From contig JABIWF010000012.1 of NCBI GenBank assembly GCA_018701175.1, positions 1 through 40,008 on the forward strand: a DNA stretch of 40,008 nt. Reading direction: 5' to 3'. Source of the stretch: Methanobacteriota archaeon. Its GTDB lineage: Archaea; Thermoplasmatota; Poseidoniia; Poseidoniales; Poseidoniaceae. Under the pieces are notes generated by a model that ran no database searches, was not told where the DNA came from, and worked only from the letters and a program-made list of their open reading frames with translations. Below are positions 1 to 40,008 of this stretch, piece by piece. Both the position numbers and the translations under genes were made by a program. Numbering within the stretch: the stretch's first letter is position 1; each line of letters opens with the position of its first letter.

Positions 1-896
1 CCATTCGCATCAAGTTCTTCCAATGGGTCAATGTCCCAAACGGATTTCGCATACCAAAATGTGAGGCCACCGGCTAAAAATGCCCAGAGCAGTGGCAAGC
101 CGCTTTCCGGCCAGAAAATTGGTACAAGTCCGAGAAGAAGGAGAAGAACACAGTAAACCTTGGATTCCAAAACCGTTCGTTCAGGCCCCTTCACTTCGTT
201 CAGCATAGGGATGTTCACCTTGCCATATTCGCCTGAACGGTACAGTGCAAGCGCCCAGAAATGAGGCGGAGTCCAAAGGAAAATGAGCATAAAAAACACC
301 CATGGGATAGGCGAGCCAAGGTCAAACGGATTCATTGAGTCAATAGATGAAGATGCCGCCGCAGCCCAACCAATCAAGGGAGGAGTGGCGCCAGCAATCC
401 CGCCTATGACAATGTTTTGTGGCGTCCGACGTTTCAACCACATGGAATAGACGAGGACATAGAAGGCGACAGAGAAAAAGGACCAAAAGGCTGCCTTCCA
501 ATGTACGAGAAAAAACAACGATGACCCAAGAACTGCAATCAACAGACCGAACACCAGTGCACCACGCGCAGAAATATGCCCCTGAGGCACAGGCCTGTTC
601 TTCGTACGACGCATGTGTGGGTCAATATCTGCATCGTACCACATGTTGATTGAATTAGAACCTCCAGCAGATAATGTACCAGCAACAACGGTCAAAGCAA
701 CAGTGTAAACGGTATCCGTCCAAGAGCGTTGGACATCCAAAAGTCCGTGTCTCGCAAGCAGGTCATGAACGAATATTGCACATACGGCCGTTACTTGGAG
801 CAAAACGATGACTCGAAGTTTCATCAATCGCATGAAGACTGTCGGCCATCCCGGGTGAGGCAATGACTCCTCAACAGGTTGTTCGTCCACATTCAT
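1..896 (-). CDS. ctaB: Protoheme IX farnesyltransferase (heme O synthase), partial at window edge
   Basis: Transfers a farnesyl group to protoheme to make heme O, the step before heme A for aa3-type terminal oxidases; an integral membrane UbiA-family enzyme. The ORF track omits it because it runs off the window. My reverse-strand translation from ATG at 896 gives about 298 residues. These include the prenyl-diphosphate/Mg motif NMWYDADIDPHMRRTKNRP near residues 84-102, a second family block (IVIGGIAGATPPLIGW, about 162-177) and WTPPHFWALALYRSGEYG near 208-225. Several hydrophobic helices are visible. The start overlaps the stop of ctaA as ATGA, so the two genes are one transcription unit and translationally coupled. 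Only the extreme C-terminus is missing. Confidence 0.95.
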   Translation of the reverse strand, partial: MNVDEQPVEESLPHPGWPTVFMRLMKLRVIVLLQVTAVCAIFVHDLLARHGLLDVQRSWTDTVYTVALTVVAGTLSAGGSNSINMWYDADIDPHMRRTKNRPVPQGHISARGALVFGLLIAVLGSSLFFLVHWKAAFWSFFSVAFYVLVYSMWLKRRTPQNIVIGGIAGATPPLIGWAAAASSSIDSMNPFDLGSPIPWVFFMLIFLWTPPHFWALALYRSGEYGKVNIPMLNEVKGPERTVLESKVYCVLLLLLGLVPIFWPESGLPLLWAFLAGGLTFWYAKSVWDIDPLEELDAN

Positions 897-1993
897 TCCT
901 CCTCATGTGACGAGAGGCCACTCGAAAGCCGCATAAAGAACGAGGCAGACACGGCGACTAAGAAACAACAAACGCCGAACACGAGATGCAACAATGAAAC
1001 CCACTCAGGGAACTGTTCCATGTCGGCAAGTACGATGTAAGAGCCGCCGACGAGAACATTGAGAATCCACAGACCGGCTGCAAAATCGGTAATTCGACCA
1101 ATCGCAGGCGTCACTTCGTGTTCTCGTGAGTCAAGGCGAAGTCGGGCAGAGCCGGATACCAACACGAGACCGACCAGAATTGCACCAAACCTGTGAATCA
1201 TCTGAATGATGACTCCTGGCCCGTCAAACGATGGCAGGAGAGATCCATTACACTTCGGCCAGCCGTTAGGGAATCCAACCGAACAACCCTGGTTGTATTG
1301 TCCGCCCGCAGTTGAGGAGACCCATGCACCAAGTATGAGGAGTGTGAAGACTGCGCCAACCATCGAATCAACTCGAGTTTTGTTGGCAGCAACAAATTCT
1401 GGATTCATCGAAAAGATATCCCATCCAGACTGCTCTTGACGACGCATAGCAAAGTGTTGGAATAAGAAAGTCGAAGTGAAAATACTGGCAAGAGAAAGAT
1501 GCAATGCCACGGACCAATCTACATTGTCAAACGATACAGTTAGAGCTCCGACAAGGGCTTGAACAATGAGGAGTATACCAGATAAGATCGTTGTTCTAAA
1601 CACAGTTTTACCGTAAGTCTCAATCATTCGATAGGCAAGAACGGCGTTCAGCAATACGGGTACTGCGATGACACCTACGAGCATTCGATGAAACCATTCC
1701 GAAAAAATTTCAAACGTGGTGTAACGATGGTCAGCCCCACGAGAGTCAATCTCTTCAGGATACTCGTCCCAATAAGCGCCTTGTTCATCAGGGGAGATAT
1801 CAAATCCCCATGTGCCAAAGCACTGTGGCCAATCGGGACACGACTCGCCCGCATCGTTGATTCGAATGGTGCCACCTGCAATAATAATGCATAACGCCAT
1901 CCCGAGGAGAATCAAAGGAAGAGTCGACGGTCGTCGCCACCACGCCTGCCCCATGTGTAATGGTGAGAGCAGACCCCTTTTGAACACATTCAT
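893..1993 (-). CDS. ctaA: Heme A synthase (COX15/CtaA family)
   Basis: Oxidises the C8 methyl of heme O to the formyl group of heme A; polytopic membrane protein. From ATG 1993 it is 366 residues. The four family histidines are visible at about 102 (SEWFHRM), 165 (VALHLS), 267 (IQMIHRFG) and 336 (SLLHLVFG). The first external loop carries the cysteine pair SCPDWPQCFG (52 and 59), and a second Cys pair lies in the third loop (CSVGFPNGWPKC). The ORF track start at 2026 would overlap the divergent gene at 2006, so I prefer 1993. Overlaps ctaB by 4 bases. With ctaB it implies an aa3-type heme-copper oxidase elsewhere and aerobic respiration. Confidence 0.95.
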   Translation of the reverse strand: MNVFKRGLLSPLHMGQAWWRRPSTLPLILLGMALCIIIAGGTIRINDAGESCPDWPQCFGTWGFDISPDEQGAYWDEYPEEIDSRGADHRYTTFEIFSEWFHRMLVGVIAVPVLLNAVLAYRMIETYGKTVFRTTILSGILLIVQALVGALTVSFDNVDWSVALHLSLASIFTSTFLFQHFAMRRQEQSGWDIFSMNPEFVAANKTRVDSMVGAVFTLLILGAWVSSTAGGQYNQGCSVGFPNGWPKCNGSLLPSFDGPGVIIQMIHRFGAILVGLVLVSGSARLRLDSREHEVTPAIGRITDFAAGLWILNVLVGGSYIVLADMEQFPEWVSLLHLVFGVCCFLVAVSASFFMRLSSGLSSHEEE

Positions 1994-2005
1994 GCACCCA
2001 TAACT

Positions 2006-2908
2006 GTGTCGAGAACTCGCATCCACCTTTTCTCAGTGCTGCTCATAGCATTGATTATGGCGACTCAGATCCCATCAACAACCTCTTCCTCCACCGTTGA
2101 AGACGAATTTGCGGGACTTTTGGACGTCGTGATTTTTGATGCTTCTTGCATGGATTCTTCGGACTCGTGTGATGCAGAACATATTGTGCATCTGGTCGAA
2201 TATTATGGTGCGGACTGGTGCGAACCTTGCGAATTGATTGAAGATGAAATGGATACACTGAACAGAAGCGACACTTTTGTGCTCCAACATCACCCATCGG
2301 TTGTCGATGAAACCTTCCTCAGCGCCTCAAAATTGCGGTTTGAGTATGAACATCGTCTTCTCTTCATACCAAGTATTGTCATTGATGGACAAGGCCTGCT
2401 TACCGGTTCCAGCCAAGGCTTAGAATTGTCAAACGCATTAAGCCTCCGTGAAACAAACTTCAGCGGTTTGAACAATGTATCGCTCAGTAGCGGCAACCTC
2501 TCATGGACCGCTTCACGAGGAGATTCGGTCAGTGTTTGGATGACTGAAGCAACACCGCACCCCACCAGAAACAGAACGCATCCAACTTTGGCAACGGGAA
2601 TGATGCAATTCAATGCCACGGATGAAGTCGCTAATATCTCAGCCTTGAGAAGTGAAACTGGAGGGAAAATTGTTGTTCTTCTCGAAAAAACCGGCATATA
2701 CCGTTTGGTAACGGATTCTGAAAACCCTACCGGTGGAATGGATGTTTACGATGGCAACACAACCGGTTTTGAAACAAAAAATGATGGGGCCTCACCTGGC
2801 ACTCAAGCCGCAGTTTGGACCGTGGTTCTGATCATATCTCTTCTACCTGCAATGTACATGCGGTGGTCGATTTCTAAACAAGCCCCAAGAGCCGAAGAAG
2901 AGGAGTAA
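2006..2908 (+). CDS. Secreted, membrane-anchored thioredoxin-like protein with CxxC
   Basis: 300 residues from a GTG start. Residues 5-25 form a signal peptide (short basic stretch, then LFSVLLIALIMA). A thioredoxin-like core follows, with WCEPC at 71-75 preceded by YYGAD and a likely cis-proline site FIPSIVIDG near 120-128. A middle region of beta-rich appearance contains many NxS/T sites, and a C-terminal transmembrane helix (about 266-285) ends in a basic/acidic cytoplasmic tail. It probably acts as an extracytoplasmic thiol-disulfide protein. It is divergent from ctaA, with start codons 12 bases apart, so a role in oxidase assembly (for example copper-site cysteine reduction) is plausible but inferred. 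No extra copper-binding motif was recognised. Confidence 0.75.
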   Translation: MSRTRIHLFSVLLIALIMATQIPSTTSSSTVEDEFAGLLDVVIFDASCMDSSDSCDAEHIVHLVEYYGADWCEPCELIEDEMDTLNRSDTFVLQHHPSVVDETFLSASKLRFEYEHRLLFIPSIVIDGQGLLTGSSQGLELSNALSLRETNFSGLNNVSLSSGNLSWTASRGDSVSVWMTEATPHPTRNRTHPTLATGMMQFNATDEVANISALRSETGGKIVVLLEKTGIYRLVTDSENPTGGMDVYDGNTTGFETKNDGASPGTQAAVWTVVLIISLLPAMYMRWSISKQAPRAEEEE

Positions 2909-2916
2909 TTCTCCGA

Positions 2917-2938
2917 TTGAACCTTGGGGTAGGTTCAA
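2917..2938 (+). terminator. Perfect 8-bp hairpin downstream of the thioredoxin-like gene
   Basis: TTGAACCT (2917-2924), loop TGGGGT, AGGTTCAA (2931-2938). It starts 9 bases after the stop of the thioredoxin-like gene and lies about 50 bases before rpoK. It could end the upstream transcript or sit in the rpoK leader. There is no T-tract immediately after it, so terminator function is uncertain. A second short hairpin (CGGG TGTT CCCG, 2964-2975) lies closer to rpoK. Confidence 0.45.
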
Positions 2939-2987
2939 GAAGAGTAGGCAGGTCGCCAAACTGCGGGTGTTCCCGTAAGTGAATCTC

Positions 2988-3242
2988 ATGGTTAAGCCAG
3001 CACGACTCCACACACGATTTGAAAGAGCTCGAATTATCGGTGCACGCGCACTCCAAATAGGAATGGGCGCTCCGCTCTACGCAAACGAAGAAGTCCTACG
3101 TGATGCGTTTAGAGAAGAACTCATCTCCCTCTACGGCCTTGAAGAAGCATCGGTACGCTTCGTTCTCGACCCACTCAAGATTGCGTTGTATGAGTACGAA
3201 CACGAACTCATACCAATCGATATCGACCCGCACGAAGACTAA
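2988..3242 (+). CDS. rpoK: DNA-directed RNA polymerase subunit K (RpoK/Rpb6) with internal insertion
   Basis: Small RNA polymerase subunit that stabilises the clamp and assembly. The diagnostic block [21 protein letters not shown] lies at residues 9-29 and the C-terminal block [19 protein letters not shown] near 61-79. Between them sit about 30 residues (around [22 protein letters not shown]) that typical archaeal RpoK lacks; the family is usually 55-65 residues and this one is 84. I chose ATG 2988; the ORF track starts at a GTG three codons upstream. The gene stands alone rather than in a ribosomal-protein cluster. Its 3' end overlaps the convergent tryptophan dioxygenase by 4 bases. Confidence 0.9.
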
Positions 3243-4339
3243 TCTTCGTTTCGTGCAGCAAAGCCGTAGAATGCGGCTTGTTTGACATCTGGTAATGCAT
3301 CTCTTTTTACAAGCAATGTGCGTACAGCCCACAAATCAACGAAGACCCTGTACTTTGTTGTAGCATCGAGGTAATCAACACCGCTGGAACCACCAGTACC
3401 CATGCGGCGTCCAATCATTCGCTCAACCATTCTGGCATGAGCTGAACGGAACAAGATCATGGATTGCTCTAGTCCGACAAAAGAGTCAATGAGTTTCCGA
3501 GGCCATGAAAGCAAAGGCAATTCACGGTAAGATTCGATGAACAAAAGACCCGCCCTGGAACGAGAAACTACGCCATCCGGCCTCAAGAAGTGTTCAGCCT
3601 GTTCTGTTGATGCCTCTATTCGGGCACGGACTGGTGCTTCCTCCCCGTGGCCTATAGCCACGATGTGTGCTATCACTTCCTCTCCGTGTGACCTCATGGC
3701 TTCCAAATGCCGGTCAACAAACGCAGTAAGGACATCTGCGTCGTCTTTTGAGCCTGCAAGAGAGCCGTTTATCGGCGTTCGAGCGAGCCAAGCAGAGAGT
3801 GCATCACACAACGATGGTTGGTTTGATGTTGCTTCAAAGTCTGACAGAACTTGAGCAGTTACTTTCCCTTCTTGAGCTAACTTCTTCATGTGCAGCAAAG
3901 GGTCCATGCCACCCATCCGTTGTGAATTGTCAAGACCAAGCAAGACTTCGAGTTCTCGCATTTGCCAAGATTCAAATCCGGATGAAGTCCCAAGTTTGTC
4001 ACGGAAAGCAAGGAAACCTTGAGGCGTAAGTGTTTCCATCACTTTCCATTGGTTGGAAAGTAACCGGAAGATTTCTGTGACTCGGTCTAAATGATGGACC
4101 ATTTGCGGCAAGATTTCTTCAGGAACGTGCTCCTGATTAAGCAAGAGATGGGCTTCTTTCAATTCCCGAAGAATCAATTTGAACCACAATTCAAACGCTT
4201 GATGAACCACAATGAAATGTTGTTCATCGTTTGAAGGCGCAGGACTGTATCCTTCGGGCCCGTCTTGCAGAGAGAGCAGCTCATTCAATTGAAGATACCC
4301 TCCGTAAGTCATGCGGTGTGATGGTGTGCCTTCGGCCAT
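3239..4339 (-). CDS. kynA: Tryptophan 2,3-dioxygenase
   Basis: Heme enzyme that opens the indole ring of L-tryptophan to N-formylkynurenine, first step of the kynurenine route. 366 residues from ATG 4339. Family features in order: [16 protein letters not shown] (about 41-56, with active-site His46), [16 protein letters not shown] (91-106), [13 protein letters not shown] (112-124, with Arg113 that contacts the substrate carboxylate), and [23 protein letters not shown] (His301 as probable proximal heme ligand). It is longer than compact bacterial forms (around 280-300) because of an inserted stretch near 180-250. No kynurenine formamidase or kynureninase is visible nearby. Upstream is a short spacer without an obvious promoter. 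Confidence 0.95.
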
Positions 4340-4401
4340 GATGTAGGATAGGAGTCAAGCCCTTGAACTCTTCACTCTAATTTAGTCGAATGTACTCCTC
4401 C

Positions 4402-4830
4402 TCACAACCAAGCCTCTTCGCCAGAGAAGAGGCGAAGACCGACCCAATATGCGACAACTGTCAGCGTTAAAGCAATGCTAAACGAGGGCCAAAACTGAAG
4501 ACCTTTACGCAAGAGAAGTGGCAAAGAAACAAAAAACAGCAAAGAAGGTAAGACAAGCCAAAAAATATCTTGGCTGAAAATGGCAACTTTTTCCGTATCA
4601 CCCGTGTCGTGATACAACCAAAGAAGAGCCGCAATGGAGAGCAATGGCAAGGATGCAACGAGTGCTCCAAACAATTCATTTTTCTTTGCTACCTCGCTGA
4701 TACCCACAACCAATCCACCAGAAAGAAGAATGCGTATTGTAAATTGAATCCATGCCATATTGGGGAATTTGAGCAGAGGGTTTGTCTTTTTTTTGGAAGC
4801 GAGTGGCCGATTTGAGTTAAATGAAGCCAT
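4402..4830 (-). CDS. DUF3147 family small integral membrane protein
   Basis: 142 residues from ATG 4830; the GTG at 4878 in the ORF track would add 16 unlikely residues. Four to five hydrophobic helices are visible. The block SEVAKKNELFGALVASLPL followed by LLWLYHDTGDTEKVA and IFWLVLPSLLFF is characteristic, as I remember it, of DUF3147. The family has no assigned function; a transport or membrane-stress role has been supposed only from its topology. It lies between tryptophan dioxygenase (same strand, 62 bases downstream) and the divergent purP. Confidence 0.75.
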   Translation of the reverse strand: MASFNSNRPLASKKKTNPLLKFPNMAWIQFTIRILLSGGLVVGISEVAKKNELFGALVASLPLLSIAALLWLYHDTGDTEKVAIFSQDIFWLVLPSLLFFVSLPLLLRKGLQFWPSFSIALTLTVVAYWVGLRLFSGEEAWL

Positions 4831-4906
4831 TTTGTAAAAGCGAAAAGATTGCTCTACAATAGAAACCCATGAGAACACTCATATCACACATACTTGACCC
4901 CTCGAC

Positions 4907-6019
4907 ATGGGCGTAGATTCAGATACACTAGCGGGGTGGCTCGCAGACTACGACCATGACAACATCACTATTGGTGTCGTTGCATCTCACTCATCGTTGC
5001 AGATTTTGCACGGAGCCCGAAAGGAAGGTTTCCGCACACTAGGAATCGCAGTTGGTGAAAACCGCAGGCGTTTTTACAAGGCATTCCCAGGCGCAGAACC
5101 TGACGAGTGGTTAATGCTGGAAAACTACAGAGAAATGCTCGACCATGCCGAGTGGTTCCGAGAACGTAATGTCGTTATTATCCCCCACGGCTCGTTGGTG
5201 GAGTACCTTGGTTCTTCGAATTTCCGTGAACTTCAAGTTCCAACTTTTGGCAACAGAGGAATCTTGCACTGGGAAAGCAGCAGGGAACGTCAACGCCAGT
5301 GGCTCGAAGCCGGAGGATGTACAATGCCAAAAGTTCTCGAAGACCCTCACGACATCGACGGCCCTGTCATCGTGAAGTATGCAGGAGCGAAGGGTGGTCG
5401 TGGATACTTTATTGCCAGAAATTATCGTGACTTCCGCAGAAACGTCGACATTGAAGAAGAGTTTACGATTCAGGAGTATGTACTTGGTTGCAGATACTAT
5501 CTTCACTTCTTTTTCGACCCCACAGCGACCGATGGATTCCAGGTCCAAGGCAAAGGTAGCCGTGCTGGAACGAACCTAGGGCGCCTCGAATTGCTTTCAA
5601 TGGACAGAAGAGACGAGTCAAACGTCGATGAGTTCTACAAACTCGGATCACTGCGTGATTTACGCGAGATGGAACTTGAACCATCGTTTGTGGTCACAGG
5701 TAACCAACCTGTAGTCATCCGCGAATCACTCCTGCCTCGCGCCTTCGAGATGGCAGAAGGTACCGTCGCAGAGTCATTCGAACTTGAAGAAGGAAGCCGT
5801 GGCATGATTGGTCCTTTCTGCCTTGAGACCATTGTCACCGATGCTCTTGAGTTCAAAGTGTTCGAAATTAGCGCACGAATCGTTGCTGGTTCAAACCCCT
5901 TCGTCGGAGGCTCTCCTTATTCAGACATCAATGAAGAAAGAATGTCTACCGGTCGACGCATTGCTCGGTCCATCCGCAAAGCGAGCGAAAACGATTGTCT
6001 CATTGACATTCTCTCCTGA
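4907..6019 (+). CDS. purP: FAICAR synthetase, formate-dependent (PurP)
   Basis: ATP-grasp ligase of archaeal purine synthesis: AICAR + formate + ATP to FAICAR, replacing the folate-dependent PurH transformylase. 370 residues from ATG 4907. The N-terminal domain (DUF1246-like) shows IGVVASHSSLQILHGARKEGFRT near 22-44. The ATP-grasp part follows with VIVKYAGAKGGRGYFIA near 149-165 and the FTIQEYVLG segment. The C-terminal part has DRRDESNVDEFYKLG, FCLETIVTD and FEISARIVAGSNPF, all matching PurP. Some archaea carry two PurP paralogues, so this could be the less-studied one, but the length and motifs are ordinary. No other purine gene is nearby. A hairpin follows the stop codon. Confidence 0.92.
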   Translation: MGVDSDTLAGWLADYDHDNITIGVVASHSSLQILHGARKEGFRTLGIAVGENRRRFYKAFPGAEPDEWLMLENYREMLDHAEWFRERNVVIIPHGSLVEYLGSSNFRELQVPTFGNRGILHWESSRERQRQWLEAGGCTMPKVLEDPHDIDGPVIVKYAGAKGGRGYFIARNYRDFRRNVDIEEEFTIQEYVLGCRYYLHFFFDPTATDGFQVQGKGSRAGTNLGRLELLSMDRRDESNVDEFYKLGSLRDLREMELEPSFVVTGNQPVVIRESLLPRAFEMAEGTVAESFELEEGSRGMIGPFCLETIVTDALEFKVFEISARIVAGSNPFVGGSPYSDINEERMSTGRRIARSIRKASENDCLIDILS

Positions 6020-6033
6020 GTTAAAAAATGACG

Positions 6034-6074
6034 TCCCGTGAAGGGATGTGTAGACCCTTCACATCACATCGGGA
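6034..6074. terminator. Hairpin between convergent genes, likely two-way terminator
   Basis: Inner stem GTGAAGGG (6038-6045) / CCCTTCAC (6055-6062) with a 9-base loop, plus possible outer pairing TCCCG (6034-6038) / CGGGA (6070-6074). It fills the 61-base gap between the stops of purP (plus) and the EF-hand gene (minus). The symmetrical arrangement suits a shared terminator; classical archaeal terminators rely on T-tracts, of which only a short one (TTAAAAAA at 6021-6028, T-rich on the minus strand) is present. Confidence 0.55.
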
Positions 6075-6080
6075 AGTGTT

Positions 6081-7328
6081 TCAGTCGGAGTCACTGTTCG
6101 ATAGCGACTCCAAATCTGGAGCGTTTGGAAGGCTGTTCACGGCTTCTAGGTATTCTTCAAGAGAGACTGCACCATCACCGTCTTTGTCTGCCTGCTTGTG
6201 TATGACTTCAGCTTCTTCGACTGACATACCGGTAGCAGTGGCGAGCTCTTCAACTGAAAGGAGGGCGCTTCCGTCCATATCTGCAGAGGCAAAGCGATTT
6301 GTGAGTGATTCAAGTTCGGATTCAAGTTCACGCTTGATTCGTTCTCTTTCTGCTTGAGAAGAGACCTCAAAGGAACAAACCTGCATGATTGGGTCGCCGG
6401 CACTCAACTCAGCAGAGAACTCGGTTGTGTCACCGCCGTTGTTCACCATGATTTGGAACTTTGTTGGGTCTTTCGAGCGCCGCTTCTTGTGCTTCTTGTA
6501 ATAGTGAACATAAACGTGATATTGCCCGCCAGGAGCAGTACCCTCTGGCCAGAATACATTTTCTACGGGCTTACGAGTTTCAGCCCTTACGTTAGCGTCA
6601 ACATCCAACTCGCCACCGCAAGCCGAAATTTTGTTTCCTCCGTGAATACGTTCACCTGAAGGGCACACAATGTGCAGATCAAGATCGTTGTAATTGTTCC
6701 ACATCAATGAAACCTGGACGTCGGATGATTTTGCTCCTTCGCGCTCTAGGCGTGCCTGAAGTTCTTTGATGGCCTTAGAATTGGCGTTATTTGATGCAAC
6801 TTGTTCCTGTTGAGCATTTGCAATCTCTGCGAGACGAGCCTCTTCAGAAGCCAAAAGGTCCTCTTGGCGTTTCAACTCACGTTCTGCTGCAAGACGAGCC
6901 TCTTCTTGTTCTCGACGGCGCGCCTCATCTTCTTCATCACGAATTTTCTGAGCGGCTTCGTTCGCCAAACGGGACTCCTCAAGGGCCGCCAGACGGGCAT
7001 CTTCAGCGATTTGCTTCCGTTCTGCTTCTTGTTGTGCCCGTGTTTGATAGAGTTGCTCACGTGCCAAACGCTCTGCATCTTCAAGCGCAAGACGGCTTGA
7101 AATTGCTTCTTGCCGACGACGGCGGTTTTCGACAATCGCGAGTTTACGGTCAATCTCTTTTTTTGCATTTCCGAAACCAGGTGCTCTGGTTCCGTAGCGA
7201 AGACCTTCAGGATTCATACCTTGACGCACTGATACAGTAATGTCTTTTCGGGTGTAAATGTACCATAAACCATAACAGAATCCACCGCCAAGAGCGAAGG
7301 ATGCCACCAGATACGTTATCTCCATCAT
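6081..7328 (-). CDS. Membrane-anchored coiled-coil protein with DUF2135-like domain and EF-hand pair
   Basis: 415 residues. In order: an N-terminal transmembrane helix (about 5-25), a basic linker, and a long charged coiled coil rich in Ala/Glu/Arg (about 60-195). Next is a domain beginning VSLMWNNYNDLDLHIVCPSGE (206-226), with GNKISACGGELDVDANV (231-247) and ENVFWPEGTAPGGQYHVYVHYY (256-277), resembling the YfaP/DUF2135 beta domain. Last comes an EF-hand pair: a less regular loop at 350-361 (DMDGSALLSVEE, lacking an oxygen ligand at one position) and a canonical loop DKDGDGAVSLEE at 381-392. One helix with long coil and two binding domains suggests a calcium-responsive structural or signalling protein; whether the soluble part faces in or out is not clear. 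Function unknown. Confidence 0.75.
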   Translation of the reverse strand: MMEITYLVASFALGGGFCYGLWYIYTRKDITVSVRQGMNPEGLRYGTRAPGFGNAKKEIDRKLAIVENRRRRQEAISSRLALEDAERLAREQLYQTRAQQEAERKQIAEDARLAALEESRLANEAAQKIRDEEDEARRREQEEARLAAERELKRQEDLLASEEARLAEIANAQQEQVASNNANSKAIKELQARLEREGAKSSDVQVSLMWNNYNDLDLHIVCPSGERIHGGNKISACGGELDVDANVRAETRKPVENVFWPEGTAPGGQYHVYVHYYKKHKKRRSKDPTKFQIMVNNGGDTTEFSAELSAGDPIMQVCSFEVSSQAERERIKRELESELESLTNRFASADMDGSALLSVEELATATGMSVEEAEVIHKQADKDGDGAVSLEEYLEAVNSLPNAPDLESLSNSDSD

Positions 7329-7381
7329 AGAGTCCTAGGCGGTGCTAGTCTTTGGTAGCATCGGTGATTGGCGATGAATAA

Positions 7382-7402
7382 AATCATGATAAAGCCATGA
7401 TT
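7382..7402. promoter_or_regulatory. 7-bp inverted repeat, candidate operator between divergent genes
   Basis: AATCATG (7382-7388), 7-base spacer, CATGATT (7396-7402). It lies in the 135-base gap between the EF-hand gene and the HTH_10 regulator, about 31 bases upstream of the regulator's TATA box. Position and symmetry suit a dimeric transcription factor site, perhaps autoregulation; this is inference. Confidence 0.4.
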
Positions 7403-7432
7403 CTGATTTTTAACGGGACACATTCTTGGTTG

Positions 7433-7442
7433 CTTTTATAAT
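7433..7442 (+). promoter_or_regulatory. TATA box for leaderless transcript of HTH_10 regulator
   Basis: CTTTTATAAT at 7433-7442 is centred about 26 bases before the GTG at 7464. This is the spacing expected between an archaeal TATA box and a transcription start, so transcription would begin at the start codon itself. It supports the GTG start and a leaderless mRNA. Confidence 0.65.
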
Positions 7443-7463
7443 CTACCCATGCCTAGGTAGTTT

Positions 7464-8105
7464 GTGCGAGAAATACACTTGCGATGGACTGCACAGACAG
7501 TGGCGAATTCAGAATATGCCCCAATTGCTAAAATTGCACATTCTCTTGATGTCGTCGGTCATCTTGACATCGGAGAGAAAGGCATTCGACAACTCATTTT
7601 CCCTCATTTCTGCGAAGGGAAAGGCCCCGAGGACTTGAATGAAGTACCCTTCCTTAACGTTGAATCAGAACTTGATGGAGGACAAAGTGGCTACCTCGTA
7701 GTTTGGAACTCACACCCGTTATCAATCGCAGCGATTCGCTTCTCGAACATTCATATTCTACCACCGTACAAATACGGTGGAGAAGGAATTGAAATCACTG
7801 TAAGAGGTGTTCCATCTGGCGTTTCTCAATTCTTGAAAACGTGCCGTGCTTGGCTCCCACCTGATACTGTAAAAGTGGTAGAAATGGCAGACAATCAAAG
7901 CATCATTGAGGGTACGCTCACTCCGCGCCAAATAGAATGCGTAAAGGTTGCTGCATCCTCTGGATATTACGATCATCCTAAGCAAATCAAATTGCGGGAA
8001 CTTTCTGAATTGATGGACATTCCTCGTTCAACCCTTCAAGAACACTTGAATCGAGCTGAATTGGCCATGATGAAATGGGCAAGCGAACAAATCAATTCTC
8101 AGTAA
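7464..8105 (+). CDS. HTH_10 (bacterio-opsin activator type) transcriptional regulator
   Basis: 213 residues from GTG 7464. The C-terminal HTH_10 domain is clear: LTPRQIECVKVAASSGYYDHPKQIKLRELSELMDIPRSTLQEHLNRAE within 152-199, including the typical boundary LTPRQ and the STLQEHL recognition helix. The N-terminal 140 residues match no domain I can name; they contain strands such as SGYLVVWNSHPLSIAAIRF and probably sense a ligand, as in Bat-type regulators. The gene lies 40 bases upstream of the aromatic operon on the same strand, separated by an inverted repeat, and is a good candidate for its regulator. The target is inferred only from position. Confidence 0.85.
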   Translation: MREIHLRWTAQTVANSEYAPIAKIAHSLDVVGHLDIGEKGIRQLIFPHFCEGKGPEDLNEVPFLNVESELDGGQSGYLVVWNSHPLSIAAIRFSNIHILPPYKYGGEGIEITVRGVPSGVSQFLKTCRAWLPPDTVKVVEMADNQSIIEGTLTPRQIECVKVAASSGYYDHPKQIKLRELSELMDIPRSTLQEHLNRAELAMMKWASEQINSQ

Positions 8106-8109
8106 GAGT

Positions 8110-8138
8110 GCAAAACCTTGAGAACAAGCGGGTTTTGC
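8110..8138 (+). promoter_or_regulatory. 8-bp inverted repeat ahead of aromatic operon
   Basis: GCAAAACC (8110-8117), 13-base loop, GGTTTTGC (8131-8138). It begins 4 bases after the regulator stop and ends 7 bases before the ATG of ADH synthase. It could be an operator, a partial terminator/attenuator, or an RNA hairpin covering the start of the next gene. No Shine-Dalgarno sequence of the GAGGTG type used by the next genes is seen; AAAGG at 8140-8144 is very close to the ATG. Confidence 0.45.
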
Positions 8139-8145
8139 GAAAGGC

Positions 8146-8943
8146 ATGGACAAAGCCAGTCGTTTACAGAAAATACTCCCGAATGGTAGAGGCGTTTGGA
8201 TTCCAATCGACCATGGTGCATCGGATTTCCCTGTAGAAGGCCTGACTGATACAGACCATGTCATCCGTTCATTGGTTCGAGCAGGAGTTGATGTCATCCT
8301 TGCGCAAAAAGGAGTCGTCAGCCATTACAATCACCTGTGCGAGAACTCAGGGACGAGCATGGTCATCCATTTTTCAGTATCAACACGTCATGCTGGCTCA
8401 GACAGTTCGAACAAAGTTTTGGTTGGAAACGCAGACGAAGTGCTTCCCAGAGGCGGAGTGGGAGTCTCGTGCCAAGTCAACATGGGTAGTCCGAATGAAG
8501 CAGCAATGGTCGAGCGTATGGGCCAGATGAGCCGTTCTGCCCTTCATCATCAACTCCCAATGTTCGGTATGGTGTATGCACGTGGAGAGAATCTTTCCAT
8601 CATTGAGGGGGACACAACCAATGCGAATGCTCACGCAGTGCGCCTTGCATTTGAACTTGGATGTGACGCTGCAAAGACCACTTGGACTGGTGATAAATCA
8701 AGTTTCGAAAAGGTTGCTGCAGCCGCGCCAATACCAGTCCTCGTTGCCGGGGGACCCGCTACAGGTGACTCCAGAGGAATTCTGACAATGGTTAGAGACG
8801 CCTTAGATGCCGGTGCGTCAGGTATTTGCATGGGTCGTCAGGTGTTCGCCCATCCGAACGTCGAAGGTATTGCGAGGGCCTTGGTCATGCTTGTCCATCA
8901 AGACTCTACCGTCGAAGATGCAATGAACGCTTGCGAACTGTGA
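8146..8943 (+). CDS. 2-amino-3,7-dideoxy-D-threo-hept-6-ulosonate synthase (ADH synthase, AroA')
   Basis: Class I aldolase that in archaea condenses 6-deoxy-5-ketofructose 1-phosphate with aspartate semialdehyde, replacing DAHP synthase as entry to the shikimate pathway. 265 residues, usual length. Motifs: VWIPIDHGASDFPVEGL (17-33, active-site Asp22 and His23), VYARGE (143-148) and DAAKTTWTGD (174-183), where Lys177 is the probable Schiff-base lysine. Phosphate-binding ends follow: VLVAGGPATGD (198-208) and GASGICMGRQVF (223-234). It is the first gene of the aromatic operon, and aspartate kinase at the operon's end supplies the semialdehyde precursor. Fructose-bisphosphate aldolase type I is the nearest alternative; the DHQ synthase II partner next door decides the call. 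Confidence 0.92.
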   Translation: MDKASRLQKILPNGRGVWIPIDHGASDFPVEGLTDTDHVIRSLVRAGVDVILAQKGVVSHYNHLCENSGTSMVIHFSVSTRHAGSDSSNKVLVGNADEVLPRGGVGVSCQVNMGSPNEAAMVERMGQMSRSALHHQLPMFGMVYARGENLSIIEGDTTNANAHAVRLAFELGCDAAKTTWTGDKSSFEKVAAAAPIPVLVAGGPATGDSRGILTMVRDALDAGASGICMGRQVFAHPNVEGIARALVMLVHQDSTVEDAMNACEL

Positions 8944-8952
8944 GGTTTTGGA

Positions 8953-9978
8953 ATGGAAATATGGTTTGATGTTCGCCATTCTATAGATTCGGCAGAGGCT
9001 GTTCCTGAAGGCGTAAATTATCGACTCGCCTCACAGGAGACTGCCTTTGCAACCGATGCATACCTCGAAAAAGAACATGTATTTCGTGACGGCAAACTCA
9101 TTGGAAGTTTCATCACTGTTCTCGATGAATCATCGCAACAAATGGCCCGTTCACTCGTCGGTAGCGTAGAATGGCTCGTGCTCGAATTCGAGAATTGGTC
9201 AATGATCCCAATTGAAAACCTCATCGCCGCATGTGAAGGGACTCCAACCAAAATCGCTGCAGTCATAACCGAAGCCGAACAAGCGAACGGCGCTGGTTTC
9301 GCTCTCGAAAAGGGAGTGGATGCGTTGATCATCCGACCAGACAAGGAACTTCTCGAAGCCTCACTTATCGTTAAATCTCAACGGTTGGAAAAGGCGACTT
9401 CTGGTGTGATTGCTGATTCGCATACCATGCATACAGGGATTGGAACACATACCATCACGTCCATTGAGAATGGAGGCACCTCCGAAAGGTATTGCATCGA
9501 TACAACAAGCTTGTTAAATCTCGGCGAAGGACTGTTGCTTGGCTCCAGCGCATCAAGTCTAGTACTCGTTCATGGAGAAACTGTAGAATCCGAATATGTC
9601 CCTCCACGTCCATTCCGAGTAAATGCTGGACCGCCTCATGCCTATGTGAGTATGGCTGACGGCACAACCAAGTATCTCTCGGAATTGAATGCCGGTGACT
9701 GCATCCTGCTTACAAACACCAAAGGAATGCAACGCAGTGCGACGGTTGGCAGATTGAAAATTGAAATAAGGCCGATGGTACTGATTCGGTGGATTGATGA
9801 AAACGATAAAGAAGGAAGCATGTTCTTACAACAAGCGGAGACAGTACGCGTCATCAGCCAAGACAATCGCCCAATATCCGTCACATCACTGGAAAAAGGC
9901 GACAAAATTCTTGGATGGTGTCAAAAGGGTGCTCGGCACATAGGTGCCGAAATCTCGAGTGCGGTGTCTGAGAGGTGA
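8953..9978 (+). CDS. 3-dehydroquinate synthase type II (AroB')
   Basis: NAD-dependent enzyme that oxidatively deaminates and cyclises the ADH synthase product to 3-dehydroquinate. 341 residues, typical. The family is recognised from MEIWFDVRH at the start, the central HTITSIENGGTSERYCIDTTSLLNLGEGLLLGSSA (about 166-200), and FRVNAGPPHAYVSMADGTTKYLSEL (about 222-246). The last third is beta-rich, including LIRWIDENDKEGSMFLQQAE. The stop of the previous gene is part of TGAGGT, whose GAGGT serves as ribosome binding site 6 bases before this ATG. Confidence 0.93.
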   Translation: MEIWFDVRHSIDSAEAVPEGVNYRLASQETAFATDAYLEKEHVFRDGKLIGSFITVLDESSQQMARSLVGSVEWLVLEFENWSMIPIENLIAACEGTPTKIAAVITEAEQANGAGFALEKGVDALIIRPDKELLEASLIVKSQRLEKATSGVIADSHTMHTGIGTHTITSIENGGTSERYCIDTTSLLNLGEGLLLGSSASSLVLVHGETVESEYVPPRPFRVNAGPPHAYVSMADGTTKYLSELNAGDCILLTNTKGMQRSATVGRLKIEIRPMVLIRWIDENDKEGSMFLQQAETVRVISQDNRPISVTSLEKGDKILGWCQKGARHIGAEISSAVSER

Positions 9979-9982
9979 AACT

Positions 9983-10870
9983 ATGGCAGTACTCGGCGCA
10001 GGTAAGGCAAACGGTGGATGCAGTCTCTTGCATGCAGCAGGTCTTGGCTATGGCGCAAGCATCGGACTTGATATCCCAATAGCGGTACGGCTACTCGACA
10101 AACCAAGTAAACGGGAGTCGAATGACCCCGACGGACTACTGCCTGCAATAGTTGATGCATGGTTGGAAGCCGGTTTTGAGTTACCAAAAAAAATCGAAAA
10201 AGACGACCTACATTGGGCTGTAATTAGTAAAATACCACCTCGTCAAGGCCTCAAATCCAGTGCAGCAACATCCATTGCGGCATTAAAGGCACTCGCCGAT
10301 GCCACCGACACTGAAGTTTCAGATGAGATGTTTGTTGCCATGGCTGCACAAGCTCAAATCTCTTCTGGCATATCCCTTACTGGCTCAATTGACGATGCAT
10401 GGGCTTGCCTAAAGCCAGGATGGAAACTCATAGACCCACAAGCAGACAGTATAGCCGAGGGTGTGCTTTTCGAAGGAAATGGACCAAGTAATGACGATTG
10501 GTTGGTTATGGTTGTCTGCAGAGGAGAACGTACACATCGTCCACAGTTGGAAGATTTCCCTCCACACGGCGCTGCATTCCAAAAAGCCCTCACCGCTTTA
10601 CAAGAAGAAAATGAATTGGTAGCCATTACCTGGAATGGCCGAGCAATAGTGGCTGTTATGAACGATGTCCAAGGACGGAAAATCACCAACGACGCAATGC
10701 TCAATGGCGCACGTGCTGCTGGCATGTCCGGCTCAGGTAACGCAATCATCGTCCTAGCACCGAAGGTCAGTAAGCCAAGTTGTGATCGATTGAGAGCCTT
10801 GTTTGAAAACAATAAAGACATCGTGAAAGTAATAGAAACATCATTCATAACGGCTGATACTGAACCTTAG
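9983..10870 (+). CDS. Shikimate kinase, archaeal GHMP type
   Basis: Phosphorylates shikimate at the 3-hydroxyl using ATP; unrelated to bacterial AroK and belonging to the GHMP kinase fold. From ATG 9983 it is 295 residues. I reject the ORF track start at 9944, which overlaps the previous gene. ATG 9983 is preceded by GAGGTG at 9972-9977, and the protein then begins MAVLGAGKANGGCSLLHAAG as expected. The ATP-binding GHMP motif is PPRQGLKSSAATS (85-97), and the third motif is AGMSGSGNAIIVLAP near 250. The dehydroquinase, shikimate dehydrogenase and EPSP synthase genes are not in this window. Confidence 0.92.
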   Translation: MAVLGAGKANGGCSLLHAAGLGYGASIGLDIPIAVRLLDKPSKRESNDPDGLLPAIVDAWLEAGFELPKKIEKDDLHWAVISKIPPRQGLKSSAATSIAALKALADATDTEVSDEMFVAMAAQAQISSGISLTGSIDDAWACLKPGWKLIDPQADSIAEGVLFEGNGPSNDDWLVMVVCRGERTHRPQLEDFPPHGAAFQKALTALQEENELVAITWNGRAIVAVMNDVQGRKITNDAMLNGARAAGMSGSGNAIIVLAPKVSKPSCDRLRALFENNKDIVKVIETSFITADTEP

Positions 10871-10920
10871 GGTGAAGACGCAACTTCTTGAAGGAAGGGC
10901 CACTCGAACAAACGAATCCA

Positions 10921-12003
10921 ATGCACATGCACCTCGGAGAATGTATCCGGCTGAGCCTATTTGGCACCAGTCATGGCCCTCGAGTTGGTGCTCTGCTTAC
11001 AGGAGTCCCTAAGGGCATTCACTTGGATACACAAGCGATTCAACGAGCCATGGATGCACGACGCCCGGGTGGACGTTATGCCAGCAAACGAAAGGAACCA
11101 GATATTGTCGAATTCCGCAGCGGCATAGAAGATGGAAAAACAACTGGCGGCGAGATTGAAATCTCAATCGCCAACACCGATGCAAAATCGAGAGACTACA
11201 GTTTCCTCCCAGACCACCCTCGTCCAGGCCACCAAGACATGGTGATGCACAAACGCACTAACGGCGAGGCGGATTTACGCGGCGGAGGTTCATCCAGTGC
11301 TCGACTAACCGCCGCTCTCGTAGCATCTGCAGCCTTGCTTTCACCGCTGTTGAAACCACTCGGCATTCAATGCGAAGCACAGGTAGGTGCTATCGGCACT
11401 GTTGAAGCACTCTCGATGGATGATTGCCCACCACGTTGGGAAAACGAAGATTGTCAAGAAATGCGATGCAGAGACCCAGCGGCCGCTTCGAAAATGGTGG
11501 AGACCGTTGAACAACATCGTATGGGTCGGAACTCAATCGGAAGTCGCGTTGATTTACGGGTCACTGGCGTCCCCCTTGGGTTAGGAGAGCCGTGGTTCGA
11601 TGGCCTTGAACCCGCTCTCGCACGAGCCATGATGTCGATTCCTGCTGCCAGAGGCGTGGTATTCGGTAGGGGGTTCGATGTGGTCCAGATGACTGGACTC
11701 GAACACAACGATGCATGGGGTGGTTCAAGTGAGCGTCCTGAATTAATTGGAGCTAATCCAGACGGAGTGATAGCGGGCCTTGCTACCGGCTCGCCAATAC
11801 ACGTCTCTATCGCTTTCAAACCTCCTTCATCCATAGCCACTGAACAACATACTCTCAATTTGGCGTCAGGACTTGTGGAGCCGCTCGTCGTCGGTGGACG
11901 ACATGACCCGGTTCTTGGCCCGCGTGCCGTTGCCGTTGTCGAAGCGATGGCTCAACTCGTACTGGCTGACCTTGCTTTACGTGGAGGTTTTATCGATGCG
12001 TAA
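10921..12003 (+). CDS. aroC: Chorismate synthase
   Basis: Converts EPSP to chorismate using reduced FMN, last step of the shikimate pathway. From ATG 10921 it is 360 residues (the TTG at 10888 is an unlikely start; ATG 10927 is also possible). Motifs: LSLFGTSHGPRVGALLTGVPKG near 10-31, RRPGGRYASKRKEPDIVEF (47-65), RPGHQDMVMHKRTNGEADLRGGGSSSARLTA (about 100-131), the conserved AARGVVFGRGF, and the HDPVLGPRAVAVVEAM end block. It completes the run ADH synthase, DHQS II, kinase, chorismate synthase. Its 3' end overlaps the aspartate kinase start by 8 bases. Confidence 0.95.
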   Translation: MHMHLGECIRLSLFGTSHGPRVGALLTGVPKGIHLDTQAIQRAMDARRPGGRYASKRKEPDIVEFRSGIEDGKTTGGEIEISIANTDAKSRDYSFLPDHPRPGHQDMVMHKRTNGEADLRGGGSSSARLTAALVASAALLSPLLKPLGIQCEAQVGAIGTVEALSMDDCPPRWENEDCQEMRCRDPAAASKMVETVEQHRMGRNSIGSRVDLRVTGVPLGLGEPWFDGLEPALARAMMSIPAARGVVFGRGFDVVQMTGLEHNDAWGGSSERPELIGANPDGVIAGLATGSPIHVSIAFKPPSSIATEQHTLNLASGLVEPLVVGGRHDPVLGPRAVAVVEAMAQLVLADLALRGGFIDA

Positions 12004-13318
12004 GACCATCACAGTTCACAAATTCGGTGGTTCGTGCCTGAGAGACAGATCGGATCTCAATAGGATTGCTGAAGTGATTCAACACTGGCCTGGCCAATCC
12101 TTGATTGTCGTCTCCGCATTGTGGGGAACAACCGACCGCCTCATGCGAGCGAGCCAAGAACCGAGATATGCAAGCCGATTAGTAAGCGACCTCTCACGAC
12201 AGCATCTTCGCTTTGCACCATCGCTCATTGAGGGTGAAAACGGCCATCTGTTCCGTTCTGTACTGAAGGGAATTGAACAATCTTTGAACGAGTTGGCACA
12301 GTCCCCAAACAATTGGATTGCAATCAATCGATTGCTGGCCGCAGGTGAACGGCTGTCCGCTTTGGTTGTTGCTCAGCACCTGAAAGAAAACGGAGTTGAT
12401 GCACATCCAGTGGGCGCTGAAGACATCGGTCTCAAACTGAAAGGTATCAATCGCGCACCAGTAGTCGACCTTGAAACTTCGATGGTAGAACTCGACCGCT
12501 CAGCGTTTTTCGGCACTCCTGTAATCACAGGGTGGTTTGGCGAAGGAGATGACGGAGAACTCGCCTTACTCGGGCGAGGCGGATGCGACCACTCAGCGAC
12601 ATCAATAGCAAGACTCGTGGATGCTGACAAAGTAATTCTTTGGAAAGACGTCGATGGCGTGCTCCCTCTCAATCCGAGATGGGGGTTAGATTCTTCGCCG
12701 ATCCCTTACCTTGGTTACAGTGAAGCAGTTGAACTTGCAAGGCTTGACACCCCCGTCCTCCACCCTGCAACAGTTGAGCCTCTTAGGGGAATTGGAATCC
12801 CGTTGGAAATTCGAGACCTACGTAGTATCGTAAAGGAACAAGCGGCTTCCATCATCGGACCAGATTTGATTCAAACGCATAAAGTCAAAGCAATTGGCTG
12901 CCTACCAAATGTGACAAGGCTTACCGTCAGTTCCTCGTCCCTTGAAGTCCAAAGCGAGCACCTTGGGCGCGTTCTTATTGATTTAGCAACTGAAAACATT
13001 GCCTGTTGGAATCTCGATTCCATACCGGGGCAGATTTCGTGGATTGTATCGCAACACGACCTTCAAAAAGCAAGGCAAATTGTAACGAACTACTTCTCGA
13101 CACCAGATATAACTGAGTATGGTGTGATGTTCTCACTCGTTGGTAACAAACTGCCAAATGAAGAAAACGCCCTCTTGTCACCGGAAATGATTTCATTGCT
13201 GGAACTCGAAATTGTATCTGTGACCGATCATGCAGTACGTGTCATCTCATCACGTCACGATGTTTCATCGATGCTTGACACATTAGCCAATCATCTGGAC
13301 TTGACCGCAATGGTCTAA
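11996..13318 (+). CDS. lysC: Aspartate kinase
   Basis: Phosphorylates aspartate, first step to aspartate semialdehyde. From ATG 11996 it is 440 residues; the ORF track start at 11873 lies inside aroC. ATG 11996 has GGAGGT at 11983-11988. Motifs: VHKFGGSCLRDR (6-17; the usual form is KFGGTS, so Thr is replaced by Ser-Cys), VVSALWGTTDRL, LLGRGGCDHSATSIARLVDADKVILWKDVDGV, and the ACT-type regulatory region in the last 140 residues. Placement makes biochemical sense: aspartate semialdehyde is a substrate of the archaeal ADH synthase, as well as feeding lysine, threonine and methionine. Feedback regulation through the ACT domains is likely but the effector cannot be read here. It abuts the convergent operon with a 2-base gap. 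Confidence 0.93.
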   Translation: MRKTITVHKFGGSCLRDRSDLNRIAEVIQHWPGQSLIVVSALWGTTDRLMRASQEPRYASRLVSDLSRQHLRFAPSLIEGENGHLFRSVLKGIEQSLNELAQSPNNWIAINRLLAAGERLSALVVAQHLKENGVDAHPVGAEDIGLKLKGINRAPVVDLETSMVELDRSAFFGTPVITGWFGEGDDGELALLGRGGCDHSATSIARLVDADKVILWKDVDGVLPLNPRWGLDSSPIPYLGYSEAVELARLDTPVLHPATVEPLRGIGIPLEIRDLRSIVKEQAASIIGPDLIQTHKVKAIGCLPNVTRLTVSSSSLEVQSEHLGRVLIDLATENIACWNLDSIPGQISWIVSQHDLQKARQIVTNYFSTPDITEYGVMFSLVGNKLPNEENALLSPEMISLLELEIVSVTDHAVRVISSRHDVSSMLDTLANHLDLTAMV

Positions 13319-13320
13319 GT

Positions 13321-14247
13321 TCAGTCTTCTGCACGCTTCTCTCGGTAGCTTTGCAAATGGGTTGGGAGATTGAGGGCAAACAATCCACCGACTACACTGA
13401 AAACAAAGAACGTGCCAAGGGCAACACCGTAAACTGAAATCAATTCCACAGATTCTTCCATTCGAGTAGCCGTATCTTTGGAAAAGATTCCAACAAAGAA
13501 CGGTAGGATGGAGTTTGCTGAAAGAACGATGGTTGCAAGGATGGTTGCGATAATTGGGTTGATGAGAAGAGAGCGGTGATACTTGCCGACAATCTTCTTT
13601 GGATTCATGACATAAACTTCGTTGGTTCGGATACTGGTATCGAGCATCGAGTAACGCAGAACACCGTTGGTTAACTCGAAGTACATGATGAGAAGAACAG
13701 CGTAAACGACTACGAGACCTGAGAGCAGGAAAGGCTTGTCTTGCAAACCAAACATATCGCTTGAAAGCGTAACTTTCGATGATGCGAATCTCAGAATGGC
13801 GAGAATGAACAGAAGGTTACTAACAAGGGTGAATCTACCATCTCGTTGGAAAGTCCCCCAGAATCCGGTCCCTGTAGCGCCTGCAATAATCACCAATTGG
13901 AGTATCGTTGCAAGTCCAAGGCTTCCAGTGAGCATGTACCAAATCGTACCGTCTGGCGGAGAGATGATGTACGTCATCAAGGAAAGCGCTACGAGAACTC
14001 CGTAGACACCGAGTTGAAGGTTCTGAACCATTTTGTCTGGTGGCAAGAACTTCGTTTTAGGGACGAGCGGGCCACCGAGCAGACTTTCGATGAACGAAGG
14101 GATTTCGACTTCTGGAATTGCGTCTTTTGGGATTTCACTCCCAACGCCGACTTGACCTGCTGCCTTCTTACGTGATGGAGCGGATGAACGTACAGTTTTA
14201 CCGTCGTACAGGTGAGCAGTGTCGTTAGATGGTCGTGATACGGTCAT
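13321..14247 (-). CDS. Polytopic membrane protein, last gene of MoxR-DUF58 operon
   Basis: 308 residues from ATG 14247, with GAGGTGA as ribosome binding site formed at the stop of the DUF58 gene. The first 75 residues are soluble and polar (SRKKAAGQ, then an acidic and proline-containing stretch). Five or six hydrophobic helices follow (about 78-97, 104-124, 137-154, 169-188, 229-248 and 275-296). No domain recognised. MoxR/DUF58 clusters often contain membrane proteins thought to work with the AAA+ and vWA-like parts, so this may be the membrane partner. That is inference from position only. Confidence 0.7.
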   Translation of the reverse strand: MTVSRPSNDTAHLYDGKTVRSSAPSRKKAAGQVGVGSEIPKDAIPEVEIPSFIESLLGGPLVPKTKFLPPDKMVQNLQLGVYGVLVALSLMTYIISPPDGTIWYMLTGSLGLATILQLVIIAGATGTGFWGTFQRDGRFTLVSNLLFILAILRFASSKVTLSSDMFGLQDKPFLLSGLVVVYAVLLIMYFELTNGVLRYSMLDTSIRTNEVYVMNPKKIVGKYHRSLLINPIIATILATIVLSANSILPFFVGIFSKDTATRMEESVELISVYGVALGTFFVFSVVGGLFALNLPTHLQSYREKRAED

Positions 14248-14256
14248 GATCTCACC

Positions 14257-15570
14257 TCAGAATCCTCTTGCCCCAGCAAGTGCGGTTGAAAGGAGCATGT
14301 CAGGCTCCCAATCCATAATATTGACACCAAGTCCGCGAAGTTCACTTATGAGAACGTCACGTTCTGTTTTCATAACTTCATATCCGGTTCGGTCGATGCG
14401 TCGGGCATCGAATTCAAACTCGAGAGAAGATGGAGTCAATACTGTGACATCGAAATCACGAGCGCGGAAGTCACGCAACGCATTGACGATGGTTGGGTCA
14501 TCTTCGAGATTGGACAAGAAGATGATTGGACTACCTTTGTTGATGTGCGGCATGATTCTGTTCACAACAACCTGCAGCGGTATGTTTCCACGTGCGACTG
14601 CACCTGCAAGTTTGGTTAGAATCACGTACAATTGTTTTTTACCCGTATCTCTGTCAACGCTCACGACTTCATCGCCGTATACAATGACACCTACGGAGTC
14701 ACGCCGGCCGAGGAAGTATTTGGCAAGTGATGCAGCGGCCCGAGTTGAGTAAACCAATGCATTACGAGACACTGGGCCTGTTTCAGCAACAGACCGCGAA
14801 TCCACAATGATGATGATATCAGAAACAGCGTCACGTTCTCGTTCATTCACCATGAGTTTTCCAGATCGTGCGTATGCAGACCAGTTGATGGCACGGAAAG
14901 AGTCGCCTTCGAAGTATTCTCTCAATGAGTAAAACTCGGAACCTGGGCCTGGTTGTCGAATGTTAACAGCACCCGTGAAAATCTTAGGAACACGGGATTT
15001 TACGAAGGTCTCTTTGAGGTCTTCCATTTTCGGGAACACAAGGAAATCATTGTAGACATGCAATTCTTTTTCCTTGTGGAACAATCCGAATGGGTCTTGA
15101 ATCCTGACAGCCACAGGACCAACACTGTAGAAACCTCGAAGTGGACATTCAACGGTGTATTCAATCAACGTTTCACGGCGTGGACCAAGTTCCATCAAAA
15201 TATAATTTGCACCGTCTTTGATGCGCATAACTTCAGGAACGCGGTCTCGAACTTCCAAAATTTTAGCGAGCGATGAATGGTTTTGCATTCTCAGCGTGAT
15301 GTTTAATTCCCCGTCTTCAAAGATACGAGCACTCGACATTTTCCGCATTGCGGTTACGCTGTTGAGTGCCGCACCTTCCTCACCCGACCATTCTTCTGCG
15401 CGTCGGCCAGTAGCCGCAACGTCAGCGTGACCACCGAAAAGGGCAGCCCAAGTCAGGAAGACAAAGATGACAACTGCAATCGTAACGAGCTGGGAGTTTC
15501 GCAGGGTTAGACCGAGCAAGTACATGGCAATAGCCAAGCTACCGAGCATAGCAGATTTACGACTCCACAT
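14257..15570 (-). CDS. DUF58 domain protein (vWA-like), MoxR partner
   Basis: 437 residues from ATG 15570; this ATG is preceded by GAGGTGA, whereas the ORF track GTG at 15579 overlaps that site. Two N-terminal transmembrane helices (about 5-40) are followed by a cytosolic part. The DUF58 signature is GSEFYSLREYFEGDSFRAINWSAYARSGKLMVNERE. A vWA-like region follows with IIIIVDSRSVAETG (a DxS-type metal-binding start), YGDEVVSV and PIIFLSNLEDDP. Proteins of this family are generally encoded with MoxR AAA+ ATPases and may act as adaptors or assembly factors for membrane or cell-envelope complexes. It is the third gene of the operon starting at DUF4350. Confidence 0.9.
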   Translation of the reverse strand: MWSRKSAMLGSLAIAMYLLGLTLRNSQLVTIAVVIFVFLTWAALFGGHADVAATGRRAEEWSGEEGAALNSVTAMRKMSSARIFEDGELNITLRMQNHSSLAKILEVRDRVPEVMRIKDGANYILMELGPRRETLIEYTVECPLRGFYSVGPVAVRIQDPFGLFHKEKELHVYNDFLVFPKMEDLKETFVKSRVPKIFTGAVNIRQPGPGSEFYSLREYFEGDSFRAINWSAYARSGKLMVNERERDAVSDIIIIVDSRSVAETGPVSRNALVYSTRAAASLAKYFLGRRDSVGVIVYGDEVVSVDRDTGKKQLYVILTKLAGAVARGNIPLQVVVNRIMPHINKGSPIIFLSNLEDDPTIVNALRDFRARDFDVTVLTPSSLEFEFDARRIDRTGYEVMKTERDVLISELRGLGVNIMDWEPDMLLSTALAGARGF

Positions 15571-15603
15571 CACATTCACCTCAAATTCAGTTTAGAACTG
15601 TAA

Positions 15604-16779
15604 TCAAACAGTTGGTACAGGAACTTCTCGTAGAATCGCTTGAATCACTTCACCGGACTCAAGGCCCTTGATTTGATGCTCAGGCTTGAGAATAATTCGG
15701 TGTGCGAGTGCGAGTTCGGCAATTGCTTTGATGTCATCAGGAGTGACGAAGTCACGACCACGAAGTGCTGCAGCAGCACGGGATGTCTTCAGCAATGCTT
15801 GGGAACCACGAGGTGAAGCGCCGACCAAAACACGAGGATCTTCACGAGTTCGGGATACAACTTCGACCATGTACATTCGAAGAGCAGGGTCTACGTAGAC
15901 GAATTCACATGCTTGTTGCATGTTAATCACCATTTCAGGGTGAGTAATAACTTCGACTTCGACAGCGTCCTTTCCACGAGAAATACGACGGGATAGAATC
16001 TCGTCTTCGTCTGCACGGTCAGGGTATCCGACGGACATCTTGAACATGAAACGGTCAAGTTGTGCTTCAGGGAGCGGGTATGTACCTTCTTGTTCGACAG
16101 GGTTTTGAGTCGCCATAACAATGAACGGAGCTGGGAGCTTGTGAGTCACTGTACCAATGGTAACTTGCTTCTCTTGCATAGCCTCAAGCAAAGCAGCTTG
16201 AGTCTTTGGAGGAGCACGGTTAATCTCGTCAGCGAGCAGAAGATTACAGAACAATGGTCCTGGCTTGAATGTAAATTCACCCTTCTTTGCGTCATAGATG
16301 TTCGTACCTGTGATGTCAGCAGGGAGCAAGTCAGGCGTAAATTGAACACGCTTGAAGTCGCAACCTAGCGCATCAGCGAAGGTGTTGGTCATCAGTGTCT
16401 TAGCCAGACCTGGGTAATCTTCGAACAGAAGGTTACCATTGGAAAGAATGTTGATCAAGACGTTATCGATAACGTGTGCTTTACCGATAATTACTTTCTG
16501 GACTTCGGCAGCGATTGCACTTGCAATCGAACCGACGGCCTTCAACTTCTCTTTGTTTTCTGGGCTGGTTTGGTGCTTCGGTTGAACCGGAGCGGCCGGT
16601 GCTGGCGCTGCTGGGGCTGGTGCTGGCGCTGCAGGTGCTGCTGGCATAGGCGCTGGTGCTGCTGGCATAGGTGCCGCAGGCATTGGCGCTGCTGGTGCAG
16701 GCATTGCAGGTGCTGCTGGGGCCACAGGAGCTGCTGGCGCTGGCGCGGGCGGGGCTGCTGGGGGGGCGGGGGGTTGCAT
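15604..16779 (-). CDS. MoxR-type AAA+ ATPase with Pro/Ala-rich N-terminal tail
   Basis: 391 residues from ATG 16779, with GGAGGA 8 bases upstream. Residues 1-67 are almost only Pro and Ala with a few Met and Val; the ATPase follows from about 75. Walker A is FEDYPGLAKTLM (119-130, the MoxR form of GxxGxAKT), Walker B LLADEINRAPPKTQAALLEAM (181-201), and then MATQNPVEQEGTYPLPEAQLDRFMFK, typical of MoxR. The lid domain ends near HRIILKPEH. MoxR proteins remodel partner complexes, usually with a vWA/DUF58 partner, which is the next gene. The Pro/Ala tail is unusual for the family and may be a flexible linker or tether. Confidence 0.93.
   Translation of the reverse strand: MQPPAPPAAPPAPAPAAPVAPAAPAMPAPAAPMPAAPMPAAPAPMPAAPAAPAPAPAAPAPAAPVQPKHQTSPENKEKLKAVGSIASAIAAEVQKVIIGKAHVIDNVLINILSNGNLLFEDYPGLAKTLMTNTFADALGCDFKRVQFTPDLLPADITGTNIYDAKKGEFTFKPGPLFCNLLLADEINRAPPKTQAALLEAMQEKQVTIGTVTHKLPAPFIVMATQNPVEQEGTYPLPEAQLDRFMFKMSVGYPDRADEDEILSRRISRGKDAVEVEVITHPEMVINMQQACEFVYVDPALRMYMVEVVSRTREDPRVLVGASPRGSQALLKTSRAAAALRGRDFVTPDDIKAIAELALAHRIILKPEHQIKGLESGEVIQAILREVPVPTV
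16582..16773 (-). repeat. GC-rich degenerate repeat encoding Pro/Ala tail of MoxR
   Basis: Degenerate short repeats of GCTGCTGG/GGCATAGG type on the plus strand encode APMPAAP- and APAPAAP-like units on the minus strand. Base composition here is far more GC-rich than the surrounding sequence. Such tracts vary in length by slippage. Confidence 0.7.
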
Positions 16780-16798
16780 GTCTATTTTCCTCCAATTA

Positions 16799-18379
16799 TC
16801 AATTTCCCCAACGACGTATTTGTGGGATAACTTCCCTCAATTCTTCGTTGGAGTAGGAACGGTTGGAGCTGATGAGCTCAACCAAGCGCGGGTCACGAAC
16901 CATTTGCATGATTTCCGCAGGCGTCTTACGCATGAATTCATCACGCGTCAAATCATTAAACTGTCGAACCTTCGAAAGCAATGCTTCTCTGGTTCGCATT
17001 TGGTATTGAGATGCATCCAATTTCTTTGGACGTTCTCTAAAGCGAGTAAGGTCGAATACGTGGCGCCAATTTTCTTTTTCTGGAACCACCATGATTGCAA
17101 TGGCAAGCAGTGCGAAGAGATTGAGAATAATGAGCCACTTGAGGACAACATCGCTGGTCAAGAGTACGACTGCACCCATTGCTTCGGTGAAAGGAGATGA
17201 AAGAGCGCTGGAGACGTGACGGCTTTCATCAAAGACAACATAATGCTCCGAAGGCGATCGGCGGATGGTGTTCGAAAGTTCTGCATTGTCAAATTCCATC
17301 ATGTCGTAAATCAGTGCGCTGAAATATTTGCTGTTTCCGTCCCAATTCGTGTCTCCTTGTGCCGAGGAGAGTCCGTTCGGGTCGGTATCCCAACAGTTGT
17401 GCCCATTTTCGAGGTATGCGGGCGAAGTACATTGGAGGTAGCCGTTCTCTTGAGCCAAGTCTGCATCCCAAAGGTGGTTTGCAAGAACTGAGTGGTCTGA
17501 TACGAAGACGATTGAACCTGTGACATCAACTTCTCCAATGTCGTTGTTAGGCATCTTGTCAAGGACGTTCTTAACAGGGTAGTCTATTCGAATAATGAGT
17601 CCAGTCATTCCTTCGCCCAAGGTAGGGTTGAGATCGCTGTCGATGTTATCTGGGAATTTTGCAACTCGAGCAGATGTTGATGCTGCTGCAAGGATGTTCA
17701 CTTCTCGGTTCGAATCGGTTTGTTCATCGAGAACTTGGATTGCTGTAGGCCGATGGAAGAGAACGGGCATTCGGCAGTTGTCGATTTGAGCGTTCGCAAC
17801 TGCTTCATCAGAACATGGAATGAGTTTTTCATCACCCATTTCACTTATGTTTTGGTTGACGCTGGCAGCCGACCAAAGACGACGATAATCTGCAGGTTGG
17901 ATAGCACCCACTGAATCCTCGACTTCGTAGTATCGCTGGTCGTCATAGACCGGGGCGTCGAAATATTTCACGCCAAACTCCTCCGCAACAAGTTGAGCGT
18001 TGGTCGAACTTGCAGCTAAGATAACCTTGCCACCTTTTTCAGTGACGAAATCGTGGAGTGCTGATGCTTCTGCAGCGTCGAATGGCTTTTCTGGACCTGC
18101 AATAATGAGCATGCTTCGGTGTGGATCATTCCAGTCGTTCACTAACATTGGCGTTGACATGGTGTTTGCGATGCTGTAGTCTTTGCCTTCGAGGACTTCT
18201 CTCATCTCAGTCAACTGTTGCATAGAATACTCATCGGCTGCGTTGTTGTAAGGGGAGAGAACGGTTGTCTTGTCCCAACTTACCGCTGTAACAACGATGA
18301 TTGACAAAAACAGGGATGCGACAAAGCCGACTTTGAGCCAAGTTTCAATAGAAATCTTGCCTGAATTTTCTTCTGCCAT
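16799..18379 (-). CDS. DUF4350 domain membrane protein, first gene of MoxR operon
   Basis: 526 residues from ATG 18379, chosen because AAGGAGTGA lies directly upstream and a TATA box stands at a fitting distance; the ORF track start at 18448 lies upstream of that TATA box. A transmembrane helix at about 13-33 is followed by a large domain. It contains MLIIAGPEKPFDAAEASALHDFVTEKGGKVILAA, the part typical of DUF4350 (a GATase-like fold), then long segments with few charged clusters. A second helix lies near 425-450 (LKWLIILNLFALLAIAIMVV), and a basic cytoplasmic tail of about 75 residues ends the protein. DUF4350 proteins commonly occur beside MoxR and DUF58, as here. The biochemical role is unknown. 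Confidence 0.82.
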   Translation of the reverse strand: MAEENSGKISIETWLKVGFVASLFLSIIVVTAVSWDKTTVLSPYNNAADEYSMQQLTEMREVLEGKDYSIANTMSTPMLVNDWNDPHRSMLIIAGPEKPFDAAEASALHDFVTEKGGKVILAASSTNAQLVAEEFGVKYFDAPVYDDQRYYEVEDSVGAIQPADYRRLWSAASVNQNISEMGDEKLIPCSDEAVANAQIDNCRMPVLFHRPTAIQVLDEQTDSNREVNILAAASTSARVAKFPDNIDSDLNPTLGEGMTGLIIRIDYPVKNVLDKMPNNDIGEVDVTGSIVFVSDHSVLANHLWDADLAQENGYLQCTSPAYLENGHNCWDTDPNGLSSAQGDTNWDGNSKYFSALIYDMMEFDNAELSNTIRRSPSEHYVVFDESRHVSSALSSPFTEAMGAVVLLTSDVVLKWLIILNLFALLAIAIMVVPEKENWRHVFDLTRFRERPKKLDASQYQMRTREALLSKVRQFNDLTRDEFMRKTPAEIMQMVRDPRLVELISSNRSYSNEELREVIPQIRRWGN

Positions 18380-18384
18380 TTCTA

Positions 18385-18424
18385 TCACTCCTTGTGCGGT
18401 TGCCGTAGTCTCAACGGTATAAAC
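18385..18424 (-). promoter_or_regulatory. Promoter and ribosome binding site of DUF4350-MoxR operon
   Basis: On the minus strand, GTTTATACC (18424-18416) is a good archaeal TATA box. A start about 26 bases downstream would fall near 18394, giving a leader of around 15 bases that contains the ribosome binding site AAGGAGTGA (18393-18385) before ATG 18379. This separates the operon from the upstream molybdenum hydroxylase genes. Confidence 0.6.
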
Positions 18425-18529
18425 AACCGTCGGAACATCGCTCCACACTTAATGCTTGTTCATGCGTGATTTGAAGCCACAGGTTAATAGGAGAGGAAAA
18501 AGGTTAACCCTAGTAGTGTTCAGTTGAGT

Positions 18530-18576
18530 AAAAATGTGCTAAAAATAAAGAAAATAACACCCAAAAAACGGTAAAA
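18530..18576 (-). terminator. T-rich archaeal-type terminator after secreted-protein gene
   Basis: Read on the minus strand, just after the stop of the secreted protein, there are successive T-tracts: TTTT, TTTTTT, TTTT, TTTTT and TTTTT within about 50 bases. Runs of T without a required hairpin are the usual archaeal termination signal. The tracts end the 25.6-18.6 kb transcript. Confidence 0.6.
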
Positions 18577-18583
18577 TAGCGTT

Positions 18584-19549
18584 TTATGACGATTTACGCA
18601 GAACAGAAACGAAACCCAGCAGCAAGAGCAACTCTATGCCGCCAACCCACGGTACGGAATTGGACTCTTCACGCAAGAGAACATCGTCATCCTCTTGGTC
18701 GTCGTTGTTTGAAGATGTATCGTCATCATCAGCCTGGATAGCCTCGACATCCACCTCAAAGGTTGTGCTTCGAGATGCTTCATCACCTTCTGATTCTAAA
18801 GATAATGTCACCTCACAAACGCGGGTTGGTTGGCTGGTTGAGGCTTCAAGAGTGAGCGTCACAAATGTATCCTTACCGCTTTGAGCACCGGTAGGGTCAA
18901 CCACGGTATTGGCAAGTTCTTCGACGCCAACCATCGAGAGATGTGGGCAACTCCTAAACTGTACCGTTGCTTCTTTGATAGCATCTTTAGTGTTTCCATT
19001 GTTGATGATTTGGGCCGTGAATTCGATCGACGAACCAGCGAACAATTGTTCCTCTGGCAGTGACACAGTGGATCGTAAGTCGAATATTTTCGGGACGCTG
19101 ACATCCCCTTCAATTTCTTGGGTACTGGCGGTTGTGTCGCCAACCTTTTCTTCTGCGGTGACCGTCAGCATTGAGGTGTTGCCCGGGTTGTATTCACGTG
19201 CAGCATCATCATCAACAGAATCAAATTGAATACTGAATGTTTCGTTTCCATTGGCAGCGACTGAAAAAGTATCGGGGCCTGAAAATGTGAACGGTACCCA
19301 AGAATCAAACTCATACTCAAGAGCAATTTCCAGCTGCGCCATTCTGTTGTTTTCAACATATACCACGATTTCGCCTTCAGCATCCCAGTCGATATCCATG
19401 TCTACAATATACGTTGAATCCATGTCTGTAGCCCATCCAAGAGCCCATGATGGACCTTCGATGGGTGATTGCGCTTCAACAGAAACTCCACCTAAAACGG
19501 ACAATCCAAGTAAGAAAGTCGCTAGCATGACAAGTACTTTCTGTTGCAT
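18584..19549 (-). CDS. Secreted protein with C-terminal membrane tail, unknown function
   Basis: 321 residues from ATG 19549, with GAGGTGG upstream that overlaps the stop of the FAD-subunit gene. A signal peptide occupies 1-26 (ends SVEAQS). Two beta-rich segments resembling CARDB/NEW3-type immunoglobulin-like domains follow (one around NRMAQLEIALEYEFDSWVPF, another around IEFTAQIINNGNTKDAIKEA). Then comes an Asp/Asn-rich linker (about 270-290) and a C-terminal hydrophobic helix with SVLRKSS at the end. The layout is like archaeal surface proteins held by a C-terminal helix or processed by an archaeosortase, but no PGF-type motif is visible. It is the last gene before a T-rich terminator and possibly cotranscribed with the hydroxylase genes. 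Confidence 0.7.
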   Translation of the reverse strand: MQQKVLVMLATFLLGLSVLGGVSVEAQSPIEGPSWALGWATDMDSTYIVDMDIDWDAEGEIVVYVENNRMAQLEIALEYEFDSWVPFTFSGPDTFSVAANGNETFSIQFDSVDDDAAREYNPGNTSMLTVTAEEKVGDTTASTQEIEGDVSVPKIFDLRSTVSLPEEQLFAGSSIEFTAQIINNGNTKDAIKEATVQFRSCPHLSMVGVEELANTVVDPTGAQSGKDTFVTLTLEASTSQPTRVCEVTLSLESEGDEASRSTTFEVDVEAIQADDDDTSSNNDDQEDDDVLLREESNSVPWVGGIELLLLLGFVSVLRKSS

Positions 19550-19558
19550 GATTCCACC

Positions 19559-20533
19559 TCATTCAATCATTTTTTCGACCGCTCGCTTGGTTAGCACCCG
19601 CACCATTGATTTACGGTAACGAGGTGGAAGTGAGGTGTTGTTTACTGGTTTGACACTCTTTCGAACTGCTGCTGCAAGAGCCTTGACGGAGTTCATCCCA
19701 TCCCAACCTGTTTCGAGAACCGAGGTAACTTCCTCAGGGTGGCATCGTGGAATCGACTCAAGTGCAGTCGTTGCTACTTTGAGGGAAGTTGCGTCACCAG
19801 CAATCCAAGATGCGGCGACTCCAGCCTCTGGGAAATCCCAGGTATCACGAACTCTAAGTTTCTGGTAAGAACCTGTTCTCGCTGCAGACGCTTCAGAAAG
19901 AGTGATTTTAAGCAGGAACTCTCCCTTTTCAAGAACGTTCTTTTTCATTCCATCAAGTTGGTAAAACTCTTGCAAAGGCATTGTACGCAGTCCACTTGGA
20001 CCGATGAGGTGAACCTCTGCCTCCAGAACCATGAGGGTTGGAGCAATGTCACCTTGATAGGTCGCAACGCACAATGTGTTTTGGTTTGGAACGACACGGC
20101 AATCAGCACCTGTGCCGCAATCTGCCTTGTGGCACCAGTCAATAGAACGACGCCAGTCTTCACCTTGATTGTACCAGAAACAACGAGTGTCAAGGCATAA
20201 GTTGCCGCCCAGTGTAGCATTTCTTCGGATAAGGGAAGACGCCACTTTACTTGCAGCTTCCACAATCAATGGATGAATTCCGTTCTCGACGGTTAGATCG
20301 GCTAGTCGAGCCATACACCCTATTTCATGCAATGATAATGTGTTCACACCCTCGATTCGAGCAAGTGAAATCACGTGCGGTTTAGGATTCAAGTGCCATT
20401 TGTAATTCGGCAGCAAGTCTGTACCTCCAGCAACCCAATCGAAATCTTCACCCTTTTCCATCAGAGAGCCAGCAATTGCGCAGGCTTCTTCGACGGTTGT
20501 TGGATTGTGCAACACAAACGGTGGCATTAGCAT
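19559..20533 (-). CDS. FAD subunit of molybdenum hydroxylase, with HcrB-like cysteine insertion
   Basis: FAD-binding subunit of a xanthine oxidase-family enzyme; passes electrons between the iron-sulfur subunit and the outside acceptor. 324 residues. FAD-binding motifs: WVAGGTDLLPNYK (33-45) and RRNATLGGNLCLDTRC (103-118). Between this and the next block (YQGDIAPTLMVLEA, 159-172) is a cysteine-rich insertion with Cys118, 134, 139, 145 and 155. In 4-hydroxybenzoyl-CoA reductase the beta subunit has a similar insertion (LDTRC...YNQ...) that binds a [4Fe-4S] cluster. The spacing Cys118-Cys134 fits it, and Cys145 and Cys155 can take the other two positions. The start ATG overlaps the stop of the large subunit as TGATG, preceded by GGTGA. 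Confidence 0.88.
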   Translation of the reverse strand: MLMPPFVLHNPTTVEEACAIAGSLMEKGEDFDWVAGGTDLLPNYKWHLNPKPHVISLARIEGVNTLSLHEIGCMARLADLTVENGIHPLIVEAASKVASSLIRRNATLGGNLCLDTRCFWYNQGEDWRRSIDWCHKADCGTGADCRVVPNQNTLCVATYQGDIAPTLMVLEAEVHLIGPSGLRTMPLQEFYQLDGMKKNVLEKGEFLLKITLSEASAARTGSYQKLRVRDTWDFPEAGVAASWIAGDATSLKVATTALESIPRCHPEEVTSVLETGWDGMNSVKALAAAVRKSVKPVNNTSLPPRYRKSMVRVLTKRAVEKMIE

Positions 20534-23337
20534 CAGTTTTCACCCCCCATCTCTCGTTGTTCCTTTTTCAGCCAAGCTCGGCCTGCAAGACCAAGTTCAG
20601 CCAGTTGCTCAGGATCGGGTTCAGTTGCTGTGCGCCATCCTTCGACTTGGTCTTCCAATGGAATGGTTGGGTCAAACCCAAACAAGACTCCATTGACGTA
20701 TGGGCTTGTGTCTTCAGTACGTTGCCGTGCTTTATCACGCAATTTGTGTTCTTGAGCACGTGCCACAAGTGTTGGTTGCAATGAACTGTGTGTTAGTCGA
20801 GGGCTTGGAAGGTCCAATGGGTCGTCTACTTTCGAATTTTTGAGAGTCTTTTCGATTCCTTTGAACACGACATCAGGGGTAAGGGGTAGGTCGCGCAAAC
20901 GGATGCCTATGGCGTCGTAGACTGCATTCACAACAGCCGGAAGAATCGGTAGAAGTGGGCCTTCGCCTGCTTCTTTCGCACCGAATGGACCTTCCGGGTC
21001 ACAGGATTCAATGATAATCGGTTCGACATGTGGCATTTCGTGTACGGATGGTATCTTGTAATCCAAGAGATTGGCATTTTGCAAGTGGCCAGTGCGACCA
21101 TATACCATCTTCTCAGACAACACCTGTCCAAGTCCCATATGGCATGAACCAATTATTTGTCCTTTCACTGCCATTGGATTGAGAGCCTTGCCGCAGTCGT
21201 GGGCTGCCCAAACGTCGGTACAACGAATCATTCCAGTTTCCACATCCACATCGACTTCAGCCACATAGGCTGAGAAAGAGTATGCGGGAGCAAGACCTGC
21301 AGCAGCACCCTTGTGAACTCCACCCATAGGTGGCGAGCGGTATGCGCCGCTTGCAATCAGCGAGCCTTTGTCTTCCTGTGCTTTGTGCAGTGCTTTGAGA
21401 TACGAGACACCAATTGCTGGGTCGTGCTTGTAGTAGATACGTCGGTCATTGAGAACCAAATTATCTGGATGGTATCCTAGAATATCCCAGGCTGCATTGA
21501 GCAATTGTTCTCGGATTTCCAATGCTGCTCGGATTGCAGCATTTGCATTCATGAAGGTGACTCGACTCGAGTATGAGCCTAAATCCACTGGTGATGTGTC
21601 GCTTTCATGGCTTCGAACATGAATCATTTCGATCGGTAAAGCCAACACTTCAGATACCACTTGGGCAACTGCCGTCGTCGAACCCTGACCGATATCCGCA
21701 GCGCCTGTATGGACCGTTACACCGCCGTCCATATCCACTTGAATGTGTACCGTGGCGTGTGGGAATCGGTTCGGGTCCCAATGAATTGGCAATCCAGAAC
21801 CGGAGATGAAGAAGCCACAGCCGATGCCTATTCCTTTACCAAGAGGCATTTGACGGAACTTCTCATCCCAATTCGAACCTTCACGGACTTTCTCTAAAGC
21901 CTCTCTCATTCCGTTCGAAGTAATACGGAAACCACTGATGGTTCTGCTGTGTGGAGGCAAAAGGTTGGCAAGTCTCAAATCGATGGGGTCGACTTGCATG
22001 GTTTCGGCCATTTCATCGAGTCCGACTTCAACTGCGCATCGAGTGTTGACAGCGCCGTGACCTCTCATTGCACCAGAAGCCGGTTTGTTGGTCCAAACAC
22101 GAGCGCCGGTATAATGGAATGAACCCAGTTCATAGGGCGCTGTTGCCAATACACCGTTGTAGTACGAAGTGACGTGACCGAAGGAAGCAAAACCACCACC
22201 ATCAATCAGGGCATCGATATCGAAGCCAGAAATTCGAGCTTCTTCATCTGCAGTCATCTTGACTTCGATATGGCTCGGATGTCGGCCTCTGTTAATCCAG
22301 TAGACTTCTTCTCGGTCAAAGGTAATTCGAACCGGCCGGCCGGCTTTGCGAGCAAGAATTGCAGCGCACATCTCATGAGGGAAAGGGTCAGATTTTCCAC
22401 CAAACCCACCGCCAACAAACGTACGGATGACGTTGATTTGATGCATTGGAACATCAAGAACGGTTGAAAGTGCTCGATGCGTATAGTGAGGGACTTGTTG
22501 TGGCGTGTAGAGTTGGAGCCTTCCATTCGGACCCCAATGGGCAACGACGGCGTGAGGCTCAGTGAACCCGTGATGGACACCAGCCATGCTCCATTTGCCG
22601 TGGGACTCAGCATGAGGTTTATCGACCAAAGAACGGTCTCCGAATTCTTGGAATACTCTCTTTTGAACATTGGTCTTCGACAAATGGTACTTTCCTCGCC
22701 AGTGAATCGGTTCATCTGCGTCCTCAAGACCCTTTTTTGGATCGAATACTGGTTCAAGAACTTCCCATTCAACCTCGAAGAGGTTGAGTGCTTCAAGTGC
22801 CGTTGCTTCATCAACAGCGGCTACGCATGCAACAAGGTCGCCAACGTGGCGAACTTTCTCAACGGCCATTGCGTGTTCGTCTTTTGTCACGGGCAATACG
22901 CCAAAACGGTGAGGTGAATCTTCGCCGGTTGCTACAGCCAATACCCCTGGAAGAGCTTCGACTCGAGAGGTGTCAATCGACTTAATTCTAGCATAATGGT
23001 GCGGGGAACGAAGAATTTTCCCTATGATTTCATTTGGCAAACGGACATCGTCGCCGTACCATGCTTGTCCAGTGACTTTGGCATTCGAATCTACGAGTGG
23101 GATTTCCTTACCAACGGTCGTACCGGTTCGGGCCCGGTCGTGTATGTGAGAACCGGCTGGTTGTTCCTCTTTTCCACCGACAGATTCGGGAATGAAATCC
23201 AAGTCTCGTGGTTTCATGTGCGGGCGTGAGCCGCCTGAGCCTGGAGGCGGGAACGATTGCTTACCAGCAACACGCTTGCCATCCTTTCGAGTTGTTTGGC
23301 CTGAGCCACCGGGTTGTTGACGATATCCACCTGACAT
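20533..23337 (-). CDS. Molybdopterin-binding large subunit of molybdenum hydroxylase
   Basis: Catalytic subunit of the xanthine oxidase family, binding the molybdenum cofactor. 934 residues from ATG 23337 (GGTGA upstream; the ORF track GTG at 23346 is three codons earlier). Residues 1-60 are Gly/Pro/Gln-rich and not part of the family. Family blocks: NAKVTGQAWYGDDVRLPN (about 85-102), TFVGGGFGGKSDPFPHEM (Mo domain start), GAMRGHGAVNTRCAVE, and GPFGAKEAGEGPLLPIL near 790, where Glu after KEAG is the catalytic glutamate equivalent. About 100 residues beyond the usual end (VNGVLFGFDPTIPLEDQVEG and so on) form an extra C-terminal tail. The GAKEAGEG form and subunit order resemble 4-hydroxybenzoyl-CoA reductase; the substrate is unknown. 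Confidence 0.92.
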   Translation of the reverse strand: MSGGYRQQPGGSGQTTRKDGKRVAGKQSFPPPGSGGSRPHMKPRDLDFIPESVGGKEEQPAGSHIHDRARTGTTVGKEIPLVDSNAKVTGQAWYGDDVRLPNEIIGKILRSPHHYARIKSIDTSRVEALPGVLAVATGEDSPHRFGVLPVTKDEHAMAVEKVRHVGDLVACVAAVDEATALEALNLFEVEWEVLEPVFDPKKGLEDADEPIHWRGKYHLSKTNVQKRVFQEFGDRSLVDKPHAESHGKWSMAGVHHGFTEPHAVVAHWGPNGRLQLYTPQQVPHYTHRALSTVLDVPMHQINVIRTFVGGGFGGKSDPFPHEMCAAILARKAGRPVRITFDREEVYWINRGRHPSHIEVKMTADEEARISGFDIDALIDGGGFASFGHVTSYYNGVLATAPYELGSFHYTGARVWTNKPASGAMRGHGAVNTRCAVEVGLDEMAETMQVDPIDLRLANLLPPHSRTISGFRITSNGMREALEKVREGSNWDEKFRQMPLGKGIGIGCGFFISGSGLPIHWDPNRFPHATVHIQVDMDGGVTVHTGAADIGQGSTTAVAQVVSEVLALPIEMIHVRSHESDTSPVDLGSYSSRVTFMNANAAIRAALEIREQLLNAAWDILGYHPDNLVLNDRRIYYKHDPAIGVSYLKALHKAQEDKGSLIASGAYRSPPMGGVHKGAAAGLAPAYSFSAYVAEVDVDVETGMIRCTDVWAAHDCGKALNPMAVKGQIIGSCHMGLGQVLSEKMVYGRTGHLQNANLLDYKIPSVHEMPHVEPIIIESCDPEGPFGAKEAGEGPLLPILPAVVNAVYDAIGIRLRDLPLTPDVVFKGIEKTLKNSKVDDPLDLPSPRLTHSSLQPTLVARAQEHKLRDKARQRTEDTSPYVNGVLFGFDPTIPLEDQVEGWRTATEPDPEQLAELGLAGRAWLKKEQREMGGEN

Positions 23338-23342
23338 AATAA

Positions 23343-24023
23343 TCACCGTGCGTGGCCTGGAGGCATGTTTGGCTCTTCAGGACCCTCTGGGTGAGGGTCA
23401 GGATGTGGGTCGCTTGCAGGTGCTGCAGCCTCGACTTCACCTCTGTGAATAGCCGCTGCGCCTTTGATTGAATCAATGATTTGTTGGTATCCAGTGCATC
23501 GGCAAAGGTTGCCTTCAATGGCACAAGCAATTTCTTTATCGGTCGGCGAATCGTTTTCATTCAGTAAAGCCTGAGCAGAGATGAGGAAACCAGGCGTACA
23601 AAAACCACACTGCGAACCTCCATGTTCGGCAAAGCATGATTGGATCGGTGCAAGGTGTGCACCGTCAGCAAGCCCTTCGACCGTCGTGATGACCGAGCCT
23701 TCAACCTGTCCGGCTAGACAGAGGCAAGACAATCGAGGATTGCCATCCACCATCACGGTGCAACATCCACAGGTTCCAAGATCACAACCTCGCTTTACGC
23801 CAAGCGTGCCGACCTTGTCGCGCAGGACATCGAGCAGAACTGCATTGGATGGAACTAAAACTTCAACTGGAGTTCCGTTGACCTCTGCAGACCAGACTTT
23901 TTTCTTCGGACTTGGTATCATTTCGATATGTTCGCTACCCACCATATTCTGTCGCCAAAGGCGACGTAGTGGCGCCCGCATATCAACATAGGGTATGCCG
24001 CTGTTGCTGAAGCAACAACTCAT
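23343..24023 (-). CDS. [2Fe-2S] subunit of molybdenum hydroxylase
   Basis: Small electron-transfer subunit with two [2Fe-2S] clusters. 226 residues. The N-terminal plant-ferredoxin-type cluster has GCDLGTCGCCTVMVDG (Cys80, 85, 88) and Cys100; the second cluster has CGFCTPG (139, 142) and CRCTGY (174, 176). All eight ligands are present. It is longer than the usual 155-165 residues: about 40 residues precede the ferredoxin domain, and a Pro/His/Glu-rich tail follows (residues 195-226, DPHPDPHPEGPEEPN). The start at 24023 overlaps the acyltransferase stop (ATGA), but no clear ribosome site is present and an internal ATG at 23921 would give a more normal N-terminus. Confidence 0.92.
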   Translation of the reverse strand: MSCCFSNSGIPYVDMRAPLRRLWRQNMVGSEHIEMIPSPKKKVWSAEVNGTPVEVLVPSNAVLLDVLRDKVGTLGVKRGCDLGTCGCCTVMVDGNPRLSCLCLAGQVEGSVITTVEGLADGAHLAPIQSCFAEHGGSQCGFCTPGFLISAQALLNENDSPTDKEIACAIEGNLCRCTGYQQIIDSIKGAAAIHRGEVEAAAPASDPHPDPHPEGPEEPNMPPGHAR

Positions 24024-25633
24024 GAATGTACAGAGGGGGCTGGAGTAGAGCGTTTCTTGACCGAGACGACATCATCACTGCCGGCTGGAGGGTCCACCCA
24101 GTCTGGATCGCCGGGCAGAACAAGGCCTTCTCCTAAACCGACCAAGCGCCCGGCCAACTGCCTTTGTTGTTTAACGAGTAAATCCCAATTGTATTCATCG
24201 TCCTTCCAAGCCTTCCATCTTCTCATCGCCCTTGAACTGATCACCAATCGAGCGTACAATCGCAAGTGCAGTTTTGCAGATGCCGGCCACCATATGAACA
24301 GGAGAGAGAAAACCAGTAGAGACGGAAGGAATGTTAACAGTTCCAACAACCAATGCTTGACGAGAATTTCATTCACTGGACTTGCAGTCGCAAGCAGCAT
24401 CCATGTGAGAGCAGCAGAGGCTATGACCCACCATAGAGGGAAGAAAATAACCGCAGTCAGCACTTTGAGAGTTCCAATGATGGATTGGTCAGCACCTCGT
24501 TTTTTCATGAATTTTACCGCAGTAGCGTTGCCTCGATAAGGAACGAGATTGCCAAAAACTGCACTCCAAGTAATGAGTCCAAGCATCCAAACGCCTGCCC
24601 AAAGCCATGAAAACATCACTTTTGCAGAATCCTTACGAGTGAGGTTCTCCGGACGTGCATCGACATCAATTGGGGTAATGTTGCGTTCGTCCAACTGTTC
24701 GAAATGATGTTCGCAATCTTCAACCAATTTTCCGGTAAGAGAGGGGTCGTGTTCAGCAAGGTATTCCCAGCCAGCACGAACTCTTCGCGCCCCCATCACC
24801 GATTCTGCATAACTCGGTTTGACTAATTTCCCACCGCTCTGGCGGGCTTTTTCAGCATAAGCCAAACTCCTTCCTTTCCAAATCAGCGTACGCTCCCTCC
24901 ATGTCGTCTTTGACAGGCTAGCACGATTCAACTCTATTCCGATTAAACTGGTGACCTCAGAGACCCATTCTCTATCCATTGCATCCTGTTCCTCAGGATT
25001 CTCAACCAAATCTGGAATAGGTGCGAATTTCATAATTCGTTCAACTATGACTGCTGCTCTCTCACGGAAAGTATGTGATTCCGAGTAATGCAGCCCAATG
25101 GGCACGAGTTGAGGTTCAGCTTGGCCTTCGACCAGTGCTTTCCTTCGTGCAGCAAGTAAAATTCGTGCAGCTCCTGAACGAGCGCGCTTAACTGAAGATT
25201 CTGTATGTGTTGTGCCCTCCGGGAAAATAATCAGACGACCGCCATCAGCGACAACTGAAGCCACATTGTCCAACTGATCTCGGTTGCGGGCTTTGGCACC
25301 TTCCACATCGTCTGAATCCTGCGCCCTTTCGATAGGAACTGCTCCTGCGCCCCGGATGAGACGTCCAAGGAGAGGAATCTTGAACAGCGTGTGCTTTGCA
25401 ATCATTGACAGCCGTCCAGGGAGCGATGCATGCATGAGCATAGGGTCAATGAGGCCACTGGGATGCCATGCGATGAAAATGATACCACCTTCCTGAGGAA
25501 GATTTTCGTCATCAACAATGTTGATTTCTCTGAACCAGATACTAACAAGCGACCTCGACATACGGCGAACCCAGCGATAGATCCTGTTAATGCGTGGGTG
25601 ACCATCACCTTGTGGGTCTTTCGGCCAGCGCAT
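24020..25633 (-). CDS. PlsC-like acyltransferase with C-terminal membrane domain
   Basis: 537 residues from ATG 25633. The acyltransferase domain (about 25-230) has the catalytic HxxxxxD form WHPSGLID (His57, Asp63), then AKHTLFKIPLLGRLIRGAGAVPIER (79-103) and IIFPEGTTH (135-143), all as in glycerol-phosphate/lysophosphatidate acyltransferases of the HPxxxxD subgroup. A helical region follows (about 230-340), then four hydrophobic helices (about 343-365, 388-425, 433-455). The family acylates glycerol phosphates or similar acceptors in bacteria; in an archaeon with ether lipids its acceptor is uncertain. It shares an ATGA overlap with the [2Fe-2S] gene, so it is the first gene of that operon, though a metabolic link is not obvious. 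Confidence 0.85.
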   Translation of the reverse strand: MRWPKDPQGDGHPRINRIYRWVRRMSRSLVSIWFREINIVDDENLPQEGGIIFIAWHPSGLIDPMLMHASLPGRLSMIAKHTLFKIPLLGRLIRGAGAVPIERAQDSDDVEGAKARNRDQLDNVASVVADGGRLIIFPEGTTHTESSVKRARSGAARILLAARRKALVEGQAEPQLVPIGLHYSESHTFRERAAVIVERIMKFAPIPDLVENPEEQDAMDREWVSEVTSLIGIELNRASLSKTTWRERTLIWKGRSLAYAEKARQSGGKLVKPSYAESVMGARRVRAGWEYLAEHDPSLTGKLVEDCEHHFEQLDERNITPIDVDARPENLTRKDSAKVMFSWLWAGVWMLGLITWSAVFGNLVPYRGNATAVKFMKKRGADQSIIGTLKVLTAVIFFPLWWVIASAALTWMLLATASPVNEILVKHWLLELLTFLPSLLVFSLLFIWWPASAKLHLRLYARLVISSRAMRRWKAWKDDEYNWDLLVKQQRQLAGRLVGLGEGLVLPGDPDWVDPPAGSDDVVSVKKRSTPAPSVHS

Positions 25634-25691
25634 GCGCCAACCACATCGTTCTATCTTTTGAGTTCATCTCCGGCTTGAACGGAAATTATCG

Positions 25692-27704
25692 CTATAATGA
25701 TTTTTCTTCATCATCGACCTGTTGAGAGATGACATCACTCATCTCTTGATCACCAAGTGTATTGAAATCAATACCTGCAAGCGTGCCTTCCTCCTTGTTG
25801 GTGATGACGTTAATCACGAGAAGAACAATGAGGAAAAGAACGATGAATGCCCCTACACCGAGAAGCATCGAGGTGCTAGAGACACCGTTATCATCAGATT
25901 GTGTCTCAAACGCTGATGCAGTGTCCATGAGCATGATGTTCGCTGTAATCAGTGGAGAGGACGTATGTCCGCCTGAATCGTTTGCTTTGATGCCACGGAT
26001 TGAAATCGTATGGTTTCCCTCCAAATCGATTCCAGGAAGGTGTTCCAGTTGGTGAATAATATCGATTGCAGTTAATGTTCCGGATGTATCACCGTGGTCA
26101 AAACTGTGAATGTTGGTCCAATCATCACGCAGATGGTTACTGCGCCATTGGACGGTATCCACATCGCCTGTTGCGGAGTAAGAAAGAAGTTCATCAGGGA
26201 ACATGTGGATTCGGCTATCTGCGCCGATTTCAGTCGAAAGAAGAACTTCCATTGACGAATCATAGGCGTAATCCCGTTCTGCAGCTTCATAAACTGCTTC
26301 AAGAGCACGGACTTCACCATGGCCGTAAACGTTGTTTTGCCGGTTCTTGGTCACCAAATGTTGAGCATCGTTGTCATCGCATCCGTCAATTCCGGCTGCA
26401 TCTCCCATGTAGGTACATGCGCGGTACTCTGCAGTTTCTTGCATAATGTTACGGACTTCAAACGGCGTTAAGTCTGGATTCGCTTGAAGCATCAAAGCAG
26501 CAACACCTGCTGCACCCGGGGTCGCCATTGAAGTGCCGGACATATCGGTATACTGATCTCCTGAATTGAACTGAACAGACATGACATTGGAACCGACGTA
26601 AGCCACATTTGGTTTGACACGGTTTTCTTCAGTAGGGCCTTGACTGGAATAGATAGCGATGCTGGAATCCTTGTCAAGTGCTCCGACGGTAATTGCATCT
26701 TCTGCGCTACCCGGAGTACCGATCGTTCCACGTCCTGCAGAGTTTCCAGCAGCAATAAACAGTGTAATGTCGTTGTAGACCATTTCGTTGGCCATTCGGT
26801 TCACACTGTCTTCTTCAGACGAGGTCCATTCGATGAGTCCGAAACCACCGAGAGACATTGAGGCTGCTCGGATGTTGTACTCATAGCGATGGTCAACGGT
26901 CCATTCCATACCAGCCATCACGGTAGCAAATGAACCGGATCCTGCTGCATCTAGAACTTTAACGCCCACGAGGAAAGCTTGTGGGGCCATACCGATGTGG
27001 TCATAATTTGGCGCTCCGGTTCCCGCAGTTGTTCCAGCACAGTGAGAGCCGTGTCCTTGGTCGTCGTAAGGGAAGACTTCAGTACCGTTGACGAGGCCAG
27101 GATTGTTAACCGGGTCATAGAAAGCGATGACTTTAGGATCGTTGGTAGCAGGGTCATCATCCAAGTCATCGAGACTTGTGTGAGCGCCGTCAATGCCGGT
27201 GTCAATAATTGCCACTGTTGTGCCTGAGCCGTCGTATCCAGTGTCAGCCCAAACGGTGTCTACACCGTGAAGAACTGCTGCATCGCCGTTCGTAACTGAG
27301 AGAAGTCCGTCGAGTTCGAGCATAACAACACCGGGAAGAATGGATGCGTCAAGGATTCGGTCGACTGGGACTCGTCCTGCCAACGCGTCGATTCGGTCGA
27401 GAGTCCATTCATGCGTGTATCCGATTTCGCGCTCAAGCATTGCGATTTCTTCATTTCCAGGAGTATGGTCAAAATCGATAATGAGGGGTAGGGTATTCTG
27501 CTCATCAAGGAAATACGGGCTGTCCTTGTGCACTTCGATCATATCACCGATACCGTTTCCGTTTCGGTCAACCGTGGTTTCAACCCACCAGCCTTCTTCG
27601 TCGGGTTGTTCAGATGTTTCGGAAACGGGTACAGCCATAGCCAATGTAGGCAGGACCATGATGCTCAAACAGAGGAAAGTAATTGCTTTTCGAGTCGCAG
27701 ACAT
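25692..27704 (-). CDS. Subtilisin-like S8 serine protease, secreted and membrane-anchored
   Basis: 670 residues from ATG 27704; GGTGA stands 5 bases before it, and the ORF track TTG at 27725 is weaker. A signal peptide at 1-24 ends at AMA-VPV. A region rich in Asp/Asn near 45-60 (DRNGNGIGDMIEVHKD) looks like a calcium-binding or thrombospondin-3-like motif. The propeptide-like part is followed by the S8 catalytic domain: Asp168 (AIIDTGIDG), His218 (GHGSHCAGT), Asn321 (AAGN) and Ser392 (SGTSMATPG). The beta-rich C-terminal part ends in a membrane helix (about 630-652) and a charged tail. It is an intact, probably active surface protease. Minus strand, divergent from the giant membrane protein. 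Confidence 0.92.
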   Translation of the reverse strand: MSATRKAITFLCLSIMVLPTLAMAVPVSETSEQPDEEGWWVETTVDRNGNGIGDMIEVHKDSPYFLDEQNTLPLIIDFDHTPGNEEIAMLEREIGYTHEWTLDRIDALAGRVPVDRILDASILPGVVMLELDGLLSVTNGDAAVLHGVDTVWADTGYDGSGTTVAIIDTGIDGAHTSLDDLDDDPATNDPKVIAFYDPVNNPGLVNGTEVFPYDDQGHGSHCAGTTAGTGAPNYDHIGMAPQAFLVGVKVLDAAGSGSFATVMAGMEWTVDHRYEYNIRAASMSLGGFGLIEWTSSEEDSVNRMANEMVYNDITLFIAAGNSAGRGTIGTPGSAEDAITVGALDKDSSIAIYSSQGPTEENRVKPNVAYVGSNVMSVQFNSGDQYTDMSGTSMATPGAAGVAALMLQANPDLTPFEVRNIMQETAEYRACTYMGDAAGIDGCDDNDAQHLVTKNRQNNVYGHGEVRALEAVYEAAERDYAYDSSMEVLLSTEIGADSRIHMFPDELLSYSATGDVDTVQWRSNHLRDDWTNIHSFDHGDTSGTLTAIDIIHQLEHLPGIDLEGNHTISIRGIKANDSGGHTSSPLITANIMLMDTASAFETQSDDNGVSSTSMLLGVGAFIVLFLIVLLVINVITNKEEGTLAGIDFNTLGDQEMSDVISQQVDDEEKSL

Positions 27705-27860
27705 TTCTTCACCATCTAAGCCCAAACCTCTTCGACATTTGAACCCATTGAAAGACAGTGTACAGTATTGCGTACGAAAATAAAGTCTCTGAACACCAAT
27801 GAAAATCCAAAATACGGGTCAAGTCTTAAATGAGGTTTGAATAACTCATTTCCGATTGTC

Positions 27861-30800
27861 ATGCCTGCTCCTCGACGTTCCACCCCACGACGTACCGCTC
27901 CCGCACCCGCTGTTGAGCTGCTCGAAAAAACAACAGTTCCGTCATCGAGCGGGATGATTTACAACGATACTTCACGTGTTGAACAACCAATGGTTATACG
28001 AAGCCCAGGCAATCCTATTGATTCAACAAGTAGAGACTTAATGAGATTCTCTCAACTTATCATGATGGGTATTGCCCTTGCTGCGATATGGGGTGGTTTG
28101 TTCAGCATCGCCTTTGCCGAGGATGCGTCAAACGATGATTTCCTCATCTTGTTCTTGGGAGGATTTCTATCAGCAGGGATTGCCATTGGATGGATTGCGG
28201 CCCAAAGTAAGAAGAACGACTATGTTCTCTATGAAGTTCAAGATTACATGCTTGGCATAGGCCTCTTCTTTGCCACTGTTGGAACCGTTTGGGGCTCTCG
28301 ATGGTTGATAGGATTCGTAACTGGAGAGGGATGGACTGAAATCTTTGGTACGGCTGCTGAGTTTAATTCTGGCGTATTGATTGATGCCACTACTGGAGAA
28401 GAAGTCGATTGGCATCCGAATGCCAAGGCCATCTATGTGCAAACAGCAGCACTCCTAGCCCTCATCTTTGCTGAACTTCAACTCTTCAAGCGATTCAAAG
28501 GAGCGACTGGATTTGGTAGGGCAGTCTCCGCATACGCTCCTATTCTCGTGTTGGTCGCTGCTGGGATGGGGCCATGGATGCGGTGGACTGACAATGTCAT
28601 TTCTTACGAAATGGGCATATCGCTCATTTTGCTTTGTTTTGCTTCAATGGAACTGGCGCTGCGCTCCAACAAAGCGCTGAATTTCGTGGTCGTAGCAGTG
28701 GTCTCTGGACTAACTCCAATTCTGTTTGAAGTCTTCAACACCAACGCAGAAGTTGGCGGAGAAGGTGGCGCATTGTCTCTTCTCGTGTTCATTATTGCGC
28801 TTCAAGGCTACTACGCTTCACGGCAAGAGTTGCGCTCTGAATTAATTCAAAAGGCGTCAATCGTCTTGGTAGGTGAAATTGTATTTGCAATGTTTATTGC
28901 TCGAACTCAGGATCTTAACCTTCACCTTGGCCCAGTGAAATCTGCAGAACTTGGCATAGACCATCTCTTTGGTTTGAGCGTTGCACTGTGGATTGCTGTT
29001 CTCGCTTTTTACTTCCCTGCAGTACAACAACGCAGAGTCCCATGGATGCCAATTGGCCTAGCAGCAGCCTTGGTCGTATTACCAAATGACGGTAGTGTAA
29101 TTCCGTGGGCAGTTTCTTTGTTGATGATTCCATACATGCTCTTCATCGCAAAAGCAACACGCCGATGGGTGGCAGATTATACATTCGCAGTGCTCGCTGT
29201 TGCTTACTTCATGACCGATGTAATAGCGAACATCGAGAACATTCCGCTCTCAGGGACTTTTGGATACGATGGGATGCAGGTCATCATACCCCTCGCACTG
29301 TTCGTCATCTCTGAATACGCTCGACGAACGGACAAAATATCTTCTTGGACACATCTTGTCATGCTTGCTGCTCTTGTCCTCTCAAGAACGATCATTCAAG
29401 CTGAGGATTGGTTTATGCCTTGGATCTTTATCGGCTATTTGTTATATCTCGCTCGGGATTCGTTCTCGAACTTATCCGAAGAAAGCGAATGGAAGGAGAA
29501 GATGCAGGCCACTCTCGTCGTGATTATTGCCAATGCTTCAATGATACTGCTCGCCGTTCTCGACAGGCTTGACTTGCCACAATTCCTCGACACTGAGGTG
29601 TTACCTGAGTACTTTAATTATCAAATTTTTATTCTCGGGATTGTCGGATACCTCGCACTCTATAAGGCCCGAACTATAGAATTGGATGCAGGTCTTTTGT
29701 TCAACTGGACCAAGCGTTTAGCCAGCAAAGCACCGATGTACAATCCTGAAACAAACACATGGACAACACCTGACCAAGATACTGAACAGGAAGTAGCGAA
29801 TTGGCAAGAGATGAACAGTTGGAGTCAACTCACCCGAATTTCCCTTATTGTTCCTTTCTTTATGATGAGCTTTAGTATTGTCACAATGTCAGATCCGTGG
29901 AATGGTTTTGATACCGATGGTTCTCAATCACTGGTTACGTATCCATGGATTTTGATGCTCTTAGCACCTGTTTACGGATTGGTCCATGAAATTCGTGGAA
30001 TGGAAATCATTTCCTCTACAGTCCGTTCAGCAGGCGTCTGGGTGTTGTTTGCAATAACTGTTCCAGTATCAATTAGTTTCAATGTTGTTCGAAGTGAGAT
30101 GCTTCAAATCGAACAATATGTCGATACTGCAATCATGCCAGTACCAATACTTCTCGACCTTATTCTCCTCAGTGCTCCGCTGTATGTTAACAGCCTCATC
30201 GCAAAACGTGGAATTGACACAGAACACTTGTCTGAAAACGCAGACCGTTGGGCAATGCTCGGTTTGATTGCGTTTGCGTGCCTTGACACATCCGGTGGAT
30301 TGTTGTTGATTTCTATGCTCGGTCTTGTGACTGTTCGAAGTGTCCGACACCGACATGTCCTCCCATTGCTGCTCTCTCCAGCTGTGTTCATTCTCTTGCA
30401 ATCAACCTGGTTGAATTACGCAGGAATCGCTCGAACCTTGTTTGAATCAGCCGATACTCTCTCCTACGACTTCACCGAGGACGGTTTCCTCGGCCTACCA
30501 CGGATTGGAGGCCTCATTATCGCTGGCCAAATGTTGTACGCTATCATCATGGACAGTCGAATGGTGAAAAACAGTTCATCGAACCGTGAACCATTACCAT
30601 GGTACGGTTTGTGGGGGTGGGCACTGGTTGGAATTCTAGCCGCATCATCAAGTATAGGTTGGATACCTGCAATCTTCTTCGCTTATCTCATGATAAACGC
30701 CTGGCTTTCGGGAACACTCAACTCGTTGCCTGCGCTTCACTTGGGATTCTTGATCAGTCTGATTGTTGGAATGGCAGTGGAAGAAGTCGCTGATACCTGG

Positions 30801-31988
30801 GCTTTGGCCTTCTCGTGGAGCGCTTTAATCACTGGATTTGCAGCACTAGGATTCAGCGCAATGGGCAGCAATGGAATTCTATTCAAGAACGTTCCAAAAG
30901 CCCGAGAAGAGTTCTACACTGAACAGAAGAAATCGGAGATCATCAATACACTCTACGTCGTCACTTACGTTCTTTTCTTGGTAAGCTACGAAGCATTCAA
31001 TGGAATTGGTACCCTGGTCGGTGCAATTATTCTCACTCGCGACATCGTTACCAAGGGTTACACAAACGCAGTCTTCTTTGTCCCGGCGATTCACGCACTT
31101 GCGTTGATGAACTTACTTGTTCAGACCGATTTCGATATGATTCAAGAGGGCATAGTACTCGGTTCAGTTCTCCTTATCGAAGGACTGATTGTATCTTGGC
31201 TTTCCTTGCAAAACGACAGAGTATACGATTTCAAATTCTTTGAATGGGAAAACGATGATGCGTTCCTCGACTTCATTGACCGACTCGGAATCGCTGGAGT
31301 TTTGTTTTCATTGTCTGGAATCTATTTCATATTTGCAGATTTCAATCAAACAACGGTTGGATGGCTGCTGGCAACAGCAGTACTCATGGCAGTCGGCATT
31401 CAAGGGTACTCGCCCGAAAATGATGCGCGCTGGCGTCGCATAATCGGTGGCTATGGCTCAATATTTGCTTTCGTCGGCTTTAGCAGCGGAATTGAAAGCA
31501 ACACCATGCAATCCCTCTCCTGGATTGGAGTGGGACTCATTGCATTGGGATGGGGATTCATGATGATGCAACGGCTCGAAAATGATGAACAAATCTATCA
31601 CAGTTCAGAAGAGGCAATACCTGAAGGCTTGGCAATGAACGAAGCGGTTCTCATTGCAGATGAATCAGTTGAGATACCTGAGCCAGTGCTTGAAGCGGAA
31701 GAGGAAGAATCTGTGGAAGATGAAGAAGACTTTGATGAAGCAAATGAACAAGAACTTCCTGAACCTGTACTCAAGAAAACAACCTCAAAGGCCATTCCTA
31801 AGCCTGTCGTCGAACAATACGTACTTCCAGCTGCCATCGATACTGGATTAGGATTTGAGATTCAGCTGCCACCCGGGAAACTTGAAGCAATTGTGAAATC
31901 GATTCGCTCGACTCCTCATGAGGGTTACAAACCGATTGTTGGCATGCATGAAAATGGAAAAATCGTCATTGATTGGGTTGAAGTTTAA
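27861..31988 (+). CDS. Giant polytopic membrane protein (about 36-38 TM helices), unknown function
   Basis: 1,375 residues from ATG 27861; a TTG at 27837 (ORF track) would add eight. After about 60 N-terminal polar residues, hydrophobic helices run almost without break to about residue 1245; I count around 36-38. The loops are short and no catalytic motif, ATP-binding site or known transporter signature is seen. The last 120 residues are soluble: an acidic, Glu-rich stretch (EEEESVEDEEDFDEANEQ) and then a small compact segment ending GKIVIDWVEV. It could resemble large DUF2339-type membrane proteins, but I cannot confirm that. It lies between two S8 proteases on the opposite strand; its stop abuts that of the downstream protease with no gap. 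Confidence 0.8.
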   Translation: MPAPRRSTPRRTAPAPAVELLEKTTVPSSSGMIYNDTSRVEQPMVIRSPGNPIDSTSRDLMRFSQLIMMGIALAAIWGGLFSIAFAEDASNDDFLILFLGGFLSAGIAIGWIAAQSKKNDYVLYEVQDYMLGIGLFFATVGTVWGSRWLIGFVTGEGWTEIFGTAAEFNSGVLIDATTGEEVDWHPNAKAIYVQTAALLALIFAELQLFKRFKGATGFGRAVSAYAPILVLVAAGMGPWMRWTDNVISYEMGISLILLCFASMELALRSNKALNFVVVAVVSGLTPILFEVFNTNAEVGGEGGALSLLVFIIALQGYYASRQELRSELIQKASIVLVGEIVFAMFIARTQDLNLHLGPVKSAELGIDHLFGLSVALWIAVLAFYFPAVQQRRVPWMPIGLAAALVVLPNDGSVIPWAVSLLMIPYMLFIAKATRRWVADYTFAVLAVAYFMTDVIANIENIPLSGTFGYDGMQVIIPLALFVISEYARRTDKISSWTHLVMLAALVLSRTIIQAEDWFMPWIFIGYLLYLARDSFSNLSEESEWKEKMQATLVVIIANASMILLAVLDRLDLPQFLDTEVLPEYFNYQIFILGIVGYLALYKARTIELDAGLLFNWTKRLASKAPMYNPETNTWTTPDQDTEQEVANWQEMNSWSQLTRISLIVPFFMMSFSIVTMSDPWNGFDTDGSQSLVTYPWILMLLAPVYGLVHEIRGMEIISSTVRSAGVWVLFAITVPVSISFNVVRSEMLQIEQYVDTAIMPVPILLDLILLSAPLYVNSLIAKRGIDTEHLSENADRWAMLGLIAFACLDTSGGLLLISMLGLVTVRSVRHRHVLPLLLSPAVFILLQSTWLNYAGIARTLFESADTLSYDFTEDGFLGLPRIGGLIIAGQMLYAIIMDSRMVKNSSSNREPLPWYGLWGWALVGILAASSSIGWIPAIFFAYLMINAWLSGTLNSLPALHLGFLISLIVGMAVEEVADTWALAFSWSALITGFAALGFSAMGSNGILFKNVPKAREEFYTEQKKSEIINTLYVVTYVLFLVSYEAFNGIGTLVGAIILTRDIVTKGYTNAVFFVPAIHALALMNLLVQTDFDMIQEGIVLGSVLLIEGLIVSWLSLQNDRVYDFKFFEWENDDAFLDFIDRLGIAGVLFSLSGIYFIFADFNQTTVGWLLATAVLMAVGIQGYSPENDARWRRIIGGYGSIFAFVGFSSGIESNTMQSLSWIGVGLIALGWGFMMMQRLENDEQIYHSSEEAIPEGLAMNEAVLIADESVEIPEPVLEAEEEESVEDEEDFDEANEQELPEPVLKKTTSKAIPKPVVEQYVLPAAIDTGLGFEIQLPPGKLEAIVKSIRSTPHEGYKPIVGMHENGKIVIDWVEV

Positions 31989-33368
31989 TCAATCTAATCG
32001 ACGTTCAGCACCTTGTGAACCGGTCACGGAGTTGACGAAATCGGTTTGAGGAGCTGACGGGTAAGCGGACCAATAGGTTTCACGCATTTCCTGATTCGCA
32101 TTCATACATGCTACCACATCACCAGGTCTCTGGGAGAGTTCAGCGGTCTGGTTGAGATGTGCAATAATCGGTTGAATGTTGGAGAGGTTCACCAAGCCCC
32201 ATCCAGTTTGTGTGCACGGAGCAACAGGAGAGATTGGCATTGTCCCAGAGGTTGGGTCCCAATCAAGGTCAGGATACCATGCTGAACGGTTGAGAGCCTC
32301 ACGGACTTGGTCATTCGACACCTGGAACGGATTTCCATCTTCATCTGAACCGTTCACCAGCATTCCATCTCGCATTGCTGGAGAAGCACCAGAACTGTCA
32401 TCATTGAACTCGGTCCGGAGTGATTCCAAAACAAACGACAGGATTCCTGCGGTCCGAGGCGTTGCGAATGAAGTTCCAGATGTCTCATGGTATCCTTCGA
32501 TGTCATCGTGGTTTGGAAGAACTTGAGTCCAGTCTGCTGAAATGTCGGGGTAAGACCCGGACATGATTTCTTTCTGGTCATCGCCCTCTTCTGCATAACC
32601 AGCAATTCCAATCGACCAAGGTGGCCCTGCTGTAGCATCTTGAATCGCTGGAGATGGACTGTTGTCTGCCGCACCGGCGTGCATTTTACCTTGTTCAACA
32701 ACTGCAACCTCTGTCCCACGTTCAATCCCAGGCACTGGTAGAGAACCTGGTGCGCCGAAGGAAGTGGAGATAATATCGACCAACGGTTGATTTGCTGCTG
32801 CGAGAACTGCTTCAGTGCTGAACCCCTCTACAAAGAAGATGACGGCGTTTGGGTTTGCATCCAACACTGCGCCTGTAACCGCAGAGCCGTGACCATCACT
32901 GGGGTCGTCGAGAATGAGAATATCGCTGTCACCATCGGGCGATGAGCCAATAATTTTGGTACCGGGGAAGTAGACGATGTCTGAAGCAACCAACGTATCC
33001 CAGCATGATGCTTTGTCAGCATCATAGCGTTCTTGCCAAGTACCTTCAAAGGTTAATTCACAAACTTTGTTGACACCGAGGCCGTCCAAAAGCCAGTCGG
33101 GGTAAGTCTCGTTGGTACGAAAGTGTTCATGGTAAACATTGATTCCGGTATCGATTGGAGCCACAACTGAAAAAGCCCTCCATTCGTCGCTTGAAGACTC
33201 CTTTTCATCCGTCTGGAGTGGGTTACTTTCGCTGCCCAAAGACAACGCAAAAAAGGAGAAAATGAGGAGAAAGGTCAGAATGCCAACTGCGATCAAAGAC
33301 TTCGAGTCAATCGTTGAAGACTGAACAATTTCCGCTGAAATTACGTCCTCTGCTTGGGCATCCGTCAT
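31989..33368 (-). CDS. Subtilisin-like S8 serine protease, N-terminally anchored
   Basis: 459 residues from ATG 33368, with GGAGG eight bases upstream. Residues 25-45 form one transmembrane helix after a short cytoplasmic segment, putting the catalytic domain outside. The triad is visible: Asp73 (APIDTGINVYH), His160 (DGHGSAVTGAV) and Ser300 (SGTSFATPRTAG); the oxyanion Asn may be Asn236 in AGAADNSPSP. There is no propeptide between helix and catalytic Asp, unlike the protease at 25.7 kb, and the spacing Asp-His of 87 is long because of an insertion with two cysteines (103 and 122). The C-terminal part ends soon after the domain. Probably a signalling or processing protease of the cell surface. 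Confidence 0.88.
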   Translation of the reverse strand: MTDAQAEDVISAEIVQSSTIDSKSLIAVGILTFLLIFSFFALSLGSESNPLQTDEKESSSDEWRAFSVVAPIDTGINVYHEHFRTNETYPDWLLDGLGVNKVCELTFEGTWQERYDADKASCWDTLVASDIVYFPGTKIIGSSPDGDSDILILDDPSDGHGSAVTGAVLDANPNAVIFFVEGFSTEAVLAAANQPLVDIISTSFGAPGSLPVPGIERGTEVAVVEQGKMHAGAADNSPSPAIQDATAGPPWSIGIAGYAEEGDDQKEIMSGSYPDISADWTQVLPNHDDIEGYHETSGTSFATPRTAGILSFVLESLRTEFNDDSSGASPAMRDGMLVNGSDEDGNPFQVSNDQVREALNRSAWYPDLDWDPTSGTMPISPVAPCTQTGWGLVNLSNIQPIIAHLNQTAELSQRPGDVVACMNANQEMRETYWSAYPSAPQTDFVNSVTGSQGAERRLD

Positions 33369-33438
33369 AGCGTTCCCTCCAACGGGGACTTGAAGAACCC
33401 TACGCCCATTTGAAAAACTGCTTCATCTTGGGCGATTC

Positions 33439-33993
33439 ATGGGTGGAGAACATGAGCGCTTGGTTTGGATCGATCTTGAAATGACGGGACTCGACATCAC
33501 GAAAGAGTCCATCATTGAAATCGCCACTGTCGTTACGGACGGCGAACTGAACATCTTGGCCACAGGGCCAAACCTAGCAGTTACGGTCTCAGAAGAACTT
33601 CTAGCAGGGATGGATGAGTGGAACACAACTCATCACCACGCAAGTGGACTTGTCGAACGAGTTCGCACCCAAGGTGTCTCTTGTTCTCATGCCGAAATTC
33701 AAACGCTTGAGTTCCTCAAAGAATGGGTACCACATGGCTCTGCTCCATTGTGCGGTAACAGTGTATGGAACGACAAGAAGTTCATGGAGAAGGAAATGCC
33801 TCAACTTGTGGATTTTTTGCACTATCGAATGATTGATGTTTCAACGGTCAAGGAACTTGCCCGCCGTTGGTATCCTGAGGCTGGCAGATACGAGAAAAAG
33901 GGAGCGCACTTAGCGCTCGATGACATTCTTGAATCCATCGAAGAGTTACGCTACTTTAGAGAAAAAATATTCATTTCCAAAAACGAATCATAA
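33439..33993 (+). CDS. orn: Oligoribonuclease
   Basis: 3'-5' exonuclease of the DEDDh family that finishes degradation of 2-5 nt RNAs and dinucleotides such as pGpG. 184 residues, the usual length. Active-site residues: Asp12 and Glu14 (WIDLEMTGLD), Asp112 (CGNSVWNDKKF), His157 and Asp161/162 (KGAHLALDDILESI). FLHYRMIDVSTVKELARRWYPE also matches the family. Orn is typical of Proteobacteria, Actinobacteria and eukaryotes and uncommon in archaea, so horizontal transfer is likely. Its 3' end overlaps the convergent XdhC gene by 6 bases. Confidence 0.95.
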   Translation: MGGEHERLVWIDLEMTGLDITKESIIEIATVVTDGELNILATGPNLAVTVSEELLAGMDEWNTTHHHASGLVERVRTQGVSCSHAEIQTLEFLKEWVPHGSAPLCGNSVWNDKKFMEKEMPQLVDFLHYRMIDVSTVKELARRWYPEAGRYEKKGAHLALDDILESIEELRYFREKIFISKNES

Positions 33994-34854
33994 CCGCCAA
34001 TTTGGGGAATTTGCATCGACGTTCTTGAACGAAGCCATAACTTGGGCTACGACAGCTACAGCAATTTCCTCAGGTGATTCCGCACCAATGTTCAGTCCAA
34101 TAGGACAAATCACTGCGTCAAGAATAGGTTGAGAAATACCTTCACTTCGGCAAGATTTCTCAAATGCTTGCCACTTAGAACGGCTACCAATGACGCCAAT
34201 ACGGGGTCCACTTGCACCGTCTGGAAGTGCATCGTTGTCGTTGTACATGTGTAGCAATTTTAGAAGACGCTCTTGGTCTTCACTCCAATCATGACCGAGC
34301 AAAAGGATATCTGAAAAGCGGCCCATAGATTGGAGATTTTCTTTGGCAAAAAAGGAATCAATTGTGTCACTTGAATTTGAGAGCGCATTGGGATACAAGG
34401 TTGAGTCCGCAAATTCGGGACGTGTGTCGTGCACCGAGTGTTTCCAGCCAAGGGCATCAAGAGAGGCTGCAATCGCTTGCCCACAATGCCCACCACCCAT
34501 CAACAACACATGCGGCATCGGTATCATCACCTCAATCGAAAGGGTAACTTGACCCCCACACAGTGAATCAAGAGGTTTCACTTCATAGCCCTTCGCACCC
34601 TTGTTGAGTCCGAAACGGAGTACCTCGCCATACGGTGTGGGATTCAAAGTGAGCAGTTCTCGACATCGTGCCAAGACCTTCATCTCCAAGCCCGCACCAC
34701 CAACCGTTCCCGTCCAATCTTGATTCATAGACATGGCAAGCCGTGCACCAACCTTACCTGGAACGCTGCCTGAAGTTTCTACAACACTGGCAAGAACGAC
34801 ACGTTGCCCGCCAGCCAACTGCGATAAGGCCCATGCCATCACCGCTGCAGTCAT
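33988..34854 (-). CDS. XdhC/CoxI family molybdenum cofactor maturation protein
   Basis: 288 residues from ATG 34854. XdhC proteins bind the molybdenum cofactor, protect and sulfurate it, and insert it into xanthine dehydrogenase-type enzymes. The N-terminal domain has VVLASVVETSGSVPGKVGARLAMS (19-42), with the GSVPGKVGARL signature, and TVGGAGLE. The middle SLCGGQVTLSIEV (about 97-109) carries the conserved CGG. The C-terminal Rossmann-like domain begins HVLLMGGGHCGQAIA (115-129) with a GxGxxG-type loop. MocA-type gene 45 bases upstream on the same strand: the two form a cofactor maturation pair for the molybdenum hydroxylase encoded 10 kb away. Confidence 0.92.
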   Translation of the reverse strand: MTAAVMAWALSQLAGGQRVVLASVVETSGSVPGKVGARLAMSMNQDWTGTVGGAGLEMKVLARCRELLTLNPTPYGEVLRFGLNKGAKGYEVKPLDSLCGGQVTLSIEVMIPMPHVLLMGGGHCGQAIAASLDALGWKHSVHDTRPEFADSTLYPNALSNSSDTIDSFFAKENLQSMGRFSDILLLGHDWSEDQERLLKLLHMYNDNDALPDGASGPRIGVIGSRSKWQAFEKSCRSEGISQPILDAVICPIGLNIGAESPEEIAVAVVAQVMASFKNVDANSPNWRL

Positions 34855-34898
34855 GTACGATGCTGCAGGCAGTCACACATACCCTTTGCGATATCGAG

Positions 34899-35492
34899 TC
34901 ACACGCCATTGAGGAGTTCTTGCTCATGAATTGATAGAGTTTCCAAGTCTTCTGGCGTGTCGATATTCAAATCGAGAAGAGGAGCATCAACAAGATGTTC
35001 GGAGAACTTGACAATGTCTCTTAATGGTACATCGGCATTCGATGTCAAAATGGATTCGATTGCAGCGTTATCCAAAAAAATGGGGTGGCCTTTGCGACCT
35101 TGAGAAGCAAGAGCGGAAGAGACGTTCGACTCAAGGAGAGACTTGACATGAGAAATGTTCCATCCTGGCCGGTCAACTGGGGCGACAATCACGCCTCTTG
35201 GAATGCGACCTTTGTCACCTGCAAGCGATAAGATTCCGCACTGAAGGCTGCCAGTTCGCCCCTTTTCAGGAGATGGGTTTGAAAGAACATTCGAGCCAAT
35301 CGTCTGTTGCATGATCTCGAAGGCGAGTTCACTTCGAGTAACTATTACAATTGGAGAACAACCGGCTTTGTCCAATTTTTGGTACGCCATACCGACAAGG
35401 GTTGTATCACCAATACGCACCAGTGATTTGGGTTGTCCAAGCCGTTGACTTGCGCCGGCTGCGAGTATAATTGCCGGACAAGGACGTGCCAT
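34899..35492 (-). CDS. mocA: MocA-type molybdenum cofactor cytidylyltransferase
   Basis: Transfers CMP from CTP to molybdopterin, giving the cytosine dinucleotide cofactor used by many xanthine oxidase-family enzymes. 197 residues from ATG 35492. The nucleotidyltransferase signature is ILAAGASQRLGQPKSLVRIG (9-28). Then come NPSPEKGRTGSLQCGI (72-87), VAPVDRPG for the metal site, KGHPIFLD (about 133-140; the GHP-x-x motif is typical of MocA), and NIDTPEDL near the end. A guanylyl-specific MobA is less likely because the large subunit next to the FAD and FeS subunits belongs to the family that uses MCD. Divergent from the acidic protein at 35559. Confidence 0.88.
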   Translation of the reverse strand: MARPCPAIILAAGASQRLGQPKSLVRIGDTTLVGMAYQKLDKAGCSPIVIVTRSELAFEIMQQTIGSNVLSNPSPEKGRTGSLQCGILSLAGDKGRIPRGVIVAPVDRPGWNISHVKSLLESNVSSALASQGRKGHPIFLDNAAIESILTSNADVPLRDIVKFSEHLVDAPLLDLNIDTPEDLETLSIHEQELLNGV

Positions 35493-35530
35493 GGGGATGT
35501 TATGAGGTGAGTGGCTTTGTCTTTTGCTCT

Positions 35531-35538
35531 TGATATAG
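35531..35538 (+). promoter_or_regulatory. TATA-like box before acidic coiled-coil gene
   Basis: TGATATAG at 35531-35538 is centred about 24 bases before ATG 35559, a spacing compatible with a leaderless archaeal transcript. It supports ATG 35559 over the GTG at 35511. On the opposite strand (CTATATCA) it is about 42 bases upstream of mocA and might serve that gene too. Confidence 0.4.
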
Positions 35539-35558
35539 ACTCGATTTCATCGGCCTTC

Positions 35559-36272
35559 ATGTCCCAAGAAAGTTACAGAATGTCCGAACCAGAACTTCGT
35601 TCCGTCGAAATGCTTCAAGGAGTCGTTAAATCAACCTCTGCAACCCTTGTGCTTCTCACGCAAACTGAGATCAAGGTGAGGGTTCAAGGAGAATCAAAAC
35701 GCTGGTACGAAATCTATGCGAAATACCATGGTCACCACGACATATTCGACCACGATAACGGTTGGAATTATTCTGTGAACGCTGGAAGGCGCGAAAGTGA
35801 CATTGTGGATGAAAACGATTACTGCGCCCAGTTGTGCCTTCATGCTAACGAACAGAACCTGCCTATCGGCGACCAAATAGTCACAGTGATTTTATCGCTC
35901 TCCAACGATATTCAAACGGCAATGGAAATCCCCTTGTTGGCTCAGTTCATTGTGTGTACACGTCAGATGCTAGCAAACATTATGATTTTTCAAGATACAA
36001 TGATTGTCACCGAAGAGATGGCCGAATACGGACATGATTGGATGGAGGAAGAACACGAAGAAGAGATGTACCATCAAAATAACGAATATGAAAACCACCA
36101 AATGATAGAGGAAATGCAATCTTTGGAAGACTTTCTTGAACTCCAGGAAGAAAACGATGAACAGTTAGAGGCACAAAGAGAAGCTATCGAGGAAAAAAAG
36201 AGGAAGAGAGACGACCATTTAACGGATTTTTGGAATCACATGGTCGACAAGTTCCACGACAAAGAATCATAG
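35559..36272 (+). CDS. Acidic protein with C-terminal coiled coil, unknown function
   Basis: 237 residues from ATG 35559; GTG 35511 (ORF track) and ATG 35580 are alternatives. The first 150 residues look globular, with beta-rich sequences such as SATLVLLTQTEIKVRVQGESKRWYEIYAKYHGH and IVTVILSLSNDIQTAM. From about 160 it is dominated by Glu, Met, His and Gln (EEEHEEEMYHQNNEYENHQMIEEM), then a charged coiled coil and a basic KKRKRDD segment. No domain recognised. No signal peptide or membrane helix, so cytoplasmic. Its end overlaps the convergent acyl-CoA dehydrogenase by 6 bases. Codon use looks like its neighbours, so it is probably real. Confidence 0.65.
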   Translation: MSQESYRMSEPELRSVEMLQGVVKSTSATLVLLTQTEIKVRVQGESKRWYEIYAKYHGHHDIFDHDNGWNYSVNAGRRESDIVDENDYCAQLCLHANEQNLPIGDQIVTVILSLSNDIQTAMEIPLLAQFIVCTRQMLANIMIFQDTMIVTEEMAEYGHDWMEEEHEEEMYHQNNEYENHQMIEEMQSLEDFLELQEENDEQLEAQREAIEEKKRKRDDHLTDFWNHMVDKFHDKES

Positions 36273-37415
36273 ATGCTTGGTTATTTCTCGACCAATAATC
36301 ATCTTTTGAACTTGCGATGAACCCTCGTAGATTTGCATAACCTTAGCACCTCGCATGAGGCGAGCAACCGGGTATTCCTCTGAATAGCCGTATCCGCCGT
36401 AAACCTGGACTGCATCGGTCGAGACTTCCATGGCCGTATCTGCGGCAAAACGCTTTGCGTGGGCTGCAGATTCCGTGTTTTGAACACCTGCATCAGAATC
36501 AGCAGCAGATTTCCAAGTCAGCATTCGTGACGCTTCAATCTTGGTCTTCATGTCAGCAAGCATGAATTGTATCGCTTGATGCTTATGCAAAGGTTTGCCA
36601 AAAGTAGTACGCTCACCGGAGTATTGCAAAGCGTGTTCGTACGCTGCTCGAGCAAGGCCGGTAGCATGCGCTGCAATGTTTGGGCGGCTCATGTCAAACG
36701 CCTTCATAGCGTTCATCCAGCCACCAGATTCCGAGCCGCCGACCAATTGGTCTGCCGGAATACGGACATCGTCGAACTGTATCGAGCGTGTATCCGAGCA
36801 TCGTTGTCCCATGTTGCTTTCCTTCTTACCAAGAGAAAATCCATCGGCTGAACTTTCAACAATGAATCCCGACATCCCTTTGTAACCAGCATCAACATCA
36901 GTCTTTGCGAGAACAAAGAAGAAATCTGCGTATCCTGCACCTGTAATCCACATTTTCGAGCCATTGATGACGTATTCATCTCCGTCTCGAACGGCTGAAG
37001 TTTTACACGCCGCCACATCAGAACCCGCTCCTGGTTCAGTAACTGCATAGGAGGCGAGTTTGCCTTCTTCAGAAACCATCCGCAACCATTTTTGTTTCTG
37101 TTCCTCGGTTGCCCCTGTAATAATTGGAGCACAAGCCAATGATGTGGCGTATGCTGCTGTTGCAAAACCAGGGTCACCCCATGCGAGTTCCTCGTTCACC
37201 AGTACTTCTTCCATCGAACCGAGACCAGGACCACCATAGTCTTCTGAGATATGCAAATTGAGCAATCCCATCTCATGTGCGGCTTGGATTGCTTCTTTGG
37301 GATAAATTGACTCTGCATCCCAATGTTCAGCATGTGGACGGATTTCATCAACAGCAAACTCATGTGCCAATTCCCTCAGCATCTCTTGCATCTCGTCCAG
37401 TTGGAAGTTCACCAT
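36267..37415 (-). CDS. Acyl-CoA dehydrogenase
   Basis: FAD enzyme that introduces the alpha-beta double bond into acyl-CoA, first step of beta-oxidation or branched-chain amino acid breakdown. 382 residues from ATG 37415 (the TTG at 37421 is weaker). Family signatures: YAVTEPGAGSDVAACKT, near 125-140, and the C-terminal QVYGGYGYSEEYPVARLMRGAKVMQIYEGSSQVQ. Glu in IYEGSS matches the catalytic base of the short/medium-chain group. MWITGAGYADFFFVLAKT and RPNIAAHATGLARAAYEHAL are also typical. Chain length preference cannot be told. With the E1-beta gene near the window end, this suggests fatty-acid or branched-chain keto-acid oxidation in an aerobe. Confidence 0.94.
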   Translation of the reverse strand: MVNFQLDEMQEMLRELAHEFAVDEIRPHAEHWDAESIYPKEAIQAAHEMGLLNLHISEDYGGPGLGSMEEVLVNEELAWGDPGFATAAYATSLACAPIITGATEEQKQKWLRMVSEEGKLASYAVTEPGAGSDVAACKTSAVRDGDEYVINGSKMWITGAGYADFFFVLAKTDVDAGYKGMSGFIVESSADGFSLGKKESNMGQRCSDTRSIQFDDVRIPADQLVGGSESGGWMNAMKAFDMSRPNIAAHATGLARAAYEHALQYSGERTTFGKPLHKHQAIQFMLADMKTKIEASRMLTWKSAADSDAGVQNTESAAHAKRFAADTAMEVSTDAVQVYGGYGYSEEYPVARLMRGAKVMQIYEGSSQVQKMIIGREITKHL

Positions 37416-37453
37416 GGACAACCCAAGGAGTCGCCCCTTATTTCTTCATTGTT

Positions 37454-38581
37454 TCAGAACGTTATCCATTTTCGGTTGTAGGATTCCAATACGATAAGGA
37501 AGAGAACATAGATGAGAATCATTGTGTAACCCTCCCATTTCTTGAACTCGTAAGACGTACGCATCATCAGCAACGCAATTCCGCATCCAACGACCGTGAA
37601 TGGCATGAGTATGTAGACAATGAAGTCAAATCCTTGAGAAGAAATAGCGAGTGGATGAATAAGTCCTGCGAGTCCGATGGAAAGCAATGGGTCCGTGATG
37701 TTCGAGCCGATCAAAGTTCCAATGGCAACGCCCTGGCTTCTCTTTGATGCCATTATAGCAATCGTCAATTCGGGCAATGATGTACCGATTCCGGACACTG
37801 TAGTCCCTACTATGGCTTGTGGAACCTTCAACTCAAGAGCAATCATGCTTGCATATTCTACAAGATGATGCGCAGCGAAAACGGCGAAAGCAAGACCTCC
37901 AATTACCATAATTGTGTAGGCTGCAGTCGTCCAGTTTGAGCCACGGACTTCGACCTCTTCGCGATTTTCCTCTTCTTCCAGTTGGATAACTTTCCTGTGC
38001 TTCAACAACCATCCAATGTAGGTGATGTATAGACCCACCAAGATGCCTGCTTCCCACCGTTCAAGGATATAGTTGGTAAGTAAAAAGAAAGTCAAAAGGA
38101 GGACTGCAAGCAACATGATGAGACCGTCTCGCTTGAGCCATGATTCGCGAATTTTAAGTCCGTTTTTGACCACTACAATACCCATAATCAGAGTAATTTG
38201 AACGAAAACCGAACCAAGGATTGAGCCGATTGCGAAATCTGCGACTTCGGGTGACGATGGAATATCCAATGCGGCAGTGGTTGTAACGAGGATTTCAGGA
38301 AGCGAAGTGCCGATCGAAACAATCGTCAAACCAATGACGACTTCCGGTAAACCGCCACGACGAGCCAACCCTTTCGCTCCTTCAATGAAAAAATCAGCGG
38401 AAAAAATGAGAAGACCGAGTGCTAGACAAGCAATAACGCCGGTGAGAAGGAGGCTGTCAATTCCTGCGGATTGTTCTAAAACGCGTACTGCGACGATAGC
38501 AAGAAACAATGCTCCGGTTGTAACGAGCGTCTGAAAATGAATAAGTTGAGGGATGCCCATCACTCTGTCGTCGGACCCCAT
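37454..38581 (-). CDS. Calcium/cation antiporter (CaCA family, YrbG-like)
   Basis: 375 residues from ATG 38581 (ATG 38560 also possible; the ORF track TTG is unlikely). About ten transmembrane helices in two related halves. Each half has the CaCA alpha-repeat: GLTIVSIGTSLPEILVTTTAAL in the first and GTTVSGIGTSLPELTIAIMASKRS in the second, each followed by GSILGSVFVQI or GTLIGSNITDPLLSIG. An acidic loop (EEEENREEVEVRG) separates the halves, as expected. It exchanges Na+ or H+ for Ca2+; the ion specificity cannot be read from the motif alone. Same strand as, and 38 bases upstream of, the acyl-CoA dehydrogenase; divergent from the aquaporin. Confidence 0.92.
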   Translation of the reverse strand: MGSDDRVMGIPQLIHFQTLVTTGALFLAIVAVRVLEQSAGIDSLLLTGVIACLALGLLIFSADFFIEGAKGLARRGGLPEVVIGLTIVSIGTSLPEILVTTTAALDIPSSPEVADFAIGSILGSVFVQITLIMGIVVVKNGLKIRESWLKRDGLIMLLAVLLLTFFLLTNYILERWEAGILVGLYITYIGWLLKHRKVIQLEEEENREEVEVRGSNWTTAAYTIMVIGGLAFAVFAAHHLVEYASMIALELKVPQAIVGTTVSGIGTSLPELTIAIMASKRSQGVAIGTLIGSNITDPLLSIGLAGLIHPLAISSQGFDFIVYILMPFTVVGCGIALLMMRTSYEFKKWEGYTMILIYVLFLIVLESYNRKWITF

Positions 38582-38677
38582 AGGAGCAACCAAGAATCCT
38601 TACTTCTTCACGGTTCCCTTCATCCCGCAGAGTATGGCGTGAGCAAAGCACATAACTGACTCACTGAACGATTTGAC

Positions 38678-39310
38678 ATGCTGCGGCGATGTATGGCCGA
38701 ATTTCTCGGAACTGCATTGATGGTTGGAGTCGGGTGTGGAAGCATCGCTCTTGGCGCATCAGGTGCAGTTGTTTCCATCAGTTTTGGAGCAGCAGTCACC
38801 GTTGCTATACTCATCTTCCAACCAATCAGTGGAGCGCACATTAATCCTGCGGTCTCTCTGGCGTTTTTTAGAACTGGGCACCTCGAAAAAGAAGCTGTTA
38901 TTCCTTACATTGCCTCACAACTCAGCGGCGCCTTATTGGCCGCCTTTTGCCTTAGTGGCGTCGGGCCAACATCAATTGCAGATGATGTATCCATGGCAAG
39001 TGCAAGTATGATTGAACTGTTCATCACGTTCGCATTAATGGCAAGCATTTACTGGATCGTATTGCGTTCGAAAACGCATGTTTCCATTGCCGTTTTCGTT
39101 GGGTTCGTTGTGGCTGTACTTGCGTACTTTTTCGGGCCTCTAACCGGAGCATCAATGAATCCTGCTCGGACTTTCGGCCCTAATATTATCGCTGGAATGT
39201 CTTCGAGCATCCCCTTCTATATTTTAATGACCGTCTGCGGAGCATGGATTGCAGCAGAACTTTTTGTGCGTCTCAAACTGGATGAAAGCAATAAAAAGGC
39301 TCAAGATTGA
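38678..39310 (+). CDS. Aquaporin/MIP family channel
   Basis: 210 residues from ATG 38678 (internal ATG 38693 possible). Six helices and two half-helices. The two NPA motifs are GAHINPAVSLAF (53-64) and GASMNPARTFGP (157-168), with the selectivity-filter Arg164. The His that is typical of water-selective aquaporins in helix 5 is replaced, at the position I align (about 149), by Ala, so the pore may be wider, allowing glycerol or other small neutral solutes. The N-terminus is short: MAEFLGTALMVGVGCG starts helix 1 almost at once. Its 3' end overlaps the convergent E1-beta gene by 10 bases. Confidence 0.92.
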   Translation: MLRRCMAEFLGTALMVGVGCGSIALGASGAVVSISFGAAVTVAILIFQPISGAHINPAVSLAFFRTGHLEKEAVIPYIASQLSGALLAAFCLSGVGPTSIADDVSMASASMIELFITFALMASIYWIVLRSKTHVSIAVFVGFVVAVLAYFFGPLTGASMNPARTFGPNIIAGMSSSIPFYILMTVCGAWIAAELFVRLKLDESNKKAQD

Positions 39311-40008
39311 GCCGTCATTCGCAATATTTTCACGACATGTTCTACCGATGGTATCGTGAAATTTTCAAGCGGTGGTGAGAACGGCACAGGTGTGTCAAGT
39401 GCCCCGATTACAAGCGGAGCAGACTCGAGAGTGTAGAAACATGACTCGAGGATTCTGCTCTGAATGCTGTGTCCGAGTCCACCGCACCATTGACCTTCCT
39501 GCAAGACAACAAGGCGTCCTGTTCTCATCACTGAATCGATGCAGGTTTGAGCATCGAAGGGAAGCAATGTTCGCAAATCCACTATCTCCACTTCAATATC
39601 ATCAGAAGCAAGTTGTTCAGCAGCTTGTTGTGCGACGTGGAGCATCGAACCCCACGTTACGAGGGTCACATCGCGACCGCCACGTACGACTGCGGCTTTA
39701 CCAAGTTTGTATCGTTCACCGTTTGCAATTGCTTTTTTCACTGCTTCAGTGTCGACCTTTTGGTTGATGTTTTGACCCCAACCGGTTAATCCCCCACGCA
39801 GTCCATACAATCCGATGTGTTCCAGGAACAGTACAGGGTCGTTAAGTTCGGCGCTTTCCATAAGCAAATCATAGGCATCCTGTGGAGTTCCTGCAGCAAC
39901 AACAACCAATCCGGGGTCGTTTGCAAACCACGATTCAATCATGTTCGCATGGAAAGGCCCAGAGCGAGTCCGAGCACCAAGTGGGATTCGGATGGTCATT
40001 GGGCATTC
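39301..40008 (-). CDS. 2-oxoacid dehydrogenase E1 beta subunit, partial at window edge
   Basis: Beta subunit of a thiamine-diphosphate E1 component (pyruvate or branched-chain 2-oxoacid dehydrogenase). The reading frame continues through the window edge (residues ECP precede the ORF track's MTIRIPLGARTRSGPFHA), so this ATG is internal and the N-terminal third lies outside. Visible features: HANMIESWFANDPGLVVVAAGTPQDAYDLL, NDPVLFLEHIGLYG, a C-terminal transketolase domain with DVTLVTWGSMLH, VEIVDLRTLLPFD, LVVLQEGQWCGGLGHSI and DTPVPFSPPLENFTIPS. An E1 alpha gene and E2 are expected beyond the edge. The order of subunits and the substrate cannot be told. Confidence 0.93.
   Translation of the reverse strand, partial: ECPMTIRIPLGARTRSGPFHANMIESWFANDPGLVVVAAGTPQDAYDLLMESAELNDPVLFLEHIGLYGLRGGLTGWGQNINQKVDTEAVKKAIANGERYKLGKAAVVRGGRDVTLVTWGSMLHVAQQAAEQLASDDIEVEIVDLRTLLPFDAQTCIDSVMRTGRLVVLQEGQWCGGLGHSIQSRILESCFYTLESAPLVIGALDTPVPFSPPLENFTIPSVEHVVKILRMTAQS

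Follow-up and report, generated by a model that had tools for sequence, protein, structure and literature searches.

Archaea of Marine Group II (Ca. Poseidoniales) are abundant in the surface ocean and uncultured, and the literature presents them as consumers of peptides, lipids and carbon from algae. In the genome of one of them, three adjacent genes encode what resembles the 4-hydroxybenzoyl-CoA reductase (4-HBCR, HcrABC) of Thauera aromatica, including a cysteine motif inserted in the FAD subunit of the type that binds an additional [4Fe-4S] cluster. The question raised by this locus is which reaction such an enzyme carries out in an apparently aerobic archaeon, and how widely it is distributed among the relatives of its host. 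The DNA analysed here (the window) is a stretch of 40,008 nucleotides from contig C16 of a 1.9-Mb assembly that is 86% complete, and its genes for heme A synthase and tryptophan dioxygenase mark the host as aerobic. The named assemblies among the relatives recovered with the FAD subunit belong to Ca. Poseidoniaceae, Poseidoniales and Marine Group II, which places the host in Marine Group II.

Passages of a genome survey report that Marine Group II make the molybdenum cofactor (PMC6461757), and the passages of that survey retrieved by term search name no Xdh- or Hcr-type enzyme as its user. In term searches the present enzyme did not come up in either of the principal genome papers on Marine Group II (PMC6461757, PMC6336850), nor did aromatic breakdown in PMC6336850 and PMC9723583. 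In the open literature, subscription papers and most preprints aside, no earlier report was found that linked these archaea, under either name, to benzoyl-CoA, to 4-hydroxybenzoyl-CoA or to the degradation of aromatics; among the papers listed, the only match was a class I benzoyl-CoA reductase in a sediment order.

Subunits of the enzyme and their distribution

The operon consists of three genes in the order Fe-S, Mo and FAD subunit, neighbours overlapping by 1-4 bases (Table 1). Pfam and NCBIfam domains reproduce the three-subunit Mo/FAD/2x[2Fe-2S] plan of HcrABC and, judged by sequence, the operon encodes an Hcr-type heterotrimer of the xanthine oxidase family. In profile and structure-sequence searches the best characterised match of each subunit was 4-HBCR, with E-values of 1.2e-48 for the FAD subunit against PDB 1rm6_B and 4.8e-178 for the Mo subunit against 1rm6_A. 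The top NCBIfam models for the FAD, Mo and Fe-S subunits were TIGR03195, TIGR03194 and TIGR03193, with scores (234, 778 and 178 bits) that lie below the respective equivalog cut-offs of 404.6, 994.6 and 257.8. Three active-site segments of the Mo subunit, GAMRGHG, SYSSRVTFM and GPFGAKEA, are common to HcrA and missing from XdhA, PaoC and CoxL.

Table 1. Genes and motif of the window that are discussed in the text
Feature	Position	Strand	Basis
FAD subunit, HcrB-type, 324 aa	19559..20533	-	FAD_binding_5; TIGR03195 top; 1rm6_B; model TM 0.81
Codons of the inserted [4Fe-4S]-type Cys motif, Cys118 to Cys155 (extra Cys139)	20069..20182	-	HcrB alignment; 50 loci; all Hcr-type relatives
HcrA-type Mo-cofactor subunit of 937 aa, extended at both ends in this lineage	20533..23346	-	MoCoBD_1/2; TIGR03194; 1rm6_A
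[2Fe-2S]x2 subunit, HcrC-type	23343..23945	-	Fer2/Fer2_2; TIGR03193; relatives start at MVG
XdhC-type Moco sulfuration/insertion chaperone	33988..34854	-	PF13478, PF02625; ortholog placement
MocA-like nucleotidyltransferase, LAAG motif	34899..35492	-	PF12804; ILAAGASQRLG; ortholog pairing with XdhC and enzyme in other orders
Medium-chain-type acyl-CoA dehydrogenase, likely functional partner	36267..37421	-	MCAD 1udy_A, E 7.6e-112; ortholog linkage

With the Thauera enzyme (PDB 1rm6/1sb3) the archaeal protein shares the subunit plan, the HcrA-type active-site segments including GPFGAKEA, and four cluster cysteines with TRC..YNQ-type spacing. It differs in sequence identity (about 33% for the FAD subunit, and no more than 46% for the Mo subunits of Poseidoniales), in scoring under the equivalog cut-offs, in belonging to a separate clade, and in having the Cys139 insertion and an extended Mo subunit. 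The hosts differ as well, the archaeal one being aerobic, and the ring-opening dehydrogenase that marks anaerobic benzoyl-CoA breakdown is missing in most of the archaeal genomes.

The earlier note had attributed low-complexity tails to all three subunits, which proved largely wrong. The FAD subunit has the length of HcrB and no extra tail. At the N-terminus of the Fe-S subunit, whose open reading frame was listed to position 24023, the first 26 residues are a start-site artefact, relatives beginning with MVGSE or its equivalent; the Pro/His/Asp-rich C-terminal end of this subunit is real. Also real are the extensions of the Mo subunit, comprising about 75 residues at the N-terminus, where a part with GYRQQPG...PGSGG is conserved, and about 105 at the C-terminus, which contain a Y-NG-LF motif and matched no solved structure. 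With a mean identity of 63%, vs 84% for the core, the Mo extensions are moderately conserved and not low-complexity.

The FAD subunit is encoded by 95 out of 100 relatives, and the 19 high-quality genomes have it without exception, normally in a single copy; the enzyme is nearly universal in Marine Group II. The same layout occurs in two families, which rules out a chance or assembly feature. Viral contigs contained no relative of Thauera HcrB by the patterns used, and plasmid records gave only matches of about 24-31% identity. The idea that this is the sole molybdenum enzyme of the cell is unsupported, since most Poseidoniales encode a PF00384 protein, possibly NuoG-like.

The inserted cysteine motif and the phylogeny of the subunits

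Five cysteines of the FAD subunit had been read as an inserted HcrB-type cluster site, a reading that stood for four of them. In a HMMER alignment Cys118, Cys134, Cys145 and Cys155 fall on Cys122, Cys138, Cys146 and Cys155 of Thauera HcrB, the established ligands of the [4Fe-4S] cluster in 1rm6. These columns are cysteine in 50, 49, 50 and 49 of 50 Poseidoniales loci (a few genomes being counted twice), where the missing cases stem from ambiguous bases in a single assembly, and the four-cysteine motif is conserved in all Hcr-type relatives. The fifth, Cys139, lies within a three-residue insertion confined to Poseidoniales, is replaced by alanine in one genome and is missing from every other relative, and is therefore not a core ligand. 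An AlphaFold2 model of the subunit is confident in its overall fold, with 1rm6_B as first match; in the cluster loop, residues 119-124 and 136-150 have pLDDT values below 50.

FAD subunits of the CoxM/XdhB type lack the insertion entirely, whereas in those of the PaoB type the four cysteines belong to another motif (RTRCPYFYD in PaoB, QRPRCWYFR in relatives). The extra cluster had been presented as a puzzle of anaerobic chemistry in an aerobic host. By itself it does not imply anaerobiosis, because the periplasmic aldehyde oxidoreductase PaoABC of E. coli (PDB 5g5g), whose host lives with oxygen, has a four-cysteine [4Fe-4S] insertion in its FAD subunit. The gene context does favour an aromatic or acyl-CoA substrate.

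Phylogenetic trees were computed for the FAD subunit, with the insertion columns excluded, and for the Mo subunit, by a quick search without bootstrap. The HcrA, HcrB and CoxL sequences in these trees were taken from the search alignments and lack their chain ends, and named bacterial Hcr sequences are represented only in part. The FAD tree places the window protein, other Thermoplasmatota, bacteria of the KSB1 phylum and Thauera HcrB in one clade (99/96), separate from PaoB and from CoxM/XdhB. Topology tests rejected a forced grouping of the Poseidoniales FAD subunits with CoxM/XdhB (p-AU 0.0008) and likewise one with PaoB (p-AU 0.0017), and the 4-HBCR-like assignment of the earlier note is borne out to this extent; forcing them with HcrB alone gave a p-AU of 0.056, which is no formal rejection. 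The Mo tree contains an Hcr superclade (support 99), inside which Thermoplasmatota and KSB1 form a clade of their own, apart from HcrA. In both trees, then, the characterised HcrA and HcrB stand outside the archaeal and KSB1 clade and within the shared Hcr superclade. Together with the HcrA-type segments, this placement defines an Hcr-type enzyme by anatomy, 4-HBCR proper being a narrower class whose cut-offs the archaeal subunits do not reach.

Gene context and putative ring-degrading genes

Genes for an XdhC-type chaperone and a MocA-like nucleotidyltransferase lie 10-12 kb upstream of the operon. Their orthologs directly precede the FeS-Mo-FAD genes in other Thermoplasmatota and lie nearby in the other Poseidoniales family, and because of this adjacency we regard them as the pair that would mature the enzyme from some 10 kb away. 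The MocA-like gene points to a cytidylated molybdenum cofactor. Beyond this pair lies the acyl-CoA dehydrogenase gene, whose product is closest to medium-chain enzymes, so that aliphatic acyl-CoA chemistry is possible. Orthologs of it (51-53% identity) are found just upstream of the Fe-S gene in the KSB1 genomes L188, L190 and L201, and the cluster of L188 also contains genes for an aldehyde dehydrogenase, an enoyl-CoA hydratase, a thiolase and a 3-hydroxyacyl-CoA dehydrogenase. In the other Poseidoniales family the acyl-CoA dehydrogenase gene is beside or near MocA in L032, L036 and L049 and not in L037-L039.

A close relative of the enzyme, L195/L211, which in the Mo tree branches just outside the clade of Poseidoniales and KSB1, sits in a benzoyl-CoA pathway cluster. 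There, 6-hydroxycyclohexenoyl-CoA dehydrogenase (Had) and 6-oxocyclohexenoyl-CoA hydrolase (Oah) score above their cut-offs, dienoyl-CoA hydratase-like and BcrB-like proteins score below theirs, and a gene of the CoA-ligase type is present.

Several other neighbourhoods were recorded. Part of the KSB1 copies (L188, L190, L201, L206, L207, L210) have a SUF-like Fe-S assembly operon upstream, and in a second KSB1 subclade (L186, L187, L191) a gene of the Glu/Leu/Phe/Val dehydrogenase type adjoins the FAD gene. A divergent Hcr-like FAD subunit, grouped with L195 in the FAD tree, is encoded within L068:2474-11502 in genome G102, which belongs to the same class as the genome of the window; its neighbours are a 3-hydroxyacyl-CoA dehydrogenase/crotonase fusion, two hydantoinase-like genes and XdhC/MocA-like genes. 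Within the window, positions 13321-19549 downstream of the FAD gene encode a small secreted protein, a DUF4350 protein, a MoxR ATPase, a DUF58 protein and one further gene, whose order is the same in the two families of Poseidoniales. Since MoxR proteins help to mature other molybdenum hydroxylases, the one in the window may have a role here. A compact run at positions 8146-13318, convergent with the gene block of the enzyme and conserved in parts across the order, resembles the shikimate pathway (DeoC/LacD-type aldolase, DHQ synthase II, GHMP kinase, chorismate synthase and amino-acid kinase).

A BoxB-like protein was present in 33 of 40 Poseidoniales and in each of 13 high-quality genomes. 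It matches the benzoyl-CoA epoxidase BoxB (3per_A) with an E-value of 1.2e-53 and has diiron-type motifs, and it scores below the cut-off of its own family. Its gene is located elsewhere in the genome than the Mo operon (contig C122:10353-11513 in the genome of the window), next to genes for a 3-hydroxyacyl-CoA dehydrogenase, an oxepin-CoA-hydrolase-like crotonase and an aldehyde dehydrogenase. The presence of such a protein alongside the enzyme in nearly all Poseidoniales is a likeness to the aerobic benzoyl-CoA (box) pathway, from which they differ in the score below the family cut-off and in that the pathway is seen only in part. Outside Poseidoniales, in an even sample of the phylum, BoxB-like proteins (E below 1e-30) occurred in 15 of 18 genomes with an Hcr-type gene (FAD subunit, E below 1e-40) vs 4 of about 194 genomes without one, counts that were read by hand from the two lists after these had been seen. 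The Fisher p-value is 8e-17 by genome, a figure inflated by kinship, and about 1e-4 by family.

A minority of Poseidoniales encode a further route. Had scored above its cut-off in 8 of 319 genomes, which represent six genera and both families, and all eight genes stand in clusters for class I benzoyl-CoA reductase (BCR) with BcrC-B-A-D, Dch, Had and Oah; most clusters also contain a short-chain dehydrogenase, a hemerythrin and a tryptophanase/tyrosine phenol-lyase-like enzyme, and two are cut by contig ends. Contamination is an unlikely source, given that G+C content matches the contig in the three clusters checked, that the cluster and a BoxB-like gene share a contig in G068 and G576, and that the layout is shared by eight genomes of six genera. 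Close to one BCR cluster, on the opposite strand, lies a divergent Mo-subunit gene (L244:17568-20000). It was rejected as a second copy of the enzyme, since its active-site segments resemble those of XdhA (RGYG) and the HcrA-type ones are missing.

Substrate and direction of the reaction

On the evidence, an aryl- or acyl-CoA is a likelier substrate than an aldehyde, a purine or CO. Our preferred reading, for which we judge the chances to be about even, is an aryl-CoA (de)hydroxylase tied to an oxygen-dependent Box-like pathway, dehydroxylation being the likelier direction. The large subunit would carry an MCD-type molybdenum cofactor, the small one two [2Fe-2S] clusters, and the middle one FAD and presumably the extra [4Fe-4S] cluster, which may connect the enzyme to ferredoxin or another one-electron carrier. 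The reaction would most likely take a hydroxyl group from, or add one to, the ring of a CoA thioester of an aromatic or similar unsaturated acid, the conversion of a 4-hydroxybenzoyl-CoA-like compound to aryl-CoA being preferred to the oxidative direction. The product would then be degraded in CoA-bound form by beta-oxidation-type enzymes together with the BoxB-like epoxidase, which would depend on oxygen; class I benzoyl-CoA reductase may also take part in a small number of genomes.

This aryl-CoA reading is supported by the homologs, the cluster ligands, the active-site segments, the trees, L195/L211, the acyl-CoA dehydrogenase, the co-occurrence with BoxB-like proteins and the BCR clusters. 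Set against it are the missed equivalog cut-offs, the position of true Hcr outside the clade, the BoxB-like score under its cut-off, the medium-chain-like acyl-CoA dehydrogenase with its partial linkage, and the amino-acid dehydrogenase beside the enzyme in one KSB1 subclade. To our knowledge, moreover, aerobes usually have no need to dehydroxylate 4-hydroxybenzoyl-CoA, which also counts against it.

The same acyl-CoA gene context and the aerobic markers of the window would also suit an oxidative CoA-thioester hydroxylase. Such an enzyme, of which 2-furoyl-CoA dehydrogenase is a known example, would place water-derived oxygen onto a heteroaromatic or unsaturated acyl-CoA and pass electrons through FAD and the [4Fe-4S] cluster to respiration. 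Members of the xanthine oxidase family as a rule work oxidatively (PMC10420851). Sequence, tree and active-site segments, however, all put the reductase HcrA closest among the characterised enzymes, in a comparison set without 2-furoyl-CoA dehydrogenase (HmfABC), and the close relative L195/L211 lies in a benzoyl-CoA cluster. We consider this alternative rather unlikely. Still less probable is a PaoABC-like aldehyde or general oxidoreductase, whose [4Fe-4S] cluster would serve only a non-NAD acceptor and for which the CoA context would be incidental. PaoB does share the four cysteines, and PaoABC oxidises aromatic aldehydes (PMC3958847), but grouping with PaoB is rejected by the tree test given above and PaoC has other active-site segments (RAPG, no SYSSR). 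An ordinary carbon monoxide or xanthine dehydrogenase of the CoxM/XdhB type, which would share superfamily and fold, has next to no probability in view of the insertion, the rejected grouping and the absence of the CoxL loop YRCSFR and of XdhA segments from the Mo subunit.

For the preferred dehydroxylating aryl-CoA enzyme there is a further parallel in urolithin C dehydroxylase (Ucdh) of Enterocloster bolteae, the second of only two reductive dehydroxylating enzymes counted in the xanthine oxidase family (PMC12771579). Ucdh likewise has 4-HBCR as its closest characterised relative (32.7% identity), three subunits and an XdhC helper (PMC12771579). It differs in its anaerobic gut host and non-CoA substrate, and the likeness drawn here is one of description, not of sequence.

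The nearly universal Hcr-type enzyme, the BoxB-like protein and the occasional BCR clusters together lead to the prediction that aromatic acids are degraded by these archaea in the form of CoA thioesters. The findings suggest a processing of aromatic acids in Marine Group II in which oxygen probably plays a part. We tentatively extend this to a hybrid route, possible though doubtful as a whole, in which an order-wide, oxygen-tolerant Hcr-type aryl-CoA dehydroxylase and subsequent BoxB-like ring epoxidation would form one pathway for aromatic acids, for example those from aromatic amino acids, to which a minority of species would add ATP-dependent benzoyl-CoA reductase. The enzyme is relevant to the question of whether, in the xanthine oxidase family, only anaerobes carry out reductive dehydroxylation. 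If the hybrid route is real, a combination of reductive dehydroxylation and oxygen-dependent epoxidation of aromatic acids would be run by the most abundant archaea of the surface ocean.

Follow-up and report, generated by a model that had tools for sequence, protein, structure and literature searches.

A giant polytopic membrane protein of the Poseidoniales, possibly a very distant relative of DUF2339/Arc3A

Among described proteins, the closest counterparts of the protein examined in this study are those of DUF2339/Arc3A. Arc3A of Pseudomonas aeruginosa has 35 predicted transmembrane (TM) segments and no enzymatic residues, the number of TM segments varies among members of its family, and it protects Pseudomonas by preventing the accumulation of lysophospholipids during phospholipase attack, with lysolipid sequestration being suggested by the authors (PMC8926400). 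The role of Arc3A has been confirmed against lipase effectors (PMC12663445). Our analysis concerns a gene found within a 40,008-nucleotide stretch of DNA (hereafter, the window) from an archaeon of the family Poseidoniaceae. The order to which it belongs, the Poseidoniales (Marine Group II), is uncultured and abundant in the surface ocean, and the nature of its membrane lipids is still unsettled (PMC6962369).

The initial annotation of the window had described a protein of 1,375 residues composed almost entirely of membrane helices, and both the open reading frame and the topology confirm this. The frame opens with the ATG at 27861 on the forward strand, contains 1,375 codons without an internal stop, and closes at 31988. 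Upstream, eight residues could potentially be added by an in-frame TTG (27837), and the predicted start is the ATG itself, judging from the M-x-AP-x-R beginning that is conserved among relatives. The gene is real, conserved, and under strong purifying selection, with dN/dS values of 0.09-0.12 between the window gene and four close relatives. As for the concern that it might be broken in related genomes, the frame is open in nearly all of them, the exception being a single MAG (G029) in which the gene is spread over several frames, most likely due to an assembly error. A different MAG (G202) carries the giant gene twice (L143 and L144), with one copy on a 5 kb contig, and the second copy is possibly either contamination or a paralogue. 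The features discussed below are collected in Table 1.

Table 1. Positions of the giant gene and its features in the window.
Feature	Position	Strand	Basis
Giant polytopic membrane protein of 1375 aa with 36-38 predicted passes	27861..31988	+	ORF, hydropathy, AF2 model
N-terminal cytoplasmic segment, aa 1-66, basic, Pro/Arg-rich, conserved start M-x-AP-x-R	27861..28058	+	alignment, charge map
Block aa 231-345 (TM6-TM9), weak profile match to DUF2339 TM4-5 region	28551..28895	+	profile-profile
R392-x-P-x-x-P-x-G-L-A and R434-x-W-V, aa 392-437, most conserved cytoplasmic motifs	29034..29171	+	
Broken helix with D809-x-S-G-G813 at the break, aa 793-828	30237..30344	+	conservation; AF2 model
Last TM helices, aa 1151-1240, W1191-R-R motif; region matching DUF2339 C-terminus	31311..31580	+	profile-profile, shuffles, decoys
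Acidic cytoplasmic linker rich in Glu/Asp, aa 1241-1327, differing among relatives in length and sequence	31581..31841	+	
Compact C-terminal domain, aa 1330-1375, ~45 residues	31848..31985	+	

Carriers of the giant gene are named in GTDB records as Candidatus Poseidoniaceae or Poseidoniales and as Euryarchaeota MAGs. Almost all of the Poseidoniaceae genomes that were searched contain an orthologue. All listed genomes of this family had a match in a phylum-wide sample, while true matches beyond it were confined to the sister family (f2), which we infer to be Thalassarchaeaceae; none were found in this sample outside of the order Poseidoniales. Three incomplete genomes from the genus of the window gave no match. 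In the sister family, a family-specific profile detected the gene in 5 of 11 genera (g2, g4, g7, g9, and g124) and not in g3, g5, g6, g8, g10, or g123. Weak matches in three other genomes (G048, G049, and G213) were taken as chance, as they read as an MFS-like protein and NADH dehydrogenase-like subunits.

No motif had been recognized in the protein originally, and our searches bear this out. Neither Pfam nor NCBIfam matched the window protein, no model from either collection matched more than one or two members of its family, and those only at marginal E-values, while a PDB sequence search returned no significant chain match. Foldseek with the AF2 model against PDB listed no similar membrane-protein fold among its matches, the best of which were mostly alpha-solenoids (the TPR of SKI3, karyopherins) having TM-scores of ≤0.28, too weak for alpha-solenoid to be used as the name of the fold, and a BFVD fold search found nothing. 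There was also no clear match to a described large membrane family of known role, only a probable distant relation to DUF2339.

The comparison with DUF2339 that the initial annotation had proposed identified it as the closest relative found, with a colinear profile match that is strongest at the C-terminus. The Pfam DUF2339 model (PF10101) matched nothing in the window genome at E ≤ 10, and single DUF2339 sequences compared with the window family produced noise and nothing significant. Our DUF2339 profile was built from 13 sequences, ten plasmid-borne bacterial and three from Thermoplasmatota; the plasmid query returned nothing at E 1e-5 and the limit was relaxed to collect sequences. Over the whole length, the profile comparison was weak (8.7%, for the best local match only), and its top score was reached by 3 of 160 shuffles. 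The top two matches were colinear, pairing C-terminus with C-terminus and TM6-7 with the TM4-5 region of DUF2339. After both families were divided into 130-column windows (180 cells), the C-terminal pair, containing the last two helices, ranked first with a score of 37.9 (probability 88%, E 3e-6), the next best cell having 23.5, and over the tests of this block the probability was 80-88%. Unrelated membrane decoys (calcium exchanger and aquaporin) reached a maximum of 21.0 in 144 cells. With columns shuffled in groups of five, 150 times per block, in windows selected after earlier scans, not one shuffle reached the real score of the C-terminal block (z ~5.3) or that of the TM6-7 block (20.4 versus a null mean of 12.3, sd 2.3; z ~3.5), the latter with an HHalign probability of only 4%. 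The TM1-3 block did not exceed its null, as 25 of 150 shuffles scored as high. From these profile matches, the giant protein is probably a distant homologue of DUF2339, and because the Pfam model misses it, we refer to it as a relative rather than as a tested member.

Besides the colinear C-terminal two-helix match (88%) and the weak one near TM6-7, both are giant polytopic proteins with very many TM helices and no catalytic signature, and in several cases an acyltransferase gene is nearby (in Sphingobium, this analysis; PMC8926400). In contrast, most of the length of the giant protein has no detectable similarity to DUF2339, the K and D conserved at the C-terminus of DUF2339 are absent from it, and it differs in its basic Pro-rich N-terminus and in having an extra acidic tail and a C-terminal domain. 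Within the same phylum, the Thermoplasmatota DUF2339 proteins L041/L120 (1159 aa) and L118 are likewise giant multi-TM proteins, with L120 clearly above the Pfam cut-off and L118, taken as a whole protein, just below it. The DUF2339-like L118 protein (L118:439-5481, + strand), from another Thermoplasmatota lineage, has 1,681 residues and is longer than that of the window.

A family-averaged hydropathy scan yielded 35 helices, to which the AF2 model adds helices that are short or broken (395-408, 793-828, and 1020-1062) for a total of 38 passes, which agrees with the ~36-38 counted originally. The AF2 model of residues 56-1245 has a pLDDT of 82 and a pTM of 0.61. In the 38-pass map, which was chosen partly with the charges in view, K+R account for 16.8% of cytoplasmic loops and 3.8% of outside loops, and this segregation predicts that both termini are cytoplasmic. 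The acidic cytoplasmic tail that had been described is likewise supported as a Glu/Asp-rich linker predicted to be inside by the charge map, and the compact soluble end that follows is present at ~1330-1375 (pLDDT 89). Among charged or polar residues, R147, Q194, R392, R434, R722, and D809 never vary in the 54 sequences compared, R1192/R1193 come close to this, and the R392 and R434 motifs are invariant or nearly so. Most of the conserved arginines are located at the cytoplasmic helix ends of the 38-pass map. The D, G, and G of D809-x-S-G-G813 are all invariant, and the AF2 model places this motif where a break separates two helices of half length.

D809 and the GG after it are invariant and lie at a helix break, as is seen in many transporters, and the full-length comparison with DUF2339 was weak, both of which favor an unrelated transporter or channel of giant size, specific to the order, in which the DxSGG break and the conserved charges would form the conduction or substrate site and the likeness to DUF2339 would be a convergence of short hydrophobic C-terminal motifs. 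We consider this unlikely, since there was no match to a transporter family or, among the PDB matches listed, to a solved membrane-protein fold, and the 36-38 predicted passes are far above the helix count of common transporters, as the initial annotation had pointed out. PIEZO channels have about 38 TM helices, and a mechanosensing or membrane-shaping scaffold of Piezo-like size, i.e. a curved array of TM hairpins signaling via the acidic tail and C-terminal domain, would suit the 38 passes, the weak alpha-solenoid matches (as expected of sequentially stacked hairpins), and an intracellular end domain tethered by an acidic linker. However, the resemblance to PIEZO is in helix number, with no significant PDB chain match and no Piezo among the fold matches listed, and the low TM-scores of the solenoid matches render the fold reading itself weak, making this highly unlikely.

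The suggestion that a smaller membrane unit was duplicated again and again to give this protein was not supported and appears very improbable. The N-terminal and C-terminal halves scored 32.1 against each other, compared to as much as 34.7 for block-shuffled controls, and window-against-window self-comparison of the profile revealed no significant repeat. The one point in its favor is a single long, low-scoring off-diagonal self-alignment (63 versus 43.5 for the reversed profile), but its offset drifts over 67-113 columns and the repeat period is therefore not constant; in the absence of a fixed period, a very ancient duplication may still apply.

The C-terminal domain, unlike the acidic linker preceding it, is conserved, with the consensus GFxIRLP...IxxSIxxTPHEGYKPVV...NGxIxIxF and a predicted beta-beta-alpha-beta-beta arrangement (pLDDT 89) that had no fold match in PDB. 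It occurs once per genome, as no convincing second copy was found in 16 genomes. One clade in the genus of the window (L022-L029) has a giant protein lacking the domain, which was also not found in any frame of the flanking DNA of these loci. Since it is missing from this clade, the domain is accessory.

In Poseidoniaceae, the giant gene resides in a block containing xanthine dehydrogenase subunits, a PlsC-like acyltransferase (PF01553, two genes upstream of the giant gene), and an S8 protease, followed by another S8 protease, an oligoribonuclease-type exonuclease, XdhC, and a MobA-like transferase, and lastly by genes for an acyl-CoA dehydrogenase, a Na/Ca exchanger, and an aquaporin. The names of the aquaporin and of the large xanthine dehydrogenase subunit were assigned by reading the sequences. 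Part of this block is kept in two loci of the sister family (L139 and L140), whereas in g2 and g4 the giant gene is located elsewhere among other neighbors (L141, L142, and L147). The giant gene is divergent from one S8 protease and convergent with the other, and thus they do not form an operon. Its adjoining of S8 protease genes in nearly all Poseidoniaceae loci compared, often on both sides, would suit a scaffold for export or anchoring at the envelope that acts together with the two flanking subtilases, both of which have apparent N-terminal hydrophobic segments, but the protease pair is not retained in the sister-family loci L139-L142 and L147 and the block also contains unrelated metabolic genes, which leaves this hardly probable at all. 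The neighboring acyltransferase is suggestive as a hint to the role of the giant protein. A link by co-occurrence was rejected, as acyltransferase orthologues (g5, g7, g9, and g123) do not co-vary with the giant gene (g2, g4, g7, g9, and g124), and the same applies to a link with motility, as archaellin and the giant gene are both present in g4, g9, and g124, with only the giant gene in g2 and g7 and only archaellin in g5.

Several other genes of the window were also of note. A putative tryptophan 2,3-dioxygenase, identified by eye, is encoded at 3239-4339 (- strand), an enzyme that is unusual in archaea. At 13321-18448 (- strand) there is a row comprised of a MoxR-type AAA ATPase, DUF58, DUF4350, and a TM protein of no assigned family; the MoxR/DUF58/DUF4350 gene set is common and poorly understood. 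A membrane-anchored coiled-coil protein with an apparent C-terminal EF-hand pair (DMDGSALLSVEE, DKDGDGAVSLEE) is encoded at 6081-7328 (- strand), and calcium-binding domains have been mentioned in Poseidoniales modules (PMC9258230).

Overall, we favor the giant gene as the Poseidoniales version of an apparently non-catalytic polytopic protein, very distantly related to DUF2339/Arc3A and serving as a lipid-handling array, to which we assign a probability of roughly 0.4. By analogy with what has been proposed for Arc3A, its most likely role would be to handle lipids as a membrane scaffold without enzymatic activity. The ~38 helices would stack mostly with their sequence neighbors to create a large membrane-embedded array, and R268, R392, R434, R722, and R1192/1193 at the cytoplasmic helix ends, together with D809-x-S-G-G813, could provide a lipid head-group site. 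Such an array would hold, shield, or hand over aberrant or nascent (single-chain) lipids, while the acidic linker and end domain might recruit a soluble partner, though the combination of lipid handling with partner recruitment is doubtful. Marine Group II have no G1P dehydrogenase and do have PlsC homologues, and ester or chimeric lipids are therefore possible (PMC6962369). The lipid-handling proposal fits both this lipid genetics and the cytoplasm-facing arginines. A bolder extension of the Arc3A analogy, which we regard as decidedly unlikely, is that Marine Group II carry an archaeal Arc3A-like system handling single-chain (lyso) lipids, that at least part of their membrane lipids is built on acyl esters, and that the DUF2339 superfamily reaches across the lipid divide between bacteria and archaea, with an adaptor domain in the cytoplasm that is new.

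Being near-universal in Poseidoniaceae and missing from entire sister genera makes this 38-pass protein a prime candidate for group-specific envelope biology. If the lyso-lipid reading is true, at least part of the membrane lipids of Marine Group II would be acyl-ester based. Likewise, if the link to Arc3A is true, a family so far known from bacterial phospholipase defence would gain a branch in Marine Group II, and a single gene would make the question of lipids in these archaea testable.
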